A stretch of DNA of 64,000 bases, from NCBI RefSeq assembly GCF_024623785.1, contig NZ_JANKBZ010000037.1, forward strand, positions 1 to 64,000, written 5' to 3'. The translations under genes and the position numbers were made by a program. This DNA is from Archangium lipolyticum. Its GTDB lineage: Bacteria > Myxococcota > Myxococcia > Myxococcales > Myxococcaceae. The notes beneath the pieces were generated by a model that worked only from the letters and a program-made list of their open reading frames with translations, had not been told where the DNA came from and did no database searches. Below, piece by piece: positions 1 through 64,000 of this stretch (its first letter is position 1; every line of letters begins with the position of its first letter).

Positions 1-229
1 CGCGGCACTCGCCTCCGCTTCGTCGGCTGCTCTTCTGGTGGGCAGCAGGTCGTCTCCAGCATGGTTGCTTGCTGTTACCTACTTTTCCCGTCACCTTATT
101 CCGACCAACCCTGCCATCGGACCAGTTGCTCGAACTCGCGCCCGGAGACCACCTCTTGTCGCTCCGAGACTATGTTGAAAAACCTGTCGGACACTCCACC
201 AGTCCGCCACCCGAGCGCCGAGCACCCTC

Positions 230-863
230 CTACAGGAAGTAGGGCGAGGTGGCGTGGTCAATCCGGCTGGCGAGGTCATCCGTCGCGAGCAGCTCCGTCC
301 CCGACAGGCCCGGGCGTGCCACGGTGAGCGCCTCTCGGGCCTCCCGTAAAATGGCGAGGGCCTGGAAGCTCTGCATTCAGGAGCCAGTTGATGTCGACGT
401 AGACGCTGGCACCCCGTGTCTCGCCCGTGTTCGGATTGCCTCGCACGCTGACGAAGCTGGAAGCCAAAGGCCATGTTCCACCCCTCCACGCCCCTGCGCA
501 CCGCGCCCACGATGTCGTACTGGCTGAATAGTGCTCCTTCTCGGGCAGTAGGGCCGGCGTATAGCCCTGTCCTTCCTGATAGCGGCGCAGCGCGATGCCG
601 AGCGTCCCCGAGGCGCGGTAGAGGTTGTGCTCCACCTCGTCATCCCAGTCCTCGCTGTCCCTGAGCGGCTGGTCCGAGTACCCGGTGAACAGCGTCTCGA
701 AGGTGACGCCATCGGAGGTCCTCCTGAAGTTCTGGGCGAAGGTGAGCTCCGCCTCGAAGCGCCGGAGCGGCGCACCATCCCAATCATCCATCACGCCGAA
801 CCGGTTGAGCCCGACCGCCGGGTCGACGAGCACGCGCCACGGGCATGGAACCGCCCTCTTCAT
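230..863 (-). pseudogene. Hypothetical protein gene broken by at least three frameshifts
   Basis: A coding signal runs on the minus strand from an ATG at 863 to a TAG at 230, but changes reading frame several times. The first part (MKRAVPC..., then GVMDDWDG, ETLFTGYSDQPLRDSEDWDDEVEH) is in one frame to about 525. The next piece (QYDIVGAVRRGVEGWNMAFGFQL) is in a second frame to about 455. The first frame resumes (SVRGNPNTGETRGASVYVDINWLLN) to about 375, and the last part (ALAILREAREALTVARPGLSG... to TSPYFL) is in another. Joined, the pieces read as one protein of about 210 residues of unknown function. The repeated changes fit gene decay rather than a single sequencing error, though errors in a homopolymer-poor region cannot be excluded. 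Nothing recognisable lies in positions 1-229. Confidence 0.5.
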
Positions 864-1022
864 GTCGTTCCTCGCTTCAAGGAGCGCAAGGCGCGTCAGG
901 GCATGTCGCCTCCATGCGCGGGAACCCGGGCGCCGAGGAGGTTGGACCTCACGGCACCACACCGTCTAGAATTCCCGGCCTACGCGCTGCGGTCGAGTCC
1001 GGGCACGACAAGGGAGCACTCC

Positions 1023-2012
1023 ATGGAGCAACAAGGCCTGTCTCCAGAGTTCTGGAACACGTTCGTGAAGGAATACTGGAACAAGAAGCCCGTGGTCTTC
1101 AAAGGAGTCCTTCCGAAGGACCTGCTGACCGACGAGGACGTGCTCGAGGCCCTGGGCAACTACGCGAACGCGGCGCTCCGCGATGAGTTGGATTCCTTGC
1201 GCCCCAAGCGTCCCGGTGGCTTCGCCCGCCTCTATGTCGAGGGACGGCAGATCGGCCCCATGGAGATCGGCAAGTTCATGCCCCGAGGGGCGAACGTACC
1301 GGAGTACATCAAGGAGGTCGGCGGTTCCTTTGGCGGCTCGCGGGTCGGCGTCATCCTGAATGATGTCGAGTTGTTCAGCGAGCGCGTCGGGGCGGTCAAT
1401 CGCCAGCTGGTCGTTCCCATCATCGAGCGGGTCGGCATCCCCTCCAGGAACGTCGAGGCGACCATCTTCGCCGGCGACTACGACGTGACTCCCTTTGGCA
1501 TCCACAAGGACGATCACGCCGACGTGATGACCCTCGTCATCGCGGGACGCAAGCGGATGCTCGTCTGGCCGGAGGAGTATTTCGATCAGCACCCCGAGCG
1601 CATGGAGCAACTCACCCTCCGGGAGGATGCGATCGAGCTCTTCAGCAAGGATGCGACCGTGCTCGATGCCAGCCCCGGAGACCTGATGTACTGGCCCGGC
1701 TCCGCCTACCACGTCGCCACGAGCATGGGCGGCGTCGTGGCCACCTGCGGGCTCGGCTTCTGGCACAAGACCGCGCTCTCCGAGGTGATGAGCGAGTTCG
1801 TGAGCGAGTTCCTCTCCGCGAAGCTGGGCGCCAGGAACAAGGTCATCAAGACCTGGCAGCCCGACGTCGAGCTGCCCTCGGAGCTCGACGCCGCCACCCA
1901 GGAGCTGCGCGCGCTGCTGGACAGCGGCGAGTTCCGCGAGGCGCTCCGCAAGGACTGGAAGCAGCGCGTCGACAGGCTCGGGTTCCTGGCGTGCAGGAAG
2001 AGCAAGGACTGA
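1023..2012 (+). CDS. JmjC/cupin-like oxygenase family protein
   Basis: This 329-residue protein looks like a bacterial JmjC or Cupin_8-type 2-oxoglutarate/Fe(II) oxygenase. The N-terminal part (FWNTFVKEYWNKKPVVFKG) is typical of bacterial cupin-like hydroxylases. The metal triad can be read as H161-x-D163 in IHKDDHAD and the distal H230 in SAYHVAT, on a double-stranded beta-helix with ASPGDLMYWPG between them. Known members hydroxylate proteins or small molecules in the cytoplasm; the substrate here cannot be told. The ATG at 1023 is chosen because AAGGGAG lies about eight bases upstream; an open frame extends further upstream but has no such site and overlaps the decayed gene. It converges on a DUF819 permease gene. 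Confidence 0.85.
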   Translation: MEQQGLSPEFWNTFVKEYWNKKPVVFKGVLPKDLLTDEDVLEALGNYANAALRDELDSLRPKRPGGFARLYVEGRQIGPMEIGKFMPRGANVPEYIKEVGGSFGGSRVGVILNDVELFSERVGAVNRQLVVPIIERVGIPSRNVEATIFAGDYDVTPFGIHKDDHADVMTLVIAGRKRMLVWPEEYFDQHPERMEQLTLREDAIELFSKDATVLDASPGDLMYWPGSAYHVATSMGGVVATCGLGFWHKTALSEVMSEFVSEFLSAKLGARNKVIKTWQPDVELPSELDAATQELRALLDSGEFREALRKDWKQRVDRLGFLACRKSKD

Positions 2013-2019
2013 GGACCTC

Positions 2020-2043
2020 GCGCACCTCGAGCCCGGGGTGCGC
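2020..2043. terminator. Hairpin between convergent genes
   Basis: GCGCACC at 2020-2026 pairs with GGTGCGC at 2037-2043, leaving a ten-base loop. It fills the 31-base gap between two convergent stop codons, where a bidirectional terminator is expected. There is no T-run on either side, so termination is inferred from position only. Confidence 0.35.
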
Positions 2044-3180
2044 TCAGCCGCCCGCGAGCCAGCGCAGCCCCCAGGCCGTGGCGAGCCCGAGGTAGTTGCC
2101 CAGCGCCAGGCCCGCCAGCCCGAGCGTGAGGCCGGGCCCCACCAGGCTGCGGTTCTTCAGCGCCGCCGCCACCGGGCCTATCTGCGCCGGTCCGTAGATG
2201 GTCGCGGTCGAGCAGATGATCGTGCTGTCCACGTCGATGCGCAGCAGCGCCGAGAGCGCGACGTGGAGGACGATGGCGAGCCCCATCACCAGCACCACGA
2301 AGAGCGCCAGCATCATGCTGCCCCCGCCCAGCAGCCGCGCATCCGCCAGCGAGCCCATGGCCACGCAGAAGACGAGCAGCACGTACTCCCCCAGCTCATA
2401 GGCCCCCGTCAGCGCGCGGATCCGCTTCGACAGCGAGGCCAGGATGCCCAGCGTGGTGATGCCGAGCAGGGCCGGGCCGGCCTCCAGCTTCCGGAACATG
2501 GCCCACGTCGCGCCCAGGGCCACCGCCACGATGAGCACCGAGAGCGCGAAGCCGAGCCCCATCTCCCGCAGGTGGTGCCGCGTCCAGACGCCGAGCCGCT
2601 CCCCGGGGTGCTCGAAGGCCTCGTGGTGCGGCGCCGCGGTGAAGGGCCGCATGAAGCGCAGGAGCAGCCGCTGCGCGAAGGTGAGCAGCACGATGAGGTA
2701 GGCGCCTCCCGCCGCCAGGTCCGCCGCGTTGAGCAGGATGAAGGTCTCGCTCCGCGCCTCCAGCACGCGCCCGATCGCGGCCATGTTGGCGGTCCCCCCG
2801 ACGTACACTCCCACCAACATGCCGGCGATCTTCCACCACTCGTCCGTCCTGTCCCGGAAGAACCAGCCGACGAGGCCCGCCGAGACGACCGCCGCCACGC
2901 ACGCCAGCGCGAAGGAGATGAGCAGCGAGCGCGCGAGCTTCGGCCACTCGCGTACATCCGTGGAGAACAGCAGCAGGGGAATGGCCAGGGGCACGGCGGC
3001 CTCGCTCACGCTCATCGCCGTCTCCCCCGAGAGCCGCACCCCGGGCACGTTCGCGGCGAACACTCCCGCCACGTAGCAGAGCGTCACCGGGCCGAGGAAC
3101 CGCACCGCGCGGAAGCGTTCCGACGCCCAGATGGCCACCACCGGGAAGAACACGCAGAACAGCACCTGGATGATCGTCAT
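2044..3180 (-). CDS. DUF819 family integral membrane permease
   Basis: A 378-residue protein made almost wholly of hydrophobic helices (about ten or more). The GVYVGGTANMAAIGRVL stretch, followed by LLNAADLAAGGAYLIVLL, is characteristic of the DUF819 (YjcL-like) family of putative transporters, whose substrate is unknown. A central hydrophilic loop (HHEAFEHPGERLGVWTRHH) separates the two halves, and the C-terminal half repeats a similar sequence feel (TIICSTATIYGPAQIGPVAAAL). The ATG at 3180 is chosen over one nine codons upstream because GGAGGAAG sits seven bases before it and overlaps the upstream alternative. It converges with the JmjC-like gene and may follow a very small gene at 3209-3328. 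Confidence 0.85.
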   Translation of the reverse strand: MTIIQVLFCVFFPVVAIWASERFRAVRFLGPVTLCYVAGVFAANVPGVRLSGETAMSVSEAAVPLAIPLLLFSTDVREWPKLARSLLISFALACVAAVVSAGLVGWFFRDRTDEWWKIAGMLVGVYVGGTANMAAIGRVLEARSETFILLNAADLAAGGAYLIVLLTFAQRLLLRFMRPFTAAPHHEAFEHPGERLGVWTRHHLREMGLGFALSVLIVAVALGATWAMFRKLEAGPALLGITTLGILASLSKRIRALTGAYELGEYVLLVFCVAMGSLADARLLGGGSMMLALFVVLVMGLAIVLHVALSALLRIDVDSTIICSTATIYGPAQIGPVAAALKNRSLVGPGLTLGLAGLALGNYLGLATAWGLRWLAGG

Positions 3181-3208
3181 CGGCGAACTTCCTCCCGGGG
3201 ACTCCACC

Positions 3209-3328
3209 CTACTGGAACGCCGGGCATCCCGTGCGCCGCCTGTCGCGCAGCCGGGCCAGCACGCAGCCCAGGGTGAGTCCGGCGAGCACTCCGTCGAGCC
3301 CGTGCCACACGAGCCATTTCAGCTGCAT
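3209..3328 (-). CDS. Possible 39-residue membrane peptide
   Basis: A short reading frame starts with MQLKWLVWHGLDGVLAGLTL and ends in a basic tail (RLRDRRRTGCPAFQ). The middle would form a single membrane helix with positive residues after it, a pattern seen in real small membrane proteins. A GGGAG lies eleven bases upstream of the ATG, which is rather far. It ends 28 bases before the DUF819 permease start on the same strand, so it could be a leader gene. The evidence is composition and position only. Confidence 0.3.
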   Translation of the reverse strand: MQLKWLVWHGLDGVLAGLTLGCVLARLRDRRRTGCPAFQ

Positions 3329-3376
3329 CTCGACGTGGACTCCCGGTAGCGTGCCACGGAACACAGGAACCTCCTC

Positions 3377-4591
3377 GTGCGGATCTCCGCCCAGCTCCTC
3401 CCCAACACGCCTCCACGCGGACGGGCGCTCGCCGAAGCGGCCCTCGTGCTCTTCTCCGTCTTTCTCCCGGCGAACTTCGCCGTGCTCGGAAGGGCTCCCC
3501 TCCTCGCCGCCACCTGCATCCTGTTCGCGTGGGGCCTCCTCCTCCTGCGCCCCTGGGCGGACTGGCGCTCCGGCCATGCCGGCCGCGCCCTCGTCCTGCT
3601 CCTCCTCTTCTCCATGGCCCTCGGGGCCCTGACGGCCAGTGAGTGGTTCGGCGAGGCGCCCTCTCCCCGGCTCGGCGTGACGCACCAGAGCGTCTCCCTG
3701 CAACGCGACGGGCAGCCCGCGCGAGAGGTCGTCGAGCTCACCCGTGTGCTGCCGGGTCTTCCCGCCGACGGGCTCCTGGAGGTGGGAGACCGCATCCTCG
3801 CCGTGGACGGTCAGCCCCTGTCCTCCTCCGACCCCGAGCTGGACTTCCAGAAGCACATCCGCGAGGCCGGTGGCGGAAACAGCACCGCCCTCCGTCTGGA
3901 CATCGAGCGCGAGGGAGAGCCTCGAGAGGTGACCGTCCAGCTCGGGCCCGCGCGCAAGGCGGGGCTCGCCAGGTCCGGCGCCATCCTCTGGCTGTGCCTC
4001 CGCGCGCTCGGCGCCATCCTCCTCGTCGCGCTCCTCCTCTGGCGGGATGGGCAGGGCCCCGCTCAGCTCGGGCTCGTCCGCGACGGGCTCGGCCGCGAGC
4101 TCCTCCTCGGCATCCCCGTCACCCTCGGCACGTACGCCGCGCACATCGCCGCTTCCGTTCCCATCGCCTTCTTCGGCGCGCTCCTGAAGCTCGCCGGCAA
4201 GGAGACGCTCGCGCGCAAGGAAGTCGCCACCGCGCTCGTCGAGACCGGCCTCAGCGTGCCCGCCTTCGCCGCCGCCATGGTGCTCGTCACCGGCTTCGAG
4301 GAGATCGCCTTCCGCGGCTTCCTCGTCCCTCGGCTGCGCGCCGTCCTCGGCCACTGGTACGCCGCCGTGGTCGTCTCCGCCGTGCTCTTCGGCCTCGGGC
4401 ACTTCTACCAGGGCACCCTCGCCGTCTTCCAGACCGCCGCCCTCGGCGCCTGGTTCGGCCTCGTCTTCATCTACCGCTTCCGTCTCCCCTCCGTGATGCT
4501 CGCCCACGCCGCCTTCAACACCCTCAACTTCGCCTTCATGCTGTGGCTCCAGCGCTCCGGGCTCCTCGAGAAGCTCACCGGACAGCAGTAG
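3377..4591 (+). CDS. CPBP-family intramembrane protease with inserted PDZ domain
   Basis: A 404-residue membrane protein. Two or three N-terminal helices (about 20-85) are followed by a soluble PDZ-like domain at about 95-190 (GLLEVGDRILAVDGQPL is the typical peptide-binding loop region), then a helical bundle carrying the CPBP/Abi (CAAX protease and bacteriocin-processing) motifs. These are E308-E309-x3-R313 in EEIAFRG, F338-x3-H342 in FGLGHF, and H377-x3-N381 in HAAFN. Members are glutamate intramembrane proteases that act on prenylated or membrane substrates. The PDZ part probably presents a peptide or regulates access, an unusual addition to this family. The GTG at 3377 is used because it keeps the first helix intact; its ribosome site (AGGAAC) is weak. 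Confidence 0.85.
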   Translation: MRISAQLLPNTPPRGRALAEAALVLFSVFLPANFAVLGRAPLLAATCILFAWGLLLLRPWADWRSGHAGRALVLLLLFSMALGALTASEWFGEAPSPRLGVTHQSVSLQRDGQPAREVVELTRVLPGLPADGLLEVGDRILAVDGQPLSSSDPELDFQKHIREAGGGNSTALRLDIEREGEPREVTVQLGPARKAGLARSGAILWLCLRALGAILLVALLLWRDGQGPAQLGLVRDGLGRELLLGIPVTLGTYAAHIAASVPIAFFGALLKLAGKETLARKEVATALVETGLSVPAFAAAMVLVTGFEEIAFRGFLVPRLRAVLGHWYAAVVVSAVLFGLGHFYQGTLAVFQTAALGAWFGLVFIYRFRLPSVMLAHAAFNTLNFAFMLWLQRSGLLEKLTGQQ

Positions 4592-4666
4592 GCGCGCCGC
4601 GCTCCGCCCCACCTCCGTCACATTCCTCGTCCACCCCCCGTCTCCCCGGTGGGGAGGAATGCACCC

Positions 4667-5221
4667 ATGGAGATGATCATCCAGGCCGCCGCCGTCATCG
4701 CGGCCTTCGCGGCGGTACATGAGCGCGTTCTCGAATTGATGCGCAACTGGCTCGTCAAGCAGTGGAAGGTGATGTCCGAGGACCAGTTCGACCGCCGCAA
4801 CATGCTGTTCGCCGTGGGGCTCGCCCTCGTCACCCACGCCAACCTGCTCGAGCTGTTCACCCCCGTCACCCGCGACGGAGCGCCCACCCTGCTCTTCTTC
4901 GAGCACTACATGGACTGGGACGACGTCCTCGCCGACTGGAAGGCCCGCGGCGGCATCGTCTCCAACGTCCTCCGCGATGCCCTCGGCTGCACCTTGATGG
5001 GCTTCGCCACCGCCTTCGGCGCCAAGTTCTGGCATGACGCCATCAAGAGCATCGCCAGCTTCCGGCAGCAGGCCCGCTCCATCGGCAAGCTGACCGACCT
5101 GAAGGTTCAGCAGCCGGCTGTCCCGGCCTCCGCCTCCATCGCCACCCCGGTCAATCCCCAGCCGGAAACGCCTCCCGCACCGCCCTCCGAGCCTCCCGCT
5201 CGCGCGTCCGGTTCGAAGTGA
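4667..5221 (+). CDS. Hypothetical membrane protein with Pro/Ala-rich tail
   Basis: A 184-residue protein of unknown function. An amphipathic or hydrophobic N-terminal helix (MEMIIQAAAVIAAFAAVHERV) is followed by two likely membrane segments (FAVGLALVTHANLLELF and ALGCTLMGFATAFGAKFWHD). The last motif, GxxxxGxGAKFWHD, occurs in assorted phage-like and bacterial membrane proteins, but no family can be named. The last 50 residues are rich in proline, alanine and serine and are probably disordered. The ATG at 4667 follows GGGGAGG by nine bases; an upstream GTG overlaps that site and is rejected. Two palindromic repeats lie just downstream. Confidence 0.7.
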   Translation: MEMIIQAAAVIAAFAAVHERVLELMRNWLVKQWKVMSEDQFDRRNMLFAVGLALVTHANLLELFTPVTRDGAPTLLFFEHYMDWDDVLADWKARGGIVSNVLRDALGCTLMGFATAFGAKFWHDAIKSIASFRQQARSIGKLTDLKVQQPAVPASASIATPVNPQPETPPAPPSEPPARASGSK

Positions 5222-5252
5222 CGGGCTCGGAGTGACTGGCTCCGAGTGACTG

Positions 5253-5288
5253 ACCCTCACCCCAGCCCTCTCCCAGAGGGAGAGGGGG
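5253..5288. repeat. Palindromic intergenic repeat, copy 1
   Basis: CCCTCTCCC at 5266-5274 and GGGAGAGGG at 5278-5286 form a nine-base stem around a three-base loop, preceded by CCCTCACCCCAG. The same unit with a slightly different head recurs at 5320-5352. This is the common REP-like CCCTCACCC-CCCTCTCCC element found between genes in many GC-rich genomes. It lies between two convergent genes and may also help stop transcription. Confidence 0.7.
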
Positions 5289-5319
5289 CTTACACGGGTA
5301 TGACCCGGGGAACCCTTAC

Positions 5320-5352
5320 CCTCACCCTTTCCCTCTCCCGGAGGGAGAGGGG
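5320..5352. repeat. Palindromic intergenic repeat, copy 2, overlapping a gene end
   Basis: CCCTCTCCC at 5331-5339 and GGGAGAGGG at 5343-5351 form the same nine-base stem as copy 1, with loop GGA. This copy lies inside the last codons of the chemoreceptor gene: its tail SPSGRGKG and the stop codon are read from the repeat. Confidence 0.7.
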
Positions 5353-6830
5353 GGGGTCTTCGGTTGTGACTCCTCTGGCAACAGCTTCTTCAGCTCGTCC
5401 GCCATCTTGCCCAGCTGCAGCGCCGTCGCCGATACGTCCGTCCCCATCTGGGCGTACGTGTCCACCAGCTCCAACAGCCTCGCGCACCCCTGCGAGATGT
5501 GCGTCGTCTGCTCCGCCTGCCGCTCCGCCTCGCCCGAGCTCTTCTCCATCAACTGCTGGTTCTGCAGCACCGTCTCGCGGATGGAGCGCAGCGTCGTCCT
5601 CGCCGACTCCAGCACCGGTGTGAAGCGCGCCGTCGTCTCCCGGATGTTCCCCACCGCCTGCAGCGTCTCCGCCATCTGCCGCGTCACCCCACCCACCACC
5701 GCTCCAATCTGCGCCGAGCTCCTCCCCGACTCCTCCGCCAGCTTGCCCACCTCCTTGGCCACCACCGCGAAGCCCCGGCCGTGCTCCCCCGCTCGCGCCG
5801 CCTCGATTCCGGCGTTCAGCGCCAGCATGTTCGTCGCCGCCGCCATCTCCTGAATCGTCTCCACGAAGCCGTGGATCCGGTCCGAGCTCTCCTCCAGCTT
5901 CTGCACGCTCAGCGCGCTGCGGCCCACCGCGTGCGCGATGGCCGTCATGCTGCTCTCCATCCCGCTCACCAGCGAGTCCACCTCGCCCGTGTACCGCTGC
6001 GCCTCCTCCGCCTGCGTCGCGCTCGCCCTCGAGTGCCGGAACAGCGTCCCCGCCGCGCTCGCCATCTGCTCGCTCGCCGAGGCGATCCGCAGCGCCGCCA
6101 TCCGCACGTGCGCCGCCTGCTGCGACATCTCCGAGATGGTCGACGACAGCACCTGCGCCGAGCCCGCCAGCGTCCGCCCCGTCTCCACCACCTTGCTCCG
6201 CGACGTCTCCAGCTCCTTGAGCGCCGCCTGCATCTCGCGCCGCAGGAGGAACTGCCGCCGGTGCCCACCGTGCAGCGACTCCAGCAGCACGCCCACCGCC
6301 ACCAGGGCCACCAGCAGCGTGACGTCCAGCACCAGCTTGCTCGCCAGCGGCGCGCCCGACAGCAGCATGTCGAAGGCCACGTGCGCCAGCGCCAGCAGCC
6401 CGTAGAAGCCCAGCCTCGCCCACCGGCCGATCGGCATCACCGACGGGCCCACCAGCGCGTTCAGGAACACCAGCACCACGTGGTAGCCCGAGCCCGCCGT
6501 CCCTATCTGGTAGAAGGTCCAATCGTTGCCGATGGAGAACAGCCCCGTGGCCAGGAACGCCGCCACCGGCACGTCCGCCGGGCCCAGCACCCCACGCAGC
6601 ACCCCCAGCAGCAGCGGCACCAGCACCCAGGGCAGCCGCGCCAGGGCAATGTCCCCCAGGCTGGCCTCCCCGCCCGTCGCCACGAGCACGTTCAGCACGT
6701 CCAACGCGAACAGCACCGCGGTGGCCACCACACCGAGCACGGACAGCTGGCGCAGCCGGCCAGGACCTCGCGTCAGCAGGAACTCGCGGTAGGCCTCATC
6801 GGCCTGGAGAGAGCGGGGGGATGTGTCCAT
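5322..6830 (-). CDS. Methyl-accepting chemotaxis protein without periplasmic domain
   Basis: A 502-residue chemoreceptor-like signal transducer. Residues 30-185 form about six membrane helices with only short loops and no extracytoplasmic sensing domain, so any signal is probably sensed in the membrane or passed from a partner. After a basic stretch ([13 protein letters not shown]) comes a long helical signalling domain. Its conserved tip is at about 330-362 ([21 protein letters not shown]), the surface that contacts CheA and CheW. The ATG at 6830 gives a plausible cytoplasmic N-terminus. No che genes are nearby. The last dozen residues are encoded by a palindromic repeat, so the natural C-terminus was probably altered by its insertion. 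Confidence 0.9.
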
Positions 6831-6962
6831 GTCGCTACGCCGGGCCCGAGGACCGATGCCTCGTCACCCATCGTGCCACCGTATCAGATCGCCGAGCACT
6901 CCCCGGCGCGGGCATTCGCACGCCCGCCCGCTCTCCCGGGTCCCCACCCACCCACGCGGGTC

Positions 6963-7808
6963 CTACACCACCGGCAGCTCCCGCTGTACCGGCCCCGGGG
7001 GGAAGGCGGCCTCCAGCCGGGCGAGCTCCTCCCCCGTCAGCCGCAGCCCGTCCGCCGCCGCGTTGTCCCGGGTGTGTGCCTCGTGGCTCGCCTTGGGGAT
7101 GGCGAAGAGGGGTGCACGGCGCGTGAGGAACTTCAACGCCACCTGGCGCGGCGTCGCCCCGTGCGCCCGCGCCACCTCCTCCAGCACCCGCCCGTCCGGA
7201 CTCTCAGCCCCTGGGAAGTCTCCGCTGCCAAAGGGGCTGTAGCCCACCAGCGCCACCCCGTGCCGCTCGCACCACGGCAACACCCGGTGCTCGATGTAGC
7301 GCTCGCGCAGGTGGTAGAGCACCTGGTTGCAGGCCAGCTTCCCCGGCCCCACCAGCTCCAGCACCTCCTCCAGGTCGTCCACGTCGAAGTTGCTCACCCC
7401 CCAGGCCCGGATTTTTCCGTCCGTCCGCAGCCGCTCGAAGGCGCGAAGGGTCTCCTCCAGGGGGTGTGCCCCCGGCCAGTGCAGCAGGTAGCAGTCCAGA
7501 CGGTCCGTCTTCAGCTTCCGGAGGGAGCGCTCGCAGGCCTTCAGCGTCCCCTCGTAGGTGGCGTTGTTGGGCATCACCTTGGACACGAGGAAGACCTCGT
7601 CGCGCCGCCCGGCGATCGCCTCGGCCACCAGCTCCTCCACCTCGCCGTAGCCGTAGAGCTCCGCCGTGTCCACGTGCGTCAGGCCCAGGTCCAGCCCCAC
7701 CTGGAGCGAGCGGATGGCTCCCTCCCGGTCATCTCCCTCCATCTGCCAGGTGCCCTGCCCGAGCACCGGCACGGACACACCCGTGGGGCCGAAGACGCGC
7801 TTCTCCAT
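6963..7808 (-). CDS. Aldo/keto reductase, compact type
   Basis: A 281-residue NAD(P)H-dependent oxidoreductase with the (beta/alpha)8 aldo/keto reductase fold. The catalytic tetrad can be read as D47 (HVDTAELYG), Y52, K77 (FLVSKV) and H110 (LLHWPG). The cofactor-binding C-terminal part contains AIPKASHEAHTRDNAAA, the usual place for the pyrophosphate and adenosine contacts. It most resembles the YeaE/DkgA-type reductases acting on aldehydes such as methylglyoxal; the true substrate is unknown. It lies 132 bases downstream of the L,D-transpeptidase gene on the same strand and may be cotranscribed. Confidence 0.9.
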   Translation of the reverse strand: MEKRVFGPTGVSVPVLGQGTWQMEGDDREGAIRSLQVGLDLGLTHVDTAELYGYGEVEELVAEAIAGRRDEVFLVSKVMPNNATYEGTLKACERSLRKLKTDRLDCYLLHWPGAHPLEETLRAFERLRTDGKIRAWGVSNFDVDDLEEVLELVGPGKLACNQVLYHLRERYIEHRVLPWCERHGVALVGYSPFGSGDFPGAESPDGRVLEEVARAHGATPRQVALKFLTRRAPLFAIPKASHEAHTRDNAAADGLRLTGEELARLEAAFPPGPVQRELPVV

Positions 7809-7940
7809 GTGCCTCCTCCTTCACGCAGGCTCGCAGGCCCCCGGCCCCGCCGCACGCCAGTCCCCGCCGTCCGTTCCCTGGCCCACACTCGCTCCCTGGT
7901 GGGCCAACCCCCGAGCCCCCCACCGCTCGTCCCGGCCTCT

Positions 7941-8663
7941 CTACCGCCCGGGCCGCACGTGGTAGGCCCCTGTCCTGGAATCCACTGTCACCCGGGGCGG
8001 GCGCCGCGTCTCCTCGAAGAGCCGCCAGCCCGGCTCCAGGCCGCGCCAGAAGGCCACCCGCTCCGGTGTGGCCCGTGGGTGCTTCGCCAGCGCCGCCAGG
8101 CCCGCCGCGTCCAGCCGGCGCGGGAAGATGTGGATGGGCACGTCCCGCTTCATCCGCGCCCGCGCGTCCAGCACCATCAGGTACAGCTCCTCGATGGGGC
8201 CATCCTCGATGGCGATGCAGCCGAGGCTCGCGCAATCGCCGTGGATATAGATGTTGCCGCCCAGGGGACGCTCGCCCCGGACGCGGTCCGCGTCGTTCGG
8301 GTAGCTCACCCGCATGGACAGGTGGAACAGGCTGCGCGGGTTGAAGTGGTCCAGCGTGTAGAAGCCCTCCGGCACCTGCTCGTCGCCCTCGCGGCGCTTG
8401 GGCCCCACGTCCCCCGAGGCCGCGCAAAAGGGGAACGTCTTCACCATGCGCAGCGGCTGACCCCGCGCCCCCGCCCAGACCTCCAGCTCCCGCTCCTGTT
8501 TGAAGGCCCGCACGTACAGCTCGTCCGGCGGCCAGGAGACTCCCGCCGCCGCGAAGGTGTCCGCCACGACGCGCGCCTTCGCCCGCCTCGCCTTCTCCAC
8601 CCGATCCTCCGCACCCGCAGTCAGCGCTGTCAGCAGCCCCACCATGAAGAGCATTCGTGTCAT
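7941..8663 (-). CDS. Exported L,D-transpeptidase (YkuD domain)
   Basis: A 240-residue protein with a signal peptide (MTRMLFMVGLLTALTAGAED) and an L,D-transpeptidase catalytic domain. The signature is HGDCASLGCIAIED: His, then Ser-x-Gly-Cys with the nucleophilic cysteine. These enzymes form or edit 3-3 crosslinks in peptidoglycan or attach proteins to it; the short form with IYIHGD is closest to the YafK group. It would act in the periplasm. The ATG at 8663 is chosen because it begins a good signal peptide; a start 15 codons earlier would put a very basic tract ahead of it. An aldo/keto reductase gene follows. Confidence 0.88.
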   Translation of the reverse strand: MTRMLFMVGLLTALTAGAEDRVEKARRAKARVVADTFAAAGVSWPPDELYVRAFKQERELEVWAGARGQPLRMVKTFPFCAASGDVGPKRREGDEQVPEGFYTLDHFNPRSLFHLSMRVSYPNDADRVRGERPLGGNIYIHGDCASLGCIAIEDGPIEELYLMVLDARARMKRDVPIHIFPRRLDAAGLAALAKHPRATPERVAFWRGLEPGWRLFEETRRPPRVTVDSRTGAYHVRPGR

Positions 8664-8796
8664 GCCCCGGGTACGCCTCGCACGCCTCCAACGTTCCATG
8701 GATGTCACAACGAAGCGAGGACGGGGCTCCCGCGTGGCGGGCCACCGGGGGACGCGTTAGCACCGGGCTCCCCTCCACCTGGAGAGACTCCACACC

Positions 8797-9882
8797 ATGC
8801 CTCTCAACCACTACGTCACCCTCGGCCGCTCCGGCCTGCGCGTCAGCCCCCTCTGCCTCGGCGCCATGACCTTTGGCGATGACCTCGGCTGGGGCTCCAG
8901 CGTCCAGGACTCCAACGCCATCATGGACCGCTTCCTCGCCCTGGGCGGCAACTTCATCGACACCGCCAACGCCTACACGCGCGGCCACTCGGAGAAAATC
9001 ATCGGCGACCACATCGGCCGCACGCCCTCGCGCCGCGACCGCGTCGTCATCGCCACCAAGTTCTTCGGCAACCTCTTCCCCGAGGATCCCAACGGCGGCG
9101 GTGCCGGCGCCAAGGCGCTCATCGCCTCCACCCACGAGTCCCTGCGCCGCCTGCGGACGGACTACATCGACCTGCTGTGGATGCACGCGTGGGACCGCCA
9201 CACCCCCATCGAGGAGACGATGCGCGCCCTGGATGACCTCGTGCGCGCCGGCAAGGTCCGCTACATCGGCTTCTCGGATACTCCCGCGTGGAAGACGGCC
9301 CAGGCGCAGCTCGTCGCGCAGTTCCGCGGCTGGACACCGCTCGTGGCGCTGCAAATCGAGTACTCGCTGCTGGAGCGCACCGTGGAGGGCGAGCTCATCC
9401 CCATGGCCCAGGAGCTGGGGCTGGGGGTGACGCCCTGGTCCCCCCTGAAGAGCGGCGTGCTCAGCGGCAAGTACACCCGGGAGAACGCCGGCAAGGTGAA
9501 GGCCGGCCGCGGCGCGTGGGTGGAGAGCAACCTCAACGAGCGCGCCTACTCCGTCATCGACGTGCTGCAACGCGTCGCGAAGGAGGTGGGCGCCACCCCC
9601 GCGCACGTGGCGCTCGCCTGGGTGCAGAACCGCCCCGGCGTCACCTCCACCATCATCGGCGCTCGCACGATGGAGCAGCTCGAGGCCAACCTGGGCGCAC
9701 TGGACGTGAAGCTCTCCCCGGCCCACGTGGCCGCGCTCGACGAGGTCTCCCAGCCGACGCTCAACTTCCCCGCCGCCTTCCTCCAGGGCTCGCCCACCTT
9801 CATGCACGGAGGGCTCACCGTGAACGGCGTCTCCGCGCCCCCGCTGCCCTGGGCGCCGAAGTCGGACGCGGAGCGGTACTAG
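8797..9882 (+). CDS. Aldo/keto reductase (YajO/Gpr-like)
   Basis: A 361-residue aldo/keto reductase unrelated in detail to the one at 6963-7808. The catalytic residues are D55 (FIDTANAYTRG), Y60, K88 (VIATKFF) and H130 (LLWMHAWD). The RSGLRVSPLCLGAMTFGDD start and the STIIGARTMEQLEANLGAL cofactor segment place it with the larger potassium-channel-beta/YajO type. It probably reduces an aldehyde or ketone with NADPH in the cytoplasm. GGAGA lies about eleven bases before the ATG. It is divergent from the transpeptidase gene and its stop codon directly abuts the stop of the small membrane protein gene on the other strand. Confidence 0.9.
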   Translation: MPLNHYVTLGRSGLRVSPLCLGAMTFGDDLGWGSSVQDSNAIMDRFLALGGNFIDTANAYTRGHSEKIIGDHIGRTPSRRDRVVIATKFFGNLFPEDPNGGGAGAKALIASTHESLRRLRTDYIDLLWMHAWDRHTPIEETMRALDDLVRAGKVRYIGFSDTPAWKTAQAQLVAQFRGWTPLVALQIEYSLLERTVEGELIPMAQELGLGVTPWSPLKSGVLSGKYTRENAGKVKAGRGAWVESNLNERAYSVIDVLQRVAKEVGATPAHVALAWVQNRPGVTSTIIGARTMEQLEANLGALDVKLSPAHVAALDEVSQPTLNFPAAFLQGSPTFMHGGLTVNGVSAPPLPWAPKSDAERY

Positions 9883-10254
9883 CTACTTGGAGGAGCCGCC
9901 CTGACCGGACCCCGAGGTCGAGAACCAGGCGGGTCCGGAGAGGTTCTGCGGCTCCACCGAGGAAGGCAGGAAGGGGGTCGCGTCCTCGGCCCCGGCCTCG
10001 GAGAACGAACCCTCCCGGGCCGGACGCAGCGGTCCTCCCGCCTCGTCCACGGAGTCGATCGCCATCATCAGCAGCGACCCCATGACGCCCACCAGCACCA
10101 CACCCGTCAGCAGCACCCCCCACTTCATCCGGCGCGCCCGGACGACATGGAGGGGCTCGCGAGGGCGCTCCACCACGGGGACGGTGGGCAGAGAAGGGCG
10201 AGGTTTGACGGGGAGCCGGATGACGGGCGCCAGTCCTGGCTCTTCAGGGGGCAT
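9883..10254 (-). CDS. Small single-pass membrane protein
   Basis: A 123-residue protein with a proline-rich, basic cytoplasmic N-terminus (VIRLPVKPRPSLPTVPVVERP), one membrane helix at about 45-66 (GVLLTGVVLVGVMGSLLMMA) and a 55-residue acidic then Gly/Ser-rich tail. No known domain is visible. The predicted topology is N-in with the tail in the periplasm. Its stop codon touches that of the aldo/keto reductase on the other strand, and its start lies 92 bases from the radical SAM gene, with which it is divergent. Confidence 0.7.
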   Translation of the reverse strand: MPPEEPGLAPVIRLPVKPRPSLPTVPVVERPREPLHVVRARRMKWGVLLTGVVLVGVMGSLLMMAIDSVDEAGGPLRPAREGSFSEAGAEDATPFLPSSVEPQNLSGPAWFSTSGSGQGGSSK

Positions 10255-10345
10255 GGCGCCATTCTAACCGATGTCCCGCGAGCAAGGTACCGCCTGCCCG
10301 CCCTCTCGCCGCAGCTCCGCGCACCCTGGAGGAACGTGTGGGTCC

Positions 10346-11473
10346 GTGACGCATCCTACCTGGACCGTGACGAACCTGGACCTGTTTCCCCCAGAGCCAC
10401 TCCCGCCCGGCCCGCTCGCCCACCTGCTGAAGGTCTCCCGCATCTATCTGGAGCCCGGCATCGAGCGCTTCACCCGGGGCCGGGACATCCTCGCGCGCTT
10501 CCCCGGCGCCGAGCGCATCGAGGTGCGCTCGCACTGGAACATCCCCGGCCTCTTCGGCAACGAGGGCAACGCCGAGGCGTGGAACCGCATCAAGGGCAGC
10601 ACCCTCGTGCTGGGCGTGAAGAAGTCCATGTCCTTCGAGGAGAACGGCCGCAGCGCCGACTTCCTCCCGCCCTCGGCCGCCAACGGCTGCGTGATGAGCT
10701 GCGCCTACTGCTACGTGCCGCGGCACAAGGGCTACGCCAACCCCGTCACCGTCTTCGTCAACATCGAGCAGATCGTGGCGGCCATCCGCCGCCACGCGGG
10801 GAAGCTCGGGCCCAAGACGGAGCCCAACTCCGTGGACCCGCGCTACTGGGTCTATGACATCGGCTGCAACAGCGACTGCTCGGCCGACGCGGCCCTGAGT
10901 GACAACGTGCGGGACCTGGTGCGGCTCTTCACCACGCTGCCCAACGCCATGGGCTCGTTCGCCACCAAGCTGGTGAACCGCGAGCTGCTCACCTACTCGC
11001 CCCGAGGCAAGACGCGCATCCGCTTCAGCCTCATGCCGCACGGCAAGGCGAAGCTGCTCGACGTGCGCACCAGCCCCATCGCCGAGCGCATCGCCGCCAT
11101 CGACGACTTCGTGGACGCCGGCTACGAGGTGCACCTGAACTTCTCGCCCGTGGTCATCTCCGAGGGCTGGCAGGACGAGTACGACGCGCTGTTCCAGCAG
11201 GTGGACGACACGATTGGCGACAAGGCGAAGGAGCAGCTCGCCGCCGAGGTCATCTTCCTCACCCACAACGAGCGGCTGCACGAGGTGAACCTGCGCTGGC
11301 ACCCGAAGGCCGAGGAGCTGCTGTGGCGGCCCGAGCTCCAGGAGGCCAAGGTGTCCCAGGGCGGCGGCGCCAACGTGCGCTACCGCACCGGGCTCAAGGG
11401 CAGGCTCGTCGAGGAGCTCAAGCAACTGCTCGCCCGGCGCATGCCGTACTGCCGCGTGCGCTACGCGTTCTGA
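10346..11473 (+). CDS. Spore-photoproduct-lyase-family radical SAM protein
   Basis: About 375 residues with the radical SAM cluster motif C115-x3-C119-x2-C122 in NGCVMSCAYCYVP. The CAYCYV form and the surrounding sequence (ERFTRGRDILARFPGAERIEVRSH before it; VHLNFSPVVISEGW later) match the SPL (SplB) family. True SplB repairs the spore thymine photoproduct; non-Bacillus members are widespread and their substrate is uncertain. GTG at 10346 is preferred because GGAGGAA lies eleven bases upstream; an ATG at 10271 would add 25 residues of low-quality sequence. The 3' end of this gene was partly copied in the tandem duplication that follows. Confidence 0.85.
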   Translation: MTHPTWTVTNLDLFPPEPLPPGPLAHLLKVSRIYLEPGIERFTRGRDILARFPGAERIEVRSHWNIPGLFGNEGNAEAWNRIKGSTLVLGVKKSMSFEENGRSADFLPPSAANGCVMSCAYCYVPRHKGYANPVTVFVNIEQIVAAIRRHAGKLGPKTEPNSVDPRYWVYDIGCNSDCSADAALSDNVRDLVRLFTTLPNAMGSFATKLVNRELLTYSPRGKTRIRFSLMPHGKAKLLDVRTSPIAERIAAIDDFVDAGYEVHLNFSPVVISEGWQDEYDALFQQVDDTIGDKAKEQLAAEVIFLTHNERLHEVNLRWHPKAEELLWRPELQEAKVSQGGGANVRYRTGLKGRLVEELKQLLARRMPYCRVRYAF

Positions 11474-11507
11474 GCCGGGCACGGGGCCTCTGACATAGCC
11501 TGGGGCC

Positions 11508-13010
11508 GTGCCGGCTCCGCGCTCGACGCTTCCGCTCCTGTCCGCAGCAGCCCCGCGACCCATCGCGGCCCTGCTCCTGTTGTGCCTCGTGGCCTGCGCC
11601 GGGCCTGGGTACCAGGGCGGGCCACTTCGCCTGGGCACGCTGCGCTACGAGCCCGGGGGCTCCTTCAGACACTCCCGCGCCCTGAGCCCGGAGGAGGCCG
11701 CGCATTGGAAGGCCGTGGAGGCCAAGCTGGAGGAGTACCTGCAATGGGGCATGCTCCTCATGGAGACCCATGCCTCGCACCTGCGCCGCATCGCTCCCGG
11801 CTACCTCCTCACCGAGCACCCCCTGCGTGAGAAGTCCCTCGATGCCCTCGTGCGCGCCACCCTCGCCTGGGCCTACTCGCACACGCAGGACCCCGACTTC
11901 CTGCGCCGCAGTCCCTCCGAAGTCGCCCTCTACCTGCTGGCCAGCCGATCCTCCCTGGCCACCGCCATCGAGCTGGGCAAGCGCGCCCCTCCCCACCTCG
12001 ACTACTCCCCTCCTCCCGCCGACTCCTACTCCGAGGGCGAGCTGGTGGCGGAGCTGGCCATCGGCCTCACTCCCTTTCTCGGGGAAATCACCGACCTGAC
12101 GGCGGCCCTCTCCGGCGAGAGCTTTACTGGCCACCCCCTCACTGACACCGAGCGGCTCATCCACGTGCTGGGCGTGGTGCTGCCCTTCGCTAACGGCAAG
12201 CTGCTCAAAGAGGGCGGACAGGCTGCCCTGGAGCGGGTGGCACTCGTCACCGGCAGGAGCCTGCACGAGGTGCGGGTGCTCTCCCGCGTCGCTTCCCAGC
12301 TGAGCGCCCAGGACGTGAAGGAAATCGAGCGCATCCTCCAGCGGGCCGCGGACAGGGGTGGCACCCTGGCCGATGAGGAGCTGGCCTTCCTGCGGAAGGT
12401 GGCCGGCAAGTTGGAGAAGCCCTTGGACGAGGCTACCGCGGCCCTGCGTCGCGGGCAGAAACCACCCCTTCTGGGAGCGCGGGCCCTTCCCACGGGCGCA
12501 CGCATGCTGCCCGGCAGCGCCGAGCACCTGGCACAGTGCTGGGTGGACTACCAGTTCCGCCACCCGCTCAAGTACCGGCGCTTCTCCTACGCCGTCGACC
12601 CCGAGTGGGAGCGCCTCTACCGCTCCATCCTCGCCAACAAGCCGGCGGGCAGTGCCTTCGAGGACTCCATCCTCAAGGCCGCCAGCTTCGAGAAGAACAC
12701 CGCGCTGATGCTGCCCCCACCGGGCAGCCAGGCCGTGGGCTTCATCCCTGACTCAGTGCGTGGCAACCCCGGCGAGTTGCTGTGGGGTCAGCCCTACCAC
12801 TTCGTCGAGGCCAAGGGTCGCCAGGAATTGGCGCTCACTGGAAACCTCAAGGCCATGCTCGACTACGTGCGTGATCATGGAGGTCACGTCGAGTTGTGGA
12901 TTCGTTCCGCCAGGCATCCCGCCGGCAAGACTCGACTCACGGAGCCGCTCCGACGGTATTTGGATGAACTCGCCGACGATGGCAAAGCGAGCTTGAAGGA
13001 CTCCCCTTAG
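11508..13010 (+). CDS. Lipoprotein polymorphic toxin with pre-toxin and nuclease-like domains, copy A
   Basis: A 500-residue lipoprotein. Its signal peptide ends in a lipobox LVAC with C30 as the lipidated residue. Residues 184-233 (ELAIGLTPFLGEITDLTAAL..., TGHPLTDTERLIHVLG) match the PT-TG pre-toxin domain found upstream of toxin tips in polymorphic toxins. Residues 340-490 look like a restriction-endonuclease fold: E386, D415 (GFIPD) and E434-A-K436 (FVEAKGR) fit the PD-(D/E)XK pattern. The gene for a matching immunity protein starts nine bases after the stop. Lipidation, a nuclease tip and tandem copies resemble SitA toxins, which pass between Myxococcus cells by outer-membrane exchange; this delivery is inferred. 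The start is GTG at 11508. Confidence 0.75.
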   Translation: MPAPRSTLPLLSAAAPRPIAALLLLCLVACAGPGYQGGPLRLGTLRYEPGGSFRHSRALSPEEAAHWKAVEAKLEEYLQWGMLLMETHASHLRRIAPGYLLTEHPLREKSLDALVRATLAWAYSHTQDPDFLRRSPSEVALYLLASRSSLATAIELGKRAPPHLDYSPPPADSYSEGELVAELAIGLTPFLGEITDLTAALSGESFTGHPLTDTERLIHVLGVVLPFANGKLLKEGGQAALERVALVTGRSLHEVRVLSRVASQLSAQDVKEIERILQRAADRGGTLADEELAFLRKVAGKLEKPLDEATAALRRGQKPPLLGARALPTGARMLPGSAEHLAQCWVDYQFRHPLKYRRFSYAVDPEWERLYRSILANKPAGSAFEDSILKAASFEKNTALMLPPPGSQAVGFIPDSVRGNPGELLWGQPYHFVEAKGRQELALTGNLKAMLDYVRDHGGHVELWIRSARHPAGKTRLTEPLRRYLDELADDGKASLKDSP

Positions 13011-13019
13011 GATTCACAC

Positions 13020-13796
13020 ATGCCCGTGCGGTACCTCTCCACGGATATCTACCTGCCGCCAGGACCACCATCGAGCGTGGTCATCGAGAAGTTTCTCAGG
13101 CTCGTTTTCGAGAAGTATCGATGGTTCGTCCCCGTACGCTACGGAAGGTCCCCATCCTGGGACGAGAGGCTCGAGCCGGGACACATCAACTATGACGCGC
13201 TGATTTCGGTCTACGAAAAGTACCAATCACTCTGCGTCGCTGCCCGGACTGACAAGGACTTCATCTGCATCTTTCCGGCCCGCGCCGATTCCCCACCGCA
13301 CAAGGGGAAGCTCCTCTGGGATACATCCGTGAGATCCGCCCTTGGGGCCTCCTGGCGTGTAGCGCATATCGACCAGGTTGCCGAGGTGATGCGAATCGTG
13401 CGTTCGCCTCTGGCAGTGGCCGCGTTGGCCGAGGATCGCGAGCGCAAAACCAGGCGGATGGTTCCCTGTGACGACGGCATTGGCTCAATGGAGAGCCCCA
13501 CCGTCCGCAACTACAGCGAAGGTCTCGCGGGCCTCTTCTGGCGCAACTTCTTCGGCCCTCCCTTCGTGAGCATGTTCGGCGAGCGCCTCGCTTCACTCCC
13601 CGAGGACTGTCGCAAGCCGCTCGGTGACGGCCTCGTCCTCGTGCAGCCCTATGAGCTGCCCACCGACGCCGGCACCGAGCACGGTGACGCCCTCGAGCGC
13701 GCCCTCATCGAGCACCTCGGCCCCGAGTGCTTCTACGACCATACCCACCACCTCAAGCCCTCCCGCCTCCCCCTCCTGGCTCCTCCTGGGACCTGA
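13020..13796 (+). CDS. Immunity protein for the copy A toxin
   Basis: A soluble 258-residue protein with no signal peptide, as expected for an immunity protein acting in the cytoplasm. No characterised family was recognised, but it shares an FWRNFFGPPFVSMFGERL region with the protein at 15401-16162 and, more distantly, with 42587-43927, each of which also follows a lipoprotein toxin gene. Residues 1-160 differ from copy B while residues 161-258 are almost the same. The C-terminus is rearranged: after DHTHHLKPSRLPLLAPPGT the stop occurs early, and the next 37 bases still encode, in another frame, the ATRLPVLHPPG ending seen in copy B. The function is assigned by position. Confidence 0.7.
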   Translation: MPVRYLSTDIYLPPGPPSSVVIEKFLRLVFEKYRWFVPVRYGRSPSWDERLEPGHINYDALISVYEKYQSLCVAARTDKDFICIFPARADSPPHKGKLLWDTSVRSALGASWRVAHIDQVAEVMRIVRSPLAVAALAEDRERKTRRMVPCDDGIGSMESPTVRNYSEGLAGLFWRNFFGPPFVSMFGERLASLPEDCRKPLGDGLVLVQPYELPTDAGTEHGDALERALIEHLGPECFYDHTHHLKPSRLPLLAPPGT

Positions 13797-13852
13797 AGAG
13801 GCCACCCGGCTCCCCGTGTTGCACCCGCCTGGTTGACGAATGAGCCCTCTTT

Positions 13853-13875
13853 GCAACTGCTCGCCCAGCGCATGC
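13853..13875 (+). pseudogene. Remnant of the 3' end of the radical SAM gene
   Basis: Positions 13853-13875 match 11422-11444, inside the last codons of the radical SAM gene, with one mismatch. About 43 bases are then missing relative to copy A before the shared sequence CATAGCCTGGGGCCGTGCC resumes just ahead of the toxin start. It marks the left border of the duplicated unit. Confidence 0.5.
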
Positions 13876-13890
13876 GCATAGCCTGGGGCC

Positions 13891-15393
13891 GTGCCGGCTC
13901 CGCGCTCGACGCTTCCGCTCCTGGCTGTCGCTTCCACACGGCTCCTGGCCGCGATGCTCCTGGTGTCCCTGGTGGCCTGTTCCGGACCCGGGTACGCGGG
14001 CAGGTCGCCTCGCTCGGGCACGCTGCGCTACGAGCCTGGCGGCTCCTTCAGACACTCCCGCGCCCTGAGCCCGGAGGAGGCCGCGCATTGGAAGGCCGTG
14101 GAGGCCAGGCTCGAGGAGTACCTGCAATGGGGCATGCTCCTCATGGAGACGCATGCCTCGCACCTGCGCCGCATCGCTCCCGGCCACCTCCTCACCGAGC
14201 ACCCCCTGCGTGAGAAGTCCCTCGACGCCCTCGTGCGCGCCACCCTCGCCTGGGCCTACTCGCACACGCAGGACCCTGACTTCCTGCGCCGCAGCCCCTC
14301 GGAAGTCGCCCTCTACCTGCTGGCCAGCCGCTCCTCCCTGGCCACCGCCATCGAGCTGGGTAAGCAGGCTCCTCCCCACCTCGACTACTCCCCTCCTCCC
14401 GCGGACTCGTACACCCAAGAGGAACTGGTGGCGGAGCTGGCCATCGGCCTCACTCCCGTTGTCGGTGACGTGTCGGACCTCGCGGCCGCCCTCTCCGGCC
14501 AGAGCATCACCGGCCATCCGCTCAGTGACACCGAGCGGCTCATCCACGTGCTGGGCGTGGTGCTGCCCTTCGCCAACGGCAAGCTGCTCAAAGAGGGCGG
14601 AGAGACGGCCCTGGAGCGGGTGGCGCTCGTCACCGGCAGGAGTCTGCACGAGGTGCGGGTGCTCTCCCGCGTCGCTTCCCAGCTGAGCGCCCAGGACGTG
14701 AAGGAAATCGAGCGCATCCTCCAGCGGGCCGCGGACAGGGGTGGCACCCTGGCCGATGAGGAGCTGGCCTTCCTGCGGAAGGTGGCCGGCAAGTTGGAGA
14801 AGCCCTTGGACGAGGCTACCGCGGCCCTGCGTCGCGGGCAGAAACCACCCCTGCTGGGAGCGCGGGCCCTTCCCACTGGCGCACGCATGCTGCCCGGCAG
14901 CGCCGAGCACCTGGCACAGTGCTGGGTGGACTACCAGTTCCGCCACCCGCTCAAGTACCGGCGCTTCTCCTACGCCGTCGACCCCGAGTGGGAGCGCCTC
15001 TACCGCTCCATCCTCGCCAACAAGCCGGCGGGCAGTGCCTTCGAGGACTCCATCCTCAAGGCCGCCAGCTTCGAGAAGAACACCGCGCTGATGCTGCCCC
15101 CACCGGGCAGCCAGGCCGTGGGCTTCATCCCTGACTCAGTGCGTGGCAACCCCGGCGAGTTGCTGTGGGGTCAGCCCTACCACTTCGTCGAGGCCAAGGG
15201 TCGCCAGGAGCTGGCTCTTACCGGGAATCTCAAGGCGATGATTGATTACGTGAGCAAGTATGGGGGCCACATCGAACTGTGGATTCGTTCCGCCGGCCAC
15301 CCAGCAGGCAAGACTCGACTCACGAATCCGCTTCAGCAAGATTTGAGAGCGCTCATCCAAGATGGCAGGGCAGCCATCAAATACTTCCCGTAG
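13891..15393 (+). CDS. Lipoprotein polymorphic toxin with pre-toxin and nuclease-like domains, copy B
   Basis: A 500-residue paralogue of the toxin at 11508. It has its own lipobox (LVAC, then SGPGY), a PT-TG pre-toxin stretch (ELAIGLTPVVGDVSDLAAAL) and the same nuclease-like region with GFIPD and FVEAKGR. It is identical to copy A from residue 241 to 449. The last 50 residues have changed (MIDYVSKYGGHIELWIRSAG, TNPLQQDLRALIQDGRAAIKYFP), so the toxin tip probably has a different specificity. The start is GTG, as in copy A. The immunity gene begins eight bases after the stop. Confidence 0.75.
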   Translation: MPAPRSTLPLLAVASTRLLAAMLLVSLVACSGPGYAGRSPRSGTLRYEPGGSFRHSRALSPEEAAHWKAVEARLEEYLQWGMLLMETHASHLRRIAPGHLLTEHPLREKSLDALVRATLAWAYSHTQDPDFLRRSPSEVALYLLASRSSLATAIELGKQAPPHLDYSPPPADSYTQEELVAELAIGLTPVVGDVSDLAAALSGQSITGHPLSDTERLIHVLGVVLPFANGKLLKEGGETALERVALVTGRSLHEVRVLSRVASQLSAQDVKEIERILQRAADRGGTLADEELAFLRKVAGKLEKPLDEATAALRRGQKPPLLGARALPTGARMLPGSAEHLAQCWVDYQFRHPLKYRRFSYAVDPEWERLYRSILANKPAGSAFEDSILKAASFEKNTALMLPPPGSQAVGFIPDSVRGNPGELLWGQPYHFVEAKGRQELALTGNLKAMIDYVSKYGGHIELWIRSAGHPAGKTRLTNPLQQDLRALIQDGRAAIKYFP

Positions 15394-15400
15394 AGTCCTG

Positions 15401-16162
15401 ATGCGACACCTCGAAACGCAGATTGAGCTGCCCCCCGGTCTTCTCTCATCCGCTGTCGTCCGTGAGTTCCTCCGACTCGGCCTTGAGCAGTATCGGTGGT
15501 TCACGCCCATGCGGTACGGCACGGGCACTCTGCGGGAGACGCTCGACCCGAAACATGTCGACTTCGATGTGCTCCTCGCCTTCTACGAGGAACGCGAGTG
15601 CCTGTGTGTCGCCGCCAGGACCGACCAGGACTTCTTCTGGCTCTCGCCCGCCAGACCGGAGAGCCAGCGCCGTTTTGGAAGGCTCGTCCTGGCCACGAGT
15701 CCCAACACCGCCAAAAAATCCGCCTGGCGAGCCGCGCATATTGAACAGGTGACCGAGCTCATGCGGCTCTTACGCGCCCCCCTGGCTTTCGCCGGTCACC
15801 AGGAGGACATCGATCGCAAGACCGATCTTCTGGTTCCCGAGGAGCTCGGCAGCAGGCTGGACTTCACCGTCCGCAACTACAGCGAAGGGCTCGCCGGCCT
15901 CTTCTGGCGCAACTTCTTCGGCCCTCCCTTCGTGAGCATGTTCGGCGAGCGCCTCACCTCCCTCCCAGAAGACTGTCGCAAGCCGCTCGGTGACGGCCTC
16001 GTCCTCGTACAACCCTACGAGTTGCCCACCGACGCCGGCACCGAGCACGGTGACGCCCGCGAGCGCGCCCTCATCGAGCACCTCGGCCCCGAGTGCTTCT
16101 ACGACCACGCGCGTCATCTCAAGCCTACCCGGCTCCCCGTGTTGCATCCGCCAGGGATGTGA
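15401..16162 (+). CDS. Immunity protein for the copy B toxin
   Basis: A 253-residue soluble protein homologous to the one at 13020. The ATG at 15401 (MRHLETQIELPPGLLSS) aligns with the start of copy A and comes just after the toxin stop at 15393; an in-frame upstream ATG would overlap the toxin gene. The N-terminal ~155 residues share only a pattern with copy A (FLRLxxEQYRWFTPMRYG, LCVAARTDQDF), while from TVRNYSEGLAGLFWRNFFG onwards it is nearly identical. It ends in RLPVLHPPGM, which seems to be the original ending. The ATG/TGA at its end overlaps a possible GTG start of the following oxidase gene. Confidence 0.7.
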   Translation: MRHLETQIELPPGLLSSAVVREFLRLGLEQYRWFTPMRYGTGTLRETLDPKHVDFDVLLAFYEERECLCVAARTDQDFFWLSPARPESQRRFGRLVLATSPNTAKKSAWRAAHIEQVTELMRLLRAPLAFAGHQEDIDRKTDLLVPEELGSRLDFTVRNYSEGLAGLFWRNFFGPPFVSMFGERLTSLPEDCRKPLGDGLVLVQPYELPTDAGTEHGDARERALIEHLGPECFYDHARHLKPTRLPVLHPPGM

Positions 16163-16176
16163 CAGGCTCCCAGGTC

Positions 16177-17211
16177 ATGCTCCCCTACGACGCCCTGGAG
16201 GCACTGGCCCGCGAGCGCCTGCCCCAGGCCGTGTTCGACTACTTCGCCGGCGGCTCCGGTGAAGAGTCCACCCTCGCCGAGAACTCCGCCGCCTGGGCCC
16301 GCCTCCGCCTCCGCCCTCGCATTCTCCGCGACGTGTCCTCCGTCGACACCTCCACCGAGCTGCTCGGCACCCCGCTGCGCGCCCCCGTCCTCGTCGCTCC
16401 CACCGCCTTCCACTCGCTCGCGCACCCCGAGGCCGAGCTCGCCACCGCCCGCGGCACCCGCGAGGCCGGCTCCCTCCTCGTCCTCTCCTCGCGAGCCTCC
16501 CGCCGCATCGAGGCCGTCGCCTCCCACGCCGGGCCCTGGTGGTTCCAGGTCTACGTCTTCCGCGACCGCGGCCTCACCCGCTCCCTCGTCCAGCGCGCCA
16601 CCGCCGCCGGTGCCCGCGCCCTCGTCCTCACCGCCGATACCCCCTACGTCGGCCTCAAGCGCAGCAACCGCGGGGACTGCACCCTCCCCCTCCCCGATGA
16701 GGACTTCCTCGCCAACCTCGAGGGCCTCACCCACCGCTCACTCGCCGAGCAAGCCCCCGATGTCACCTTCGCGGACATCGACCGCCTGCGCCAGGACTCC
16801 GGCCTGCCCGTGCTCGTCAAGGGCGTGCTGCGCGCCGATGACGCCCGCGAGTGTCTCCACCACGGTGCCGCCGGCCTCATCGTCTCCAACCACGGCGGCC
16901 GGCAGCTCGACGGCGCCCTCGCCACCGCCGACGCCCTCCCCGAAGTCGTCGAGGCCTCCGAGGACCGCGTCCCCGTGCTCGTCGATGGCGGCGTGCGCTC
17001 CGGCCGCGACGTGCTGCGCGCCCTGGCCCTCGGCGCTCGCGCCGTGCTGCTCGGCCGGCCCGTCCTCTGGGGACTCGCCACCAACGGCGCCGACGGCGTG
17101 CGCCAGGTGCTCGACTCCCTGCGCGAGGACACCGCCCATGCGCTCGCCCTCGCCGGGCTCCCCCGCCTCTCCGACGTGGGCCCCGACCTGCTCGCCCCTC
17201 GCCGGCCTTGA
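16177..17211 (+). CDS. FMN-dependent alpha-hydroxy-acid oxidase/dehydrogenase
   Basis: A protein of about 344 residues in the glycolate oxidase/lactate dehydrogenase family, a TIM barrel that oxidises 2-hydroxy acids to 2-oxo acids with FMN. Visible motifs are the N-terminal FDYFAGGSGEESTLAEN, the FMN contacts LVLTADTPYVG and LVKGVL, the active-site segment SNHGGRQLDGALAT with its catalytic histidine and arginine, and the phosphate-binding VDGGVRSGRDVLRALALGARAVLLGRP. It acts in the cytoplasm, or at the membrane if it feeds electrons to the respiratory chain. ATG 16177 is used; a GTG at 16159 overlapping the previous stop is also possible. It is unrelated in function to the preceding toxin genes. 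Confidence 0.88.
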   Translation: MLPYDALEALARERLPQAVFDYFAGGSGEESTLAENSAAWARLRLRPRILRDVSSVDTSTELLGTPLRAPVLVAPTAFHSLAHPEAELATARGTREAGSLLVLSSRASRRIEAVASHAGPWWFQVYVFRDRGLTRSLVQRATAAGARALVLTADTPYVGLKRSNRGDCTLPLPDEDFLANLEGLTHRSLAEQAPDVTFADIDRLRQDSGLPVLVKGVLRADDARECLHHGAAGLIVSNHGGRQLDGALATADALPEVVEASEDRVPVLVDGGVRSGRDVLRALALGARAVLLGRPVLWGLATNGADGVRQVLDSLREDTAHALALAGLPRLSDVGPDLLAPRRP

Positions 17212-17222
17212 GCGAACCTCGC

Positions 17223-18428
17223 CTACGCCCCGCGCGCCGCCTTCTCCGGAGGTGACTCCTGGCGCCGCGCCTCCGCCTCCGCGGCGAGCCGCTGGCGCAC
17301 CAACGCCGCCGCCCACTCCAGCTCCTCGCGTGGCAGCCCCGCCCCCAGCGCGAGCAGCTTCCCGTCACTCCGATCGATGATGAGCATGGGACAGGTGGAG
17401 GGCTCGAAGACCCCCGTCATCGGAGCTCCGTCCGAGTGGTCTCGCACGTCGATGTCCCGGATGAGGTGCGCCGGAATCCGGATGGGGCGGGTGAGCCCGC
17501 TCGTGGAGCGCTCCACCGCCAGGCCCGGCCGTGACACGGAGAGATGACAGGTGGTGATGGCCCCCATCGCCGCCTTCCACACGAAGCGGGCTCCGAACAG
17601 TCCGAGCACCAGCACGAAGGGCATCACGGTGAGGTAGAGCAACGCCTCCATGCTCAGCGAGAGCAGGTAGCCACACACGCCCACCGTCAGCACCAGCGTC
17701 ACGACGCCCATACCGAACTGGACGCGGAACCCATTCACCCAGCCGGGCTCGGGGAGGATCAGCCTCCACTGTCCGTCCCCCTCGTGGACCCGGACGCGGC
17801 AGCCCGGCGGAGGCGCGGGCACCTCGATGGGCTCGGACCGCGAGGCATCCAACAGGGAGCCCGCCCCCGCGCCTTGAAGACGGGCGCTCAGCTGCGCCAG
17901 GGCCCGTGCGCGCTCGGGTGAATCCAGCTCGCCGGGTGGACGCACACGCCCGGTGCCCACCTGCAATCCCAGACGGACGTGGCGGACCACGGCCTCGGCC
18001 AGCGCGAACACCTCGTCGGGGTCCGTGCCGCTGGCCAACAACTGGTCCCTGCCCGGCCCGACGAGCCGGACGTCGCGCACTGGCGACTGCTCCTGGGTGA
18101 AGAGCCGCACCCGGTCGAAGTCCGCGACTCGCCGCGACCACCGGAACATGGGCACCCCCAGTCCCCACACCCAGGACACCTTCCCGCGCACCCGGTCCAG
18201 CGACACCTCCCAGACCCCCAGCGTGCTCTTGAGCCCGTAGGCGAACGCGAGCGCCACGAGGAGGAGCGCCTGCGGATCCCACGAGCCTCCCTTCACCAGG
18301 AAGAACGACCCCGCCGCGGACAACGCCAGGGCCGCCACTCCCTTCAGGACCCGCTTCACCCCGCGCTCACGCCGCACGTGCAGCGTCGCGTCGTCGATCC
18401 ACCACCGGTTGGCACCACAGCGCCTCAT
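17223..18428 (-). CDS. Hypothetical membrane protein, PH-like
   Basis: A 401-residue protein of unknown function. It has an N-terminal pair of membrane helices (VLKGVAALALSAAGSFFLV; LLLVALAFAYGL) followed by a soluble part with WEVSLDRVRGKVSW, which resembles the short beta-strand pattern of bacterial PH-like membrane domains. A second helix pair follows at about 235-285 (GVVTLVLTVGVCGYLLSLSM; LYLTVMPFVLVLGLFGA), then a second soluble stretch (RIPAHLIRDIDVRDHSDG). The last 20 residues are charged. It is convergent with the hydroxy-acid oxidase gene. Confidence 0.65.
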   Translation of the reverse strand: MRRCGANRWWIDDATLHVRRERGVKRVLKGVAALALSAAGSFFLVKGGSWDPQALLLVALAFAYGLKSTLGVWEVSLDRVRGKVSWVWGLGVPMFRWSRRVADFDRVRLFTQEQSPVRDVRLVGPGRDQLLASGTDPDEVFALAEAVVRHVRLGLQVGTGRVRPPGELDSPERARALAQLSARLQGAGAGSLLDASRSEPIEVPAPPPGCRVRVHEGDGQWRLILPEPGWVNGFRVQFGMGVVTLVLTVGVCGYLLSLSMEALLYLTVMPFVLVLGLFGARFVWKAAMGAITTCHLSVSRPGLAVERSTSGLTRPIRIPAHLIRDIDVRDHSDGAPMTGVFEPSTCPMLIIDRSDGKLLALGAGLPREELEWAAALVRQRLAAEAEARRQESPPEKAARGA

Positions 18429-18489
18429 CGTGGGGACGACGTTAGCCGAGCCTCCGCCCCGGAGGGGAGACGCGGGCGAGCCCCGGGCC

Positions 18490-19458
18490 TCAGGTCGCCT
18501 CGCGGGGAGAGGAAGTCACGGGCTCGGAGCGTGGCGTCCCGGGGGCCTCATCGGGAGGCGGCTTGGACGAGGAGGGCGAGAGGTTGGCCAGGGCGGCGCT
18601 GACGAGGATGAGCGCACCGCCCATGAGCAGTGAGGAGTCCACGCGCTCGCCGAGCATCAGCACGCCGAGGAACACGGCCACGAGCGTGTCCAGCAGGGGC
18701 ATGGCGCCGACAACAGCGAGCGGCACGCGCTGCAGCAGCCAGAAGAGGAGCTGGTAGGTGAGGGCCGTGGCGCCCACCGCCAGGTAGACGACGGCGAGCA
18801 CGGCGCGAGGCGTCCAATGGCCGGGCAGGTGGGACTCGAAGACGAACGAGGCACCGAGCAGCAGCACGGAGCTGCTGAGCGTCTGCACGCACACGGACAG
18901 GCTGGTGGACACGTGCGCCAGCGAGCGCCGGACGAGCACGTTGGCCACGGAGATGGAGATGGTGGCCACCAGCGTGAGCAGACACCCGGCCACCACCAGG
19001 CCCGAGAGGCTGAGGCCGCGCAGGTGCTCGTGCTGGAGCGCGACGATGCCGGCGAGCCCCAGTCCCGCGGAGACGAGCTTGAGCGGCGTGAGCGGCTGAT
19101 CCGGCAACAGCATCCGGCCCACCAGCAGCAGCCACACCGCATAGGTGGAGAAGAGGAGCGCGGACCAGCTCGACGGAATCCACTGCTGCGCCACGAAGAG
19201 CAGCCCGTAGGGGAGGGCGATCTGCAGCACACCCACGCCCGCCAGCATCCCCCACGTCCGGGCGTCCGGACGCACGCGGCGCAGCCCGCTGAAGGGCAGC
19301 AGCACCAGGCCGGCGAGCAGCATGCGCGTGGCGGCGAAGCGCAGCGGCGGCAGGTCCGCGAGCCCCACCTTCACCACGGACCAGGTAGAGCCCCACAGGA
19401 CGAAGCAGGCGATGTAGGCGAGCAGCATGCGGGCACGCGAGGCCCCGGGAGCGGACAT
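18490..19458 (-). CDS. EamA/DMT-family metabolite exporter
   Basis: A 322-residue membrane protein with ten predicted helices in two repeated EamA halves. WGSTWSVVKVGLADLPPLRFAA in the first helix pair is a strong family signature, and GATALTYQLLFWLLQRVPLAVVGAMPLLDTLVAVFLGVLMLGE is the matching second-half end. Such proteins export amino acids or other small metabolites across the inner membrane; the substrate cannot be told. The C-terminal 30 residues are a charged, proline-rich tail. The ATG at 19458 sits just before MSAPGASRARMLLAY; the same frame is open far upstream only as the shadow of the next gene. Confidence 0.88.
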   Translation of the reverse strand: MSAPGASRARMLLAYIACFVLWGSTWSVVKVGLADLPPLRFAATRMLLAGLVLLPFSGLRRVRPDARTWGMLAGVGVLQIALPYGLLFVAQQWIPSSWSALLFSTYAVWLLLVGRMLLPDQPLTPLKLVSAGLGLAGIVALQHEHLRGLSLSGLVVAGCLLTLVATISISVANVLVRRSLAHVSTSLSVCVQTLSSSVLLLGASFVFESHLPGHWTPRAVLAVVYLAVGATALTYQLLFWLLQRVPLAVVGAMPLLDTLVAVFLGVLMLGERVDSSLLMGGALILVSAALANLSPSSSKPPPDEAPGTPRSEPVTSSPREAT

Positions 19459-19562
19459 GGCGGCGCCAGTACCACGCGAAGCCCTCCGCCGCCACGGACC
19501 GGTGGTTCTGCCTGCCACCGCCTCGATTCGAATGCCTTGGAGGTCCGAGAAGCGGAAGCCCG

Positions 19563-20813
19563 TCAGGGCGAGCCACTCACGCTCACCCGCTCCTGCACCA
19601 TCCGCAGGTTGCCCGTGAAGGACACCTCCGCCTTCTCCACCATGCCCTGGGCGTCCACGGTGAGGGTGGCCTCGAGGGGACCCATCTCCAGCTTCAGCTC
19701 GCGGCCGGTGTCCGACTCCCTGCGCAGCACCTGGTCCACCGGGGCGACGGGGTTGGCCGCGGGGTCGTAGACCCGCAGCGTCAGCTCCTTCTTCTTGCCC
19801 GCCAGCAATTGCTCGCGCACCAGCCGCGCGGTGCCCGGGCCCGTGGACAGGTCCTTCTTCACGGTGAAGGTGCCGCGCAGGTCCTTGCCGCTGTGCTTGC
19901 CCTCGTAGTGGTACTCGCGCCCCCCCACCAGCTCGAGCGACATCTGGATGTCGAGCTCGCCATTGGTGGAGCGGGCATAGTCGCGCGCCACCAGCCTGCC
20001 CTCCTTGTCCGACAGCTCCGTGGAGACGGTGTCCTGCACCATCAGCTCCCGGGCCGTGCGCGGCAGCAGGAGGCTCGTCTCCACCTCGGTGAGCTTCGCG
20101 CCCCCCGCCGAGTCGCGGATGACGCGCTTCTCGAACCCCACCGGCCGGCCCTCCACGCGGACGAGGTGGAACTCGGAGTAGCGCGAGGCCTTCCGCTTGC
20201 CGGCGGAGGGGCTCGTCAGCGAGCCGGCCAGCGCGCTGGTGATGCGCACGAAGCTCTCCGAGTAACCCAGCTCGTCGTGCGAGCACACCAGCGGAACCTG
20301 GTCGTCCACGTGCACCATCAGCCGGGCCTGGCCCACGGCCTTGCCCTGGGGCGTGTCCACGAGGTACTGCGCCTCGGCGAACACGGCCGGGGCGTCATCG
20401 ATGAGCCGCACGTCCGTGGCACGCGCGAGCTGGATGTCCGTGTGCTGGCCCACCTTGGACAGCAACCGGTGGACAGCCGCGCCCGCGTCCAGGGGCTCGG
20501 AGTAGATGAAGCACGTGAGCGGGCTGCGGGTGCCGAGCGGCACGCTGAGCACGACGAAGCCCTCCTGCTGCTGGATGGTGGGGGTGCCCGCGGCCTCCAC
20601 CTCGCCGGTGAAGGAGCCATCCGGCGCGGACACCTGCTGCTTGGAGAGAGGGGCCAGCTCGCGCGCCGAGAGCGCCTTGAAATCGAGCTTCGAACCGGCG
20701 GCGGACGGGGCCTGCGCCGAGGCGGTGCCTCCAGCGGAAGCCTCGGGCCTGGAGGAAGCCGTGGTGGCACAGCCGGTCAGCAGGCCCAGCAGAAGCGTCG
20801 TGCGCAGCCGCAT
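19563..20813 (-). CDS. Hypothetical lipoprotein
   Basis: A 416-residue protein beginning MRLRTTLLLGLLTGC, a type II signal peptide with C15 as the lipidated cysteine, followed by an Ala/Ser-rich linker to about residue 40. The rest is beta-rich with no family I can name: FTGEVEAAGTPTIQQQEGFVVLSVPLG, then several charged strands (EYHYEGKHSGKDLRGTFTVKKD) and a final SFTGNLRMVQERVSVSG. This looks like an envelope protein characteristic of myxobacteria. It lies 104 bases upstream of the transporter gene on the same strand. Confidence 0.7.
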   Translation of the reverse strand: MRLRTTLLLGLLTGCATTASSRPEASAGGTASAQAPSAAGSKLDFKALSARELAPLSKQQVSAPDGSFTGEVEAAGTPTIQQQEGFVVLSVPLGTRSPLTCFIYSEPLDAGAAVHRLLSKVGQHTDIQLARATDVRLIDDAPAVFAEAQYLVDTPQGKAVGQARLMVHVDDQVPLVCSHDELGYSESFVRITSALAGSLTSPSAGKRKASRYSEFHLVRVEGRPVGFEKRVIRDSAGGAKLTEVETSLLLPRTARELMVQDTVSTELSDKEGRLVARDYARSTNGELDIQMSLELVGGREYHYEGKHSGKDLRGTFTVKKDLSTGPGTARLVREQLLAGKKKELTLRVYDPAANPVAPVDQVLRRESDTGRELKLEMGPLEATLTVDAQGMVEKAEVSFTGNLRMVQERVSVSGSP

Positions 20814-20923
20814 CGTCGGTGTCTCCGGAGGTGTCCGCGGGGGCCTCGATGGCTCCCCGGTGCACGCGAGACCCTAGCGGCCCGGCTCGGGGCCGTGCCA
20901 GCGCTGGATGCTCCCCAAGCGCC

Positions 20924-21325
20924 TCAGTGCTTCCGGAGCTCGACGTGCTGGCGGATCTCCTCCAGGTCCATCGACAGGCGCTCGAGCGTGTGCCGCATGG
21001 GCTTCTTCGGCAGCTTCACCCAGCCGATGGCCGCGCAGATGGCCGCGAGCACGAAGACCACGCCCGCTCCGAGGAGCGCCCCCGCCCAGAGCGGCAGGGC
21101 CAGCGCCGCCGCGCCCGCGGTGAAGAGGAGCGTCAGCCCCACCAGGGACAGGGCCGCCGCGCCTCCCAGGAACACCCCCGAGAAGCGCGCCGCGCGAGCC
21201 TCCTTCGCGAGCTCCACCTTGGCGTGTAGCAGCTCCGCCTTCGCCAACAACCGCGCCTCGTACATCGCCCGGCGGACGAGCTCGTTCGTCGACATGCCCG
21301 CCTCGGGATTCCTCCAGCTCTCCAC
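20924..21325 (-). CDS. Phage-holin-superfamily (DUF1469-like) membrane protein
   Basis: About 133 residues. A helical N-terminus (ELVRRAMYEARLLAKAELLHAKVELAKEA) leads to two adjacent membrane helices (LSLVGLTLLFTAGAAALALPL; AGALLGAGVVFVLAAICAAIGW) and a charged C-terminus. This arrangement matches the putative Actinobacterial Holin-X/DUF1469 superfamily of small membrane proteins of unknown role. GTG 21325 is selected because GAGAGGAGG lies six bases upstream; an ATG ten codons later is an alternative. It follows a 57-residue membrane protein gene by 39 bases, so the two are probably cotranscribed. Confidence 0.7.
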   Translation of the reverse strand: MESWRNPEAGMSTNELVRRAMYEARLLAKAELLHAKVELAKEARAARFSGVFLGGAAALSLVGLTLLFTAGAAALALPLWAGALLGAGVVFVLAAICAAIGWVKLPKKPMRHTLERLSMDLEEIRQHVELRKH

Positions 21326-21364
21326 GGCCTGCCTCCTCTCGACCACCGCCGCACGCGGCCCGGC

Positions 21365-21538
21365 TCACGTCACCCCGCGCCTCCACTCGTAGGCGAAATG
21401 AAGGATGGCCAGCAGCACCACGCCCACCGCCACCCCGAAGGTCAGCCAGAGGAACCAGTCCACCACCCCTCCCTGCACCAGGGCGACGATCCACAGGGCC
21501 AGCAGCCCCAGTCCCATCAGCAGGTAGAGAATCGGCAT
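21365..21538 (-). CDS. 57-residue two-helix membrane protein
   Basis: A short gene starting MPILYLLMGLGLLALW and ending FAYEWRRGVT. It has two hydrophobic helices separated by QGGVVDW, and a positively charged end. A strong ribosome site (GAGGGGAG) lies four bases before the ATG, which supports translation. It is probably the first gene of a two-gene unit with the DUF1469-like protein. No function is known. Confidence 0.6.
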   Translation of the reverse strand: MPILYLLMGLGLLALWIVALVQGGVVDWFLWLTFGVAVGVVLLAILHFAYEWRRGVT

Positions 21539-21709
21539 GGCTCCCCTCTTCCAGTCGGCCCAAACGTGTGGCCCTGAACGGTTCCCGGCAAGGCAGGGCA
21601 GCCGTACCGAGCTCCCCTGACTGGGCAGGCGTGGGTATCCGACTCCCGGGCTCGATTGGCTGGCTGCTGGTCCTTGCCCGCCCGGTGCCTGTCACGCTCT
21701 CATCCGCCC

Positions 21710-23035
21710 ATGCCGACTTCCCCGACTCCCGAGGCTGGCCAGCCAGCCGCCCAGCGACCGCTCACCCGCCAGGATGCCAAGACGCTCGCGCTGGCCGCGC
21801 TGGGCGGCGCGTTGGAGTTCTACGACTTCATCATCTACGTGTTCCTCGCGCCGGTCATCGGCCAGCTGTTCTTCCCGCCCAACACGTCGGACGTGCTGCG
21901 CCAGTTGCAGACGTTCGGAGTCTTCGCGGTCGCCTATTTCGCACGTCCGCTGGGCGGCATCATCATGGCGCACTTCGGCGACCGGAGCGGCCGCAAGCGC
22001 ATGTTCGCGCTGAGCGTGTTCATGATGGCGGTGCCGACGCTCATCATCGGCCTGCTGCCGACCTACGCCACGGCGGGGTACGCGGCGCCCCTGGCCCTGC
22101 TGGCGCTGCGCGTCCTGCAGGGCGCGGCGGTGGGCGGCGAGGTGCCGGGCGCCTGGGTCTTCGTCTCCGAGCACGTGCCGGAGCGCCGTGTGGGCTTCGC
22201 CTGCGGAACCCTCACCGCGGGCCTCACGTTCGGCATCCTGCTGGGCTCGCTGGTGGCGAGGGCGGTCAACGAGGTCTACACCCCGGAGGAGGTGCGGACC
22301 TTCGGCTGGCGCATCCCGTTCATCATCGGAGGCGTGTTCGGCTTCTTCGCCGTGTTCCTGCGCCGGTGGCTCGCGGAGACGCCGGTCTTCGAGGAGATGC
22401 GCCAGCGCAAGGCCCTGGTGCGGGAGTTGCCCATCAAGGCCGTGCTGCGCGGCCACGGCGTCGCGGTGACGGTGTCGATGCTGCTCACCTGGGTGCTCAC
22501 CGCTGGCATCGTGGTGGTCATCCTGATGACGCCCACGCTGCTCCAGCAACACTTCGCCATCTCCCCCACCCACGCGCTGAAGGCCAACAGCATGGCCACG
22601 CTGAGCCTCACGTTCGGCTGTATCGCCTTTGGCCTGGCCACGGATCGCTTCGGAGCCGGGCGTGCGCTGGGCGCCGGGTGCATCGCGCTGCTCGTGACGG
22701 TGTACCTGCTCTATCGCGGCGTGGCCGGAGCGCCGGAGCGGCTCGTCGAGCTGTACGCCCTGACCGGCTTCTGCGTCGGCGTGGTGGGCGTGGTGCCCTC
22801 GGTGATGGTGCGCGCCTTCCCCGCGGCGGTGCGCTTCTCGGGGCTTTCGTTCTCGTACAACGTGGCCTACGCCATCTTCGGTGGCCTGACGCCGCCGGTG
22901 GTCACCCTGCTGACGAACACGAACCGGCTCGCACCCGCGCACTACGTGATGGCGCTGTGTGGCGTGGGACTGCTGGTGACGCTCTACCTCTTGAGCGTGG
23001 GCCGCTCACGATTCGCCGCGGTGAGCGCTTCATAA
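21710..23035 (+). CDS. MFS metabolite/H+ symporter
   Basis: A 441-residue major facilitator superfamily transporter of the metabolite:H+ symporter (ProP/ShiA-like) group. The first helix ALGGALEFYDFIIYVFLAPVIG is typical, and the loop 2-3 motif is GDRSGRKRMF after FARPLGGIIMAHFG. RVLQGAAVGGEVPGAWVFVSEHVPERR is the helix 4-5 signature, and EMRQRKALVRELP the central loop. It probably imports an organic acid, betaine or related small solute with protons. ATG 21710 (MPTSPTPEAG) gives a short cytoplasmic N-terminus; an earlier in-frame ATG would add a stretch with no sign of coding. A VOC-fold gene follows 46 bases later and may be in the same transcript. Confidence 0.88.
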   Translation: MPTSPTPEAGQPAAQRPLTRQDAKTLALAALGGALEFYDFIIYVFLAPVIGQLFFPPNTSDVLRQLQTFGVFAVAYFARPLGGIIMAHFGDRSGRKRMFALSVFMMAVPTLIIGLLPTYATAGYAAPLALLALRVLQGAAVGGEVPGAWVFVSEHVPERRVGFACGTLTAGLTFGILLGSLVARAVNEVYTPEEVRTFGWRIPFIIGGVFGFFAVFLRRWLAETPVFEEMRQRKALVRELPIKAVLRGHGVAVTVSMLLTWVLTAGIVVVILMTPTLLQQHFAISPTHALKANSMATLSLTFGCIAFGLATDRFGAGRALGAGCIALLVTVYLLYRGVAGAPERLVELYALTGFCVGVVGVVPSVMVRAFPAAVRFSGLSFSYNVAYAIFGGLTPPVVTLLTNTNRLAPAHYVMALCGVGLLVTLYLLSVGRSRFAAVSAS

Positions 23036-23081
23036 AGGAGTGTCCACGAAGTTCTTGAAGCCAGACGACAAGGAGCCATCC

Positions 23082-23462
23082 ATGACGGTCCGTTTCAACC
23101 ACACCATCATCGCCGCGAAGGACAAGGTGCGCTCAGCGAAGTTCCTCGCCGAGCTCCTCGGGCTCCCCGAGCCGAAGCCCTTCAGTCACTTCCAGGCGGT
23201 CACACTGGATGATGGGGTGTCGCTCGATTACATCGACACCGACACCGACTTCCCCGGCCAACACTATGCGTTCCTCGTGTCGGACGACGTGTTCGACGCG
23301 CTGATCACCAAGCTGCGCGATCGGGGGATCGAACACTGGGCGGACCCACGCGGCCAGCGCCGCAATGAGATCAACACCAACTACGGGGGCCGCGGGGTCT
23401 ATTTCCAGGATCCGTCAGGACACTACATGGAGGCCATCACCGTCCCCTACGGTGGCTGGTGA
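23082..23462 (+). CDS. VOC-family (glyoxalase/bleomycin resistance-like) protein
   Basis: A 126-residue protein of the vicinal oxygen chelate superfamily. Likely metal ligands are H7 (RFNHTII), H61 (GQHYAFLVSD) and E117 (GHYMEAIT), spread over two beta-alpha-beta-beta-beta modules, with the YFQDPSGHYMEAIT ending typical of the group. Members include glyoxalases, dioxygenases and resistance proteins; the reaction cannot be predicted. AAGGAG lies six bases before the ATG. It may be cotranscribed with the MFS gene and is followed by a perfect hairpin. Confidence 0.85.
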   Translation: MTVRFNHTIIAAKDKVRSAKFLAELLGLPEPKPFSHFQAVTLDDGVSLDYIDTDTDFPGQHYAFLVSDDVFDALITKLRDRGIEHWADPRGQRRNEINTNYGGRGVYFQDPSGHYMEAITVPYGGW

Positions 23463-23510
23463 CGGCTCGCCGGAGGTTCCGTCATCCCGCCTTGCACTGA
23501 CACACATCGA

Positions 23511-23542
23511 GGTACGAGCGCTCGGGTGAGAGCGCTCGTACC
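23511..23542. terminator. Perfect 13-bp stem hairpin between convergent genes
   Basis: GGTACGAGCGCTC at 23511-23523 and its exact complement at 23530-23542 enclose a six-base loop GGGTGA. It lies between the stop of the VOC gene and the stop of the Rpn gene on the other strand, so it could end both transcripts. Half of this hairpin is also kept beside the broken Rpn copy at 33600. Confidence 0.65.
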
Positions 23543-23566
23543 GTGAGCCGCACGCCAGGAGTTGGC

Positions 23567-24589
23567 TCAAACGGACAGGTCGTCCAGCACGTCGGAAAGC
23601 GTGGTGGCGTTCAAGGAACGGTCGAACCAGCGGTCGAGGGTGGCCACGTCCGTGCAGGTGAGGACGTGCTGCCGGGCCACCTCATCGACGTGTACTCCCC
23701 GCGCGACGAGAATCCGCAGGATGTCCTCGGCACGCCCTCGGCTCAGCCCCTGCTGCCGGCCCTCCTCCAGGCCCCTCGCCAGACCCTGCTGGAGTCCCCG
23801 CTCGATGAGTTGCTCGCCATAGCTGCGCATCAGCTCCTCCGCTCGTTGCTCATCCAGCACTGAATGTAACACCCCTCTGGCCGCTTCATGGACGGTCTCA
23901 TCCCCCACCCACAGCAGGTACCGGATGAGCACCACCAGATGCTCGGCCCCCTCCGGTCCCTCCTGCACCTGGGCGAAGAGCGCCACCCACTCCGGTAACT
24001 TCCGGGCCAACTCCCCACTGCGCCCATGGCGCAGCACGAGCCAGGCCAGCCGGGCCAGCGGCGGACCGGAGCGCATCCTCAACGCCTCTTCCCGCTCGGC
24101 CGTCAGGTCGTCGAGCAGGTATTCGAATCGAGGCACCAGTGCTCGCCACTGCTCTCGCTCCTCTTCGGGTAGCTCGAAGAGTTCCTCCACCCGGCGCGGG
24201 GCGGTCCAGGCTCCCTCCGACCCGTGGTACATGACGAGCGGGATGATGAGGGGGAGCAACACACTCTCGGGGTGCTCCTGGCGCCAGCGCTCCACCTGGC
24301 GCACCACGTAGCGCAGCATTCTCAGCGCCATCCACCCATCCACCGACGACTGGTGCTCCAGTAGCACGTACAGCAGCAGCGGGTGGCCCGTGCGCAGCCG
24401 GGCCGAGAAGAGCAGGTCGCTCTCGGTCTCCCTCAGCTCCGGGTCCACCACACTGCCGGGCTCCCTCCTCAGGGACGACCAGTCCACCTGCGAGACGACA
24501 TGAGAGGGCAGGACGGCGCGCAGCTCGGCGGCGGCCCGCTCGGGGTGGCCGAAGGTGTAGCGGGCGAAGAGGTCATGAGGCCCTGACAT
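23567..24589 (-). CDS. Rpn-family recombination-promoting nuclease/putative transposase
   Basis: A 340-residue protein of the Rpn (YhgA-like) family. The N-terminal nuclease core shows D58 (ETESDLL) and E78-H-Q80 (VLLEHQSS), the PD-(D/E)XK-like pattern of these enzymes, followed by PLIIPLVMYHGSEGAW, a family hallmark. The C-terminus has the typical repetitive GLQQGLARGLEEGRQQGLSRGRAE helix and a final region ending LNATTLSDVLDDLSV. Rpn proteins are Mg-dependent DNA endonucleases that raise recombination and have been linked to phage defence. A copy with an in-frame deletion lies at 33600-33840. The start at 24589 follows no strong ribosome site. Confidence 0.85.
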   Translation of the reverse strand: MSGPHDLFARYTFGHPERAAAELRAVLPSHVVSQVDWSSLRREPGSVVDPELRETESDLLFSARLRTGHPLLLYVLLEHQSSVDGWMALRMLRYVVRQVERWRQEHPESVLLPLIIPLVMYHGSEGAWTAPRRVEELFELPEEEREQWRALVPRFEYLLDDLTAEREEALRMRSGPPLARLAWLVLRHGRSGELARKLPEWVALFAQVQEGPEGAEHLVVLIRYLLWVGDETVHEAARGVLHSVLDEQRAEELMRSYGEQLIERGLQQGLARGLEEGRQQGLSRGRAEDILRILVARGVHVDEVARQHVLTCTDVATLDRWFDRSLNATTLSDVLDDLSV

Positions 24590-24670
24590 GGCGAGCCTCG
24601 CCCAAGCACGTGGCGGGCCAGCTCGTGGAGCCTTTGAACCTTCCCCGGGCCTGACACATCGCGAGCCCCA

Positions 24671-24706
24671 CTGACGCCCGTCCTCCGCGAAGCAGGAGGG
24701 CGTCAG
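24671..24706 (-). terminator. Hairpin after the cysteine-rich lipoprotein gene
   Basis: CTGACGCCC at 24671-24679 pairs exactly with GGGCGTCAG at 24698-24706, and four more bases (TCCT/AGGA) can pair inside. On the minus strand it lies between the lipoprotein stop at 24926 and the Rpn start at 24589, so it may separate their transcripts. No T-run follows it. Confidence 0.4.
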
Positions 24707-24925
24707 CAGGAAGCCTCGAGTCCCTCTGGTGTTACCACCCGTTCGGCGCCAGCGGCGGGCAGTCTTTCTTTCAATGTCCGTGGAACGGACACCTCAAACC
24801 TCTCGCTGCGCGAAGTGGGCGTATTCATGACCGCCCTGGCGGATCTCGACCGCCTGGGAAAGCCGAATCGCGAGGACCAGGACGTGGAGGAGCATTGATC
24901 TCGAGAAGTACGCCCGGGATGCTCC
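24707..24925 (+). other. Intergenic stretch with an orphan coding-like frame
   Basis: The gap between the Rpn and lipoprotein genes holds, besides the hairpin, a plus-strand frame open to a TGA at 24896-24898. Its last 40 codons read SLREVGVFMTALADLDRLGK followed by a charged end. It has no good start with a ribosome site; the only in-frame ATG (24826) is near the end. It may be the tail of a lost gene or chance. Confidence 0.2.
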
Positions 24926-25252
24926 TCACGAGCAGTAGTCGTTGTTGCCACACCCCGCGTTGATGCATGACCGGTAGCAGGTGTAGCGCTGGACTTCGTA
25001 GCACTCCGTCCAGGGCCAATCGCGCTTGTAGAAGACGAGATCACGGCCATCGCAATACCACCCATTGCCGCAGGAACAGGCCCCCTCGGGCACGGCGGAG
25101 GACGAAACCGGCCGGGCGGTCTCCCCCGACGTATCGGCTTGTGGAGCCACGGATCGCGGAGAGCCGGGCTCGGGATATTCCTCCTCCAGCACCGGACCGC
25201 CGCATCCCACCGCGCCAAGAACAAGACCCGCCACCACGAACAAGTGCTTCAT
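24926..25252 (-). CDS. Small cysteine-rich lipoprotein
   Basis: A 108-residue secreted lipoprotein. The signal peptide MKHLFVVAGLVLGAVGC has a lipobox with C17, followed by an acidic, Pro/Ser-rich linker to about residue 60. The C-terminal 50 residues contain eight cysteines (ACSCGNGWYCDG, TECYEVQRYTCYRSCINAGC), suggesting a compact disulfide-bonded domain outside the cytoplasm. No family was recognised. The ATG at 25252 begins the signal peptide; an open frame continues upstream but through a direct repeat and has no coding character. Confidence 0.7.
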   Translation of the reverse strand: MKHLFVVAGLVLGAVGCGGPVLEEEYPEPGSPRSVAPQADTSGETARPVSSSAVPEGACSCGNGWYCDGRDLVFYKRDWPWTECYEVQRYTCYRSCINAGCGNNDYCS

Positions 25253-25287
25253 CTGGATGTCCCCCTTTGCTTCCTGGATGTCCCCCT
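25253..25287. repeat. 14-bp direct repeat next to the lipoprotein start
   Basis: CTGGATGTCCCCCT occurs at 25253-25266 and again at 25274-25287, a 21-bp period. On the minus strand this is AGGGGGACATCCAG directly before the lipoprotein ATG. The inner copy contains the likely ribosome site, so the pair may be an operator or a duplicated leader. Confidence 0.4.
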
Positions 25288-25360
25288 CTAGAACCCCACG
25301 AGCATGCTCGGCAAGGGGGAGCCGTTTCCCATCGCGAGCCTGGTGACGTCGAGGAATCAC

Positions 25361-26662
25361 ATGGACACCTATGAGCCCTTTCTCTCACTCGGCCTCGCCC
25401 TGGCGGCCGGCTTCCTCATCGGCCAGGAGCGGGAGTACTCGGCGCCGGACCCGCGCGAGGGCAAGGAGTCCTTCATCGGCGGCTCGCGCACCTACCCGCT
25501 GGTGTCGCTGGCGGGAGCGGCCTCGGCGCTGGTGGCGCGGCAGTTCGGCCCGTGGCTCCTGCTGATGTCGCTCGCCGCGGTGGGGGCGCTGCTGGTGGTG
25601 TCCTACGCGGGCGACGTGCGCAAGGGGTACTCGCACGGGCTCACCTCCGAGGTGGCGCTGCTGCTCAGCTACCTGCTGGGCGTATTGGCGCTGACGGAGG
25701 GTGTGTTCGGCTCGCCGCGGGTGAAGGTGCTGACGGTGTCGGGCCTCACCGTGGTGGCCACCCTGCTGCTGTCCATGAAGCCCGTGCTGCACGCCTTCAT
25801 CGGCCAGCTGCAGCGGCGCGACGTGTGGGCCGGGGTGCAGCTGCTCTTCGTCGCGGTGGTGGTGGTGCCCCTGTTGCCGGACGCCACCTACGGGCCCCTG
25901 AACGTGCTCAACCCCAGGCAGCTCGGCTGGCTGACGCTGCTCATCGCGGGCATCGGCTTCGCGGGGTACGTGGCCATCCAGGCGCTGGGCTCGCGGCGAG
26001 GTCTCGTGGTGACGGGCCTCATCGGAGGGCTGGTGTCCTCCACGGCGGTGACGCTGTCCTTCTCCGGGAAGGCCAAGGGGGCGCCGCGCGAGCTGCGCCT
26101 GGGGTACGCGATGGCGGTGCTGCTGGCCTCGGCGCTCATGTTCGCGCGGGTGATGGTGGAGGTGGCGGTGGTGCACCCGCCGCTGCTGCAGCTCGTGGCG
26201 GTACCCATGGGGGCCATGGCCCTCACGCTGCTCGGGGCCGGCGTCCTCTTCTACCTCCAGGCGCGCTCGGTGCGCGACGAGGGCACCCAGGTGGAGTTCG
26301 CCAACCCCTTCGCCCTGGGCTCGGCGTTCAAGTTCACGCTGCTCTTCGCCGTGGTGCTGCTGGGCGCCCGGGCCGCCACCGAGTACCTCGGGCAAGGCGG
26401 TGCGTACCTCGCCGGCGTGCTGGCGGGGCTCACGGACGTGGACGCCATCACCCTCTCCATGGCGAAGCTGGCCCAGGGCGGCTCGCTCCCCGAGCCCGTT
26501 GCAGTCACCACCATCTTCCTGGGCACGGCCTCCAACACCCTCACCAAGGGCGTGATGGCGACGGTGGTGGGCGGGTGGAGCTTCGGCCGGTGGGTGCTGC
26601 TCGCCTTCGGCGCGACGCTGGCCGTGGGCGCGCTGGCGCTCGGCATCACGTACTGGTTGTGA
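25361..26662 (+). CDS. MgtC/SapB-DUF4010 family membrane protein
   Basis: A 433-residue protein with about 12 membrane helices. The N-terminal 130 residues are an MgtC/SapB domain: LGLALAAGFLIGQERE at the start and GSRTYPLVSLAGAASALVA are its hallmarks. The remainder is the DUF4010 region, with GLIGGLVSSTAVTLSFS and the final LAGLTDVDAITLSMAKLA...TIFLGTASNTLTKG typical of this fusion. MgtC proteins regulate membrane energetics and growth in low magnesium; the larger fusion is often taken to be a transporter, with substrate unknown. GAGG lies eight bases before ATG 25361. It is divergent from the cysteine-rich lipoprotein. Confidence 0.88.
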   Translation: MDTYEPFLSLGLALAAGFLIGQEREYSAPDPREGKESFIGGSRTYPLVSLAGAASALVARQFGPWLLLMSLAAVGALLVVSYAGDVRKGYSHGLTSEVALLLSYLLGVLALTEGVFGSPRVKVLTVSGLTVVATLLLSMKPVLHAFIGQLQRRDVWAGVQLLFVAVVVVPLLPDATYGPLNVLNPRQLGWLTLLIAGIGFAGYVAIQALGSRRGLVVTGLIGGLVSSTAVTLSFSGKAKGAPRELRLGYAMAVLLASALMFARVMVEVAVVHPPLLQLVAVPMGAMALTLLGAGVLFYLQARSVRDEGTQVEFANPFALGSAFKFTLLFAVVLLGARAATEYLGQGGAYLAGVLAGLTDVDAITLSMAKLAQGGSLPEPVAVTTIFLGTASNTLTKGVMATVVGGWSFGRWVLLAFGATLAVGALALGITYWL

Positions 26663-26812
26663 GTGCTCTCCTCACCGGGGCTGAGGGAGGGCGCAGCAAC
26701 TGCACGCCGAGGTGTACGGAAGCGCACGAATTGCACCCCTCCCTCCGGATTCCCGGGCAGATCGGCTGGCATGCAACTTCCAAGCAGGGTGTCCTGGAAA
26801 GGAGGAACGCCC

Positions 26813-27184
26813 ATGAACCCGTCCGCGCCCATTCCGCAAGACAGTGAGCGTCTCTCGACGCTCTCCTGCATCCAGTTGCACGGAGCCTTCGATGCCAGAG
26901 CGGCCCGGGATGTCCTGGCGCTCCTCCAGCGTCAAGCCGACGCGGGCCACCTGGAGCTGGATTTCAGCAAGGTGAGCACCTTCCAGGACTTCGCCCTGGA
27001 TCTGCTCGTCCAGGGATTGGGCCGGCTGCCGGGGCTCCATCTGAAGACGCGGGGGATTCCCAGCCACCCGGCGCGGGTGCTCCAATACCTGAGCATCGAC
27101 CCGCACACGCTCGCGCCCATGCGCCGGAGCCTCCAGTGCCCCGCCTGTCTCCCGGTGAGCGACCATCGGGACCTCGACGACTGA
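26813..27184 (+). CDS. STAS-like (anti-sigma antagonist-type) protein
   Basis: A 123-residue soluble protein with the length and order of a STAS domain: a first strand (LSCIQLHGAFDARAARDVLALLQRQA), then LELDFSKVSTFQDFALDLLVQGL, which matches the strand-loop-helix that carries the phosphorylatable serine in SpoIIAA-type proteins, and a third strand (GLHLKTRGI). The usual serine position is occupied by the TFQD segment, so regulation by phosphorylation is uncertain. A strong site (AAGGAGGA) lies six bases before the ATG. It sits just before a kinase-sigma pair, which suits a role in regulation. Confidence 0.6.
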   Translation: MNPSAPIPQDSERLSTLSCIQLHGAFDARAARDVLALLQRQADAGHLELDFSKVSTFQDFALDLLVQGLGRLPGLHLKTRGIPSHPARVLQYLSIDPHTLAPMRRSLQCPACLPVSDHRDLDD

Positions 27185-27325
27185 GCGGCTCCCCCTTCAT
27201 CCGTCCCCATCGAGACCCCTCCTTGCCCTCCCGGGCCCGGTCGGGAGAGGCTTTTGCATCCGCCTGCTCGTGCTCGTCGTCCTGTCCGACAGGCACAAGC
27301 AGGTCTCACGTGCCCAGGGGGGCGG

Positions 27326-30300
27326 ATGAGCCAATCCTCTTCATCAGGAGCCTCGGGGTGCCCCCCCGAGCAGGTGCTGGCCGGCTTCGCATCGGGTTCG
27401 CTCCCGCGGACGGAGCGCTCGGCGCTCGAAGCACACCTGGCGCGATGCAGCGTGTGCTTCGAGGTGGTCTCCGCACTGCTCGCGGAGCTCGGCCCCGCGG
27501 CCAGCGTCTCGTCACCGGCCCAGCCGGCCCCCGTGCTGGCTCGCGGCACGGCCATGGGGCGCTACCTGCTGCTCGATCCCATCGGGGTCGGTGGCATGGG
27601 CGTGGTGTACTCGGCGTATGATCCAGGGCTCGACCGGAAGGTCGCGCTCAAGCTGCTCTCGCCCCACGGTCCTCACGGAGCCTCGTCTCCCGAGGGGAGG
27701 CTCCGGCTGCAACGCGAAGCCCGCGCCCTGGCCCGGCTGTCCCATCCCAACGTCGTCACCGTCTACGACGTGGGTACCGAGGGCGAGCAGGTGTTCGTGG
27801 CCATGGAGTTGGTGGAAGGGCAGACACTCGGGACGTGGATGTCCGCCGGCGCCCACGGCTGGCAGCAGGTGTTGCACTGCTTCCAGGAGGCGGGCCGGGG
27901 GCTCGCCGCCGCCCATGCGGTGGGGCTCGTCCATCGCGACTTCAAGCCCGACAACGTGCTCATCGGACGCGAGGGCCGGGTGCGCGTCACGGACTTCGGC
28001 CTGGCGCGGGTGACGGAGGCCACGCCGGACCCCCGCCCTGAAGACGGAGTGGGGGCCGCCCCTGGAGCGCGCACGGGTGCCCAGCCCTCGAGCCTGTCGG
28101 GCACCCAGGCCGGCACTCCCCGCTACATGGCGCCCGAGCAGTGGCTGGGCGCGGCCTCGGGCCCGTGGACGGATCAGTTCAGCTTCTGCGTGGCGCTCTG
28201 GGAAGCGCTCTACGGCGAGCACCCCTTCACCAGCGGCCCACCCGCCGCGCTGAGACAGGAAGTGGTTGCGGGCCACCTTCGCACCGCGCCCGCACAGCGG
28301 CAGATTCCCACGCGAATCCACGCGGCACTCGTGCGCGGGCTCCAGTCGGAGCCCTCGGCGCGCCACCCTTCCATGGAGGCACTGCTGGCCGTCCTGGAGA
28401 TGGATCCGGCACGGCGGCGCAGGCGCGTCGCGGCGCTGGTGGGAGCGAGCGTGTTGCTGGTGGGGTTGCTGGGGGCGGGCCTCGCGCAATGGACGTACCG
28501 CTCGGCCCAGCTGTGTGCCGGAGGGACGGCGCGCGTCCAGTCCGCGTGGGGAGCCGCGGCCCGGGAGAGCGTGCGCCGCGGACTGCTGGCCAGCGGGGCA
28601 CCCGGCGCGGAACGGACCTGGGAGCTGCTCACCCAGCGCGTGGATGCCTACACCTCGGACTGGGCCTCCATGCACCGCGAGGCCTGCGAGGCCACGCGCG
28701 TCCGGGGTGAGCAGTCCGAGCAGCTGCTCGATCGCCGCATGCTGTGCCTGGAGCATGCGCTGCGGCGCATGTCGGCCCTGGCGCGTCAGCTGGAGCACGC
28801 CGATCGCGCCACGGCGGACAAGGCGCTGGACGCAGTGCATGCGCTCCCCTCGCTGACCGAGTGCGCCAACACGGCGGCGTTGCTGGGAGCGCCGGGGTTG
28901 CCCCAGGAGGACTCCGTCCGGCAGCAGGTGCTCACGCTGCGCGGGCAGCTGGCGGAGCTGGAGACGCTCAAGGAGCTGGGCCACCTGAAGGAGGCGCTCC
29001 CGCGCGCCGAGGCGCTGACCCGGGCCGCCGAGGCGCTGGCCTACCCTCCCCTGCAGGCTGAGGTGCTCCTCCTGGAGGGTGAGCTGCTGCAACTGGATGA
29101 GCAGATGCCGCGAGCCATCGAGCGGGTCCACCTGGCGGCGCTCCGGGCGGAGAGGGGGCACGAGGACACGCTCGCCACGCGCGCCTGGACGATGCTCGGC
29201 AGGATCCACGGCGTCGAGCGCAAGGAGTTCGCCGAGGCACACCGCAGCATCGACTATGCCCAGGCGAAGCTCGACCGGCTGGGCCACCGGGACCTGCTCC
29301 TGGAGACGGAGCTGCTGGGGATCCGGGCGGGGCTGGCGGACCGGGAGGGGAAATACGCCGAGGCGATCGCGCTGGACCAGGAGCGCGTCAAGGTCCTGGA
29401 GCAGCAGCTCGGGCCGGACGCGCCCGCGCTGGCCAGCGCCCTGTACGGACTGGCCGCCTCGCTCTACATGCAGGGGCGCCTGGATGAGGCCCATACCGCC
29501 ATCCGCCGTTCCGTCGCGTTGAGCGAGCGTCACTGGGGACCCGAGACCCTGAAGCTCGCCACGGGGCTCAACCTGCTCGCCATCATCACCAAACACCGGC
29601 ATCAACTGCCCGAGGCCCGCGAGGCGTATGAACGCGCGCTGCGCATCCACGCCCGCCTGTCCGGTGAGACGTCCTCCCGTTACGCCCAGACACTGGCCAA
29701 CCTGGGCTCCCTGTTCAACGCCCTGGGAGAGAACGAGAAGGCACTCGCCGCGTTCCAGCGCGCCGTGGACATCGAGCGCGCGAGCAAGGAGCGGGACACG
29801 GATTCCCTGGCCAATGTCCTCACGAACATGGCCTCCGTGTACCGGCAGCTCGGGCGGTTCGAGGAGGCGCTGGCGGTCAACCAGGAAGCGCTCTCCCTGC
29901 GCACCGCGAAGTTCGGTCCCCGCCACGTGCTGGTGGGGGTGTCGCTGGACTCGATGGGCATCTCGCTGATGAAGCTGGGGAGGCACACCGAGGCCCTGGA
30001 GCACTTCCGGCGCGAGTTGGAGATCTTCACCGCCTCGTTCCCGGAACATCACCCCCATGTGGCCACGGCCCACTACCAGGTGGGGCTGGCGCTGACCCGG
30101 CTGGGGCGGCTCTCCCAGGCGCGCGCCTCCCTGGAGCGGGCGCTCGCCATCTTCGAGCGGCATGCGGACCTGGGCCCCGAGCAGGCGGAGACCCGGTTCC
30201 GTCTGGCGCTGCTCCAGTGGGAGAACGGCGGCGCGGATCGCTCGCGGGCGCGTCAGCGGATTCTCGAACTGCGAGAGCAGCTGGAAAAGGAAGCCCGTGC

Positions 30301-30343
30301 CGAGGTGGACGAATGGCTCGGCAATCATCCCGCATCTCCCTGA
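27326..30343 (+). CDS. Ser/Thr protein kinase with N-terminal zinc-finger-like motif and C-terminal TPRs
   Basis: A 1005-residue eukaryotic-like kinase. Residues 12-47 (CPPEQVLAGFASGSLP..., HLARCSVCFEVV) look like the zf-HC2/anti-sigma zinc finger (H37-x3-C41-x2-C44). The kinase domain is at about 80-355: glycine loop GVGGMG at 87-92, K109, E131, HRDFKPDN at 203-210 (F replaces the usual L) and DFG at 223-225. A membrane helix follows at about 379-400, then a helical region of roughly 600 residues with TPRs, best seen from about 680 (repeated LANLGSLFNALGENEKALAAFQRA and LTNMASVYRQLGRFEEALAV units). A sigma factor gene follows 22 bases later, so the pair probably forms one regulatory unit. 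Confidence 0.92.
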   Translation: MSQSSSSGASGCPPEQVLAGFASGSLPRTERSALEAHLARCSVCFEVVSALLAELGPAASVSSPAQPAPVLARGTAMGRYLLLDPIGVGGMGVVYSAYDPGLDRKVALKLLSPHGPHGASSPEGRLRLQREARALARLSHPNVVTVYDVGTEGEQVFVAMELVEGQTLGTWMSAGAHGWQQVLHCFQEAGRGLAAAHAVGLVHRDFKPDNVLIGREGRVRVTDFGLARVTEATPDPRPEDGVGAAPGARTGAQPSSLSGTQAGTPRYMAPEQWLGAASGPWTDQFSFCVALWEALYGEHPFTSGPPAALRQEVVAGHLRTAPAQRQIPTRIHAALVRGLQSEPSARHPSMEALLAVLEMDPARRRRRVAALVGASVLLVGLLGAGLAQWTYRSAQLCAGGTARVQSAWGAAARESVRRGLLASGAPGAERTWELLTQRVDAYTSDWASMHREACEATRVRGEQSEQLLDRRMLCLEHALRRMSALARQLEHADRATADKALDAVHALPSLTECANTAALLGAPGLPQEDSVRQQVLTLRGQLAELETLKELGHLKEALPRAEALTRAAEALAYPPLQAEVLLLEGELLQLDEQMPRAIERVHLAALRAERGHEDTLATRAWTMLGRIHGVERKEFAEAHRSIDYAQAKLDRLGHRDLLLETELLGIRAGLADREGKYAEAIALDQERVKVLEQQLGPDAPALASALYGLAASLYMQGRLDEAHTAIRRSVALSERHWGPETLKLATGLNLLAIITKHRHQLPEAREAYERALRIHARLSGETSSRYAQTLANLGSLFNALGENEKALAAFQRAVDIERASKERDTDSLANVLTNMASVYRQLGRFEEALAVNQEALSLRTAKFGPRHVLVGVSLDSMGISLMKLGRHTEALEHFRRELEIFTASFPEHHPHVATAHYQVGLALTRLGRLSQARASLERALAIFERHADLGPEQAETRFRLALLQWENGGADRSRARQRILELREQLEKEARAEVDEWLGNHPASP

Positions 30344-30365
30344 GTGCTAGACTGCCGGCAGCCTC

Positions 30366-31301
30366 ATGTCATTACCCTCGCCGCCTGCCCCTCCTCCCGA
30401 GCCCGACCTCTCACCGGCAGGGCTCCGCGCACGGGCCCTCGCGCTGCTGCCCCCTCCGGCCGCTCGCGCACTGGAGAAGGAGGAGCAGCTGGGGCCGATC
30501 CTCCACGCGCTCTTCGAAGCAAGCGCCCAGGGCCGGGCACGGTTCGAGATAACGGAGGACGAGTTCCTCGAGGCGCTCCTGCGGCAAGTGCCGCCAACGG
30601 GGGATGCGCTGGGGACGCTGCGGTCCCTCCACGCCGCGGACCTCGCGCTGGCATTGGGGTGCGCCGCGGGCCACCCGTTGGCCCTGGCCGGGTTCGACCA
30701 GCGCTTCGGTGCCGCGATGAGCGCCGCGCTGCGGCGGTTGGATCCCTCCCCCTCCTTCGTCGACGAGGCGCTACAAGCCGTGCGCGAGCGGCTCTTCCTG
30801 CGCCGGGAGCGGAGCGGCCCGAAGATCGCGTCCTACGCGGGCACGGGGCCGCTGGAGGGCTGGGTGCGCGCCGTCACGCTCCGGTCGGCCCTCAACCTGC
30901 GCCGCGGGGCCGCGGCCGGGGTTCCGCTGGATGAACGTCTGGCGACCGGGCTCGGGACGGACAGCGCGGGCCCGGAGCTCCAGCTCATCAAGAGCCAGTA
31001 CCGAGAGGCCTTCCAGCGGGCCTTCCGCACCGCGCTCGACACGCTCACCGACCAGGAGCTCAACATCCTGCGCCTGCACTTCGTGGGAGGGGCCACCCAG
31101 GAGCAGCTGGGCAAGCTGTACAACGTGCACCGCATCACCATGGCACGCTGGCTGACGCACGCACGGACACGGCTGCTGCTCGCGACCCAGCGGGAACTGC
31201 AGGCACTCCTGAAGGTGGAGGACGAGGAGCTGAACGACATCCTCGAGCTGGTGCGCAGTCAGCTGGCCATCACCCTCACCCGGGCGCTCCAGGCACGCTG
31301 A
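30366..31301 (+). CDS. Sigma-70-like (ECF-type) sigma factor
   Basis: A 311-residue protein with an N-terminal proline-rich part and a C-terminal sigma factor region. The stretch LDPSPSFVDEALQAVRERLFL followed by GPLEGWVRAVTLRSALNLRR resembles region 2. LTDQELNILRLHFVGGATQEQLGKLYNVHRITMARWLTHAR is a clear region 4 helix-turn-helix. The C-terminal 50 residues (ELNDILELVRSQLAITLTRAL) match the extension often seen in myxobacterial sigma factors paired with kinases. It probably directs RNA polymerase to a small regulon and is probably controlled by the membrane kinase encoded 22 bases upstream, whose N-terminus bears an anti-sigma-like zinc motif. This pairing is inferred from position. Confidence 0.85.
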   Translation: MSLPSPPAPPPEPDLSPAGLRARALALLPPPAARALEKEEQLGPILHALFEASAQGRARFEITEDEFLEALLRQVPPTGDALGTLRSLHAADLALALGCAAGHPLALAGFDQRFGAAMSAALRRLDPSPSFVDEALQAVRERLFLRRERSGPKIASYAGTGPLEGWVRAVTLRSALNLRRGAAAGVPLDERLATGLGTDSAGPELQLIKSQYREAFQRAFRTALDTLTDQELNILRLHFVGGATQEQLGKLYNVHRITMARWLTHARTRLLLATQRELQALLKVEDEELNDILELVRSQLAITLTRALQAR

Positions 31302-31369
31302 CCGAGGAGCGCGGGGCTCGGACATCCGCCCGCGCGGCCGTTCAGCGAAGCCCCGCCAGCGCAATCACC

Positions 31370-33589
31370 ATGAATTCCTCGTCCCGTCCCCGAGCACCCC
31401 TGGCCCGCTCGACGCTCCTCAAGATGGGAGTGCGGATCGCGGTCGTCATCGCCCTCTCCACGCTCTTCAGCTACCTCCACATGCTCCGCACCCTGCGCGC
31501 CGAGGCCCTGGAGCAGTTGCAGCGGCATGTCGCCGAGCGCGGCCAGCGGGAGCAGGCCATCTTCACCCTGGCCGAGGACAACCATGACTTCCTCGAGAAG
31601 GCCCTGGAGGAGAGGATCCGGGAGCTGCAACGGGAGGACGTGACCGCCCGCTTCGACAGCCTGCTCCTGCGGCTGCCCGATGGCACGGTCCGCAACCGGC
31701 TCGAGGTCGCGGACGACACGAAGAGGGTGCATGTCTTCATTCCTCCGCACGTGACGCTCGACGCCTGGTTCCGCACCCGGCTCCTGGCCGCGTACGACGT
31801 GCTCGCCAGGTATGGGCCCGCGCTCCACGTCCGTTTCAAGACGACCTACATCACCCTTCCGGAGGGGGTGATCGCGGGCTTCAGCCCCTGGACGCCCAAG
31901 TGGAGCCACGAGCTCGCGTCGGACTTCTCGCTCGCCGACTTCGAGGACTTCAAGCTCAGCAAGCCCGAGAACAACCCACGCCGGCAGACCACCTGGACGG
32001 GCATCTACAAGGATCCCGTCACCCATGAATGGATGGCCGCGGGCGCCACCCCGCTGGACCTGGACGGCCGCCATGCCGCGACGATCGGCCACGACGTGCT
32101 GCTCGACGAGTTGATGGCCCGCACCATCAACGAGCACATCCCGGGGGCCTACAACGTACTCTTCCGCGACGATGGCCAGCTCATCGCCCACCCCGAGATG
32201 CGGATGGAGAACGACAGCAGCGCCTACAACATCCTGAGCGCCACCGGGCAGGGCTCCTTGAAGGACGCGGCCCATCTGCGGAGCATCTTCGAGCGGGTGA
32301 AGAACCGCGAGCCCACGCAGACCCTCCTGGAGCTGCCGGAGTACGACGAGTACATCGCCGTGACGCGGCTGCGCGGCCCCGGCTGGAACCTCGTCACGGT
32401 GCTGCCCGAGAGCGTGGTGTCCGAGCCCGCCGTCCTCGCGGCACGCTACGTCCTGCTGCTCGGCATCCTGTCGCTGCTGGTGGAGTTGCTCATCATGTAC
32501 CGGGTGCTCCAGCAGCAGATCACCCGTCCACTGCTGACCTTGAGCCAGGCCACCGACAAGGTGGCGGCCGGTGACTTCAAGGTGGCGCTGGACACCGCAC
32601 GCGGTGACGAACTGGGGCAGCTGGCCCGCGCCTTCCAGCTCATGGCCGACGAGGTTCAGCGGCGCGAGGAGGCCCTGCGCCAAGCCAACGAGGGGTTGGA
32701 GCAGCGCGTCGAGGAGCGCACCCGCGAGCTCAAGGACGTGCACAGGCAGCTGGTGCAGACGGCCCGCCGCACCGGCATGGCGGAGATCGCCACCAACGTG
32801 CTGCACAACGTGGGCAACGTGCTCAACAGCGTCTACACCTCGGCCCAGGTCGCCAAGGAGCGCATGAAGGGAATGCGGCTGGAGCACGTGGGCCGGGTCG
32901 CCCAACTGCTCGAACAGCACCAGGCGAACCTCCCGGTCTTCCTCTCCCAGGACGAGCGCGGACGGCACCTGATGCCCTTCCTGAACGGCTTGGGGCAGAA
33001 CCTGCTCGAGGAGCGCACGGAGATCCTCTCATTGCTCGATGACGTGGGCCGCTACACCGAGCACATCGGTGACATCGTCAAGATGCAACAGAACTACGCC
33101 CGCACGCCCCGGATGCACGAGCCCGTCAACGTGGCGGAGCTGCTGGAGGATGCCTTGCGCATCAACGCGGCCGGGCTCACCCGCCATCAGGTGAAGGTGC
33201 AGCGGCACCTGGCCGCCCTACCACCGGTGATGACCGACAAGCACAAGATGCTGATGATCCTGGTCAACCTGGTCAGCAACGCCAAGTACGCCCTGGACGA
33301 GGCGCCGTTGGGCGAGCGGCTGCTGACGGTGAAGCTGGAGCGGACCACCGCCGACCGATTCCGCATCGGCATCCACGACAACGGCATGGGCATCGCGCCG
33401 GAGATGCTCACCCGCATCTTCCAGTACGGCTTCACCACGCGCGAGGAGGGACACGGCTTCGGCCTGCACTCCAGTGCCCTGGCGGCCCAGGAGATGGGCG
33501 GCTCCCTGACCGTCCACAGCGAGGGACCCGGGCGCGGAGCCACGTTCACCCTGGAACTGCCCTACCATCCACTCCAGCAGACGGCATGA
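31370..33589 (+). CDS. Membrane sensor histidine kinase (Cache-like sensor, HAMP)
   Basis: A 739-residue histidine kinase. A first helix (VRIAVVIALSTLFSYLHML) is followed by a large extracytoplasmic region to about 355, with dCache-like sequence (YKDPVTHEWMAAGATPL, VLFRDDGQLIAHP), then a second helix (YVLLLGILSLLVELLIMY). HAMP is at about 385-435, followed by a coiled coil (EEALRQANEGLEQRVEERTRELKDV). The phosphoacceptor is H479 in EIATNVLHNVGNVLNS. The ATPase domain shows the N box around 636 (NLVSNAKYALDE), DNGMGI at 670 and GHGFGLHSSA. No response regulator is adjacent, so its partner is elsewhere. The start has no strong ribosome site. Confidence 0.9.
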   Translation: MNSSSRPRAPLARSTLLKMGVRIAVVIALSTLFSYLHMLRTLRAEALEQLQRHVAERGQREQAIFTLAEDNHDFLEKALEERIRELQREDVTARFDSLLLRLPDGTVRNRLEVADDTKRVHVFIPPHVTLDAWFRTRLLAAYDVLARYGPALHVRFKTTYITLPEGVIAGFSPWTPKWSHELASDFSLADFEDFKLSKPENNPRRQTTWTGIYKDPVTHEWMAAGATPLDLDGRHAATIGHDVLLDELMARTINEHIPGAYNVLFRDDGQLIAHPEMRMENDSSAYNILSATGQGSLKDAAHLRSIFERVKNREPTQTLLELPEYDEYIAVTRLRGPGWNLVTVLPESVVSEPAVLAARYVLLLGILSLLVELLIMYRVLQQQITRPLLTLSQATDKVAAGDFKVALDTARGDELGQLARAFQLMADEVQRREEALRQANEGLEQRVEERTRELKDVHRQLVQTARRTGMAEIATNVLHNVGNVLNSVYTSAQVAKERMKGMRLEHVGRVAQLLEQHQANLPVFLSQDERGRHLMPFLNGLGQNLLEERTEILSLLDDVGRYTEHIGDIVKMQQNYARTPRMHEPVNVAELLEDALRINAAGLTRHQVKVQRHLAALPPVMTDKHKMLMILVNLVSNAKYALDEAPLGERLLTVKLERTTADRFRIGIHDNGMGIAPEMLTRIFQYGFTTREEGHGFGLHSSALAAQEMGGSLTVHSEGPGRGATFTLELPYHPLQQTA

Positions 33590-33638
33590 GGTCCTTGGAG
33601 AGAGCGCTCGCGCCGTGAGCCGCACGCCAGGAGCTGGC

Positions 33639-33840
33639 TCACACGGAGAGGTCATCCAGCACGTCGGAAAGCGTGGTGGCGTTCAGGGCCCTGTCGAACC
33701 AGCGTCCCCGCTCGATGAGTTGCTCGCCGTAGCTGCGCATCAGCTCCTCCGCTCGTTGCTCATCCAGCACCGAATGTAACACCCCTCTGGCGGCTTCATG
33801 GACGGCCTCAGCCCCCACCCACAGCAGGTACCGGATGAGC
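33639..33840 (-). pseudogene. Truncated Rpn-family gene with in-frame internal deletion
   Basis: Positions 33600-33840 are homologous to 23528-23930 of the Rpn locus. The copy begins with half of the hairpin that follows the intact gene, keeps its stop codon and last codons (LNATTLSDVLDDLSV), lacks exactly 162 bp (54 codons, matching 23633-23794) and ends at the codons for LIRYLLWVG. The nuclease half is missing entirely. Upstream, to 34050, unrelated sequence replaces the rest of the gene. It is therefore a dead fragment left by duplication or transposition, directly after the histidine kinase stop. Confidence 0.85.
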
Positions 33841-34120
33841 CAGTGCCACGTGGCCGGTGTTGGCCATCCGGGTGGGTTCAGCCCACGGCGGGCGACACGA
33901 TGGACCGTCCCTGGTGGCAGCATCCGCATCGGTGGAGGAAACAGCGGCGACCACGGCCTTGAGCGCGTAGTCGGCGGCGTGACGCGCGCTCTAGGAGGCC
34001 GAGTGCTTGCCCTCTCGCCTGCTTTACCAAACCCCTCTCCTTCATTGTCCAGTGAAGAGCCCATATTCAGTGAAGCAGGCCTGCCAGAACTCTTATAAAA
34101 TCAGGCACTTGGGCCCCTGA
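33841..34120. other. Intergenic stretch before the AbiE-like pair
   Basis: No gene was recognised. The left part (33841-34020) is GC-rich, unlike either neighbour, and may be scar sequence from the event that truncated the Rpn copy. The right part becomes AT-rich, contains AGTGAAG at 34051 and 34069, and TATAAA at 34094-34099 that could belong to a promoter for the downstream pair. Confidence 0.4.
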
Positions 34121-34174
34121 CTTCACTAAAACACCCTACTTTACTTCCTAGTAAAGGGGGTTTATTTAGTGAAG
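34121..34174 (+). promoter_or_regulatory. Nested inverted repeats before the AbiE-like pair
   Basis: CTTCACTAAA at 34121-34130 and its exact complement TTTAGTGAAG at 34165-34174 form the outer arms. Inside them, CTTTACT at 34139-34145 and AGTAAAG at 34150-34156 form an inner seven-base inverted repeat. The core AGTGAAG is also found at 34051 and 34069, making four copies in 125 bases, all ending right at the start codon. AbiEi antitoxins are known to repress their own operon by binding inverted repeats, so these are good operator candidates; a transcript hairpin is the alternative. Confidence 0.6.
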
Positions 34175-34176
34175 TG

Positions 34177-35223
34177 ATGTGGGAGCAGGCGTTCGAAAAG
34201 GAAGCACTCTCGGTCCTGTCGGATGTCCTGGAGACGTCCCTGCTTCCACGTAGGGGCACCTTCAACGCCGGCTCCGCCGCGGGGCAGCAGGTGGACCTCA
34301 TCGTCGAGAGCAACGAACACCTGTTCATGGTGGAGTTCAAGCGCTCCGCGAACATCCGAAGCCTCGAGGCGGCCGTAGAGCACCTGAAGCGAGCGCACCC
34401 GTACTTCAGCCCCAAGCCAGCCCTACCAGTCATCGCGGTTCCCTTCATGGGGGAGGTCGGCAAGCAATTCTGCCGTTCGGCCTCCGTGTCCTGGATCGAC
34501 CTGGCGGGGAACGCCCATCTCCGAGGACCAGGGCTCCACATCCGGATCGAAGGCCGCCGCAATCCGCATCGAAAGCCGGGCCGGCCCGAGAATGTCTTCG
34601 CGCCCAAGAGCGCCCGCGTGACACGCCGGTTGCTCCTCGAGCCGACCCGGGTCTTCCGACAGCGGGAGCTCGCCCGTGAGACGGGATTGGGGGAAGGGTT
34701 CGTCAGCCGCATCGTCCGACAGCTCGAGGCCAACGGCTTTCTCTCCAGGGAGGGCGGCGCTCTCCGGGTCAGGAATCCAGGCCTTCTCCTCGATGCCTGG
34801 CGAGAGGCGTACGCCTTCAACCGCCACCACATCATCCGAGGCCACATCCCAGCACGCTCTCCCCAGGTCGTGTTGAGCCTTCTCTCGGATTCGCTTCGGG
34901 AGAGGTCGATTTCCCATGCCGCCACGGGACTCGCGTCCGCGTGGCTCCACGCGAGGTTCGCCGGGTTTCGGGTCGTCACCGTCTTCGTCCAGGAACTTCC
35001 CTCGTTGGACTCACTCCATTTCCGGCAGGAGGAGCGAGGTGCCAATGTCTGGCTGATCATGCCCGAGGACACGGGTGTCTTCGATGGGGCCGTCGACATC
35101 GACGGCATCCGCTGCGCCAGCGCCGTACAGACCTACCTGGATCTGCTCGCCATGCCCGAACGATCGCAAGAGGCCGCGGAGGAACTCCGCCGCAGGCAAC
35201 TCCCCTGGAGCCTCCATGCCTGA
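34177..35223 (+). CDS. AbiEi-like antitoxin/regulator with nuclease-like N-terminus
   Basis: A protein of 348 residues. Residues 38-57 (QQVDLIVESNEHLFMVEFKRS) contain D40 and E53-F-K55, the PD-(D/E)XK-like signature seen at the start of some type IV antitoxin-like regulators. A winged-helix region follows at about 145-200 (VFRQRELARETGLGEGFVSRIVRQLEANGFLSR), then a C-terminal part ending in VDGIRCASAVQTYLDLLAMPER, typical of AbiEi-family proteins. It overlaps the nucleotidyltransferase gene by eight bases, as is usual in AbiE pairs, and probably binds the repeats upstream. ATG 34177 or GTG 34174 may be the start. There is no ribosome site, so it may be leaderless. Confidence 0.7.
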   Translation: MWEQAFEKEALSVLSDVLETSLLPRRGTFNAGSAAGQQVDLIVESNEHLFMVEFKRSANIRSLEAAVEHLKRAHPYFSPKPALPVIAVPFMGEVGKQFCRSASVSWIDLAGNAHLRGPGLHIRIEGRRNPHRKPGRPENVFAPKSARVTRRLLLEPTRVFRQRELARETGLGEGFVSRIVRQLEANGFLSREGGALRVRNPGLLLDAWREAYAFNRHHIIRGHIPARSPQVVLSLLSDSLRERSISHAATGLASAWLHARFAGFRVVTVFVQELPSLDSLHFRQEERGANVWLIMPEDTGVFDGAVDIDGIRCASAVQTYLDLLAMPERSQEAAEELRRRQLPWSLHA

Positions 35224-36064
35224 GAAGCCATCGACACGTGCGGGATATCCGCCCGAACTGGCCGAACTGGCCCGCTCCACGTGTCTCTACGTGGCGACCA
35301 TCCTGGGAGATCTCACCGAGGAGCTCACCGTCGTCGGTGGACTCGTTCCCTCACTGCTCATCTCTCCTGAAGACGCGGATGACTCCGTCGAGGCACACGT
35401 TGGAACCCTGGACCTCGACCTTGGCCTGTCGATCGCGGTGTTCGACGAGGCGCGCTATCAGAAAATCGCCGAGCGGCTGAGAGAAGCGGGCTTCAAACAG
35501 GCGCCGAATGACAAAGGCCGGCCTTCGCGCCAGACGTGGGGAATCGAAACCCACCTGGGGCGGATGACGCTGGACTTCCTCATCCCCCCCACGCTCCCGA
35601 CGGACCAGCCCGGCAAGCTGCGCAACCTGGAGCCGGACTTCGCGGCCATCATTACGCCCGGGCTGCATCTGGCGTTCACCGACCGGCAACGCGTGCCGCT
35701 GAACGGCATCACCATCCGAGGGGAGCGCACCCAGCGCGACGTCTGGGTATGCGGCGCGGGCGCCTTCATCGTCCTCAAGGCCCTGGCGTTCAAGTTCAGG
35801 GGGACGAACAAAGATGCCTATGATCTTTTCTACGTCCTCAAGTACTTCGGACGAGGTGTAGAGGACGTCGTCGAACGGATTCGACCGTTCTTACAAGATG
35901 AGCATTGCCGCCAGGCACTCGCGGTCCTGCGCCAGGACTTTCTCGCCCATGATGCCCTGGGCCCGATGCGGGTCGCGCACTTTCTCGAAAGCGGGCCTGA
36001 CGACACCATCCAGGCCGACGTGGTCGGCTTCGTGCGTCTCTTGCTGAGCAGCCTCGAGAAGTGA
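35216..36064 (+). CDS. AbiEii-like nucleotidyltransferase toxin
   Basis: A 282-residue protein of the AbiEii/AbiGii nucleotidyltransferase family. The N-terminal GG at 41-42 (ELTVVGGLVPSLL) and D66-L-D68 (GTLDLDLG) make the expected GG...DxD nucleotidyltransferase pattern. The region GAGAFIVLKALAFKFRGTNKDAYDLFYVLKYF resembles the conserved Lys/Asp helix of the family. Such toxins modify tRNA or other acceptors, slowing growth or aborting phage infection; the exact target is unknown. ATG 35216 overlaps the end of the antitoxin gene (ATGCCTGA), indicating translational coupling. Its stop lies before a short intergenic gap with nothing recognised in it. Confidence 0.75.
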   Translation: MPEKPSTRAGYPPELAELARSTCLYVATILGDLTEELTVVGGLVPSLLISPEDADDSVEAHVGTLDLDLGLSIAVFDEARYQKIAERLREAGFKQAPNDKGRPSRQTWGIETHLGRMTLDFLIPPTLPTDQPGKLRNLEPDFAAIITPGLHLAFTDRQRVPLNGITIRGERTQRDVWVCGAGAFIVLKALAFKFRGTNKDAYDLFYVLKYFGRGVEDVVERIRPFLQDEHCRQALAVLRQDFLAHDALGPMRVAHFLESGPDDTIQADVVGFVRLLLSSLEK

Positions 36065-36246
36065 GTAGGGCCAATTAAGGTAATGCCCGGGTCCAATCCA
36101 TGGGCTCGGCCCCAGAACGAGCAGGCAGGCGGACGCATCCGCCCGCTAGGGACTGGAGACGAGGCCATGTCCGCCTATGCTCCGGCCCGCCCATCCTCTA
36201 CCCTGGGCGCTCCACTTCACGACGCACGATGGACGGGCACTCAGCA

Positions 36247-37200
36247 ATGACAGGCGGGCGGGGCAGACGGCGGCTACCTCCAGGCACGTGGCTCATCGCC
36301 GGGCTGCTGGGGCTGAGTGGGCTGGGCGTATTCCTCGCCAATCGCGGCACCCAGGCGCCCTCCCCCACGAGCACGGCCCCCACTCCCGAATCCTCACGGG
36401 TACCCGGCGCGGACGTGGTGGAGCCGGGAGAGCAGTTCCTGGGCGTGGTCCTCCACGGTGAGGTGGTGGAGCTCACCGCTGGAGTGGAGGGGCGGCTGGC
36501 CTCCGTCTGCTGCCAGGTGGGTGAGCGCGTCAACCGGGGCACGGTGGTGGCGGCCCTGGATGCCCGGGAGACCCAGCAGGAGCTCCTGGCCGCCGAGGCC
36601 GCGCTGCAGGTGACGATCGCCGAGCGGGAGAGCATCGCCCTGGAGCTCGAGGAGGCCAAGGAGCGCCTGGCGCGGCGTCAGGCCACCAAGGAGGCGGCCC
36701 TGTCGGCGGAGGAGCTCTCCATCGCCGAGTACCAGAAGCGTGGTGCCGAGGCGCGCCTGGTGGCGGCCGAGGCCCACCAGAAGGAGCAGCAGGCGCGGGT
36801 GACGCAGCTGCGCACCCAATTGGAGGAGGGCCGGCTGCGCGCGCCCTTCGATGCCATGGTGGCCGCGCGCTACGTGAGCCCTGGCACCCGGCTCGCCAAG
36901 GGCACCCCCGTGCTGCGGCTGCTCAGCGCCGACGTCCTGCGCGTGCGCTTCGCCGTCCCCGAGCAGGTGGCCGCGCGGCTCGCCCCGGGCGCTCCCGTCC
37001 AGGTGTCCGTCGAGGCCACCGGCCGGCAGCTCCAAGCCACCGTGGAGAGCGTGGCCCCCGAGGTCGACGCGGCCTCCCAGCAGGTCTTCGCCCTCGCCAC
37101 CCTCACGCCCGACGCCGGGGCCGCGCGCGTCTTCGGCGGCACCACCGTGCGCGTGGCACTCGGCGGACCCCGGACGACGCGGGCGGGCGAGTCACCATGA
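36247..37200 (+). CDS. Membrane fusion protein (HlyD-like adaptor) 1
   Basis: About 317 residues. After an N-terminal membrane helix (TWLIAGLLGLSGLGVFLANRG) and a short linker, there is a biotinyl-lipoyl-like half-motif (GVEGRLASVCCQVGERVNRGTVVAALD). A long coiled coil follows (about 115-195), then the second lipoyl half (LRAPFDAMVAARYVSPGTRLAKGTPVLRLLS) and a beta-barrel part. This is the adaptor layout of type I secretion and RND pumps. It is the first of five co-oriented genes (36247-43927), so it probably acts with the ABC exporter. ATG 36247 is used; an ATG six codons earlier is equally possible, and neither has a strong ribosome site. Confidence 0.75.
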   Translation: MTGGRGRRRLPPGTWLIAGLLGLSGLGVFLANRGTQAPSPTSTAPTPESSRVPGADVVEPGEQFLGVVLHGEVVELTAGVEGRLASVCCQVGERVNRGTVVAALDARETQQELLAAEAALQVTIAERESIALELEEAKERLARRQATKEAALSAEELSIAEYQKRGAEARLVAAEAHQKEQQARVTQLRTQLEEGRLRAPFDAMVAARYVSPGTRLAKGTPVLRLLSADVLRVRFAVPEQVAARLAPGAPVQVSVEATGRQLQATVESVAPEVDAASQQVFALATLTPDAGAARVFGGTTVRVALGGPRTTRAGESP

Positions 37201-37296
37201 GAAACCCGGCCCCGCATCGGAGTCTCTCCTCCCACCGGGCCCGGTGTGGTAACTGCTCGTCACCAGCGCGGGAGAAGCGCCGGGGAGGTCGGGGCG

Positions 37297-38244
37297 TTGC
37301 CGTCAGAGCCTGAATCCATCTTCCGACGCCAGGCACTCGAGGAGCATGCAGCCGGAGCCGACAAGGGCAACCTGCTGACGCTCACGCCCTTCTGGTTGCG
37401 CGCGGGCTTCTGGGTGCTCACCGGAGCGCTGGCCACGGGCCTGCTGGGCCTCCTGCTGGCCTCCATCGACGAGTACGCCGAGGGGCCCGCCTTCGTGCAG
37501 GTGGAGGGCGGGCAGGATCTCACCGCGACGGCCTCGGGCATCGTCACCAACGTGGACGTGCGGCCGGGACAGCGCGTGACGGCGGGCAGCCTCCTGCTGC
37601 GCCTCTACCCCGCGCAGGAGCTCGCCGAGCGCGACCGGCTCCAGCGCGAGCTGGACGCGCAGCTCGTGCGGCGCATGTTGGATCTCACCGACGAGAGCGC
37701 GCGCCAGACGCTCACCTCGCTGCGGGCGCAGCTGGCGCTGGCGCAGGCCCGACTCGACGAGCGCTCACTCCGGGCCCCCACCGACGGCGTGGTGGGCGAC
37801 ATCCGCGTCCGTCCGGGACAGGCGGTGGGCCCGGGCGATGTGCTGATGTCGCTGCGCCGGGACGCGGCGCCCGTCTCGGTGACGGTGCTGCTGCCGGGCT
37901 ACGCCCGCCCGATGCTGCGCGTGGGAGGACCGCTGCGCCTGGAGCTGCACGGCTTCCCCTACGAGTACGCGGACCTGACCATCTCGGAGATGGCGGACGA
38001 GCTGGTGGGCCCCACCGAGGTGCGGCGCTACCTGGGGCAGGCGCGAGGGGACGTGGTGTCCCTGCGCGAGGGCTCGCTGGTGCTCGTCCGGGCACGACTG
38101 CCCTCGCGGGAGTTCTCCAGCGAGGGACGCACCTACCGTTACCATGACGGGATGACCGGCACGGCGCGGGCGCGGATCGACTCGCGCGGCGCACTGGTGG
38201 CGCTCTTCCCCGTCCTCAAGCCGCTGTGGCCCTCCCGTGAGTGA
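37297..38244 (+). CDS. Membrane fusion protein (HlyD-like adaptor) 2
   Basis: About 315 residues with an N-terminal FRRQALEEHAAGADKGNLL, typical of the adaptors of bacteriocin exporters, then a membrane helix (WVLTGALATGLLGLLLASID). The lipoyl halves are VEGGQDLTATASGIVTNVDVRPGQRVTAGSLLLRLY and LRAPTDGVVGDIRVRPGQAVGPGDVLMSL, joined by a short coiled coil, with a beta-barrel and membrane-proximal part ending at VLKPLWPSRE. TTG 37297 is preferred because GGGAGG lies eight bases before it; a GTG at 37246 is the alternative. The gene overlaps the exporter gene by eight bases, so the proteins are probably made together. Confidence 0.8.
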   Translation: MPSEPESIFRRQALEEHAAGADKGNLLTLTPFWLRAGFWVLTGALATGLLGLLLASIDEYAEGPAFVQVEGGQDLTATASGIVTNVDVRPGQRVTAGSLLLRLYPAQELAERDRLQRELDAQLVRRMLDLTDESARQTLTSLRAQLALAQARLDERSLRAPTDGVVGDIRVRPGQAVGPGDVLMSLRRDAAPVSVTVLLPGYARPMLRVGGPLRLELHGFPYEYADLTISEMADELVGPTEVRRYLGQARGDVVSLREGSLVLVRARLPSREFSSEGRTYRYHDGMTGTARARIDSRGALVALFPVLKPLWPSRE

Positions 38245-40465
38245 AGAAAACCCCCGCCGAGGCTTCTTCGACAGGTTCCCCGCCCTGCTCCAGCTGGGGA
38301 GGAGCGGGCGCACCCGGCGCATTCCGCTGGTGCGGCAGCTGGCGGCCACCGAGTGCGGCGCGGCCTGTCTGTCCATGGTGCTGGCGTATCACGGCCGCCG
38401 GGTGAGCCTGGACGAGCTGCGCGGCACGATGGGAGTGGGCCGCGACGGGACGACGGCGCTGGACGTGCTGCGGACGGGCCGGGCCTACGGCCTGCGCGGG
38501 CGGGGCGTGAAGGTGGAGATGGAGGAGGTGGAGCTGCTCGAGCCCGGCGCCATCCTCCACTGGGAGTTCAAGCACTTCGTCGTCTTCGAGGCGGTGCGCG
38601 ACGGCGGGGTGGACCTGTTGGATCCGGGGCTGGGGCGGCGCCACGTCTCCCTGGAGGCCTTCGCGCGCTCCTTCACGGGCGTGGCCGTGCTGCTCGAGCC
38701 GGGCGAGGGCTTCGAGACGGGTGGCAAGCGGACCAGTCCGGCGGGGCGCTACGTGCGCCAGGTGCTCCAGCAGTGGCCGCTGCTGGCGCGCGTGGCGCTG
38801 GTGTCCGCCGCGCTGCAGGTCTTCGCGCTCGCGGTGCCCTCGCTCACCGGGGCGGTGGTGGACAGCATCATCCCCCGGGGGGATGGACGGCTGTTGATGG
38901 TGGTGGGCGCGGGGCTGGTCTCGCTCACCGTCTTCCAGTTCCTGGTCACGCTGGTGCGCGCGCACCTGCTGCTGCACCTGCGCACGTGGCTGGACGCGCG
39001 CATGACGCTGCGCTTCCTGGACTACATGGTGGACCTGCCGCTCTCCTTCTTCCAGCTGCGCTCGGCCGGCGACCTGATGGGGCGCGTCAACAGCCACAGC
39101 ACCATCCGCGAGATGCTCACCACGGGAGCGCTCTCCGGACTGCTCGATGGCGTGATGGTGTGCGGCTACCTGCTGCTGCTGCTGCTGCTCAGCCCGGCGA
39201 TGGGGCTGCTCGCGCTGGGACTGGCCGTGGTGCAGGTGCTGGTGTTCGTGCTGCCCATGGCGAAGCAGCGCGAGCTGATGGCGCGCAACCTCGAGGCGGA
39301 GGCCACCTCGCAGAGCTTCCTGCTGGAGATGCTCACCGGGATGCCGACGCTCAAGTCGCTGGGAGTGGAGCCCCGCTCGGTGGAGCACTGGTCCAACCTC
39401 TACGTGGACGTGCTCAACAGCTCGCTGGACCGGGGCCGCCTCAACGCGCTCACCGAGGCGGCCGGCAACGCGCTGAAGCTGGCCTCGCCGCTCGTCATCC
39501 TGTGCGTGGGAGCCTGGCTGGTGCTCCAGGGCCAGCTGTCGCTGGGCAACATGCTGGCGCTGAGCGCCCTGGCCGCGGGCTTCCTCACGTCCCTGGCCAC
39601 GCTGGTGAACACCGCCAACCAGTTGCAGATGATGGGCAGCTACATGGATCGGCTGGGGGACATCCTGGACAGCCCTCCCGAGCAGCCGCGGGGCGAGCCG
39701 AGGCCCGCCCACACGCTGCGCGGGGGCATCAAGCTGGAGCAGGTGTCCTTCCGCTACTCGGCCCAGGGCGCGCTGGTGGTGAAGGACGTGACGGTGGACA
39801 TCCCGGCCGGGAAGTTCGTGGCGATCGTCGGCCGCTCGGGGGCGGGGAAGACGACGCTGGCGCAGCTGCTGGTGGGCATGTACCTGCCCACGTCGGGCCG
39901 GGTGCTCTACGACGGGGTGGACCTGGCCTCGCTGGACCTGCGCGCGGTGCGGCGGCAGCTGGGCATCGTCATGCAGAACCCGGCGCTCTTCCGAGGGAGC
40001 ATCCGCAGCAACATCGCGCTGGCGGATCCGTCGATGACGCTCGAGGAGGTGGAGCGGGCGGCGAAGATGGCGCAGGTGCACCAGGACATCATGTCGATGC
40101 CCATGGGCTACGAGACGCTGCTGTCGGACATGGGAGGAGCCATCTCGGGAGGCCAGAGGCAGAGACTGGCGCTGGCGAGGGCGCTGGCGATGAAGCCCGC
40201 GGTGCTGCTGCTGGACGAGGCCACGAACGCGCTGGACACCGTCACCGAGCGGCGGGTGCAGGAAGCGCTGGCGGAGCTGCGCTGCACCCGGGTGGTCATC
40301 GCCCACCGGCTGAGCACGGTGGAGGCGGCGGACCTCATCCTGGTGATGGACGCCGGGCAGGTGGTGGAGTCCGGCACGCACGAGGAGCTGATGCGCCGGG
40401 GAGGCTTCTACGCCGCCCTGGTGCACGCCCCTGGATCCGAGCTGAAACACGACAAGGCGGGCTGA
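38237..40465 (+). CDS. C39-peptidase-containing ABC exporter (bacteriocin/double-glycine type)
   Basis: A 742-residue transporter with three parts. Residues 30-150 are a peptidase C39 domain with catalytic C40 (AATECGAACLSM), H113 (HWEFKHFVVFE) and D129 (LLDPGLG), which cuts double-glycine leader peptides. Residues 170-460 are six membrane helices. Residues 500-740 are the ATPase, with Walker A at 532-540 (GRSGAGKTT), Q-loop near 580, SGGQ at 637-640 and Walker B VLLLDE at 656-661. The exporter probably secretes a processed peptide with the two adaptors upstream. Its substrate is not obvious beside it; the precursor at 57804-57971 has a fitting leader. The GTG start overlaps the adaptor gene. 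Confidence 0.9.
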   Translation: MSEENPRRGFFDRFPALLQLGRSGRTRRIPLVRQLAATECGAACLSMVLAYHGRRVSLDELRGTMGVGRDGTTALDVLRTGRAYGLRGRGVKVEMEEVELLEPGAILHWEFKHFVVFEAVRDGGVDLLDPGLGRRHVSLEAFARSFTGVAVLLEPGEGFETGGKRTSPAGRYVRQVLQQWPLLARVALVSAALQVFALAVPSLTGAVVDSIIPRGDGRLLMVVGAGLVSLTVFQFLVTLVRAHLLLHLRTWLDARMTLRFLDYMVDLPLSFFQLRSAGDLMGRVNSHSTIREMLTTGALSGLLDGVMVCGYLLLLLLLSPAMGLLALGLAVVQVLVFVLPMAKQRELMARNLEAEATSQSFLLEMLTGMPTLKSLGVEPRSVEHWSNLYVDVLNSSLDRGRLNALTEAAGNALKLASPLVILCVGAWLVLQGQLSLGNMLALSALAAGFLTSLATLVNTANQLQMMGSYMDRLGDILDSPPEQPRGEPRPAHTLRGGIKLEQVSFRYSAQGALVVKDVTVDIPAGKFVAIVGRSGAGKTTLAQLLVGMYLPTSGRVLYDGVDLASLDLRAVRRQLGIVMQNPALFRGSIRSNIALADPSMTLEEVERAAKMAQVHQDIMSMPMGYETLLSDMGGAISGGQRQRLALARALAMKPAVLLLDEATNALDTVTERRVQEALAELRCTRVVIAHRLSTVEAADLILVMDAGQVVESGTHEELMRRGGFYAALVHAPGSELKHDKAG

Positions 40466-40487
40466 GGCCCACCTCGAGGGGTGGAGC

Positions 40488-42590
40488 ATGTGCACCGAAG
40501 CCTTGACGCCCAGGTGGGTAGTGATGCTGCTGGGGGCTGCCCTGCTCACCACCAGTTGCGTCACACTGACACCGCCTCCGGGCTGGTGCGAAGGGACCGT
40601 CCCCCAAGGCCCCGCCACCTGCGGAGGCCAGGCGGTTCCCTCGAATTGGCCCGACTTCTTTTCCGGCGATGAGGCGCTCCTGGCCCCATTCCTGGCCTGC
40701 ACATCGCCCGCCGGATTCATCTCATTGCAACAGCAAGTCGACATGCCCCGGCTGTTGGAAGCCCTGGACGACTGGGGCGCGGTACGGCTGGGCGCCTTGG
40801 GGCCAGTGAGTGAGGACGCCTCCCACCTCCTGCAACGCAAACGCGCCGCATTCCTCGTGAGTGCCACCGAGCGTTACGGCCCCTTCCACGCCGAGGTGTT
40901 CGCCCTCTTCGTGCTGCACTCGGCTCATGACGACGAAGTAGACGCGGTACTTCGGCTGCTGGCCAGAGACAAGCAGCTGGGCCAGACGCTGGCCCTCATG
41001 CCCGCCGTGCGCCAGGAATTGGAGAAGAGGGGCCTGTCCCTCTCCCACTACCCGGAGCGGGCCGAGCAGTCCGGGGACGTGCTGCGGGGTCTGGGCCGCG
41101 CCGCCCGCGACGCGCTCTCCACCAGCCAGACGGTGGAGGGCCCGCGTTACATGGAAATGACCGGGCGGTGGACGCAGTTGCCGCCGCCCTACCAGCAAGC
41201 TGCGCATGAGGTGGAACGGGCCCTGGCGCTGCGACACTTCTCGGCGGACAGCGTGGCACTGGGCACCTTCGACGCAATGACGTTCGGGGTGCCACTGGGC
41301 TTCTATTACCTGGTGGCAGGCACGGGCCAGGGAGCCTCCTCTCTCTCCCAGGGACACTACGAACAGGCCACTCGCGAGCTGGCGCCCGCGTTGCTGCTGG
41401 GGACTCTGTACGCTGGCGGCAAGGGCCTGCGCACTCCATCCGAAGTCCGGAGCGCAACGGGTGTCCAGGCAACGGAGCTGCGCTCGAGGGGACTGCGGGA
41501 GCTGGCACGGCAGGTGGAGGCGAAGCTGGGCGTGGACGGCCTGCGGGAGCTGGCCCAGAACATACGCGCCCGCCGGGAGGTGGGCCGCTTCGTGGCCGTG
41601 GGGGGAGTGGACGCCGCGTTGGCACTGCGCCAGGCCAGGGGAGATGTAGCCCGGGCGCAGGCCCTCATGTCCAAGGCCCGGCCCGGGGCCGCGGGCGCCT
41701 CGGCGACGAGGAGCGGGGTGCAAAAGGGACCCGAGCAGGTGGCCATCCTGGCGGATGACGCAGCACGTCCCCTCCTGGATGGGACCGGTGCAGCGGAGCG
41801 CGCTGGGAGCCTGGCATCGCTGGTGGACGAGGGAGCGGGCCTCACTCGGGAGGTGGTGGAGGCCCGGCTGGCGCAGGTGGAGTTGGAGTCCCCGGGCCCG
41901 CGTCTGCCCAGGAATCTGGCGGTGCTGGAGAAGCAGCGTCCCTCCGCTGATGCTCCGCCGCCTGGTGCTAAGGTCAGCCCACTCTGGCCTGAGTACGTCG
42001 CCTACTACGAGAAGCGTCTGGGGGAACTCAAGCAGGGCACGGCGGTCGAAGGGCCTCTGCGCTGGGCGCCCTACGAGCTGATGCGGGGGTGGTTTGACCG
42101 GGGGCTGGCCTTCGAGCGCTTCATGATGACGTTGCTGGAAGCCGACGCGAGACTTCCTCGGGCAGAGCGCCGCTTCCTCGGAGCCTTCCACGAGCCTCGA
42201 ATCCACAGGTACGTGGGCGTGAAGAAACCGGAGAGCGGCCTGCGCTATGCGGATGTGCTCATCATTGAAGAGGATGGACTCGCCGGAGGACCACCCCGCG
42301 TCGAGACCTTCAGCTTCAAGAGCCGAAATCTCTCGGGGCTGAAATATGAGGCCCTGGTGGCGCAGATGATCGCGGACGCGAGAGAAGCTCTAGGGAAATA
42401 CGGCGGGACGCTGGACATCCGCCGGGACTCCCTCCAGTTCCTGCTCCGCGGGGGCAGCAAGGTGCCCGTCCAGCGGGTCCGCCTCGTCTACGAGGGCGGC
42501 CAGCTCAAACCAAAGGACGTAGATGCATTGCGAAAGGCCGTGACCGCGACCCGGGAAGAAGTTCCGGGAGTGGAGGTGCTGTTCCAATGA
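40488..42590 (+). CDS. Lipoprotein polymorphic toxin, large type
   Basis: A 700-residue lipoprotein with signal peptide MCTEALTPRWVVMLLGAALLTTSC (C24 lipidated). The central part (about 240-330) is hydrophobic and Gly-rich (LGTFDAMTFGVPLGFYYLVAG), a likely translocation or pre-toxin region, and about 340-470 is long and helical. The last 180 residues carry a toxin-like end: EPRIHRYVGVKKPESGLRYADVLI then ETFSFKSRN, which resembles a weak nuclease-fold pattern. ATG 40488 lies 22 bases after the ABC exporter stop, and the next gene overlaps it by four bases (ATGA). A neighbour related to the immunity proteins at 13020 and 15401 supports its identity. Confidence 0.65.
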   Translation: MCTEALTPRWVVMLLGAALLTTSCVTLTPPPGWCEGTVPQGPATCGGQAVPSNWPDFFSGDEALLAPFLACTSPAGFISLQQQVDMPRLLEALDDWGAVRLGALGPVSEDASHLLQRKRAAFLVSATERYGPFHAEVFALFVLHSAHDDEVDAVLRLLARDKQLGQTLALMPAVRQELEKRGLSLSHYPERAEQSGDVLRGLGRAARDALSTSQTVEGPRYMEMTGRWTQLPPPYQQAAHEVERALALRHFSADSVALGTFDAMTFGVPLGFYYLVAGTGQGASSLSQGHYEQATRELAPALLLGTLYAGGKGLRTPSEVRSATGVQATELRSRGLRELARQVEAKLGVDGLRELAQNIRARREVGRFVAVGGVDAALALRQARGDVARAQALMSKARPGAAGASATRSGVQKGPEQVAILADDAARPLLDGTGAAERAGSLASLVDEGAGLTREVVEARLAQVELESPGPRLPRNLAVLEKQRPSADAPPPGAKVSPLWPEYVAYYEKRLGELKQGTAVEGPLRWAPYELMRGWFDRGLAFERFMMTLLEADARLPRAERRFLGAFHEPRIHRYVGVKKPESGLRYADVLIIEEDGLAGGPPRVETFSFKSRNLSGLKYEALVAQMIADAREALGKYGGTLDIRRDSLQFLLRGGSKVPVQRVRLVYEGGQLKPKDVDALRKAVTATREEVPGVEVLFQ

Positions 42591-43927
42591 AGGTGCTGGA
42601 ATTTCATGACCTGCCGCCAGCGGACAGCCTCCGGCTCGACTTCGAAGGAGCTTTCGACCCGGGGGCAGCACGGGAAGGTGCGCTGGAGCCCTTTCTTCAA
42701 GTGCTCGAGAAGTACGCGGGCGATTGGATGCCGGACGTCGTGGGAGGCAAGCGGCAACGGAAATACTCTCGCGCGGCCCTCTGGAAGGCATTGGAGGAGA
42801 GAAGCGGCGAAAGGTATACATTCTGCGGTCTCTATCGCACGGAGTGGCCCGCGCTGGACATGTCGCTCGGGCTCTACCCATCAAAGCGTCCGCCCAGGCT
42901 GGACATTGCGCTCAAGGTGCAGCCGCTCCCCTTCTTCGCGGAGGCAAAGCGCTGCCTCGATTTCGTGGAGATGGTGCGAGCCTGGGCCTCTCATTACCCG
43001 GTCACGCATGCCGCGGCCCACAGCATGGCAGACAGGGGGTTGGCGGACTCGCCCCTCTTCGGCCGCGACATGGAGACGTCCATTCGGGACGGCTTCGACA
43101 AAATCTACGAGGTGTTCTGGCTCAACGTCTTCGGCCCGAAGCTGGTGGAGTCCGTCGGCCGCGAGCGCATGCTGTCCGCACCGGCATGGAGGGTCGAAGA
43201 GCTCCCCAACGGCTGTGTCCTGCTGGTGACGCGGCCCACCGCCGCGGACTTCGCCTGCGAGGAGGCGCGCATTGCCCAGACCCGCGCCCACGCCCACCTC
43301 CGGCCGGACCTCGACTTCGACACCCTGCTGCGCACCCTGCGCGAGCGCAGCGCCACGCTGGCTACCGTGGAGCCTCGCTTCCACCCGGACGTGGCGCCGC
43401 TCCTCTCCCGCGTGGTGGATGACGTCGCCATTCACGAGCGCCAGCGGAAGATCGCCGAGCTCAACGCCTGGCAGCCTCCCGAGCCCGAGGAGTGGCGCCC
43501 CGCCAGTTCCGCCCTGCCTCCGGACGTAGAGGACCCGAAGCATGCCATCGAGCACTACGGAAGCCTCGCCGAGCTTCTCGTGGCCTTGCTGCACACCGAG
43601 GTCCCCTCCGTCTTCGACACCACGCCCGAGTCCCTCACGAATGCCGACTTCTACTTCTGGCGTGAGGATTTCCCGACCAGGCGCCCAAGAGAAGCCGTTG
43701 ACGAGCGCGCGGTACCCGCCATTGGCGCCTATCTGGGCCAGGTGCTGGTGCGCCACCTGGGCGGCCGGTGGATACCGCGCCAGAAGCTCGAAGAGGCCCA
43801 GGTTCTCGTGGGCCACCGTGTCTGGTTGCCCTTTGCCAGGGCACGCCATTACATGCGCTCGCGCCAATCGCTCCTGAACTACTCCCTCAGCCAGTTCTAC
43901 CGCGCGGCCGAGCGGCACCGGGGCTGA
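42587..43927 (+). CDS. Two-part immunity protein for the large toxin
   Basis: A 446-residue soluble protein whose ATG overlaps the stop of the toxin gene. The first part (to about 260) is distantly related to the immunity proteins at 13020 and 15401: compare VFWLNVFGPKLVESVGRERMLS and GCVLLVTRP with their FWRNFFGPPFVSMFGERL and GLVLVQPYELP. The second part (about 310-446, EHYGSLAELLVALLHTEVPSVFD to LSQFYRAAERH) has no match in those shorter proteins and seems to be an added domain. Function as immunity is inferred from the overlap and the relationship. Confidence 0.65.
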   Translation: MKVLEFHDLPPADSLRLDFEGAFDPGAAREGALEPFLQVLEKYAGDWMPDVVGGKRQRKYSRAALWKALEERSGERYTFCGLYRTEWPALDMSLGLYPSKRPPRLDIALKVQPLPFFAEAKRCLDFVEMVRAWASHYPVTHAAAHSMADRGLADSPLFGRDMETSIRDGFDKIYEVFWLNVFGPKLVESVGRERMLSAPAWRVEELPNGCVLLVTRPTAADFACEEARIAQTRAHAHLRPDLDFDTLLRTLRERSATLATVEPRFHPDVAPLLSRVVDDVAIHERQRKIAELNAWQPPEPEEWRPASSALPPDVEDPKHAIEHYGSLAELLVALLHTEVPSVFDTTPESLTNADFYFWREDFPTRRPREAVDERAVPAIGAYLGQVLVRHLGGRWIPRQKLEEAQVLVGHRVWLPFARARHYMRSRQSLLNYSLSQFYRAAERHRG

Positions 43928-43946
43928 AGGGCGGTCCCTCAGGCAC

Positions 43947-44822
43947 TCAGCGCACGGCGATGCCCCACGCGTAGTCCTCACCCACCAGCGAGCAGGAGTC
44001 ATTGTCCGCCCAGGCCCAGGCACGGTTGGGGTCGTAGGTGGGCACGGGCTTGCAGTTGTAGTCCAGGGCGTAGTCCGCGACATGGCCCCGGGCCGTGCCG
44101 CCCGCGCTCGTGTCGGTGACACAAGCCCACTCGGCGGAGAGCGCGCCGTTGTAGCTGAAGCCCACACAGGCCTGGGTGATGGGCGTATAGGAGGGCGAGT
44201 CCGGACCATAGCGGCCCTGGTTGAAGGAGTGGCCCGGGACACCCAGCGCGTAGGGCACGGAAGACACCCGCGAGGGCTCGCCCGGCAGCGAGTCGGTGAA
44301 ATACGCCCCCGTGGTCTTGTTGAAGATCATGACCTCGCGGAAGGACAGACACTCGAGCGAGCTGCTCCAGTTGCTGGCCTGGGCCGAGGGCGTGTCACGG
44401 CGCTCCACGCCCAGGGTGGTGATGGCCGAGGCGGGCTGCCAACCAGCCACCGTCCAGCCGCCACGGGCGCCATTGGAGCCCGGCCTGTCCATTTCACAGT
44501 AATAGAGGGCCTGCCGCGCGCCCTGGGTGCCACAGGGGTCCAGCCAGTACCAGTCGCTCGGGGCGCTGGGATTGCGCGCCTTCACCTCCTGGCAGCTCGC
44601 CGCCGGGTCTTTCGCGCGGGGGGGCACCTGCGAGCCGGGCCGTGGTATCTCCGGCAAGGGGGTGCCCGCATCCGGCTCCGGTTCGGAACCTCCATCCACG
44701 GGCGTGCCCGCATCGAGCGTACCCGCGTCGGGCGTGGGCTCGGGCGGTGGGTGGGGACAGCCAGACAAGGCCGCGAGGGCGAAGGCGGCGGCCAACGAAC
44801 GGACACACGAGCGGTTGCGCAT
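43947..44822 (-). CDS. Fibrinogen-like domain lipoprotein
   Basis: A 291-residue lipoprotein starting MRNRSCVRSLAAAFALAALSGC with C22 lipidated. A Pro/Asp/Gly-rich linker (about 25-75) leads to a domain that begins ASCQEVKARNPSAPSDWYWL, continues with YYCEMDRPGSNGARGGWTVAGW and ends with WAWADNDSCSLVGEDYAWGIAVR. The Cys-x-E and CxMD...GGWT elements fit the fibrinogen C-terminal (FReD) family, which usually binds sugars or acetylated groups. It is probably displayed on the cell surface. The ATG at 44822 starts the signal peptide. A paralogous protein is encoded just upstream at 44909-46342. Confidence 0.75.
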   Translation of the reverse strand: MRNRSCVRSLAAAFALAALSGCPHPPPEPTPDAGTLDAGTPVDGGSEPEPDAGTPLPEIPRPGSQVPPRAKDPAASCQEVKARNPSAPSDWYWLDPCGTQGARQALYYCEMDRPGSNGARGGWTVAGWQPASAITTLGVERRDTPSAQASNWSSSLECLSFREVMIFNKTTGAYFTDSLPGEPSRVSSVPYALGVPGHSFNQGRYGPDSPSYTPITQACVGFSYNGALSAEWACVTDTSAGGTARGHVADYALDYNCKPVPTYDPNRAWAWADNDSCSLVGEDYAWGIAVR

Positions 44823-44908
44823 GATGGGGGCTCTCCAAAAAGACACGAGCACCCGGAGTCCGCACGGGCCCTCCGGGTGCTCATGAAGGAATCCAGACGC
44901 TCGGACTC

Positions 44909-46342
44909 TCAGCGGACGGCGATGCCCCACAGGTAGTCCTGGCCGACCAGGGAGCAGGTGGAGTCATTGGCCCAGGCCCAGGCCCTGGACGGGTCATAGG
45001 CGGGGGCGGGGTTGCAGTTGTAGTCCAGGGCGTAGTCGGCGATGTGGCCCCGGGCGGTGCCGCCCACCGTGTAATCCGTCACACAGGCCCAGTCGGCGAA
45101 GATGCTGCCGTCATAGTTGTAGCCCACGCAGCCCTGGGTGATGGGGGTGTAGAAGGGCGAGTCCGGCCCGTAGCGGCCCTGGTTGAAGGAGTGGCCCGCC
45201 TCGCCCAGCGCATAGGGCACGGAGGTCACCCGGAACTGGCTGCCCTTGAGCGTGTCGGTGAAGAACTGGCCGTGGGTCTTGTTGAAGACCATGACCTCGT
45301 TGAAGGGGAGGCACGTGAGCGGGCGCGACCAGTTGGTGGCGCTGTTCGACTGGACGCCGCGCTTCTCCAGGCCGAGGGTGGTGGTGGCCGAGGCCTCCTG
45401 CCAGCCGGGCACCGTCCAGCCGCCCTTGATGCCGTTGGCCCCCACCTTGTCCATGTCGCAGAAATAGGTGTCCTTCTGCGCGCCCTGGGTACCGCACGGG
45501 TCCAGGTTGTACCAGCCGGTCACCGCGTTGGGACTGCGCGTCTTCACGGCCTGGCAGCTCGAATCCGGATCAATGCCAGGATTCTGGATGATGAGACACT
45601 CCTGGGGCGCCCAGTTGATCGTGAACACCACGTCGTTGAAGTCGTTGTCGGCGGAACCGTCGCGGTTGAGGTCCTCGAAGCCCATCACCAGCCGCTGCGC
45701 GTCCGCATGGTGGACGATGAGCCCGTGGCGCTTCTTGGCGGCCGTCGACTCCGGGTTGAGGGCGTCCACCGTGTAGTAGGTGGGCTTGTTGAAGTCCACC
45801 GCGGAGCCATTCCAGCCATCCGCCACCAGGTAGAAGCCGATACGCGAGCCCTTGGAGAAGGTGGTGTCCAGGCCGGTGCCGAGCAGGAAGCGATTGCCCT
45901 GCACCAGATTGCCACCGCTGCCCACGGCCGAGGAGTTGGAGAAGATGATGTTGGCCTGGCGGGTGGCCAGCGGCACGCTCGAGGGCGGCGCGCCATCCTG
46001 ATAGACGAAGTAGCCCAGCGCGTTCTTGTTGCCGGCCCCCTCGCTGTAGAAGGACACCCACACCTTGCACAGGTCCTGCCCCACCAGCAGGTCCGGCACC
46101 AGGTTGGGCGGGAGCAGCTCGGGATGCACGATGGGCACCGACTGGGACTCCGCCAGGGCGGCGGCGATGTCATTCTTCAGCTGCTGGGTGAAGGTGTCAT
46201 TGGTGGCCGGGGTGACCCCGGTCGGCACCAGGGCCGACTCCACCTGGCCTGGCTGCTCGGAAACGGCGTCGGGGCCACCACACCCCACGCCAACGGCCAC
46301 CAGTGCACCAGCCATCAGCCGGTTCTTGAAACGATTGCGCAT
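44909..46342 (-). CDS. DUF4114 plus fibrinogen-like domain lipoprotein
   Basis: A 477-residue lipoprotein starting MRNRFKNRLMAGALVAVGVGC (C21 lipidated). The central part (about 80-265) ends with GFEDLNRDGSADNDFNDVVFTI, the signature of a DUF4114 domain, which is often found in calcium-binding secreted proteins. The last 200 residues (SSCQAVKTRSPNAVTGWYNL to DYLWGIAVR) are a fibrinogen-like domain closely related to that of the protein at 43947-44822, so the two arose by duplication with different N-terminal parts. ATG 46342 follows GAGGAAG. It is in line with the large gene upstream, 84 bases away. Confidence 0.8.
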   Translation of the reverse strand: MRNRFKNRLMAGALVAVGVGCGGPDAVSEQPGQVESALVPTGVTPATNDTFTQQLKNDIAAALAESQSVPIVHPELLPPNLVPDLLVGQDLCKVWVSFYSEGAGNKNALGYFVYQDGAPPSSVPLATRQANIIFSNSSAVGSGGNLVQGNRFLLGTGLDTTFSKGSRIGFYLVADGWNGSAVDFNKPTYYTVDALNPESTAAKKRHGLIVHHADAQRLVMGFEDLNRDGSADNDFNDVVFTINWAPQECLIIQNPGIDPDSSCQAVKTRSPNAVTGWYNLDPCGTQGAQKDTYFCDMDKVGANGIKGGWTVPGWQEASATTTLGLEKRGVQSNSATNWSRPLTCLPFNEVMVFNKTHGQFFTDTLKGSQFRVTSVPYALGEAGHSFNQGRYGPDSPFYTPITQGCVGYNYDGSIFADWACVTDYTVGGTARGHIADYALDYNCNPAPAYDPSRAWAWANDSTCSLVGQDYLWGIAVR

Positions 46343-46426
46343 GAAACGTCTTCCTCGAGGAAAAGGGGTGATAGCCACCCCAGGGGCGGAGCCCGGCAGG
46401 CCCCAGCCCCCCGGGGAGTCACGGCA

Positions 46427-49400
46427 TTACGGCCGGGTGGACACGGGCGCCGGGTACAGGCGCGTGCCGGGGATGAGGCTCTTGGGCTCGCTCTGGCTCG
46501 CCCAGAAGAGCTGCATCAGCGTGGGCGTCGCCGAGTTCTTGTAATACTCCACCTTGACGGGGACCAGGGCGCCCGCCGTCAGGCCGATGGGCGCCGAGGC
46601 GGTCTGCCCCGGGTTGGCCTGGGTGTCGATGACCAGGTTGTTGTTCACCCACACCCGGGCCGGGTGGTTGGCGTTGATGGAGAAGGTATAGGCCTGCGAG
46701 TAGGCGGGGATGGTGGTGCCCGTCCACCGCACCGAGTAGCCATCCGGATTGAGGATGTCCTGCGGCAGCGGGTTGTTCTGGTTGCCGTCCAGGAAGAGCG
46801 TGTACTCGGAGCGGGTGAACTCGAACTTCTGGAAGTTGGAGCCGTTGAAGTAGTCCGCCGTCAGACCGTAGCCCACGCTGGTGCCGGCGGGCGAGGGCAG
46901 CACGCGCACGGACGCGGGCCTGGCGTACTGGACGAGCGGCACCGCGCCACTGGCACTGGTGCCCGTGGCCTCCACGCGCGCGGTGACGGTGTAGACGCCA
47001 GCGCCGAGCGGCACGGGCCAGGCGAAGGGCGCGGACGTCTTGGCGCCCTGGCTCACCCCATCCACGAACACCTCCACCTTGTTGATGGTGGCGTACAGGC
47101 CCTGCACCTCCACGTCCACCATGACATTGGCCGGGGCCAGGTAGGTGGTCTGGTCCAGCGGGCTGCGGATGCGGATGGGCACCGGGTTGTTGACCGCCGG
47201 GGTCATGCTGGAGGAGGTGATGACGGAGGCGGTGGCCTGCGTGGGCGGCTGCCACTGGAGGCTCACGTTCGCGTTCCCGGTCCCCTCGTAGTACTCGAGC
47301 AGCACGCTGTAGCGCTTGCCGGCTTCCAGGAAGATGGTCCCGCTGTCCAGGGTGGAGGCGTGGCTGGTCCAGTTGTCGATGATCAGCTTGCCATTCACCC
47401 ACAACCGCACGCCCTCGTCGCTCTGGGTATAGAACCAGTAGCGGCCGGTGTACTTGTCGGGGAAGTTCGTGTCGAAGGGCGTGGTGATGTCACCCGTATA
47501 CCGGGAGGAGAAGTTGTCCGCGTTGACGCCGGGATAGGGCGCGTTGGTGCCCCAGCTCCAGTTCACGCTCGTCTCCACCCGGTTGTAGACATACGGCTCG
47601 CTCACGGTGGTGTTGTTGAAGTACCGGGCGTTGAGTCCCTTGGGAATGGTCTTGCAATCACCGTTGGAGCACGACGCGCTGTTGAGGCCGCACGAGGTGC
47701 CGTTGGCCGCCAGGGTATCCGTCGCGGTGCAGACGGTGGAGACGCCATCACACGTCTCCGCCACGTCGCAGAAGCCGCGCGAGGGCCGGCAGATGGTGCC
47801 CGCGTTCACCGCGCCGCAGACGCCATCCGAGGCGGCGCCAGCCAGCCGGCTGCAAGCCTGGCAGTCATTGGGGCTCCCGTCGCCACACGCCGAGTTGCAG
47901 CACACCCCGTCCACACAGAAGCCGCTCTGGCACTGGGCACTGGTCGTGCAGAAGAAGCCATTGGCGTAGCCGATGGTGAAGTTGCCGTCCGCCTTGGAAC
48001 CCTTGTAGTCGATGGAGTGGTTGGCGGTGGCGTAGCCGTTGTAGGTCGCCGTGAAGCTCTGCGGCCCCAGCGGCGCCGAGCCCGGCACGGGCCAGTTGTA
48101 GGAGAAGTTGCCGCTGGCATCCGCCTGCACCGTGGCGATGGCCGTACCGCTCGAGAAGAAGGTCATCGTCCCCAGGGTGACGGCATTGCCGGAGGCGGCG
48201 AGCCTCACCCGGGCCGACAACCCCACCGAGGTGCCCGGAGCAATCACCGCTCCGTTGGCGGGGCTGAGGATGGTGGTGATCGTCTCCAGGCCGTTGACGG
48301 TCGGCCGCGGAGGAACGATGACGCTGAAGGTCACGGTCTTCTCCACCATGCCGCTCCGGGTGCCATAGGACACCTTGATGGACACGGGGATGACGGAGCT
48401 CTCGGGCAGGTTGGCGGGCATCGTCACCGTCACCACGTCCACGGCCTCCTGGCCCGGCTCCAGCGTGAGCGAGGGATTGTTGTGGCTGACGACCATGCCC
48501 GGCCAGTTGCCGCTGGGGACCAGGGTATAGGTGTTGCGGGTGTAGCCCGTGTTCCGGACCCGGACGGTGAAGCTGGTGGTCTGCGGGACGGCCAGCAGGG
48601 GCTCGAGCACCACCGACGGCGGCGTCAGGGTGACGTCCACGTTGAGCGAGCCGTAGCAGGACATGGCCAGGGTGGCGAAGATGGTGGGCACGTCGCCCTC
48701 GTGGCCAGTGAGCACCCAGCTGCCATTCTTGGCGGCGGAGCCGGTGCCGCAGTAGTTGTTGGCCGAGGTGCACTGCTGGTTGGCCAGCCAGGTGAGGGCG
48801 TTGGCCACGGTGGCGTTCTCGTCCTGGCGCACCTGGAGCTGGCAGAGCGCGTAGAGCGCGATGCCCGTGGTGTACACGTTGGGGCTGCCGATGCTGACAT
48901 CACCCCAGCCGCCACCGCTGTAGCGGCTGAGCAGCTCGTCGCGCATGGCCGCCACGCTGGCGTTGTTGGCGGGATTGCGGCCATCCTGCACCGTGCCGAT
49001 GGCCGCGAAGGCCACGTCCTGCGGGAGCCAGGCACCCGCGGAGCGCACGTACCGGCCCTCGAGCGAGTCAGCCATGTTCTTCAAGAACAGACTGTAGTTG
49101 TCGCGCTGCAGGGGAGGGATGCCGCTGCCCACGTCCAGCAGGGCGCGGGTGGCCACCGCCATGTACGCGGTGGGCATCTGCCAGCCCAGGGTGACCGGGT
49201 TGGAGCCGTGGTCCTGGGGCATGTAGGCGCTCGTCACGCCCTGCAACGCCTTGCCATCCACGGGGTTGGTGAACTTGTAGCCGGCCGTGGCGCCCATGGC
49301 CCAGTCGACGGCCTTCTGCAGCTTGGGCAGGTACACGTCGCTGTCGTACTGCGAGTAGCCCGCCAGACCGAAGGCGTTGTAGGCGGTCTTGATGTACGTG

Positions 49401-49795
49401 TAGGAACCGCTGTGCGTCCAGGAGCCGTTCGCGAGCTGCTCAGTCGAGAGGAAGCTGGCCAGGTAACCGGTGCCGGTGGTCTGGCTGGTATTCACCTGGT
49501 AGCCCGTGTACGCCGCGAGCGAGGCGCCATACAGAGGCGCGCCCACGCGGTGGCAGGCGCCGCAGCCGTTGGTCTTGGTCCACGTCACCGTGTCCGGAAC
49601 GACGAAGTTCAGACCCCGCTGTGCATAGACATCCAACTCCTGGGCCGTGAGCCTCGAGAACATCTGCCCCACGTCGTTGGACCGCGCCTGCTCCGGTTGC
49701 GGCTCGGGCCGAGGCTCCTCCGCCGAGGTACACCCCACCACTGCCAATGCCGACAGCGCGAGCGCCGCGGCAAGACGACTCCAATGCTTGTTCAT
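46427..49795 (-). CDS. Large multidomain lipoprotein with haem-binding motif and two PA14 domains
   Basis: A 1122-residue exported lipoprotein (lipobox VVGC, C22). In order: a CxxCH haem-binding motif C78-G-A-C-H82 (NGCGACHRVG); about 90-385 a helical region like terpene-cyclase toroids (LSTEQLANGSWTHSG, SGGGWGDVSIGSPNVYTTG); about 395-600 Ig-like strands (VTFSVIVPPRPTVNG); about 605-690 a cysteine-rich stretch (FCTTSAQCQSGFCVDGVCCNS); then two PA14 domains at about 720-850 (GLNARYFNNTTVSEPYVYN) and 975-1115 (GLTADYFNGSNFQKFEFTR). The domain combination is unusual. Role unknown, perhaps surface carbohydrate binding or electron transfer. It is probably the first gene of a three-gene lipoprotein run. 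Confidence 0.8.
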   Translation of the reverse strand: MNKHWSRLAAALALSALAVVGCTSAEEPRPEPQPEQARSNDVGQMFSRLTAQELDVYAQRGLNFVVPDTVTWTKTNGCGACHRVGAPLYGASLAAYTGYQVNTSQTTGTGYLASFLSTEQLANGSWTHSGSYTYIKTAYNAFGLAGYSQYDSDVYLPKLQKAVDWAMGATAGYKFTNPVDGKALQGVTSAYMPQDHGSNPVTLGWQMPTAYMAVATRALLDVGSGIPPLQRDNYSLFLKNMADSLEGRYVRSAGAWLPQDVAFAAIGTVQDGRNPANNASVAAMRDELLSRYSGGGWGDVSIGSPNVYTTGIALYALCQLQVRQDENATVANALTWLANQQCTSANNYCGTGSAAKNGSWVLTGHEGDVPTIFATLAMSCYGSLNVDVTLTPPSVVLEPLLAVPQTTSFTVRVRNTGYTRNTYTLVPSGNWPGMVVSHNNPSLTLEPGQEAVDVVTVTMPANLPESSVIPVSIKVSYGTRSGMVEKTVTFSVIVPPRPTVNGLETITTILSPANGAVIAPGTSVGLSARVRLAASGNAVTLGTMTFFSSGTAIATVQADASGNFSYNWPVPGSAPLGPQSFTATYNGYATANHSIDYKGSKADGNFTIGYANGFFCTTSAQCQSGFCVDGVCCNSACGDGSPNDCQACSRLAGAASDGVCGAVNAGTICRPSRGFCDVAETCDGVSTVCTATDTLAANGTSCGLNSASCSNGDCKTIPKGLNARYFNNTTVSEPYVYNRVETSVNWSWGTNAPYPGVNADNFSSRYTGDITTPFDTNFPDKYTGRYWFYTQSDEGVRLWVNGKLIIDNWTSHASTLDSGTIFLEAGKRYSVLLEYYEGTGNANVSLQWQPPTQATASVITSSSMTPAVNNPVPIRIRSPLDQTTYLAPANVMVDVEVQGLYATINKVEVFVDGVSQGAKTSAPFAWPVPLGAGVYTVTARVEATGTSASGAVPLVQYARPASVRVLPSPAGTSVGYGLTADYFNGSNFQKFEFTRSEYTLFLDGNQNNPLPQDILNPDGYSVRWTGTTIPAYSQAYTFSINANHPARVWVNNNLVIDTQANPGQTASAPIGLTAGALVPVKVEYYKNSATPTLMQLFWASQSEPKSLIPGTRLYPAPVSTRP

Positions 49796-50275
49796 GCTGC
49801 TCCTTCACCTGTTCTTCAGGAGTTTTCGAGACATGCGCCGCAGATGACGGGCCCCCCCTGGCGCGCATGTCTCTCGAGCAGAGCGTTGAAAGGCTCAGGC
49901 CCCGGGTACACCTCACCTGGGCTGACGCACCTCTGCCTATGCCTTTCGTGACCCCTCAAGGAATTCGATTCCGCCTATAGCTAATTGAAAATATTCCCCG
50001 AAGCAAAGCACTGTGACGAAAACTTCACACAGCGCGTGCCCTTGAATTCTGAGAATTTGTTCGAGAGATGTCGGCGATGCACCGAGCCAGGGCGGCGCTT
50101 CGTGGACCCGCTCAAAGCCATACGCACATGAGGTGATGTGAAGACGGCGGGCACGGCCTCGCTTGTCCGCCTGTCGTCAGGGCCACCGGGCGAGGGCCTG
50201 CCCCGGGATGCTCACAACGCCTGACGGCCTCCTCAGTCTCCAGCGCGGTGCACTTCCAGCCACGTGGAGACAATC
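49796..50275. promoter_or_regulatory. Divergent intergenic region with AT-rich core and inverted repeat
   Basis: No gene was found in these 480 bases between two divergent genes. The region from about 49970 to 50065 is clearly richer in AT than its surroundings and is the likely promoter area. It contains TGTGA (50012-50016) and TCACA (50025-50029), an inverted repeat with an eight-base spacer that recalls the half-sites of CRP/FNR-type regulators, although the usual spacer is six. No confident -35/-10 pair could be set. Confidence 0.35.
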
Positions 50276-51286
50276 ATGCCGACCGACACACAGCAGGCCT
50301 CATCCACCCAGGAGCAGTCCAATGCCAAGGCCCCGGACGTCCGTTTCGATGGAGAGCTCGAGGGCTATACCTTCCTGGCCGGGAAGCTCGAGCGCGCGTA
50401 CACCCAGCGCGACGTCCGGAGCACATGGGATCTGATCATCCCGGGTGCCTACCTGGAGTTCACGGAGGCCACGAACCTGCTCTTCTATGACCGCGCGGCG
50501 GGAGTGGGAGAGTTCTACCTGCCGAGCGGAGAAGGGGGAGCGCCCCAACTCCTGAAGCGTCACACCGACTGGCGCCGTGGCTGGGACCTCATCGTCCCGG
50601 GCACCTTCCTGGAGGCCAGCAGGGGCGACTCCCTGGTCTTCTACGATCGCGAGGCAGGGCTGGGAGAGCTCTACGGAATGGACGGAGAGGGGGGCGTCTT
50701 CCGCGCCGCCCGATTCACGAACTGGCGCCGCACCTGGAGCGCCATCCTTCCCATCCACTCCCTGGACGTGGCTCCCGACGCCACGCGGGCCTTCGCGTCA
50801 CTCCTCTTCTACGACCGGTCCGAGGGCCACGGGGAGTTCTACGCGACGGATGGACAGGGGAACCTCTCCCGGGTGGCGCGTCACACGAACTGGCGCCGCA
50901 CCTGGGACCTGCTCGTCCCCTTCACCCAGTCCACCAGTGACGCCAACCGCACCGTGTTGGTGTTCTACGACCGGAACGCGGGGCACGGAGAGCTGCACGC
51001 GGTGGATGGGCACGGAGGCCTCGTCCCGCTGGCGGCGTACACGAACTGGCGCCGCACCTGGGACATGATCATCCCGTGCAGGATCTCCGACACCGGCGCC
51101 AACGGCCTGTTGTTCTACGACCGGAACGCGGGGCAGGGAGAGCTATACGCGGTGGACGGACGCGGCAGCATCTCCCGGGTGGCGCGCTACACGAACTGGC
51201 GCCGGACCTGGGATGCCATCGTGTTCGGCACCCTGGCCGGCTCCGGGCCCATCCTCGACCCGAGCCTGCTCTTCTACGAGCGGTAG
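50276..51286 (+). CDS. Six-repeat beta-propeller-like protein (LFYDR/NWRRTWD units)
   Basis: A 336-residue protein of six imperfect repeats of about 50 residues, each containing LLFYDRxxGxGEFYxxDGxG and then (T)NWRRTWDxIxPG. Six such units suit a beta-propeller. No signal peptide is visible (start MPTDTQQASST), so it may be cytoplasmic or secreted by another route; similar repeats occur in secreted proteins of bacteria and fungi with unknown function. ATG 50276 has GGAGA nine bases upstream, overlapping a GTG at 50264. The repeats at positions 3-6 are more alike than the first, suggesting recent unit duplication. Confidence 0.75.
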   Translation: MPTDTQQASSTQEQSNAKAPDVRFDGELEGYTFLAGKLERAYTQRDVRSTWDLIIPGAYLEFTEATNLLFYDRAAGVGEFYLPSGEGGAPQLLKRHTDWRRGWDLIVPGTFLEASRGDSLVFYDREAGLGELYGMDGEGGVFRAARFTNWRRTWSAILPIHSLDVAPDATRAFASLLFYDRSEGHGEFYATDGQGNLSRVARHTNWRRTWDLLVPFTQSTSDANRTVLVFYDRNAGHGELHAVDGHGGLVPLAAYTNWRRTWDMIIPCRISDTGANGLLFYDRNAGQGELYAVDGRGSISRVARYTNWRRTWDAIVFGTLAGSGPILDPSLLFYER

Positions 51287-51301
51287 GAGCGCTCGGAAAC
51301 C

Positions 51302-52054
51302 CTAGCGGGCCGTGTACCCGCCGTCGATGACGAGCGACGTGCCGGTGATGTACGACGACCAGTCGGACAGCAGGAACATCACCGGCTTCGCCACCTCCTC
51401 CGAGCGGGCCGCGCGCTGCATCGGCACGCCGTCGACGAACGCCTGGCGGACCGGCTCGCCCTGGTGGATGTGGCTCCAGATCTCCGTCTCGATCGGACCG
51501 GGCATCACCGCGTTCACCCGGATGCCCTCCGTCGCGTAGTCCAGGGCCGCGGCCTTGGTCATGCCCAGCAGGCCATGCTTGGCCGCCGTGTAGGCGCCAA
51601 AGCCCGGCCCGCCGACGAGCCCGAGGATGGAGGCACAGTTGACGATGGAGCCACCACCGGTCTTCTTCATCGCCTGGATTTCGCAGCGCATGCACAGCAG
51701 GGCGGAGTCCAGGTTGATCGTCATGAGCTGGCGGTACTCGGCCGCCGGGAGCTCGGCGAGCTTCCCGAGGGGGCCGGGGATGCCCGCGTTGTTGAAGGCG
51801 CCATCCAGCCGGCCGTACTCGCTGACGGTGCGCTCGACGAGCGATTCGATCTCCGCCTCCTTCGAGACGTCCGTGCGGATGAAGAGCGCCTTCCCGCCCT
51901 TGGCGCGGATCTGCCCCACCAGCTCCTCGCCCCTGTCGGCGCGGCGGCCAGCGAGCACCACCCGGGCGCCCTGACGGGCCGCCTCGATGGCGGTGGCGGC
52001 TCCAATTCCCGACGTGGCGCCGGTGACGATGATGACCTTGTCCTCGAGCAGCAT
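51302..52054 (-). CDS. Short-chain dehydrogenase/reductase
   Basis: A 250-residue classical SDR. TGATSGIG at 11-18 binds NAD(P), N88-N-A-G91 stabilises the sheet, and the catalytic residues are S142, Y155 and K159 (AYTAAKHGLLG). The N-terminal RR pair after LAG (GRRADRG) favours NADPH. The C-terminal end VMFLLSDWSSYITGTSLVIDGGYTAR is typical of the FabG-like group. The substrate is unknown. It is convergent with the repeat protein (15 bases apart). Confidence 0.92.
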   Translation of the reverse strand: MLLEDKVIIVTGATSGIGAATAIEAARQGARVVLAGRRADRGEELVGQIRAKGGKALFIRTDVSKEAEIESLVERTVSEYGRLDGAFNNAGIPGPLGKLAELPAAEYRQLMTINLDSALLCMRCEIQAMKKTGGGSIVNCASILGLVGGPGFGAYTAAKHGLLGMTKAAALDYATEGIRVNAVMPGPIETEIWSHIHQGEPVRQAFVDGVPMQRAARSEEVAKPVMFLLSDWSSYITGTSLVIDGGYTAR

Positions 52055-52215
52055 CTCTTCCCCTGCCCTGCCGCGGGAGGGGAGCCTCGGAAGTGGGCTC
52101 CACGTCCGTGCAGGGCGGCGGGATGCTCCGTGGCCGAAGCCTCATGTGTCAAGCAATACACAGTGAGGGGCACCCCGGGTGAGGTGACCCCACGGAGCCC
52201 ATCGGCGGGCTGGCG

Positions 52216-54114
52216 CTAGTAGGTGCCCTTGAGCGAGGCGCCCGCGTACGCGTTGAACCCGCGCAGCATCACGTAGACACGGGTGGCCGTGGTCTTCGCC
52301 GGGATGTTGCACGTCTCGTTGCTGCCGGACAGGTACGGCCGGCAGTCGTACGAGGACGTGGTCGGCGCGGAGCCGGCCTTCACGTACAGGTCCGCGTCAC
52401 CCGTGCCGCCGCTGAGGGCGAAGGTCGATGCCACGCCGGCCGGGACGTCCAGGTAGTAGTAGGTCTGCGAGCCCGAGGCGCCCGACAGGCCCGTCTTCGC
52501 CACACCGTTGGTCAGCGCGGTGGCCACCGGAGGCGGAACCGCCGCGCCCACGCCCACGGCCAGCCAGGCCTGGGTGACGGAAGCCTGCTCCGCCGAACCG
52601 GAGCCATGGAGCATCACGGCGGCCTGCTCGGTGTAGGTCTTCGCCTGGGCGAAGGTGGTGCTGGCCGTCATCAGGTCCCTGCCGGCCCTGTAGAAGATGG
52701 CACCGGCCTTCTGCACGCCAATGCCTCCCACGCCGACGGTCGACTTGCCGCGCGGGTGCGTGCCGCCCGTCGCCAACAGCTTGAACGCCAGGTTGGCGAT
52801 GCCCGAGTTCCAGTGCACGCCCCCGTTGTCGGAGGTGCCCGTGTAGCGGTCCGGGTAGTAGTCCCTCGACGAACCATCCAGCATCGGGTCGTACATGTAC
52901 CGGAGCGCATCGCCCGCGGTGGCGGGCGTCCAGATGTCCTCGCCGATCTTCCATACGTCCAGGTCGGTGGACCAGCTGCGCGTCCAGCTCTCGCAGTAGG
53001 CGGCGAAGATGTCACTCATGCCCTCGTTGAGCGCGCCGGACTCGCCCGAGTAGATGAGGTCGGAATCGCTATCGGTCACCGCGTGGGTGAACTCGTGGAC
53101 GACGATGTCCAGGTCGTTGCACAGCGGGCCACTGGTGACGCCATCCCCGTCACCACAGGTCATCTGCGCGCCGTCCCAGAAGGCGTTGCTGCTGTAATGG
53201 ACGGTGGCCCTCAGCTGCGCCCCGGCCCCGTTGAACGAGTCACGGCTGAAGTTCTGCTGGAAGCAATTGTAGAAGAGGCCGAGGTTGTCATACGCATTGT
53301 CCACGACGGCATCCCCCGTGGGAGCCTGCCCCTCGCTGCGGACCAGATGGGTGGGCGGAGGGGTCGCCGAGTAGATGGCACGGTTGAGCGCGTCGTGGAT
53401 GTCCGAGGTGCGCTCCACGACGGAGCCGTCGAGGGCGTCGACGAAGACGTGGTCCCTCACGGGCATGCCCGCGTGCGAGCCCGTGACGACGGTCTCGAAG
53501 GTCAGCTTCAACCGCCCGTCCGCACTGGAACGCACGTAGACGAGCCGCGGCGTCTCCTCCGTGAAGCCGCCACCCGGAGTGCTCTCGAGCGCCACGACAC
53601 GCGCGGCCTCGGAGGAGATCCGCGCCTGGGAGGGCAGCTGCTCACCATCGCGGGCCGAGCCGTTGGCGGAGTAGATGCGGCCTTCCGCGTCCACGTGGAC
53701 GACCAGCTCGTGGCCCACGACGGGCAGCCCGTTCTTCGTCTGGGCATAGCGGATATGGGTATGACCCCGCTCGTCCCGGGAGAGCTGGCGCACGACGAGG
53801 TCCGAGGCCTTCAAGCGGAACATGGGAGCGATGCCAGCCAGGGCCTGGCTGACGTGCGCGTGGGCATCCCGGGCCGCGAGTCCCTGAAGCGACAGGGCGG
53901 TCGAGCCGAAGTGGCCACGGACCATGTACGGAACGCCGTTCTCGTGCGTGCCGAGCACCTCCGTCGCGGGGAAGGCGGCGAGGGCCGCGGCGATGTCCTG
54001 GGTGGAGCCGAGGTCCACAGCATCGGCCTTCGCCTCACCGGCGGGGTCCGACTGTTCCGTGCCACAGGCCGTGAGCGCGAACGAGAGACAAGCTGCGAGC
54101 ATCCGGGTACGCAT
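52216..54114 (-). CDS. Secreted M4 (thermolysin-like) metalloprotease with PPC domain
   Basis: A 632-residue exported protease. The signal peptide carries a lipobox-like C17 (LTACG). A propeptide (about 40-225) includes FTP/PepSY-like sequence (HIRYAQTKNGLPVVGHELVVHVD). The catalytic domain has the zinc site H340-E341-F-T-H344 with the third ligand E364 (GALNEGMSD) and a C-terminal VHWNSGIANLAFKLL region. The last 120 residues resemble a PPC domain (YYYLDVPAGVASTFALSGGTGDADLYVK, TTATRVYVMLRGFNAYAG). The enzyme digests extracellular protein and would suit a predator. ATG 54114 follows GGGGAGGAAG by six bases. It is the next gene after the peptide cluster, 98 bases on. Confidence 0.93.
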   Translation of the reverse strand: MRTRMLAACLSFALTACGTEQSDPAGEAKADAVDLGSTQDIAAALAAFPATEVLGTHENGVPYMVRGHFGSTALSLQGLAARDAHAHVSQALAGIAPMFRLKASDLVVRQLSRDERGHTHIRYAQTKNGLPVVGHELVVHVDAEGRIYSANGSARDGEQLPSQARISSEAARVVALESTPGGGFTEETPRLVYVRSSADGRLKLTFETVVTGSHAGMPVRDHVFVDALDGSVVERTSDIHDALNRAIYSATPPPTHLVRSEGQAPTGDAVVDNAYDNLGLFYNCFQQNFSRDSFNGAGAQLRATVHYSSNAFWDGAQMTCGDGDGVTSGPLCNDLDIVVHEFTHAVTDSDSDLIYSGESGALNEGMSDIFAAYCESWTRSWSTDLDVWKIGEDIWTPATAGDALRYMYDPMLDGSSRDYYPDRYTGTSDNGGVHWNSGIANLAFKLLATGGTHPRGKSTVGVGGIGVQKAGAIFYRAGRDLMTASTTFAQAKTYTEQAAVMLHGSGSAEQASVTQAWLAVGVGAAVPPPVATALTNGVAKTGLSGASGSQTYYYLDVPAGVASTFALSGGTGDADLYVKAGSAPTTSSYDCRPYLSGSNETCNIPAKTTATRVYVMLRGFNAYAGASLKGTY

Positions 54115-54212
54115 CCAGGTCTTCCTCCCCATCGACGGCAGGATGCCGCCGAGCCAGGGGAGCATGAATGCGAGCCAGACATTGAATCAAGGCGAGCGCA
54201 GGAAAAACCGGC

Positions 54213-55598
54213 TCATGGCAGTTGTTGCTTCTGAAGCCACACCCGCCAGCCCTCCGCGTCATGCTGCTCACCCGAGAGACGCTCCAACACGGTGCGGGCC
54301 GGGTCGCGGTTGATGGGCTGCTGGAGCGCGGTCATGGCCACGAGCTGCTCACCGGCCTGACGGAGGATGTCCGCGAGCCGGGCGGCCCGCTCCGAGGGGC
54401 TCATCTTCTCGAGCACGGCCACGAGCAGGCTGGTGGCCTTGTTACGATCGGTCGTCTGGGGAAGGGCCATCGCGTCGAGCACGCGGGGCAGCTCGACGAG
54501 CGGACGGTCCGCGTGGCGCTGCAGGGCCCCCAGGACGCGGAGCACGTTGTTGCGCACCAGCGGGGAAGAATCCCGGATGGAGCCCACGAGCCGCTCGATG
54601 GCCAGACCCGGCTCGGAGACATACGCGAGCAGGAAGGCCGCGGCGGCCCGGTTCTTCGGGTCGGCGTCCTCGCGCAGCACGCGGCCCAGCGCGTCCACGT
54701 GCGCGGGAACCTTCTCCACGAAGACGGGCTCGAAGGACGACAGCTCGGCGTGGCCGAACCCCAGCGAGCAGTGCGTCACCCGGCAGACGGGCTTCGCGAG
54801 GTCCAGCTCGCCCCGGCGCAGCAGCGTCCAGGCCCGGTCCTCGTATTCCCGCCACCGCGCCACGAGCCCCTCCGGATCCTCCGGGTGCCCGGCCGGCTCG
54901 GGGAGGAACTTCAGCCGCCAGGCCTCGTCCTCGTCCACCAGGTCCACGGTGATGTAGTCGCGGCCGGCCTCGGGGCCCGCGTGATAGCTGATGTACGCCA
55001 CATGGGAGAAGGCCAGGGCGTACTGCCGCCGGAGCCCGTTCTCCTTCATCGTCACCAGGGCCTGGCTGTACACGAACGGTTGACCCACCTCGAAGCCAAA
55101 CGCGCGGCGCACCGTCTCGGCATCGACGCGGCGCGAGCCGTACACGTCCACCCCCGCGAGCACCCGGAGGGGCGGTGGGGGCTTGAGGGCCTTCTGGGCG
55201 TTGGCCCTCGCCTGAGCGAGCACCGCGTCCCACCCCTCGAGCGCGTGCAGCGGGCGGAGCTCGGGGTCATGCGCCAGCGTGTCGGCCTGGGCGTAGCCCT
55301 CCTGGACGGCGCGCCGCAGCAGCCCGAGCCCCTCCTGGGACACACCCGCCAGCGACGCGCAGCACGCCGCGGAGTAGAGGAGCTCGGCACGGGAGGCCGC
55401 TTCCTGGCTCGCGTCCGCCGACGCGCGGTAGCTCCCGGCGCAGCGAGGAAAGTCGAGCGCGAAGTACGCCGCCTCGGCCTGTTGCCTCAGTGCATTCGCA
55501 TCCGCCGGAGCAACAGCGGGCGCCGGAGCGTGGGCACACCCCGGCCCGAGCAGGGCCACGGCCACCGCGCACGCCAGGAACGAGAGGAACCTCTTCAT
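54213..55598 (-). CDS. Lipoprotein with TPR-like, POTRA-like and HEAT-like parts
   Basis: A 461-residue lipoprotein (MKRFLSFLACAVAVALLGPGC, C21 lipidated). About 35-120 has helical repeats (LRQQAEAAYFALDFPRCAGSYRA). About 145-225 (VDVYGSRRVDAETVRRAF..., GLRRQYALAFSHVAYISYHAG) resembles a POTRA domain like those of outer-membrane translocases. The final 170 residues form HEAT-like helix pairs (SPLVRNNVLRVLGALQRHAD). It ends the four-gene minus-strand run with the precursor peptide, the ATP-grasp enzyme and the PpiC-like protein (36-base gap to the last). It may anchor a maturation or export step at the envelope; this is inference. Confidence 0.75.
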   Translation of the reverse strand: MKRFLSFLACAVAVALLGPGCAHAPAPAVAPADANALRQQAEAAYFALDFPRCAGSYRASADASQEAASRAELLYSAACCASLAGVSQEGLGLLRRAVQEGYAQADTLAHDPELRPLHALEGWDAVLAQARANAQKALKPPPPLRVLAGVDVYGSRRVDAETVRRAFGFEVGQPFVYSQALVTMKENGLRRQYALAFSHVAYISYHAGPEAGRDYITVDLVDEDEAWRLKFLPEPAGHPEDPEGLVARWREYEDRAWTLLRRGELDLAKPVCRVTHCSLGFGHAELSSFEPVFVEKVPAHVDALGRVLREDADPKNRAAAAFLLAYVSEPGLAIERLVGSIRDSSPLVRNNVLRVLGALQRHADRPLVELPRVLDAMALPQTTDRNKATSLLVAVLEKMSPSERAARLADILRQAGEQLVAMTALQQPINRDPARTVLERLSGEQHDAEGWRVWLQKQQLP

Positions 55599-55634
55599 GG
55601 GGGACCTCCGGGCGGGGGCGCGAGGCCCCTCGGC

Positions 55635-56693
55635 TCACAAGGACACGGCGGGCAGCGGAGCGGCCTCGGCCGCGCCCCAGTACCACTCCACGCGGGCCTC
55701 GCTGCGCTTCTGGGCGAGCCACTCCTCGAACATCAGGTCCGCGACCCTTCCGCGCGTCGCCTCGTCGAACCGCGCGGGGAGGAAGCGCAACACCTGCACC
55801 AGCTCGTAGCCGCCCCCGCTGCTGACGGGAGGAACCAACTGCCCCGGCGCGGTGGCGAAGAGGAGCCCGGCCTGCTGGGGCTCGAGCTCTCCGCGCCGCA
55901 GTGTGACGAACAGGTCGTTCGGCTCGTTGCGCTCCAGGAAGCGCGTCTGGGCCATCTGGAGGAACTGGTCCGGGTTGCCGCGCAACTGCTCGTACGTCCG
56001 ATGGGCCTCGGCCTCGTCGGGGATGAACACCCGGGCGACCTGGACGCGGTCGAATTCGGCGCGGTGGCTGTTGAACCAGGCCTCCTCGCGGCCCTCGGAC
56101 ACGCGCTTGCGCAGCTTCTTCTGCGCCACCGTCGAGCGCAGGTGGTTCTCCAGCAGCTGCTCGGTGGTGCCGTGCTCGAGCATCCAGCGCTCCACCTGGG
56201 CCGCGGTGAACAGCCGCCGCCGCTGCCGGAACTCGAGCAGCGCCTCGGCGAAGTCCTCGTCGGTGACCTCGACGACGCCGCCCTGGAGCTCCTGCTCGAT
56301 GATCGCCACGTTGATGAGGTGACGCCCGATGTGCAGCGTGTGCCACGCATAGTCCAGGCTGGTGATGACCTGGTTGATGCGGATGGGCTCTTCATTGACT
56401 CGCACCACGAGCGACTCGTTCATCCGCTGGAGCCCGCGCGCGGGCCAGGGCAACGACTCATCGGCGCAGTAGCCCAGGGAGTACGTGCCGTCCTCATCGC
56501 CGACGAGGATGTCGTAGTGACGCTTGTCCTCGTACGTCTCCTGCTCCCAGACCATGTTCATCCAGTGAGCGGGGTGACGGGCCTTCAAGCCACGGATCAG
56601 CTCCTTGGCCTGGTCGGGCTCGAGCCGCTCCTGGCGCAGCCGCACCAGCAGCTCGAGCGAGTCGCGGACGGCGGCAAGCAGGGACTCCTTCAT
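55635..56693 (-). CDS. PpiC-related peptide maturation protein
   Basis: A 352-residue protein of the group described as PpiC-type peptidyl-prolyl isomerase-like putative peptide maturation proteins (TIGR04500). It begins MKESLLAAVRDSLELLVRLRQERL, has a middle with NESLVVRVNEEPIRINQVITSLDYAW and a helical chaperone-like stretch (EQLLENHLRSTVAQKKLRKRVSEGREEAWF). The C-terminal half resembles a parvulin domain (VQVARVFIPDEAEAHRTYEQL..., GGGYELVQVLRFLPARFDEATRG). There is no signal peptide, so it acts in the cytoplasm. Its ATG overlaps the stop of the ATP-grasp gene (ATGA), showing tight coupling, with GGAGAAG upstream. It probably presents or folds the precursor peptide. Confidence 0.8.
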   Translation of the reverse strand: MKESLLAAVRDSLELLVRLRQERLEPDQAKELIRGLKARHPAHWMNMVWEQETYEDKRHYDILVGDEDGTYSLGYCADESLPWPARGLQRMNESLVVRVNEEPIRINQVITSLDYAWHTLHIGRHLINVAIIEQELQGGVVEVTDEDFAEALLEFRQRRRLFTAAQVERWMLEHGTTEQLLENHLRSTVAQKKLRKRVSEGREEAWFNSHRAEFDRVQVARVFIPDEAEAHRTYEQLRGNPDQFLQMAQTRFLERNEPNDLFVTLRRGELEPQQAGLLFATAPGQLVPPVSSGGGYELVQVLRFLPARFDEATRGRVADLMFEEWLAQKRSEARVEWYWGAAEAAPLPAVSL

Positions 56694-57721
56694 GGCGACT
56701 TCTCCTGTGAGGCGCGCGAGGGCCGGGCAACGGGAAAACGGGTGGGAGCGCCCGGGTTCATGAGCGCGGTGCAGATGGCATCGCCGATGGGCAGACCCGT
56801 CTGCTCCTCGATCCACAGCCACTGGCCGTTGGGGTTGATCTCCAGGAAGACGTAGCGGTCATCCGGGGTGACGATGATGTCGATGGCGCCGAAGCACAGC
56901 CCCAGCCGGGCGACGAGCTCCAGACAGGCGCGGCGGATGGAGTCCGGCAGGTGGTGCTCGCGGTGCGGCGTGTGGCCCAGGTCATAATGGCGCCAGTCGA
57001 GCTGGGTGCGCCGGGTGGACTGGGAATGGATTTCGGCGGCGAGCACCGCCTCACCGACGACGGTGATGCGCAGCTCGAACTTCTTGGGCACCCGGGCCTG
57101 GAACAACATGGGGCTGTGGCGCAGGCGCCGCGCATAGCCCACGTCGCGGGTGGTGACGGGCTGCGTGTAGCGGATGAGCTCGCGGCCGGTGCGCTGGCTG
57201 GCGGGCATGGCGACACTGGGGAACTTGTCGATGAGCTGCCCGTCGTGCTGGCGGTAGAACTCCAGGAACTCATCCGGCTCGTTGGTGATGAGGGTGGGCG
57301 GAATCTCGAGCCCGAGCTGCGTGGCCAGTTGGAGCTGGAGCTGCTTGTTGTCCGCGCGCCGGATGGCGTCGATGGGCCCTGGCAACCAGGGGACCTCCTC
57401 CAAGGCGTTGGTGGTGTCCTGGACGAGCCGGTAGCACTCCTCGTCCGCGTACTCCTTGAGCAGCGGGATGGGAATGTGCGTGGGAAGGCGAGGCTTGTTC
57501 GGGCGGCGCAACCAGGCGCTGGTGCACTCGGCCAGCTCGAACACCTCGCCGCCACGGGTGAGCCGCACGCTCTTGCGCCCGCCGCGATAGGAGATGGACA
57601 TCGCCGCCGTGCCAGGGAACTCGGCCCAGTCGAAACGGCACACCTTGGCGCCCCGTTGGAGCAGCTTCGCCTCGACGGCATTGGCGTGCAGGTCCTTGGG
57701 CTCGCTCACGATGAGAATCAT
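56690..57721 (-). CDS. MvdC/MvdD-type ATP-grasp peptide macrocyclase
   Basis: A 343-residue ATP-grasp ligase of the graspetide (microviridin-type) family. The central domain has LFQARVPKKFELRITVVGEAVLAAEI (about 206-231) for nucleotide and peptide contacts. The C-terminal signature is GAIDIIVTPDDRYVFLEINPNGQW, with the metal-binding E294 and N296, followed by IEEQTGLPI. The N-terminal LVQDTTNALEEVPWLPGPIDAIRRADNK is typical of MvdD-like enzymes. Such ligases activate Asp or Glu side chains of a ribosomal peptide and join them to Thr/Ser (ester) or Lys (amide). It lies 82 bases after the precursor gene and overlaps the PpiC-like gene by four bases. Confidence 0.9.
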   Translation of the reverse strand: MILIVSEPKDLHANAVEAKLLQRGAKVCRFDWAEFPGTAAMSISYRGGRKSVRLTRGGEVFELAECTSAWLRRPNKPRLPTHIPIPLLKEYADEECYRLVQDTTNALEEVPWLPGPIDAIRRADNKQLQLQLATQLGLEIPPTLITNEPDEFLEFYRQHDGQLIDKFPSVAMPASQRTGRELIRYTQPVTTRDVGYARRLRHSPMLFQARVPKKFELRITVVGEAVLAAEIHSQSTRRTQLDWRHYDLGHTPHREHHLPDSIRRACLELVARLGLCFGAIDIIVTPDDRYVFLEINPNGQWLWIEEQTGLPIGDAICTALMNPGAPTRFPVARPSRASQEKSP

Positions 57722-57803
57722 GACCCGCTCCGCGGAAGGGGTTGGTGAAGCAGGCGCGCCCGGCTCGCCCTCTGGCGGACCAGACGCGCCTGATTCCTAC
57801 TTC

Positions 57804-57971
57804 TTACTGGTCGGTGTCACCGGTGTCGGAGGTGGTGCCACCCTGGGTGGGACCCGCGCCGCCCGTGACGAACTTCAGCTCCGCCTCGTTGATCTCGCGC
57901 TCACCCAGCCGCTTCGAGGTCTCGGCGATGTCCTTCACCTGGAGGCGGGACTTCTGCTGCGTCTTGCTCAT
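57804..57971 (-). CDS. Candidate graspetide precursor peptide
   Basis: A 55-residue peptide. The leader (about 1-38) is charged and helical (KSRLQVKDIAETSKRLG, EREINEAELKFVTGG) and ends in the double glycine G37-G38 with the usual hydrophobic residues before it, the cleavage mark of C39 peptidases. The 17-residue core contains T42, T46, T47, S48, T50, T53 and D49, D52, D54, so several Thr/Ser-to-Asp esters are possible. GGAGAA lies five bases before the ATG. It is the first gene of the run that includes the ATP-grasp ligase. The core does not contain the TxKxPSD motif of microviridins nor the TTxxxxEE motif of plesiocin. Confidence 0.85.
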   Translation of the reverse strand: MSKTQQKSRLQVKDIAETSKRLGEREINEAELKFVTGGAGPTQGGTTSDTGDTDQ

Positions 57972-58143
57972 GTCGTTCTCCGTGTCTGGTTCGCTAGCCG
58001 CTCCATCGAGCCCGGGCTCTGATGGAAGCGCCGAGGACAAAGCCTGGCGGGACGATTTATTTCCGCATGCATGCACGATTTCGACGTGTGACCCGGACGG
58101 GGAGCTCTCGTCACACCCACCGCGAGCAGGAGGAAGCGGCTTG
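57972..58143. promoter_or_regulatory. Divergent promoter region of the peptide cluster
   Basis: This 172-base gap separates the precursor gene (minus) from the hydrolase gene (plus) and must hold both promoters. A ten-base palindrome GCATGCATGC lies at 58065-58074 next to an AT-rich GATTTATTTCC segment. The palindrome may be a regulator site; no regulator gene is nearby. Confidence 0.3.
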
Positions 58144-59109
58144 ATGCACACACGCCCCGGCCGCATCATCGCCGCGAACCGAAGTGAACTCAGCAAACGG
58201 GGCAACGGCATGGCGGAACGTATGGTGAAGGCCAATGGCATCGAGCTGTGGACCGAGAGCTTTGGCGACTCGACGCATCCGGCGATCCTGCTGGTGATGG
58301 GCGCGTCGGCCCAGGGCCTCGGCTGGCCCGATGAGCTCATCGAGCAGCTGGTCTCCGGGGGGCACTACGTCATCCGTTACGACCACCGGGACACGGGCCA
58401 GTCGACCTGCTTCGACTTCCAGAAGAATCCCTACACGATGACGGACATGGCCGCGGACGCGGTGGGCGTGCTCGATGCGTATGGCATCTCCACGGTCCAC
58501 CTGGTGGGCGCCTCGATGGGCGGGATGATCAGCCAGATCGTGAGCATCCTCCACCCCGAGCGCGTGCGCACCCTGACCTTGATGATGTCCACGCCGCTGC
58601 GGCCCACGACCATGGAGGCCATCCAGGAGTCCTTCCAGGGCCGGACAACGGCGGAGGCGCCGCTGCCACCGCCCGCCCAACGTGTGATCGAGGTGCACCT
58701 GGCGGCGGTCAGCAAACCGCCCATCACCCGCGAGGACCTCATCGAGTTCCAGATGAAGATGCTCCGGGCCCTGTCCGGCAGCGCGGCCCCCTTCGAGGAA
58801 CAGCCGCTCCGGCGCCGGGTGGAACGGATGGTCGACCGCGCGCACAACTTCGCCGCCTCGGCGAACCACGGGCTCGTGCCCTCCGCCACGCGCGAGCAGG
58901 CCGAGGCGCTCAAGCGCCTGCGCGTGCCCACGCTCGTCATCCACGGGAAGGACGACCCGATTCTGCCTTCCCCGCATGGGGTGGCCCTGGCCGAGACCAT
59001 CCCCGGGGCCAGGCTGCTCATGTTAGAAGGACTGGGCCATGATTTTCCCCGCCCGCTGTTGGGGGAAATGGCTCGGGCGATCCTCACGCACACGGGCTCG
59101 AGAGCCTGA
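58144..59109 (+). CDS. Alpha/beta-hydrolase
   Basis: About 321 residues of the alpha/beta-hydrolase fold. The nucleophile is the serine of GASMGG, the acid is in HGKDDPILP and the histidine is in GLGHDFP. The N-terminal YDHRDTGQSTCFDF is the usual strand before the oxyanion region. These features match the DhaA/esterase-like group encoded in many antibiotic clusters (similar proteins are annotated as aclacinomycin methylesterase-like). ATG 58144 has AGGAGGAAG upstream; a start at 58210 (MAERMVKANGIELW) is closer to the usual length and is an alternative. Its position beside the peptide cluster is divergent, so a link is uncertain. Confidence 0.8.
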   Translation: MHTRPGRIIAANRSELSKRGNGMAERMVKANGIELWTESFGDSTHPAILLVMGASAQGLGWPDELIEQLVSGGHYVIRYDHRDTGQSTCFDFQKNPYTMTDMAADAVGVLDAYGISTVHLVGASMGGMISQIVSILHPERVRTLTLMMSTPLRPTTMEAIQESFQGRTTAEAPLPPPAQRVIEVHLAAVSKPPITREDLIEFQMKMLRALSGSAAPFEEQPLRRRVERMVDRAHNFAASANHGLVPSATREQAEALKRLRVPTLVIHGKDDPILPSPHGVALAETIPGARLLMLEGLGHDFPRPLLGEMARAILTHTGSRA

Positions 59110-59196
59110 TGCCGGGAGCGCCGCGAGGGGCCACGCGGCGCGCTCATGGGGGAGGCGTGTGCCGCCTCTGTCCTCATTCCCCCGCAGGGGACGTGA

Positions 59197-62100
59197 ATGA
59201 GAAAGACAGAGGTGGTTCGGCTGCTCCTCGCCGGGATGGTCGCCGTGCTCGGCGGCTGCTCGGAGATACAGGGGGTGGATGATGCCCCCGTGCTGGCACC
59301 GGGAACCGTGGCCCAGGCATTGCCGCTGGGCGCCGTCCAGGTGCGAGACATCAACACCCGCCCCGTCCGGTTTCCCCAGCACGACCCCGGGTCCGTGGCC
59401 CTGGGGGGTGGCGTGTCGCTCTTCGTGGCGAACGACGAGTTGCATGGCAGGGAGCTGTGGCGCAGTGACGGAACCGAGGCGGGCACCTCGCTGGTGAGGG
59501 ACCTCGTGCCAGGATTGCCGGGCTCGAATCCCCGGCTCCTGACCCTCGCTCAGGGGACGGTCTTCTTCTCGGCCCGGAGCGGCGGCGCGGACGACTTCGG
59601 TGCTGAAGAGCTGTGGAAGACGGACGGCACCCCGGCGGGCACCGTCCTGGTGAAGCGCCTGCTCAGTACCAGCAACTCGGATCAGATCGGCGCCATGGTC
59701 CAGGTGGGTGGAACGGTGTTCTTCATCTACCACCAGTACGATGGGAACTATCTGCAGCAGCTCTGGAAGAGCGATGGCACCGCGGCGGGCACCGTGCTCC
59801 TCCAGCAACTGGCTCCCACGGACAGCTGCGGCTGTGATTTCGAGCTGATCTCCACGGGCACCGCCGTGTTCTTCACCGGCCGGGACGCCGCGAACAACCT
59901 GCAGGTGTGGAAGCGGGATGGGGCCGGAGCCGTGCTCCTCGCGACGATCCCCGTGCCTTCCGGCTCCTTCATTTCCAGCCACCTGCTCACCCAGGTGGGC
60001 AGCTCGCTCTTCTTCACCGTGGACAAGGTCCTGTGGAAGAGCGACGGGACGCCCGCGGGAACCGTCCCCGTGGCCACGCAGTCCTCGAGGATCTCCGACC
60101 TGGAGGCCGTCAACGGCACCCTCTTCCTCTCGAGCTCCACGTCCCTCTGGAAGAGCAATGGCACGGCGCCGGTCCTGATCCGCACATTCGATGACGCGCC
60201 GGGCTCGCTCACCGCGCTCGGCAACACCCTGTATTTCATTGGCACCGACGCCCTGGGCGGACGTGAGCTGTGGACGAGCGATGGCACGACGGCGGGCACG
60301 CGCCAGGTGAAGGATGTGCTCCCGGGCGCCGACGGCTCGGCCCCCCAGGAGCTCCTCGCCTGGAACGGTGGCCTCTACTTCACCGCCTCGACTACCGTGG
60401 GCACGCGCGGGCTGTGGCGCAGTGACGGCACCGCCACCGGGACCCTCGCGCTCAAGACGTGGGCCGAAGTGGAGAACCCCTGGTACTCAGTGTCCCCCAC
60501 TCCCACCCCGGTGGGGAGCGCGCTGTTCTTCTCCGTGCCGGAAGGCCCGGTGGACCCGGACTCCTGGCTGGACCGCAGGCCGCGGAGCACGTGGAGGACG
60601 ACCGGGACCGTGAAGGGGACCCGGGAGCTGGCGGGTGTCTGGGCGGGCACCCGGAGCTCCCAGCTCCGGCAGCGCCCCCTCGGTGTCGTTGGAGGGACGG
60701 TCTTCTTCGTCGCCTCGGATGGCAACCCCGGCGAGGCGCTCTGGAAGAGCGATGGGACGGCGGCCGGTACGGTCCAGCTCAGGGCGCTGGCGCGGGTGGC
60801 TCCGGAGGAGGACACGTGGCTGCGCAGGCCCGGAGCGGCGCACGTGGGCGGGACGCTCTTCTTCACGGCGGACGATGGGGTGCATGGCCTCGAGCTGTGG
60901 AAGAGCGATGGCACCGCCGTCGGGACGGTGCTGGTCAAGGACCTCCGCCCGGGCCCCGACCCCTCCCAACCCGAGGAGCTCACCGCGTTCAACGGCGCCC
61001 TGTTCTTCACGGCGTATGACGACGTCAACGGGATGTCCCTCTGGCGCAGCGATGGAACCGAGGCAGGCACCGTTCCCGTCAAGTCCATGGGCCAGGAGGA
61101 CTCCTCGGGGAGCGTCGACGAGCTCACGGCGATGGGAGGACTCCTCTACTTCGAGGCGGATGACAGCCTTCACGATCCAGGGTTGTGGAAGACGGACGGC
61201 ACTCCGGGCGGGACGAGCCTGGTCAAGGTTCCCTTCGCCAACGCGTACGCCTCGCTCGGCATGTTCATGGCGGTGAACGGCACCCTGTTCTTCAGCGCTC
61301 GCGACGGATACGGCGTGACGCAGCTCTGGAAGAGCGATGGCACGCAGAGCGGCACGGTCCTCGTCAAGGGCGGGTTCGAGGCCCTGGAGATGTCCCACCC
61401 GGTGACCTCGCAGGGCGTGTTGTACTTCACCGCGGACGAGGGTGTTCACGGCTACGAGCTGTGGCGGAGCGATGGCACGGAGGCCGGGACGCGCCTGCTC
61501 AAGGACATCCATCCCGGGCTCGGAAGCTCCGGGCCCCATGCGCTCACGCCCACGGGCTCGGGGCTGGTGTTCGTGGCCTACGAGGAGACCCATGGCTGGG
61601 AGCTCTGGAGGACCGACGGAACGGAGGCCGGGACGCGCCTGCTCGTAGACCTGCTTCCGGGTCCCCAGGGAGGCGTCCGCGCCAGGGATCAGGACTACCT
61701 CGTCGACATCCTCGGACTGGAGGATCGGGGCCTGGCGCTCTTCAGTGGAGTGGACGAAGCCGGCGGCGCGGAGCTGTGGCGGACGGATGGGACGGTGGCG
61801 GGCACGTTCCGGATGCTGGACGTCGTGCCCGGCTCCGGCTCCTCCGAACCCGATTCGTTCGCCCATGTGGGGGATCGGCTCTTCTTCATGGCCGGTGACA
61901 AGGCATATGGCCGCGAGCCTCGATTCCTCGCCATCCCCAGGGACCTCGGCTCGGCCACCGGCAACGCCGTCGTCCAGGGCTCCACGTGCACCGCGGCGAG
62001 CCAGGTGACTCCCAGTTGCACCTACAACGCCCTGGCCCCTGACTCCACGTTCGCCTGGACGGCGCCCTCGGCGGGTCTCTTCACCTTCAGCACGGAGGGC

Positions 62101-62295
62101 TCCAGCTACGACACGAGCCTCGAGGTGTCGGACTCCGCTTCCGGCACGTCGCTGGGGTGCAACGACGACGCGAACGAGACGCTCCAGTCGTCCGTGGCGG
62201 TGAGCCTGTCGGCCGGGCAGACCGTCCTCATCACCGTGGACGGTTACGACACGGAGTGCGGACCCTTCGTGCTCAACATCCATCCCTCACCGTAA
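59197..62295 (+). CDS. SDGT-repeat (ELWxSDGTxAGT) lipoprotein
   Basis: A 1032-residue lipoprotein (LLLAGMVAVLGGC, C21 lipidated) made mainly of about 17 repeats of roughly 50 residues with the core ELWKSDGTxAGTxLVKD and strands such as GTLFFTAxDGxHGxELW. This repeat family forms beta-propellers and is found in large secreted proteins. The last 100 residues (SATGNAVVQGSTCTAASQVTPSC, AWTAPSAGLFTFSTEGSSYDTSL, VLITVDGYDTECGPFVLNI) resemble a PPC-type domain. It is probably displayed or released outside the cell. Repeats are imperfect and mixed in age. GGGGA lies six bases before ATG 59197. Confidence 0.85.
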   Translation: MRKTEVVRLLLAGMVAVLGGCSEIQGVDDAPVLAPGTVAQALPLGAVQVRDINTRPVRFPQHDPGSVALGGGVSLFVANDELHGRELWRSDGTEAGTSLVRDLVPGLPGSNPRLLTLAQGTVFFSARSGGADDFGAEELWKTDGTPAGTVLVKRLLSTSNSDQIGAMVQVGGTVFFIYHQYDGNYLQQLWKSDGTAAGTVLLQQLAPTDSCGCDFELISTGTAVFFTGRDAANNLQVWKRDGAGAVLLATIPVPSGSFISSHLLTQVGSSLFFTVDKVLWKSDGTPAGTVPVATQSSRISDLEAVNGTLFLSSSTSLWKSNGTAPVLIRTFDDAPGSLTALGNTLYFIGTDALGGRELWTSDGTTAGTRQVKDVLPGADGSAPQELLAWNGGLYFTASTTVGTRGLWRSDGTATGTLALKTWAEVENPWYSVSPTPTPVGSALFFSVPEGPVDPDSWLDRRPRSTWRTTGTVKGTRELAGVWAGTRSSQLRQRPLGVVGGTVFFVASDGNPGEALWKSDGTAAGTVQLRALARVAPEEDTWLRRPGAAHVGGTLFFTADDGVHGLELWKSDGTAVGTVLVKDLRPGPDPSQPEELTAFNGALFFTAYDDVNGMSLWRSDGTEAGTVPVKSMGQEDSSGSVDELTAMGGLLYFEADDSLHDPGLWKTDGTPGGTSLVKVPFANAYASLGMFMAVNGTLFFSARDGYGVTQLWKSDGTQSGTVLVKGGFEALEMSHPVTSQGVLYFTADEGVHGYELWRSDGTEAGTRLLKDIHPGLGSSGPHALTPTGSGLVFVAYEETHGWELWRTDGTEAGTRLLVDLLPGPQGGVRARDQDYLVDILGLEDRGLALFSGVDEAGGAELWRTDGTVAGTFRMLDVVPGSGSSEPDSFAHVGDRLFFMAGDKAYGREPRFLAIPRDLGSATGNAVVQGSTCTAASQVTPSCTYNALAPDSTFAWTAPSAGLFTFSTEGSSYDTSLEVSDSASGTSLGCNDDANETLQSSVAVSLSAGQTVLITVDGYDTECGPFVLNIHPSP

Positions 62296-62376
62296 AGCCC
62301 AGCGAGCGGAACAGGACCGCGCCCTCATACACACGGAAGTAGCGGCCGAGTAGCAGGGGACGATACTCGGCCGCCC

Positions 62377-63867
62377 ATGGGACATCCCAGCCCGCCACCG
62401 CTCTGCCACTTCGTTCTCCTGCTGCTCGTGCTCTTCCCGTTCACGACACGAGCCAACGCCATGGAGGGCCAGCGTCTTCGTGTGAAGGTACCGGTGGATA
62501 CGCGCGGACACTGGGACCCCAGCGCTGGCTACTCTGTGTCTCTCACGTTTCCGCTACGGCCATTGACCCCCAAGGACGCGGCGCCACTCTCTCGTGAGGA
62601 CGTGCGGGCCATCCTCAAAGCCTTCGAAGGCGTGTACGGAGAGGTGGCGCCGCTCCCAGCGGGAACACGAGAAAAACCCACCGCCCTCAAGCTCGCCTTA
62701 CCGATAGCTCTTGGAAGCCAGGAGCCATGCCCTCCCGATTCCAAGTCCGAGGGGAAATCCAAGCCCAGGCGAATCCTGTCACCAGGAGTAGAGAAACGAA
62801 TCCGCCAGGACTACACGGGATTCTACAACTCCAAGGACGTCGGCCGACTCGACGAAGCTGGACCGTTGGAAGACAGCCTCTTCTTCCTGGCACTCGAACG
62901 CTCACCCAGGCACATGGGGCCTGGTGCCCAACAAGCGGCCGAGGAGATGTTCACCTCGCCCGTCTTCATTGCCTCCATGGCAATCTCCATGACTCTTTAT
63001 TTGGTCGCATTAGCTACACCCGAACCGTTCATCTCGAAGGGAGCCGTGGCGGCGCTCACCTTCTGGCTCATGGCGACCTACGGTGTTTCGGAAGTCTTGG
63101 CGGTGACCTCGGCGGTCAAACGCTTGTATGACGAGTCGTCAGCGGCGATGACGGAGAGCGCACTGGAAGATGCTTCCAGACACTTCGGAGAGGCCATTGG
63201 GGGCGTGGGGCTGAGAATCCTCGTGACGGTCGCGGTGGGCAGATTGGCCGGCAAGCACTCCGAAGTGCCCATGACGCCTGGGAGTGGAGGGCTCTGGGAC
63301 AAGCTCGGCAAGGTTGGCGTCTCCGTGCAGAAGACCGTTGCCTCCTCGGAAGGAGCTTTCCTGTCGGTGGCCACGGCGGACGGGGCGGTGGAGATTTCCC
63401 AGGCAGCAAGCACGGTGACCTCGACAGCAGACGGGACCATCTTGCTCATGGGTGCGACGCTGGGCGCGAGTGCCTCAGCCGTCAAGGACGCGCTCAAGGC
63501 CGCGCGGGTATCGGGAGACTGCGCCCCGAAGAAGGAGGACGACAACGAGGGCCACCACATCGCCACGGACAAGAACGAGGATTCCGACAGGAATGGAGGC
63601 CCCTGGACGCCACGCTTCGAGCTACTTTTCAAGCGCGCGGGACTCCGCCTGAACGATCTGGTCAATATCGTTTTTCTCAGGGGCCACAAGGGTCCTCACC
63701 CCGAGGAGTATCACAACGAAGTCTTCCGCCGGCTCCGTGATGCCCTCAGAACATGCAGGACAGCGGAGGATTGCCGGAGCAGTTTGGAAGACGAGCTCGA
63801 CAGCATCGCCGCTGATGTTTGCAAGCCAGGCTCCAAGCTCAACAAACTCGTCACAAGGAAGAAATGA
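62377..63867 (+). CDS. Secreted AHH-type nuclease polymorphic toxin
   Basis: A 496-residue exported protein with a cleavable signal peptide (MGHPSPPPLCHFVLLLLVLF, then ANA at 26-28) but no lipobox, unlike the other toxins here. The middle has hydrophobic helices (FIASMAISMTLYLVALATPE, AAVALTFWLM-like), perhaps for membrane passage. The C-terminus is an AHH/HNH-like nuclease: GHH with H393-H394, a downstream LFKRAGLRLNDLVNIVFL, and HKGPHPEEYHNEVFRRL with H437, H441 and H446. The following gene begins inside its stop codon (ATGA overlap) and encodes an Imm11-like immunity protein. Confidence 0.8.
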   Translation: MGHPSPPPLCHFVLLLLVLFPFTTRANAMEGQRLRVKVPVDTRGHWDPSAGYSVSLTFPLRPLTPKDAAPLSREDVRAILKAFEGVYGEVAPLPAGTREKPTALKLALPIALGSQEPCPPDSKSEGKSKPRRILSPGVEKRIRQDYTGFYNSKDVGRLDEAGPLEDSLFFLALERSPRHMGPGAQQAAEEMFTSPVFIASMAISMTLYLVALATPEPFISKGAVAALTFWLMATYGVSEVLAVTSAVKRLYDESSAAMTESALEDASRHFGEAIGGVGLRILVTVAVGRLAGKHSEVPMTPGSGGLWDKLGKVGVSVQKTVASSEGAFLSVATADGAVEISQAASTVTSTADGTILLMGATLGASASAVKDALKAARVSGDCAPKKEDDNEGHHIATDKNEDSDRNGGPWTPRFELLFKRAGLRLNDLVNIVFLRGHKGPHPEEYHNEVFRRLRDALRTCRTAEDCRSSLEDELDSIAADVCKPGSKLNKLVTRKK

Positions 63868-64000
63868 ACACCCACGCCAGATATTTCGACCTGTCGGACG
63901 ACATGCGCATTCCCGGACGGTGGGTCTTGAGCCAACTCGATGTCGATGATCGAGGCCAGCCCATGGACCCCTGGCTATTCGATCAGGGAAAGGTCATCAA
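63864..64000 (+). CDS. Imm11-family immunity protein, cut by the window edge
   Basis: The first 45 residues are present: MNTHARYFDLSDDMRIPGRW then VLSQLDVDDRGQPMDPWLFDQGK. The FDLSDDMxxPGRW start is characteristic of the Imm11 (DUF1629) immunity family common in myxobacteria. It overlaps the AHH toxin gene by four bases, as expected for a coupled toxin-immunity pair. The remainder lies outside the window. Confidence 0.8.
   Translation, partial: MNTHARYFDLSDDMRIPGRWVLSQLDVDDRGQPMDPWLFDQGKVI

Follow-up and report, generated by a model that had tools for sequence, protein, structure and literature searches.

A serine/threonine kinase with a predicted zinc anti-sigma core at its N-terminus, paired with a gmx1 sigma factor in Myxococcota

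We identified a putative membrane receptor kinase that carries a predicted sigma-gripping anti-sigma core at its N-terminus and is paired with a sigma factor of its own within a 64,000-nucleotide stretch of Archangium lipolyticum DNA (the window). Based on sequence comparison and structural models, we give an even chance to the reading that the zinc domain holds the sigma factor, whose release or activity is under kinase control. Given its near-constant adjacency to its own sigma gene, the kinase probably serves as lock and key at once in gene activation. In myxobacteria both Ser/Thr kinases and sigma factors are very numerous, and the substrate of a kinase has been assigned in few cases. Here, in three large genomes, sequence alone links between 9 and 11 kinases per genome to a sigma partner, and an anti-sigma core is predicted within the kinase. 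If confirmed, this arrangement would merge two control modes that have been treated as separate, regulation of sigma factors by zinc anti-sigma factors and by kinases, and would offer a simple system for testing in a phylum amenable to genetics.

Table 1. Features of the kinase-sigma locus, with coordinates in the window
Feature	Position	Strand	Basis
Zinc-domain Ser/Thr kinase gene, 1005 aa	27326..30343	+	Clean ORF; orthologue L345 supports the start
Zinc anti-sigma-like three-helix domain, residues 12-56 (C12, H37, C41, C44)	27359..27493	+	
Linker joining zinc domain to kinase, residues 57-77; rich in Pro/Gly throughout the family, without a fourth helix	27494..27556	+	
Kinase catalytic domain, residues 83-346 (K109, D205, D223)	27572..28363	+	Pfam Pkinase
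Hydrophobic, probably membrane-spanning segment, residues 368-386	28427..28483	+	Hydropathy only
TPR repeats in outer part, about residues 703-950	29432..30175	+	Pfam
Sigma factor gene, TIGR03001 Sig-70_gmx1, 311 aa	30366..31301	+	NCBIfam profile
Sigma region 2.2 motif FVDEALQ, residues 131-137, conserved acidic pair D133-E134	30756..30776	+	
Sigma region 4, residues 218-270	31017..31175	+	Pfam
Family-specific C-terminal helix of sigma, residues 286-308; D291, S298 and T303 at conserved Ser columns	31221..31289	+	

The original prediction described a kinase with an HxxxCxxC motif ahead of its catalytic domain, K109 as the residue to mutate, a TPR-type outer part of about 600 residues and a sigma factor gene 22 bases downstream, and this layout was borne out. 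The motif reads HLARCSVC (residues 37-44) and precedes a Pfam Pkinase match of 118.9 bits. The protein is a Hanks-type Ser/Thr kinase in which K109 is the lysine of the VAxK motif and the HRD (D205) and DFG (D223) aspartates are present, and 173 of 174 relatives retain an intact set of catalytic residues. Beyond a single hydrophobic segment, placed by hydropathy only, the outer part comprises 619 residues including the TPR repeats, and 22 nt separate the kinase stop codon from the ATG of the sigma gene, both reading frames being clean. A STAS_2 gene lies directly upstream of the kinase (26663-27184). Control by a STAS partner switch was rejected; STAS_2 occurs only at the window and at the orthologous locus L345 among 211 loci searched (9 from the same genome, 79 named, 120 further regions and 3 orthologue loci).

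Profile matches and modelled fold show that the N-terminal zinc domain is homologous to the core of zinc anti-sigma factors and no chance motif. Its ligands, C12-x24-H37-x3-C41-x2-C44, follow the [CH]...H-x3-C-x2-C pattern of the zinc-binding class-I anti-sigma (ZAS/ASDI) domains. Among 175 kinases the first ligand is Cys in 97% and His in 3%; the HxxxCxxC part was the rule by which these kinases were selected. The zf-HC2 profile scored 20.5 bits on the window protein, just below the Pfam cut-off of 22.2, and 23.8 bits, above it, in the genome scan. Orthologues with sigma factors of 90%, 73% and 59% identity keep the motif. When the zinc-domain family was used as a profile against the PDB, the best six matches were all zinc anti-sigma factors. 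An AlphaFold model predicted three helices (pLDDT 93.2), in agreement with the ZAS/ASDI three-helix bundle, and 16 of the 19 matches in a fold search of this model against the PDB, the first 16 in rank, were again zinc anti-sigma factors, with a second alignment agreeing on the best. ChrR, RslA, DdvA and RsiW led the PDB matches by both profile and fold, ChrR superposing on the model with a TM-score of 0.83 at 0.8 A (Foldseek).

The fourth helix, with which ZAS/ASDI domains bind sigma2, is absent: the longest linker run free of proline and glycine has a median of 6 residues (n=163), and a model of a further family member (L332) contains no helix between zinc core and kinase. We therefore assigned the domain as a core homologue rather than as a full ASDI. 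The proposal that the kinase N-terminus holds the sigma factor stands in part, in that the homology of the core and a conserved, orientation-independent gene pairing argue for it, whereas only the three-helix core is present and, without the sigma2-gripping helix, it is less certain that residues 1-75 could fully sequester the sigma factor by themselves.

It is improbable that the zinc domain serves the kinase itself, as a sensor of redox state or zinc or for dimerisation, and makes no contact with the sigma factor, which would then be one substrate or a co-regulated neighbour. Some zinc anti-sigma domains are redox sensors according to the accessible text of PMC8999054, and zf-HC2 domains are present in further proteins of the same genome. 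Against this, the subclass scoring above 52 bits consisted of kinases in 23 of 23 examined cases, apart from other zf-HC2 proteins, which remained below 39 bits, and in three members (L155, L312 and L320) the zinc ligands are missing while the surrounding pattern is kept. The zinc domains also track the sigma factors, and did so better than every one of 60 matched column sets drawn from the kinase. Contiguous windows of the kinase N-lobe tracked sigma equally well (up to 0.314, versus 0.297 for the zinc domain), and when zinc domains were shuffled among kinases of the same tight cluster (threshold 0.35) no excess was left (0.297 against a null mean of 0.296), an excess appearing only with looser clusters. 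Covarying residues of zinc domain and sigma gave a top-10 mean of 1.27, compared with 0.89-1.03 in six random re-pairings; these values still include phylogeny and were thus not used as an interface map.

Kinase and sigma factor form a conserved pair across Myxococcota, regardless of gene orientation, as judged from gene neighbourhoods. All TIGR03001 sigma genes of three genomes, 30 of 30, lie next to a zinc-domain kinase and, conversely, 30 of 34 zinc-domain kinases lie next to such a sigma gene, the other 4 having no gmx1 neighbour. The pairing was found by a strict rule at 62 of 79 named loci and in 111 of 120 further regions, and all four gene orientations occur among 175 distinct pairs. 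In the A. lipolyticum genome, the zinc motif occurs in 10 among the 155 kinase matches listed, comprising every one of the 9 kinases next to a gmx1 sigma gene and 1 of the 146 others (Fisher p = 9e-14, a test that treats paralogues as independent, which they are not). A few gmx1 sigma genes adjoin kinases without a zinc domain (L317, L319) or no kinase, and no single reading frame encoding both kinase and sigma was found in the 79 named loci. TIGR03001 itself is present in 109 of 195 Myxococcota genomes.

The window sigma factor is a clear member of TIGR03001 Sig-70_gmx1, a model that covers the sigma factor alone and for which no program output named a zinc-domain kinase as partner (213.4 bits, curated cut-off 154.6). 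Its score against the ECF model TIGR02937 was 41.9 bits, with a cut-off of 42.9. Pfam matched region 4, region 2 not being among the matches listed, and PDB profile matches to ECF sigma factors cover both domains. Two region 2.2 columns are acidic (E/D) in 99% and 81% of 175 sigma factors, so that the sigma should be capable of binding core polymerase unaided and would need restraint. We considered it very unlikely, and set aside, that control follows the ECF43 type, in which the sigma factor stays inactive until a kinase-derived phosphate restores the negative charge missing from region 2.2. The ECF43 pairs EcfP-PknT and EcfK-PknS do resemble the window in that the gene of a membrane Ser/Thr kinase adjoins the sigma gene, and the accessible passages on these pairs mention no anti-sigma domain in PknS or PknT. 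ECF43 region 2.2, however, lacks the acidic motif, whereas the window sigma has D133-E134 and the family keeps an acidic core-binding residue in 99%, which does not fit activation of this type.

Kinase-activated sigma factors are nevertheless known (EcfP and EcfK, in the accessible parts of PMC8999054 and PMC13147305), and they lend some weight to a possible, less favoured alternative in which the zinc domain is a docking site rather than an inhibitor, recruiting sigma to a kinase that acts as a positive regulator by activating phosphorylation, for example of conserved serines in the C-terminal helix. The missing helix 4 would leave the core-binding face of sigma2 uncovered, and three conserved tail columns hold Ser/Thr in 169, 147 and 153 of the 175 sigma factors. 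On the other hand, region 2.2 is already acidic, the zinc domain comes from an inhibitor family, the second and third tail columns vary mostly to Gly, Asn and Ala, suggesting a role in packing, and the window sigma has Asp (D291) instead of Ser at the first and most conserved column.

In the preferred reading, that of an anti-sigma core and kinase in one receptor, the zinc domain would bind the sigma factor at rest and keep it at the membrane, probably by gripping sigma4 as in the RslA-SigL structure. Since the zinc domain is without anti-sigma helix 4, contact with sigma2 may come from the kinase lobe instead. A signal at the variable outer domain, here of TPR type, would activate the kinase, which may then phosphorylate the sigma factor, or itself beside the zinc domain, and so free the sigma to join RNA polymerase. 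This reading draws on the homology of the core, the near-universal pairing, the intact catalytic residues, the acidic region 2.2 and the tracking of sigma by the zinc domain; against it stand the absence of helix 4, the N-lobe windows that track sigma equally well, the 4 zinc-domain kinases with no gmx1 neighbour, the few gmx1 sigma factors with no zinc-domain kinase beside them, and the Asp at the most conserved tail column of the window sigma. A tethered AlphaFold model, too, showed no sign of a fixed docked arrangement (pTM 0.51, no inter-domain error estimate). Across the family the outer domains vary (TPR, pilus-type, SAF, STAND-sulfatase), while zinc core, kinase and sigma are constant. 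More speculatively, one transmembrane protein might unite an anti-sigma factor with the enzyme that undoes its hold: a shortened zinc core, helped by the kinase N-lobe in place of helix 4, would clamp the sigma, signal-driven phosphorylation, possibly of the extra C-terminal helix, would open the clamp, and interchangeable outer domains would make this a phylum-wide receptor class.

We found no description of a kinase with an anti-sigma zinc domain in the open-access literature accessible to us. Class-I zinc anti-sigma factors such as ChrR, RslA and RsiW share the three-helix core, the [CH]-x(n)-H-x3-C-x2-C pattern and a gene adjoining that of the sigma factor, whereas the window protein lacks helix 4 and has an active kinase domain where they usually have a sensor or membrane segment. 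DdvA, the membrane anti-sigma factor of Myxococcus xanthus DdvS, is likewise a large protein that begins with a zinc core (profile match 7.5e-6); the entry PDB 8rot, in which this core recurs, names a CHAT-domain protein of 991 aa, and DdvA is of this CHAT type, unlike the kinase described here. DdvS is not known to be a TIGR03001 member. In Mycobacterium tuberculosis, the zinc anti-sigma factor RshA, SigH and the kinase PknB belong to one circuit, according to the accessible text of PMC8999054; in that circuit the kinase is a different protein from the anti-sigma factor, whereas here a single protein would combine them.

We found that the kinase, whose N-terminal zinc domain resembles anti-sigma factors, is separated by only 22 nt from a sigma factor gene belonging to TIGR03001 (Sig-70_gmx1, 'Myxococcales family 1'). 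K109, which the original prediction had named for mutation, is indeed the catalytic lysine of this kinase.

Features of the kinase and sigma factor pair and of the neighboring genes
Feature	Position	Remarks
Transposase_31 (YhgA/Rpn-like) gene	23567-24589 (-)	
STAS_2-domain protein	26663-27184 (+)	anti-anti-sigma-like fold; 142 nt 5' of the kinase gene
Kinase gene	27326-30343 (+)	1005 residues
Zinc ligands at kinase N-terminus	C12-x24-H37-x3-C41-x2-C44	followed by a short linker
Kinase domain	residues 83-346	
Hydrophobic segment of kinase	near residues 368-386	
C-terminal part of kinase		619 residues; TPRs
Sigma factor gene	30366-31301 (+)	311 residues
Sensor histidine kinase	31370-33589 (+)	HAMP, HATPase_c; directly 3' of the sigma factor gene
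Decayed Transposase_31 copy	33639-33840	137 nt with 96% identity, 66 nt with 89%

The two Transposase_31 copies flank a block that includes the kinase, sigma factor and histidine kinase genes. Among 211 loci, the upstream STAS_2 gene is kept only in the closest orthologue (L345), and the histidine kinase had no match in the stretches fetched around the three orthologous loci L345-L347.

By homology in sequence and predicted fold, the zinc domain is the core with which zinc anti-sigma factors grip their sigma. Its consensus over 175 distinct pairs (both locus sets described below plus the window's own genome, minus 10 duplicates) reads [CH]-P-x-E-x-x-L-x-x-[FL]-x-x-G-x-L-x(n)-H-[LV]-[DE]-x-C-x-x-C-[RQ]; HxxxCxxC is present in 100% by the selection rule, and the upstream ligand, which is free of that selection, is Cys in 97% and His in 3%. 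When a 60-member profile of the domain was searched against all PDB sequences, the top six matches were RslA (the name given to PDB 3hug in the Foldseek output), DdvA (two sequences), ChrR (two) and RsiW, at E-values from 2e-7 to 0.02. The window's 50-residue domain was modeled as three helices (pLDDT 93.2), and rows 1-16 of the 19 returned by Foldseek were zinc anti-sigma factor chains, including ChrR at a TM of 0.83 and 0.8 A. The Foldseek E-values were weak, from 0.8 upward, which the small size of the domain may explain. VIA-align gave Z values of 8.8 for ChrR, 7.1 for RslA, 5.7 for RsiW and 3.9 for DdvA, against 2.7 for the best unrelated row; since, by the tool's own note, Z values this large can be fortuitous for helical bundles, the weight rests on the agreement of sequence profile and fold. 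Contigs C48 and C42 of the same genome also encode zf-HC2-TPR-CHAT proteins of about 980 aa each (L070:4474-7431 and L071:4667-7606), whose general make-up is like that of DdvA entry 8rot.

In class-I anti-sigma domains, as described in an excerpt of one report, sigma4 is contacted by helix 1, and regions 2.1 and 2.2 of sigma2 by a fourth helix (PMC7406223), whereas the kinase zinc domain has no fourth helix. The last zinc Cys and the kinase G-loop are a median of 44 residues apart, and the linker is Pro/Gly-rich with few helix-length runs, the longest P/G-free run having a median of 6 and a maximum of 17 (n=163; 12 rows in which the G-loop pattern was not found were left out). In the predicted model of a relative at locus L332, a low-confidence stretch separates the three helices from the kinase. 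On this basis, the zinc domain is a homologue of the anti-sigma core and not a complete class-I domain.

The window's genome (12.6 Mb) has at least 155 kinase matches, 46 zf-HC2 matches at E up to 1 and nine TIGR03001 sigma genes over the cut-off, and a zinc-motif kinase adjoins all nine. Among the kinase matches listed, the motif is associated with adjacency to these sigma genes (Fisher p = 9e-14, from paralogues that are not independent), and one further zinc-motif kinase is an orphan on contig C17. In two other genomes, the sigma genes were paired in 10/10 (G065) and 11/11 (G122) cases and the zinc-domain kinases in 10/11 and 11/13, so that the three genomes sum to 30/30 sigmas and 30/34 kinases. 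In these two genomes, sigma genes were located through the TIGR03001 listing and by searching with the window's sigma as query, and kinase genes through the zinc profile; 23/23 zinc matches above 52 bits and another one at 33.7 bits were verified as kinases, and further orphans are possible since lower-scoring matches were fetched only in part. The orphan is conserved between C17 (L072:4570-7722) and G065 (L371), with no TIGR03001 sigma nearby, and G122 has two more, at 1935895 and 7272460.

At E 1e-30, TIGR03001 was found in 109/195 Myxococcota genomes and 0/14 control genomes. An HxxxCxxC kinase lies within 3 kb of the sigma in 62 of 79 named loci (35 upstream in the same orientation, 12 upstream divergent, 12 downstream in the same orientation and 3 convergent). 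Among the 17 remaining, L164 and L172 have the motif although the search rule missed it, L177 has a motif kinase about 3.1 kb away, L124 has a zinc ORF at the contig end, L157 has the zinc domain in a frameshifted kinase, and at L126, L144, L167, L175, L176, L178 and L118 the sequence stops near the sigma, on one side or both; there is no zinc-domain kinase at L112, L159, L174 or L182, the last being a record from Acidobacteria whose sigma match is weak. In a second set of 120 regions, hand-picked from listings and overlapping the first, the kinase was beside the sigma in 111 (47, 25, 32 and 7 in the same order of placements); L245, L308, L313 and L323 have no kinase within 3 kb, L317 and L319 have one without the zinc domain, and L306 is the frameshifted kinase of L157. 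The window's orthologues retain the pair, in the same order at L345 and L346 and divergently at L347. Because the linkage survives changes of orientation, a functional tie between the two genes is a better explanation for it than co-transcription alone. Kinases beside the sigmas at L155 (named loci), L312 and L320 (second set) keep the N-terminal domain pattern and have lost the zinc ligands; comparable zinc-less class-I anti-sigma domains exist.

Zinc-domain and sigma distances correlate with a Pearson coefficient of 0.85, where 500 re-pairings gave at most 0.07; kinase-domain and sigma distances correlate as well (0.78). With ranks used and the kinase controlled for, the zinc domain retains 0.297, compared with a mean of 0.095 and a maximum of 0.283 for 60 entropy-matched kinase column sets and up to 0.314 for contiguous N-lobe windows, which is above the zinc domain. 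Across 110 systems, in between-genome comparisons that are not independent, nearest sigma and nearest zinc domain were co-located in 939/1019 comparisons at sigma identity above 50% (about a third expected) and in 821/1645 at 20-40%, near expectation. By these measures, the partners remain together, and the zinc domain ranks with those kinase parts whose divergence follows that of the sigma most closely, which is consistent with contact and not proof of it; a residue-level covariation map was unreliable at Neff 92.

The system is probably a membrane receptor whose anti-sigma core and kinase, both cytoplasmic, would hold the sigma and control it. By simple hydropathy, 140/175 have a hydrophobic segment after the kinase domain, and the core, kinase and sigma are constant while the outer domain varies (TPR in the window, a pilus-protein domain in the C39 paralogue, SAF in L332, STAND plus a sulfatase-type domain in C11). 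Of 174 kinases (one gapped row left out), 173 have all three catalytic residues intact, and since both they and the binding core are kept, conservation suggests that binding and catalysis are both in use. We put at roughly even the chance that phosphorylation releases a sigma held by the zinc domain. That phosphorylation instead activates a docked sigma seems to us possible and rather less probable. In ECF43 sigmas, as excerpts of two reports describe them, the region 2.2 charge is absent until phosphorylation (PMC8999054, PMC13147305), whereas TIGR03001 sigmas are already acidic there: of the 175 pairs, 99% and 81% have E/D in two neighboring columns (D133-E134 in the window). TIGR03001 sigmas have an extra conserved C-terminal helix after sigma4, where three columns are Ser/Thr in 169/175, 147/175 and 153/175. 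The three columns may be phosphosites or places where small residues pack, and packing is favored at the second and third, where replacements are mostly Gly, Asn and Ala; the window's sigma has D291, S298 and T303, departing from the 169/175 at the most conserved.

Zinc anti-sigma factors are already known, as are, separately, sigma factors regulated by kinases and the TIGR03001 family, and we found no description, in the open-access literature searched, of a kinase with an anti-sigma core systematically paired with TIGR03001. In a subset with the sigma before the kinase (L148:7739-8152, L036, L132, L277, L285 and others), the two genes are separated by one for a small secreted protein that bears a pilus-formation N-terminal domain (PF13629). 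The kinase outer part has the same domain there, and a secretin- or pilus-like assembly may be what this subset senses.

Follow-up and report, generated by a model that had tools for sequence, protein, structure and literature searches.

Graspetide group 21 comprises a synthetase together with a TIGR04500 protein (Carter et al. 2026, PMC13097080), and TIGR04500 is among the genes tied to ATP-grasp loci (Makarova et al. 2022, PMC8939145). Rosaritide (MirA), encoded by mirABCD of Micromonospora rosaria, carries three esters, S8-D22, T11-D24, and S9-D26. MirB is inactive without MirC, and the two proteins copurify as an active complex (PMC13097080). The hairpin connectivity of plesiocin, of group 2, is described in the same work (PMC13097080). 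As far as our literature search went, rosaritide is the one partner-dependent graspetide of this kind characterized so far.

We analyzed a 64,000-nucleotide stretch of the Archangium lipolyticum genome (the window), for which an initial annotation had proposed a graspetide cluster with a new core type. Like the rosaritide locus, the window encodes a precursor with a double-glycine-type leader, a TIGR04187-type synthetase, and a TIGR04500 partner, and the rosaritide donors [S/T]-x-[S/T] and acceptors D-x-D are matched by those predicted in the window. The three genes very probably yield a small peptide closed into rings by esters. Judged from the gene pair and the motif, the cluster most likely adds a compact member to group 21, the partner-dependent family of rosaritide, and is not a new class. 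Because group 21 is already published, the window cluster is not the first of its kind.

On the minus strand we found the precursor, the ATP-grasp ligase, the TIGR04500 protein, and a lipoprotein, in this order (Table 1). Rereading the sequence confirmed the positions and strand first assigned to these four open reading frames. The stop of the ligase gene shares 4 nucleotides (ATGA) with the TIGR04500 start, and a GGAG-type ribosome-binding site precedes each of the precursor, ligase, and TIGR04500 genes.

Table 1. Features of the graspetide locus and of the export cassette in the window
Feature	Position	Strand	Basis or remark
Precursor gene	57804-57971	minus	55 aa, ATG at 57971
Precursor leader, residues 1-38, ending in VTGG	57858..57971	minus	Translation
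Precursor core AGPTQGGTTSDTGDTDQ, residues 39-55, and stop	57804..57857	minus	Translation, alignment
Graspetide synthetase, MvdC/MvdD-like ATP-grasp ligase, 343 aa	56690..57721	minus	Profile matches
TIGR04500 PpiC-related partner protein, 352 aa	55635..56693	minus	Profile, fold match
Lipoprotein with HEAT repeats	54213..55598	minus	Pfam HEAT_2
Peptidase-containing (C39) ABC transporter	38237..40465	plus	PF03412, PF00664, PF00005
Two HlyD-type adaptor proteins, same export cassette	36100-37200, 37246-38244	plus	PF13437, PF16576

In profile searches, the ligase scored 245.6 bits against TIGR04187, 231 against MvdD, and 223.8 against MvdC (E values of 1e-66 to 1e-73), all under the curated (equivalog) cut-offs, and it has an MvdD pre-grasp domain. 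It contains FLEINPNGQW, and the profile matches back its earlier assignment to the MvdC/MvdD type. Alignment to 5ig8 and 5ig9 (E values of 2e-52 and 6e-52) showed that the DWR motif and the EINPNG metal/ATP motif are intact, with their invariant residues. The locus encodes, side by side, an MvdC/MvdD/TIGR04187-type ATP-grasp ligase whose active-site motifs are intact and a short leader-core precursor that holds donor and acceptor residues. In a tree of eight rows, TIGR04500-linked synthetases stood apart (UFBoot/aLRT, 90/94) from the microviridin-type synthetases that these genomes also encode. With more taxa we found the same separation at 80/89, and one unlinked Burkholderia row joined the TIGR04500-linked group.

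Microviridin clusters (MvdC/MvdD or MdnB/MdnC) share the ATP-grasp ligase family and the DWR motif with the window. In contrast, the window has one ligase instead of two, has a TIGR04500 protein, and has no TxKYPSDxxD/E core; the TxKxPSDxx(D/E) pattern is absent from its core, TTSDTGDTDQ. The same genome holds a separate microviridin-type cluster with two ATP-grasp ligases (G000:C8:395659-397599; L002 and L003), whose precursor (L002, 3538-3972, minus strand) has three KYPSD(S/G)DE cores. In a clostridial ATP-grasp cluster that has no TIGR04500 (L009, 5448-5612), the precursor, KCKGTTTCIATTTSPVKEFTPDD, is rich in Thr and Cys, and a kinase-like gene lies downstream. MvdC/D-like ligases also lie on nine contigs classed as viral in IMG/VR (L085 to L093) and are possibly prophage-borne graspetide genes; our search of viral contigs for the TIGR04500 partner found none.

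We found the precursor-synthetase-TIGR04500 unit in about 14 other loci, from Archangium, another myxobacterial genus, Polyangia-like genomes, Herpetosiphon, and Nonomuraea, the last of these representing the Actinomycetota (carriers: G006, A. lansinium, G040, G041, DP_38, G580, G657, G658, G659, G662, G666, G781, Herpetosiphon, and Nonomuraea). Wherever we examined a related locus, the TIGR04500 gene immediately followed the synthetase gene. Ligase identity to the window is 97% in G006, about 74% in A. lansinium, and about 51% in G040 and G041. The unit occurs at two loci in G666 and on plasmid pHAU01 in Herpetosiphon. The partner gene of G659 is split between frames, and no precursor was recognized at the G781 unit. 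The ligase family, the partner, the double-glycine precursor, and this conserved gene order all back the proposal of a graspetide cluster.

At the DNA level, the window resembles A. lansinium over 55634-57722 and nowhere around it, and the short precursor aligns as protein. This delimits precursor, synthetase, and TIGR04500 protein as a unit, with the lipoprotein outside. Only G006 has an orthologue of the lipoprotein, and the other related clusters lack it, which places the conserved unit at 55635-57971. We therefore rejected the "unusual lipoprotein" that had been counted as a cluster member; it has no counterpart in A. lansinium or G040/G041, and elsewhere we found only paralogues. Another lipoprotein gene, of about 500 codons, is duplicated in tandem with its neighbor of about 260 codons at 11508-16162 of the window.

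The precursor reads MSKTQQKSRLQVKDIAETSKRLGEREINEAELKFVTGG (leader) followed by AGPTQGGTTSDTGDTDQ (core), with a GGAG ribosome-binding site ahead of the ATG at 57971. Translation confirmed the count made earlier of 17 core residues, including five Thr, one Ser, and three Asp. VTGG (residues 35 to 38) is a predicted C39-type double-glycine site. The peptide is 91% identical to that of G006 and 53% identical to that of A. lansinium, and it is recognizable in more distant genomes. The leader is kept in A. lansinium, G040/G041, and Polyangia-like genomes (for example, IEIKDIAETEDARELADSELELVTGG). Since both sequence and position are conserved among relatives, this open reading frame is not a chance one. 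Searches of Pfam, NCBIfam, and PHROGs profiles with the precursor gave no match above chance.

Within the nearest subfamily, the cores align as GGTTSDTGDTDQ (window), GGTCSMCGDCDE (A. lansinium), and GGTCSQGGDCDC (DP_38), and no member of the window subfamily departs from T46, S48, G51, D52, or D54. The cores follow the frame [S/T]-x-[S/T]-(n)-D-x-D, which reads TTS-DTG-DTD in the window, TCS...DCD in A. lansinium and DP_38, and TCT-PWGGI-DVD (n = 5) in Herpetosiphon. From its published linkages, rosaritide fits the frame with S9, T11, D24, and D26 (n = 12). After the motif had been stated, we found it again as TKT-(5)-DTD in four Polyangia-like genomes of one lineage and as TWT-YPS-DPD in G666. 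The motif is short and was picked after the first sequences had been seen; it occurs in 0.2 to 5% of shuffled cores. Among the linked precursors compared, the second Polyangia-like precursors and G666a lack it, and those of G040/G041, G580, and Nonomuraea do not match it strictly. In the Polyangia-like loci L094, L095, L096, and L099, two unlike precursors, TKT...DTD and NTSxDSSASGETDDH, lie ahead of one synthetase.

By alignment, the window core appears to be a compact variant of this shared donor/acceptor frame, with a three-residue loop. The composition of the "new core type" that had been proposed, TTSDTGDTD, is correct, but its newness is weakened, because the same motif occurs in rosaritide and in TIGR04500-linked Herpetosiphon and Polyangia-like precursors. 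Against the SSxT donors and DxDxD acceptors of group 21, two of three pairs are matched in the window (T46/S48 and D52/D54). The third rosaritide pair, S8-D22, has no counterpart, as the corresponding positions are G45 and T50; by homology the window core thus has only two donor/acceptor pairs, versus three linkages in rosaritide. Leaders and cores were compared by published description, which gives rosaritide a loop of 12 residues versus 3 in the window.

Rosaritide links its equivalent residues through an inner T11-D24 ester and an outer S9-D26 ester. We therefore predict that the window peptide carries two nested esters, with S48-D52 inside T46-D54, for a loss of 36 Da, and that their formation requires the partner. 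For the core released after G38, the calculated [M+H]+ would drop from 1608.66 to 1572.64 (-36.02 Da). Nested rings would fit the rosaritide precedent better than the "small interlocking rings" suggested initially. The predicted topology resembles the nested hairpin rings of plesiocin. Plesiocin is built on TTxxxxEE repeats with Glu acceptors, and we know of no TIGR04500 protein in its cluster.

The same pathway could instead close three rings or pair the residues in a staggered, microviridin- or marinostatin-like way (T46-D52 and S48-D54, a third bond involving T47 or some other residue). The Thr-Asp ester of microviridin has i+6 spacing, and both T46-D52 and S48-D54 show it. A third bond is suggested for some motif-bearing relatives by the nucleophile (T, C, or K) that most of them have at position 47 and by the frequent acidic residue at position 55. 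However, position 55 of the window is Gln, D49 is replaced by Met or Gln in the nearest relatives, and rosaritide, the sole characterized relative, joins the equivalent residues in nested fashion. We consider the staggered or three-ring arrangement possible but rather unlikely.

It is very unlikely that the cluster is decaying or silent and yields no cross-linked product. In favor of this reading, in two congeners we found only TIGR04500 fragments without a synthetase (L059, 6286-6921, in G004, and L060, 6269-6637, in G002), where the cluster has probably been lost, and rosaritide gave no growth inhibition (PMC13097080). Against decay in the window, the reading frames are intact, with ribosome-binding sites and translational overlap. 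The window and G006 cores differ only at the first core residue, and the synthetases are 97% identical.

The partner protein scored 251.6 bits against TIGR04500 (cut-off, 180), and its C-terminal domain matched parvulin models (Rotamase). Its AlphaFold2 model, from a three-sequence alignment, is of modest quality (mean pLDDT, 64; residues 76 to 120 below 50). In this model, residues 213 to 309 matched the parvulin domain 6bhf (Z, 9.6; rmsd, 3.3 over 94 residues), and residues 141 to 309 resembled SurA/PrsA-type proteins, with poor superposition. The modeled fold agrees with what has been published on MirC. The chaperone-parvulins SurA, PrsA, and Cj1289 appear to share the fold of its C-terminal two thirds. 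In contrast to them, the partner carries an additional domain at its N terminus, modeled as two helices and a sheet, and no signal peptide was seen in its sequence. Alignment to PrsA structures showed that both parvulin catalytic histidines are replaced (SHILV to ARVFI and GYHII to GYELV). These losses, together with the A. lansinium precursor, which has no proline anywhere, argue that the TIGR04500 protein is probably a chaperone or complex partner and not a prolyl isomerase. The family placement of the "PpiC-related maturation protein" therefore stands, as TIGR04500, and the evidence speaks against an isomerase function. That it sets cis/trans core prolines as a working isomerase, as its Rotamase matches and parvulin fold might suggest, is hardly tenable given the lost histidines, the proline-free relative, and, in rosaritide, trans prolines and a need for MirC in cyclization itself (PMC13097080).

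Rosaritide maturation uses a C39 transporter; that of the window is nonadjacent. It lies with the two HlyD adaptors at 36100-40465, 14 kb from the cluster. In G006 the cassette is syntenic and lies no more than about 4 kb away from the lipoprotein, as that genome lacks 9.7 kb of the window (about 40.5 to 50.2 kb). This segment (about 40467-50210), absent from the otherwise collinear G006, encodes PA14, DUF4114, and other secreted proteins. We infer the export role of the cassette only, since it is not adjacent to the clusters of other relatives. As a candidate acting in trans, the transporter at 38237-40465 may both remove the leader and export the peptide.

Taken together, the data are probably best explained by a partner-dependent pathway of the rosaritide kind. 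According to this model, the synthetase and the TIGR04500 protein would associate as a complex, and the leader (VKDIAET...ELKFVTGG) would dock the precursor on it. The synthetase would phosphorylate core Asp side chains, and Ser/Thr hydroxyls would attack them. Two nested macrolactones would then close around the turn D49-T50-G51, the outer through T46-D54 and the inner through S48-D52, with the TIGR04500 protein serving as chaperone or partner and having no prolyl isomerase role. Finally, a C39 peptidase transporter, probably that at 38237-40465, would cleave after G38 and export the peptide.

Among motif-bearing members, position 47 is occupied by Thr in the window, by Cys in A. lansinium, DP_38, and Herpetosiphon, by Lys in the Polyangia-like members, and by Trp in G666. 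T47, T50, and T53 of the window each stand opposite Cys in A. lansinium, and each change needs at least two nucleotide substitutions; the post hoc probability that all three Cys fall on Thr positions is about 0.018. Positions 47 and 53 change together, as Cys/Cys or Thr/Thr, in four subfamily members. We had considered the window cores the sole Cys-free members and dropped this idea on finding the TKT...DTD precursors of Polyangia-like genomes. In L016 (6073-6213) and L017 (7484-7579), related precursors beside a synthetase-TIGR04500 pair have cores with four Cys, C(S/T)CPNTCGPCGPDDH.

In the predicted ladder, position 47 would lie opposite position 53. A disulfide rung is one reading of the Cys pairs, and thioester donors are another. 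Conserved Cys in many precursors has been ascribed to radical-SAM partners (PMC8939145), and ester-forming synthetases give thioesters with substituted donors (PMC12291112). Beyond these two reports, we found no literature on natural Cys graspetides. With Cys or Lys at the position of window Thr47, relatives may offer a natural variant with a thioester or a disulfide. It is unlikely that the middle donor-side residue swaps O, S, and N nucleophiles so that relatives make natural thioester graspetides or a Cys47-Cys53 disulfide between ester rungs. If true, the class would gain its first natural graspetide with a thioester or with esters plus a disulfide, as far as our literature search went. 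The natural Thr/Cys/Lys swap among relatives at a possible ring-forming site allows a sharp chemical test.

The window and its relatives have cores of 16 to 23 residues that share the donor/acceptor frame and differ in the intervening residues. A few constructs may thus suffice to test ring topology, partner function, and tolerance of Thr, Cys, and Lys as nucleophiles. The more interesting question is the role of Cys and Lys at the variable donor-side position in the relatives.
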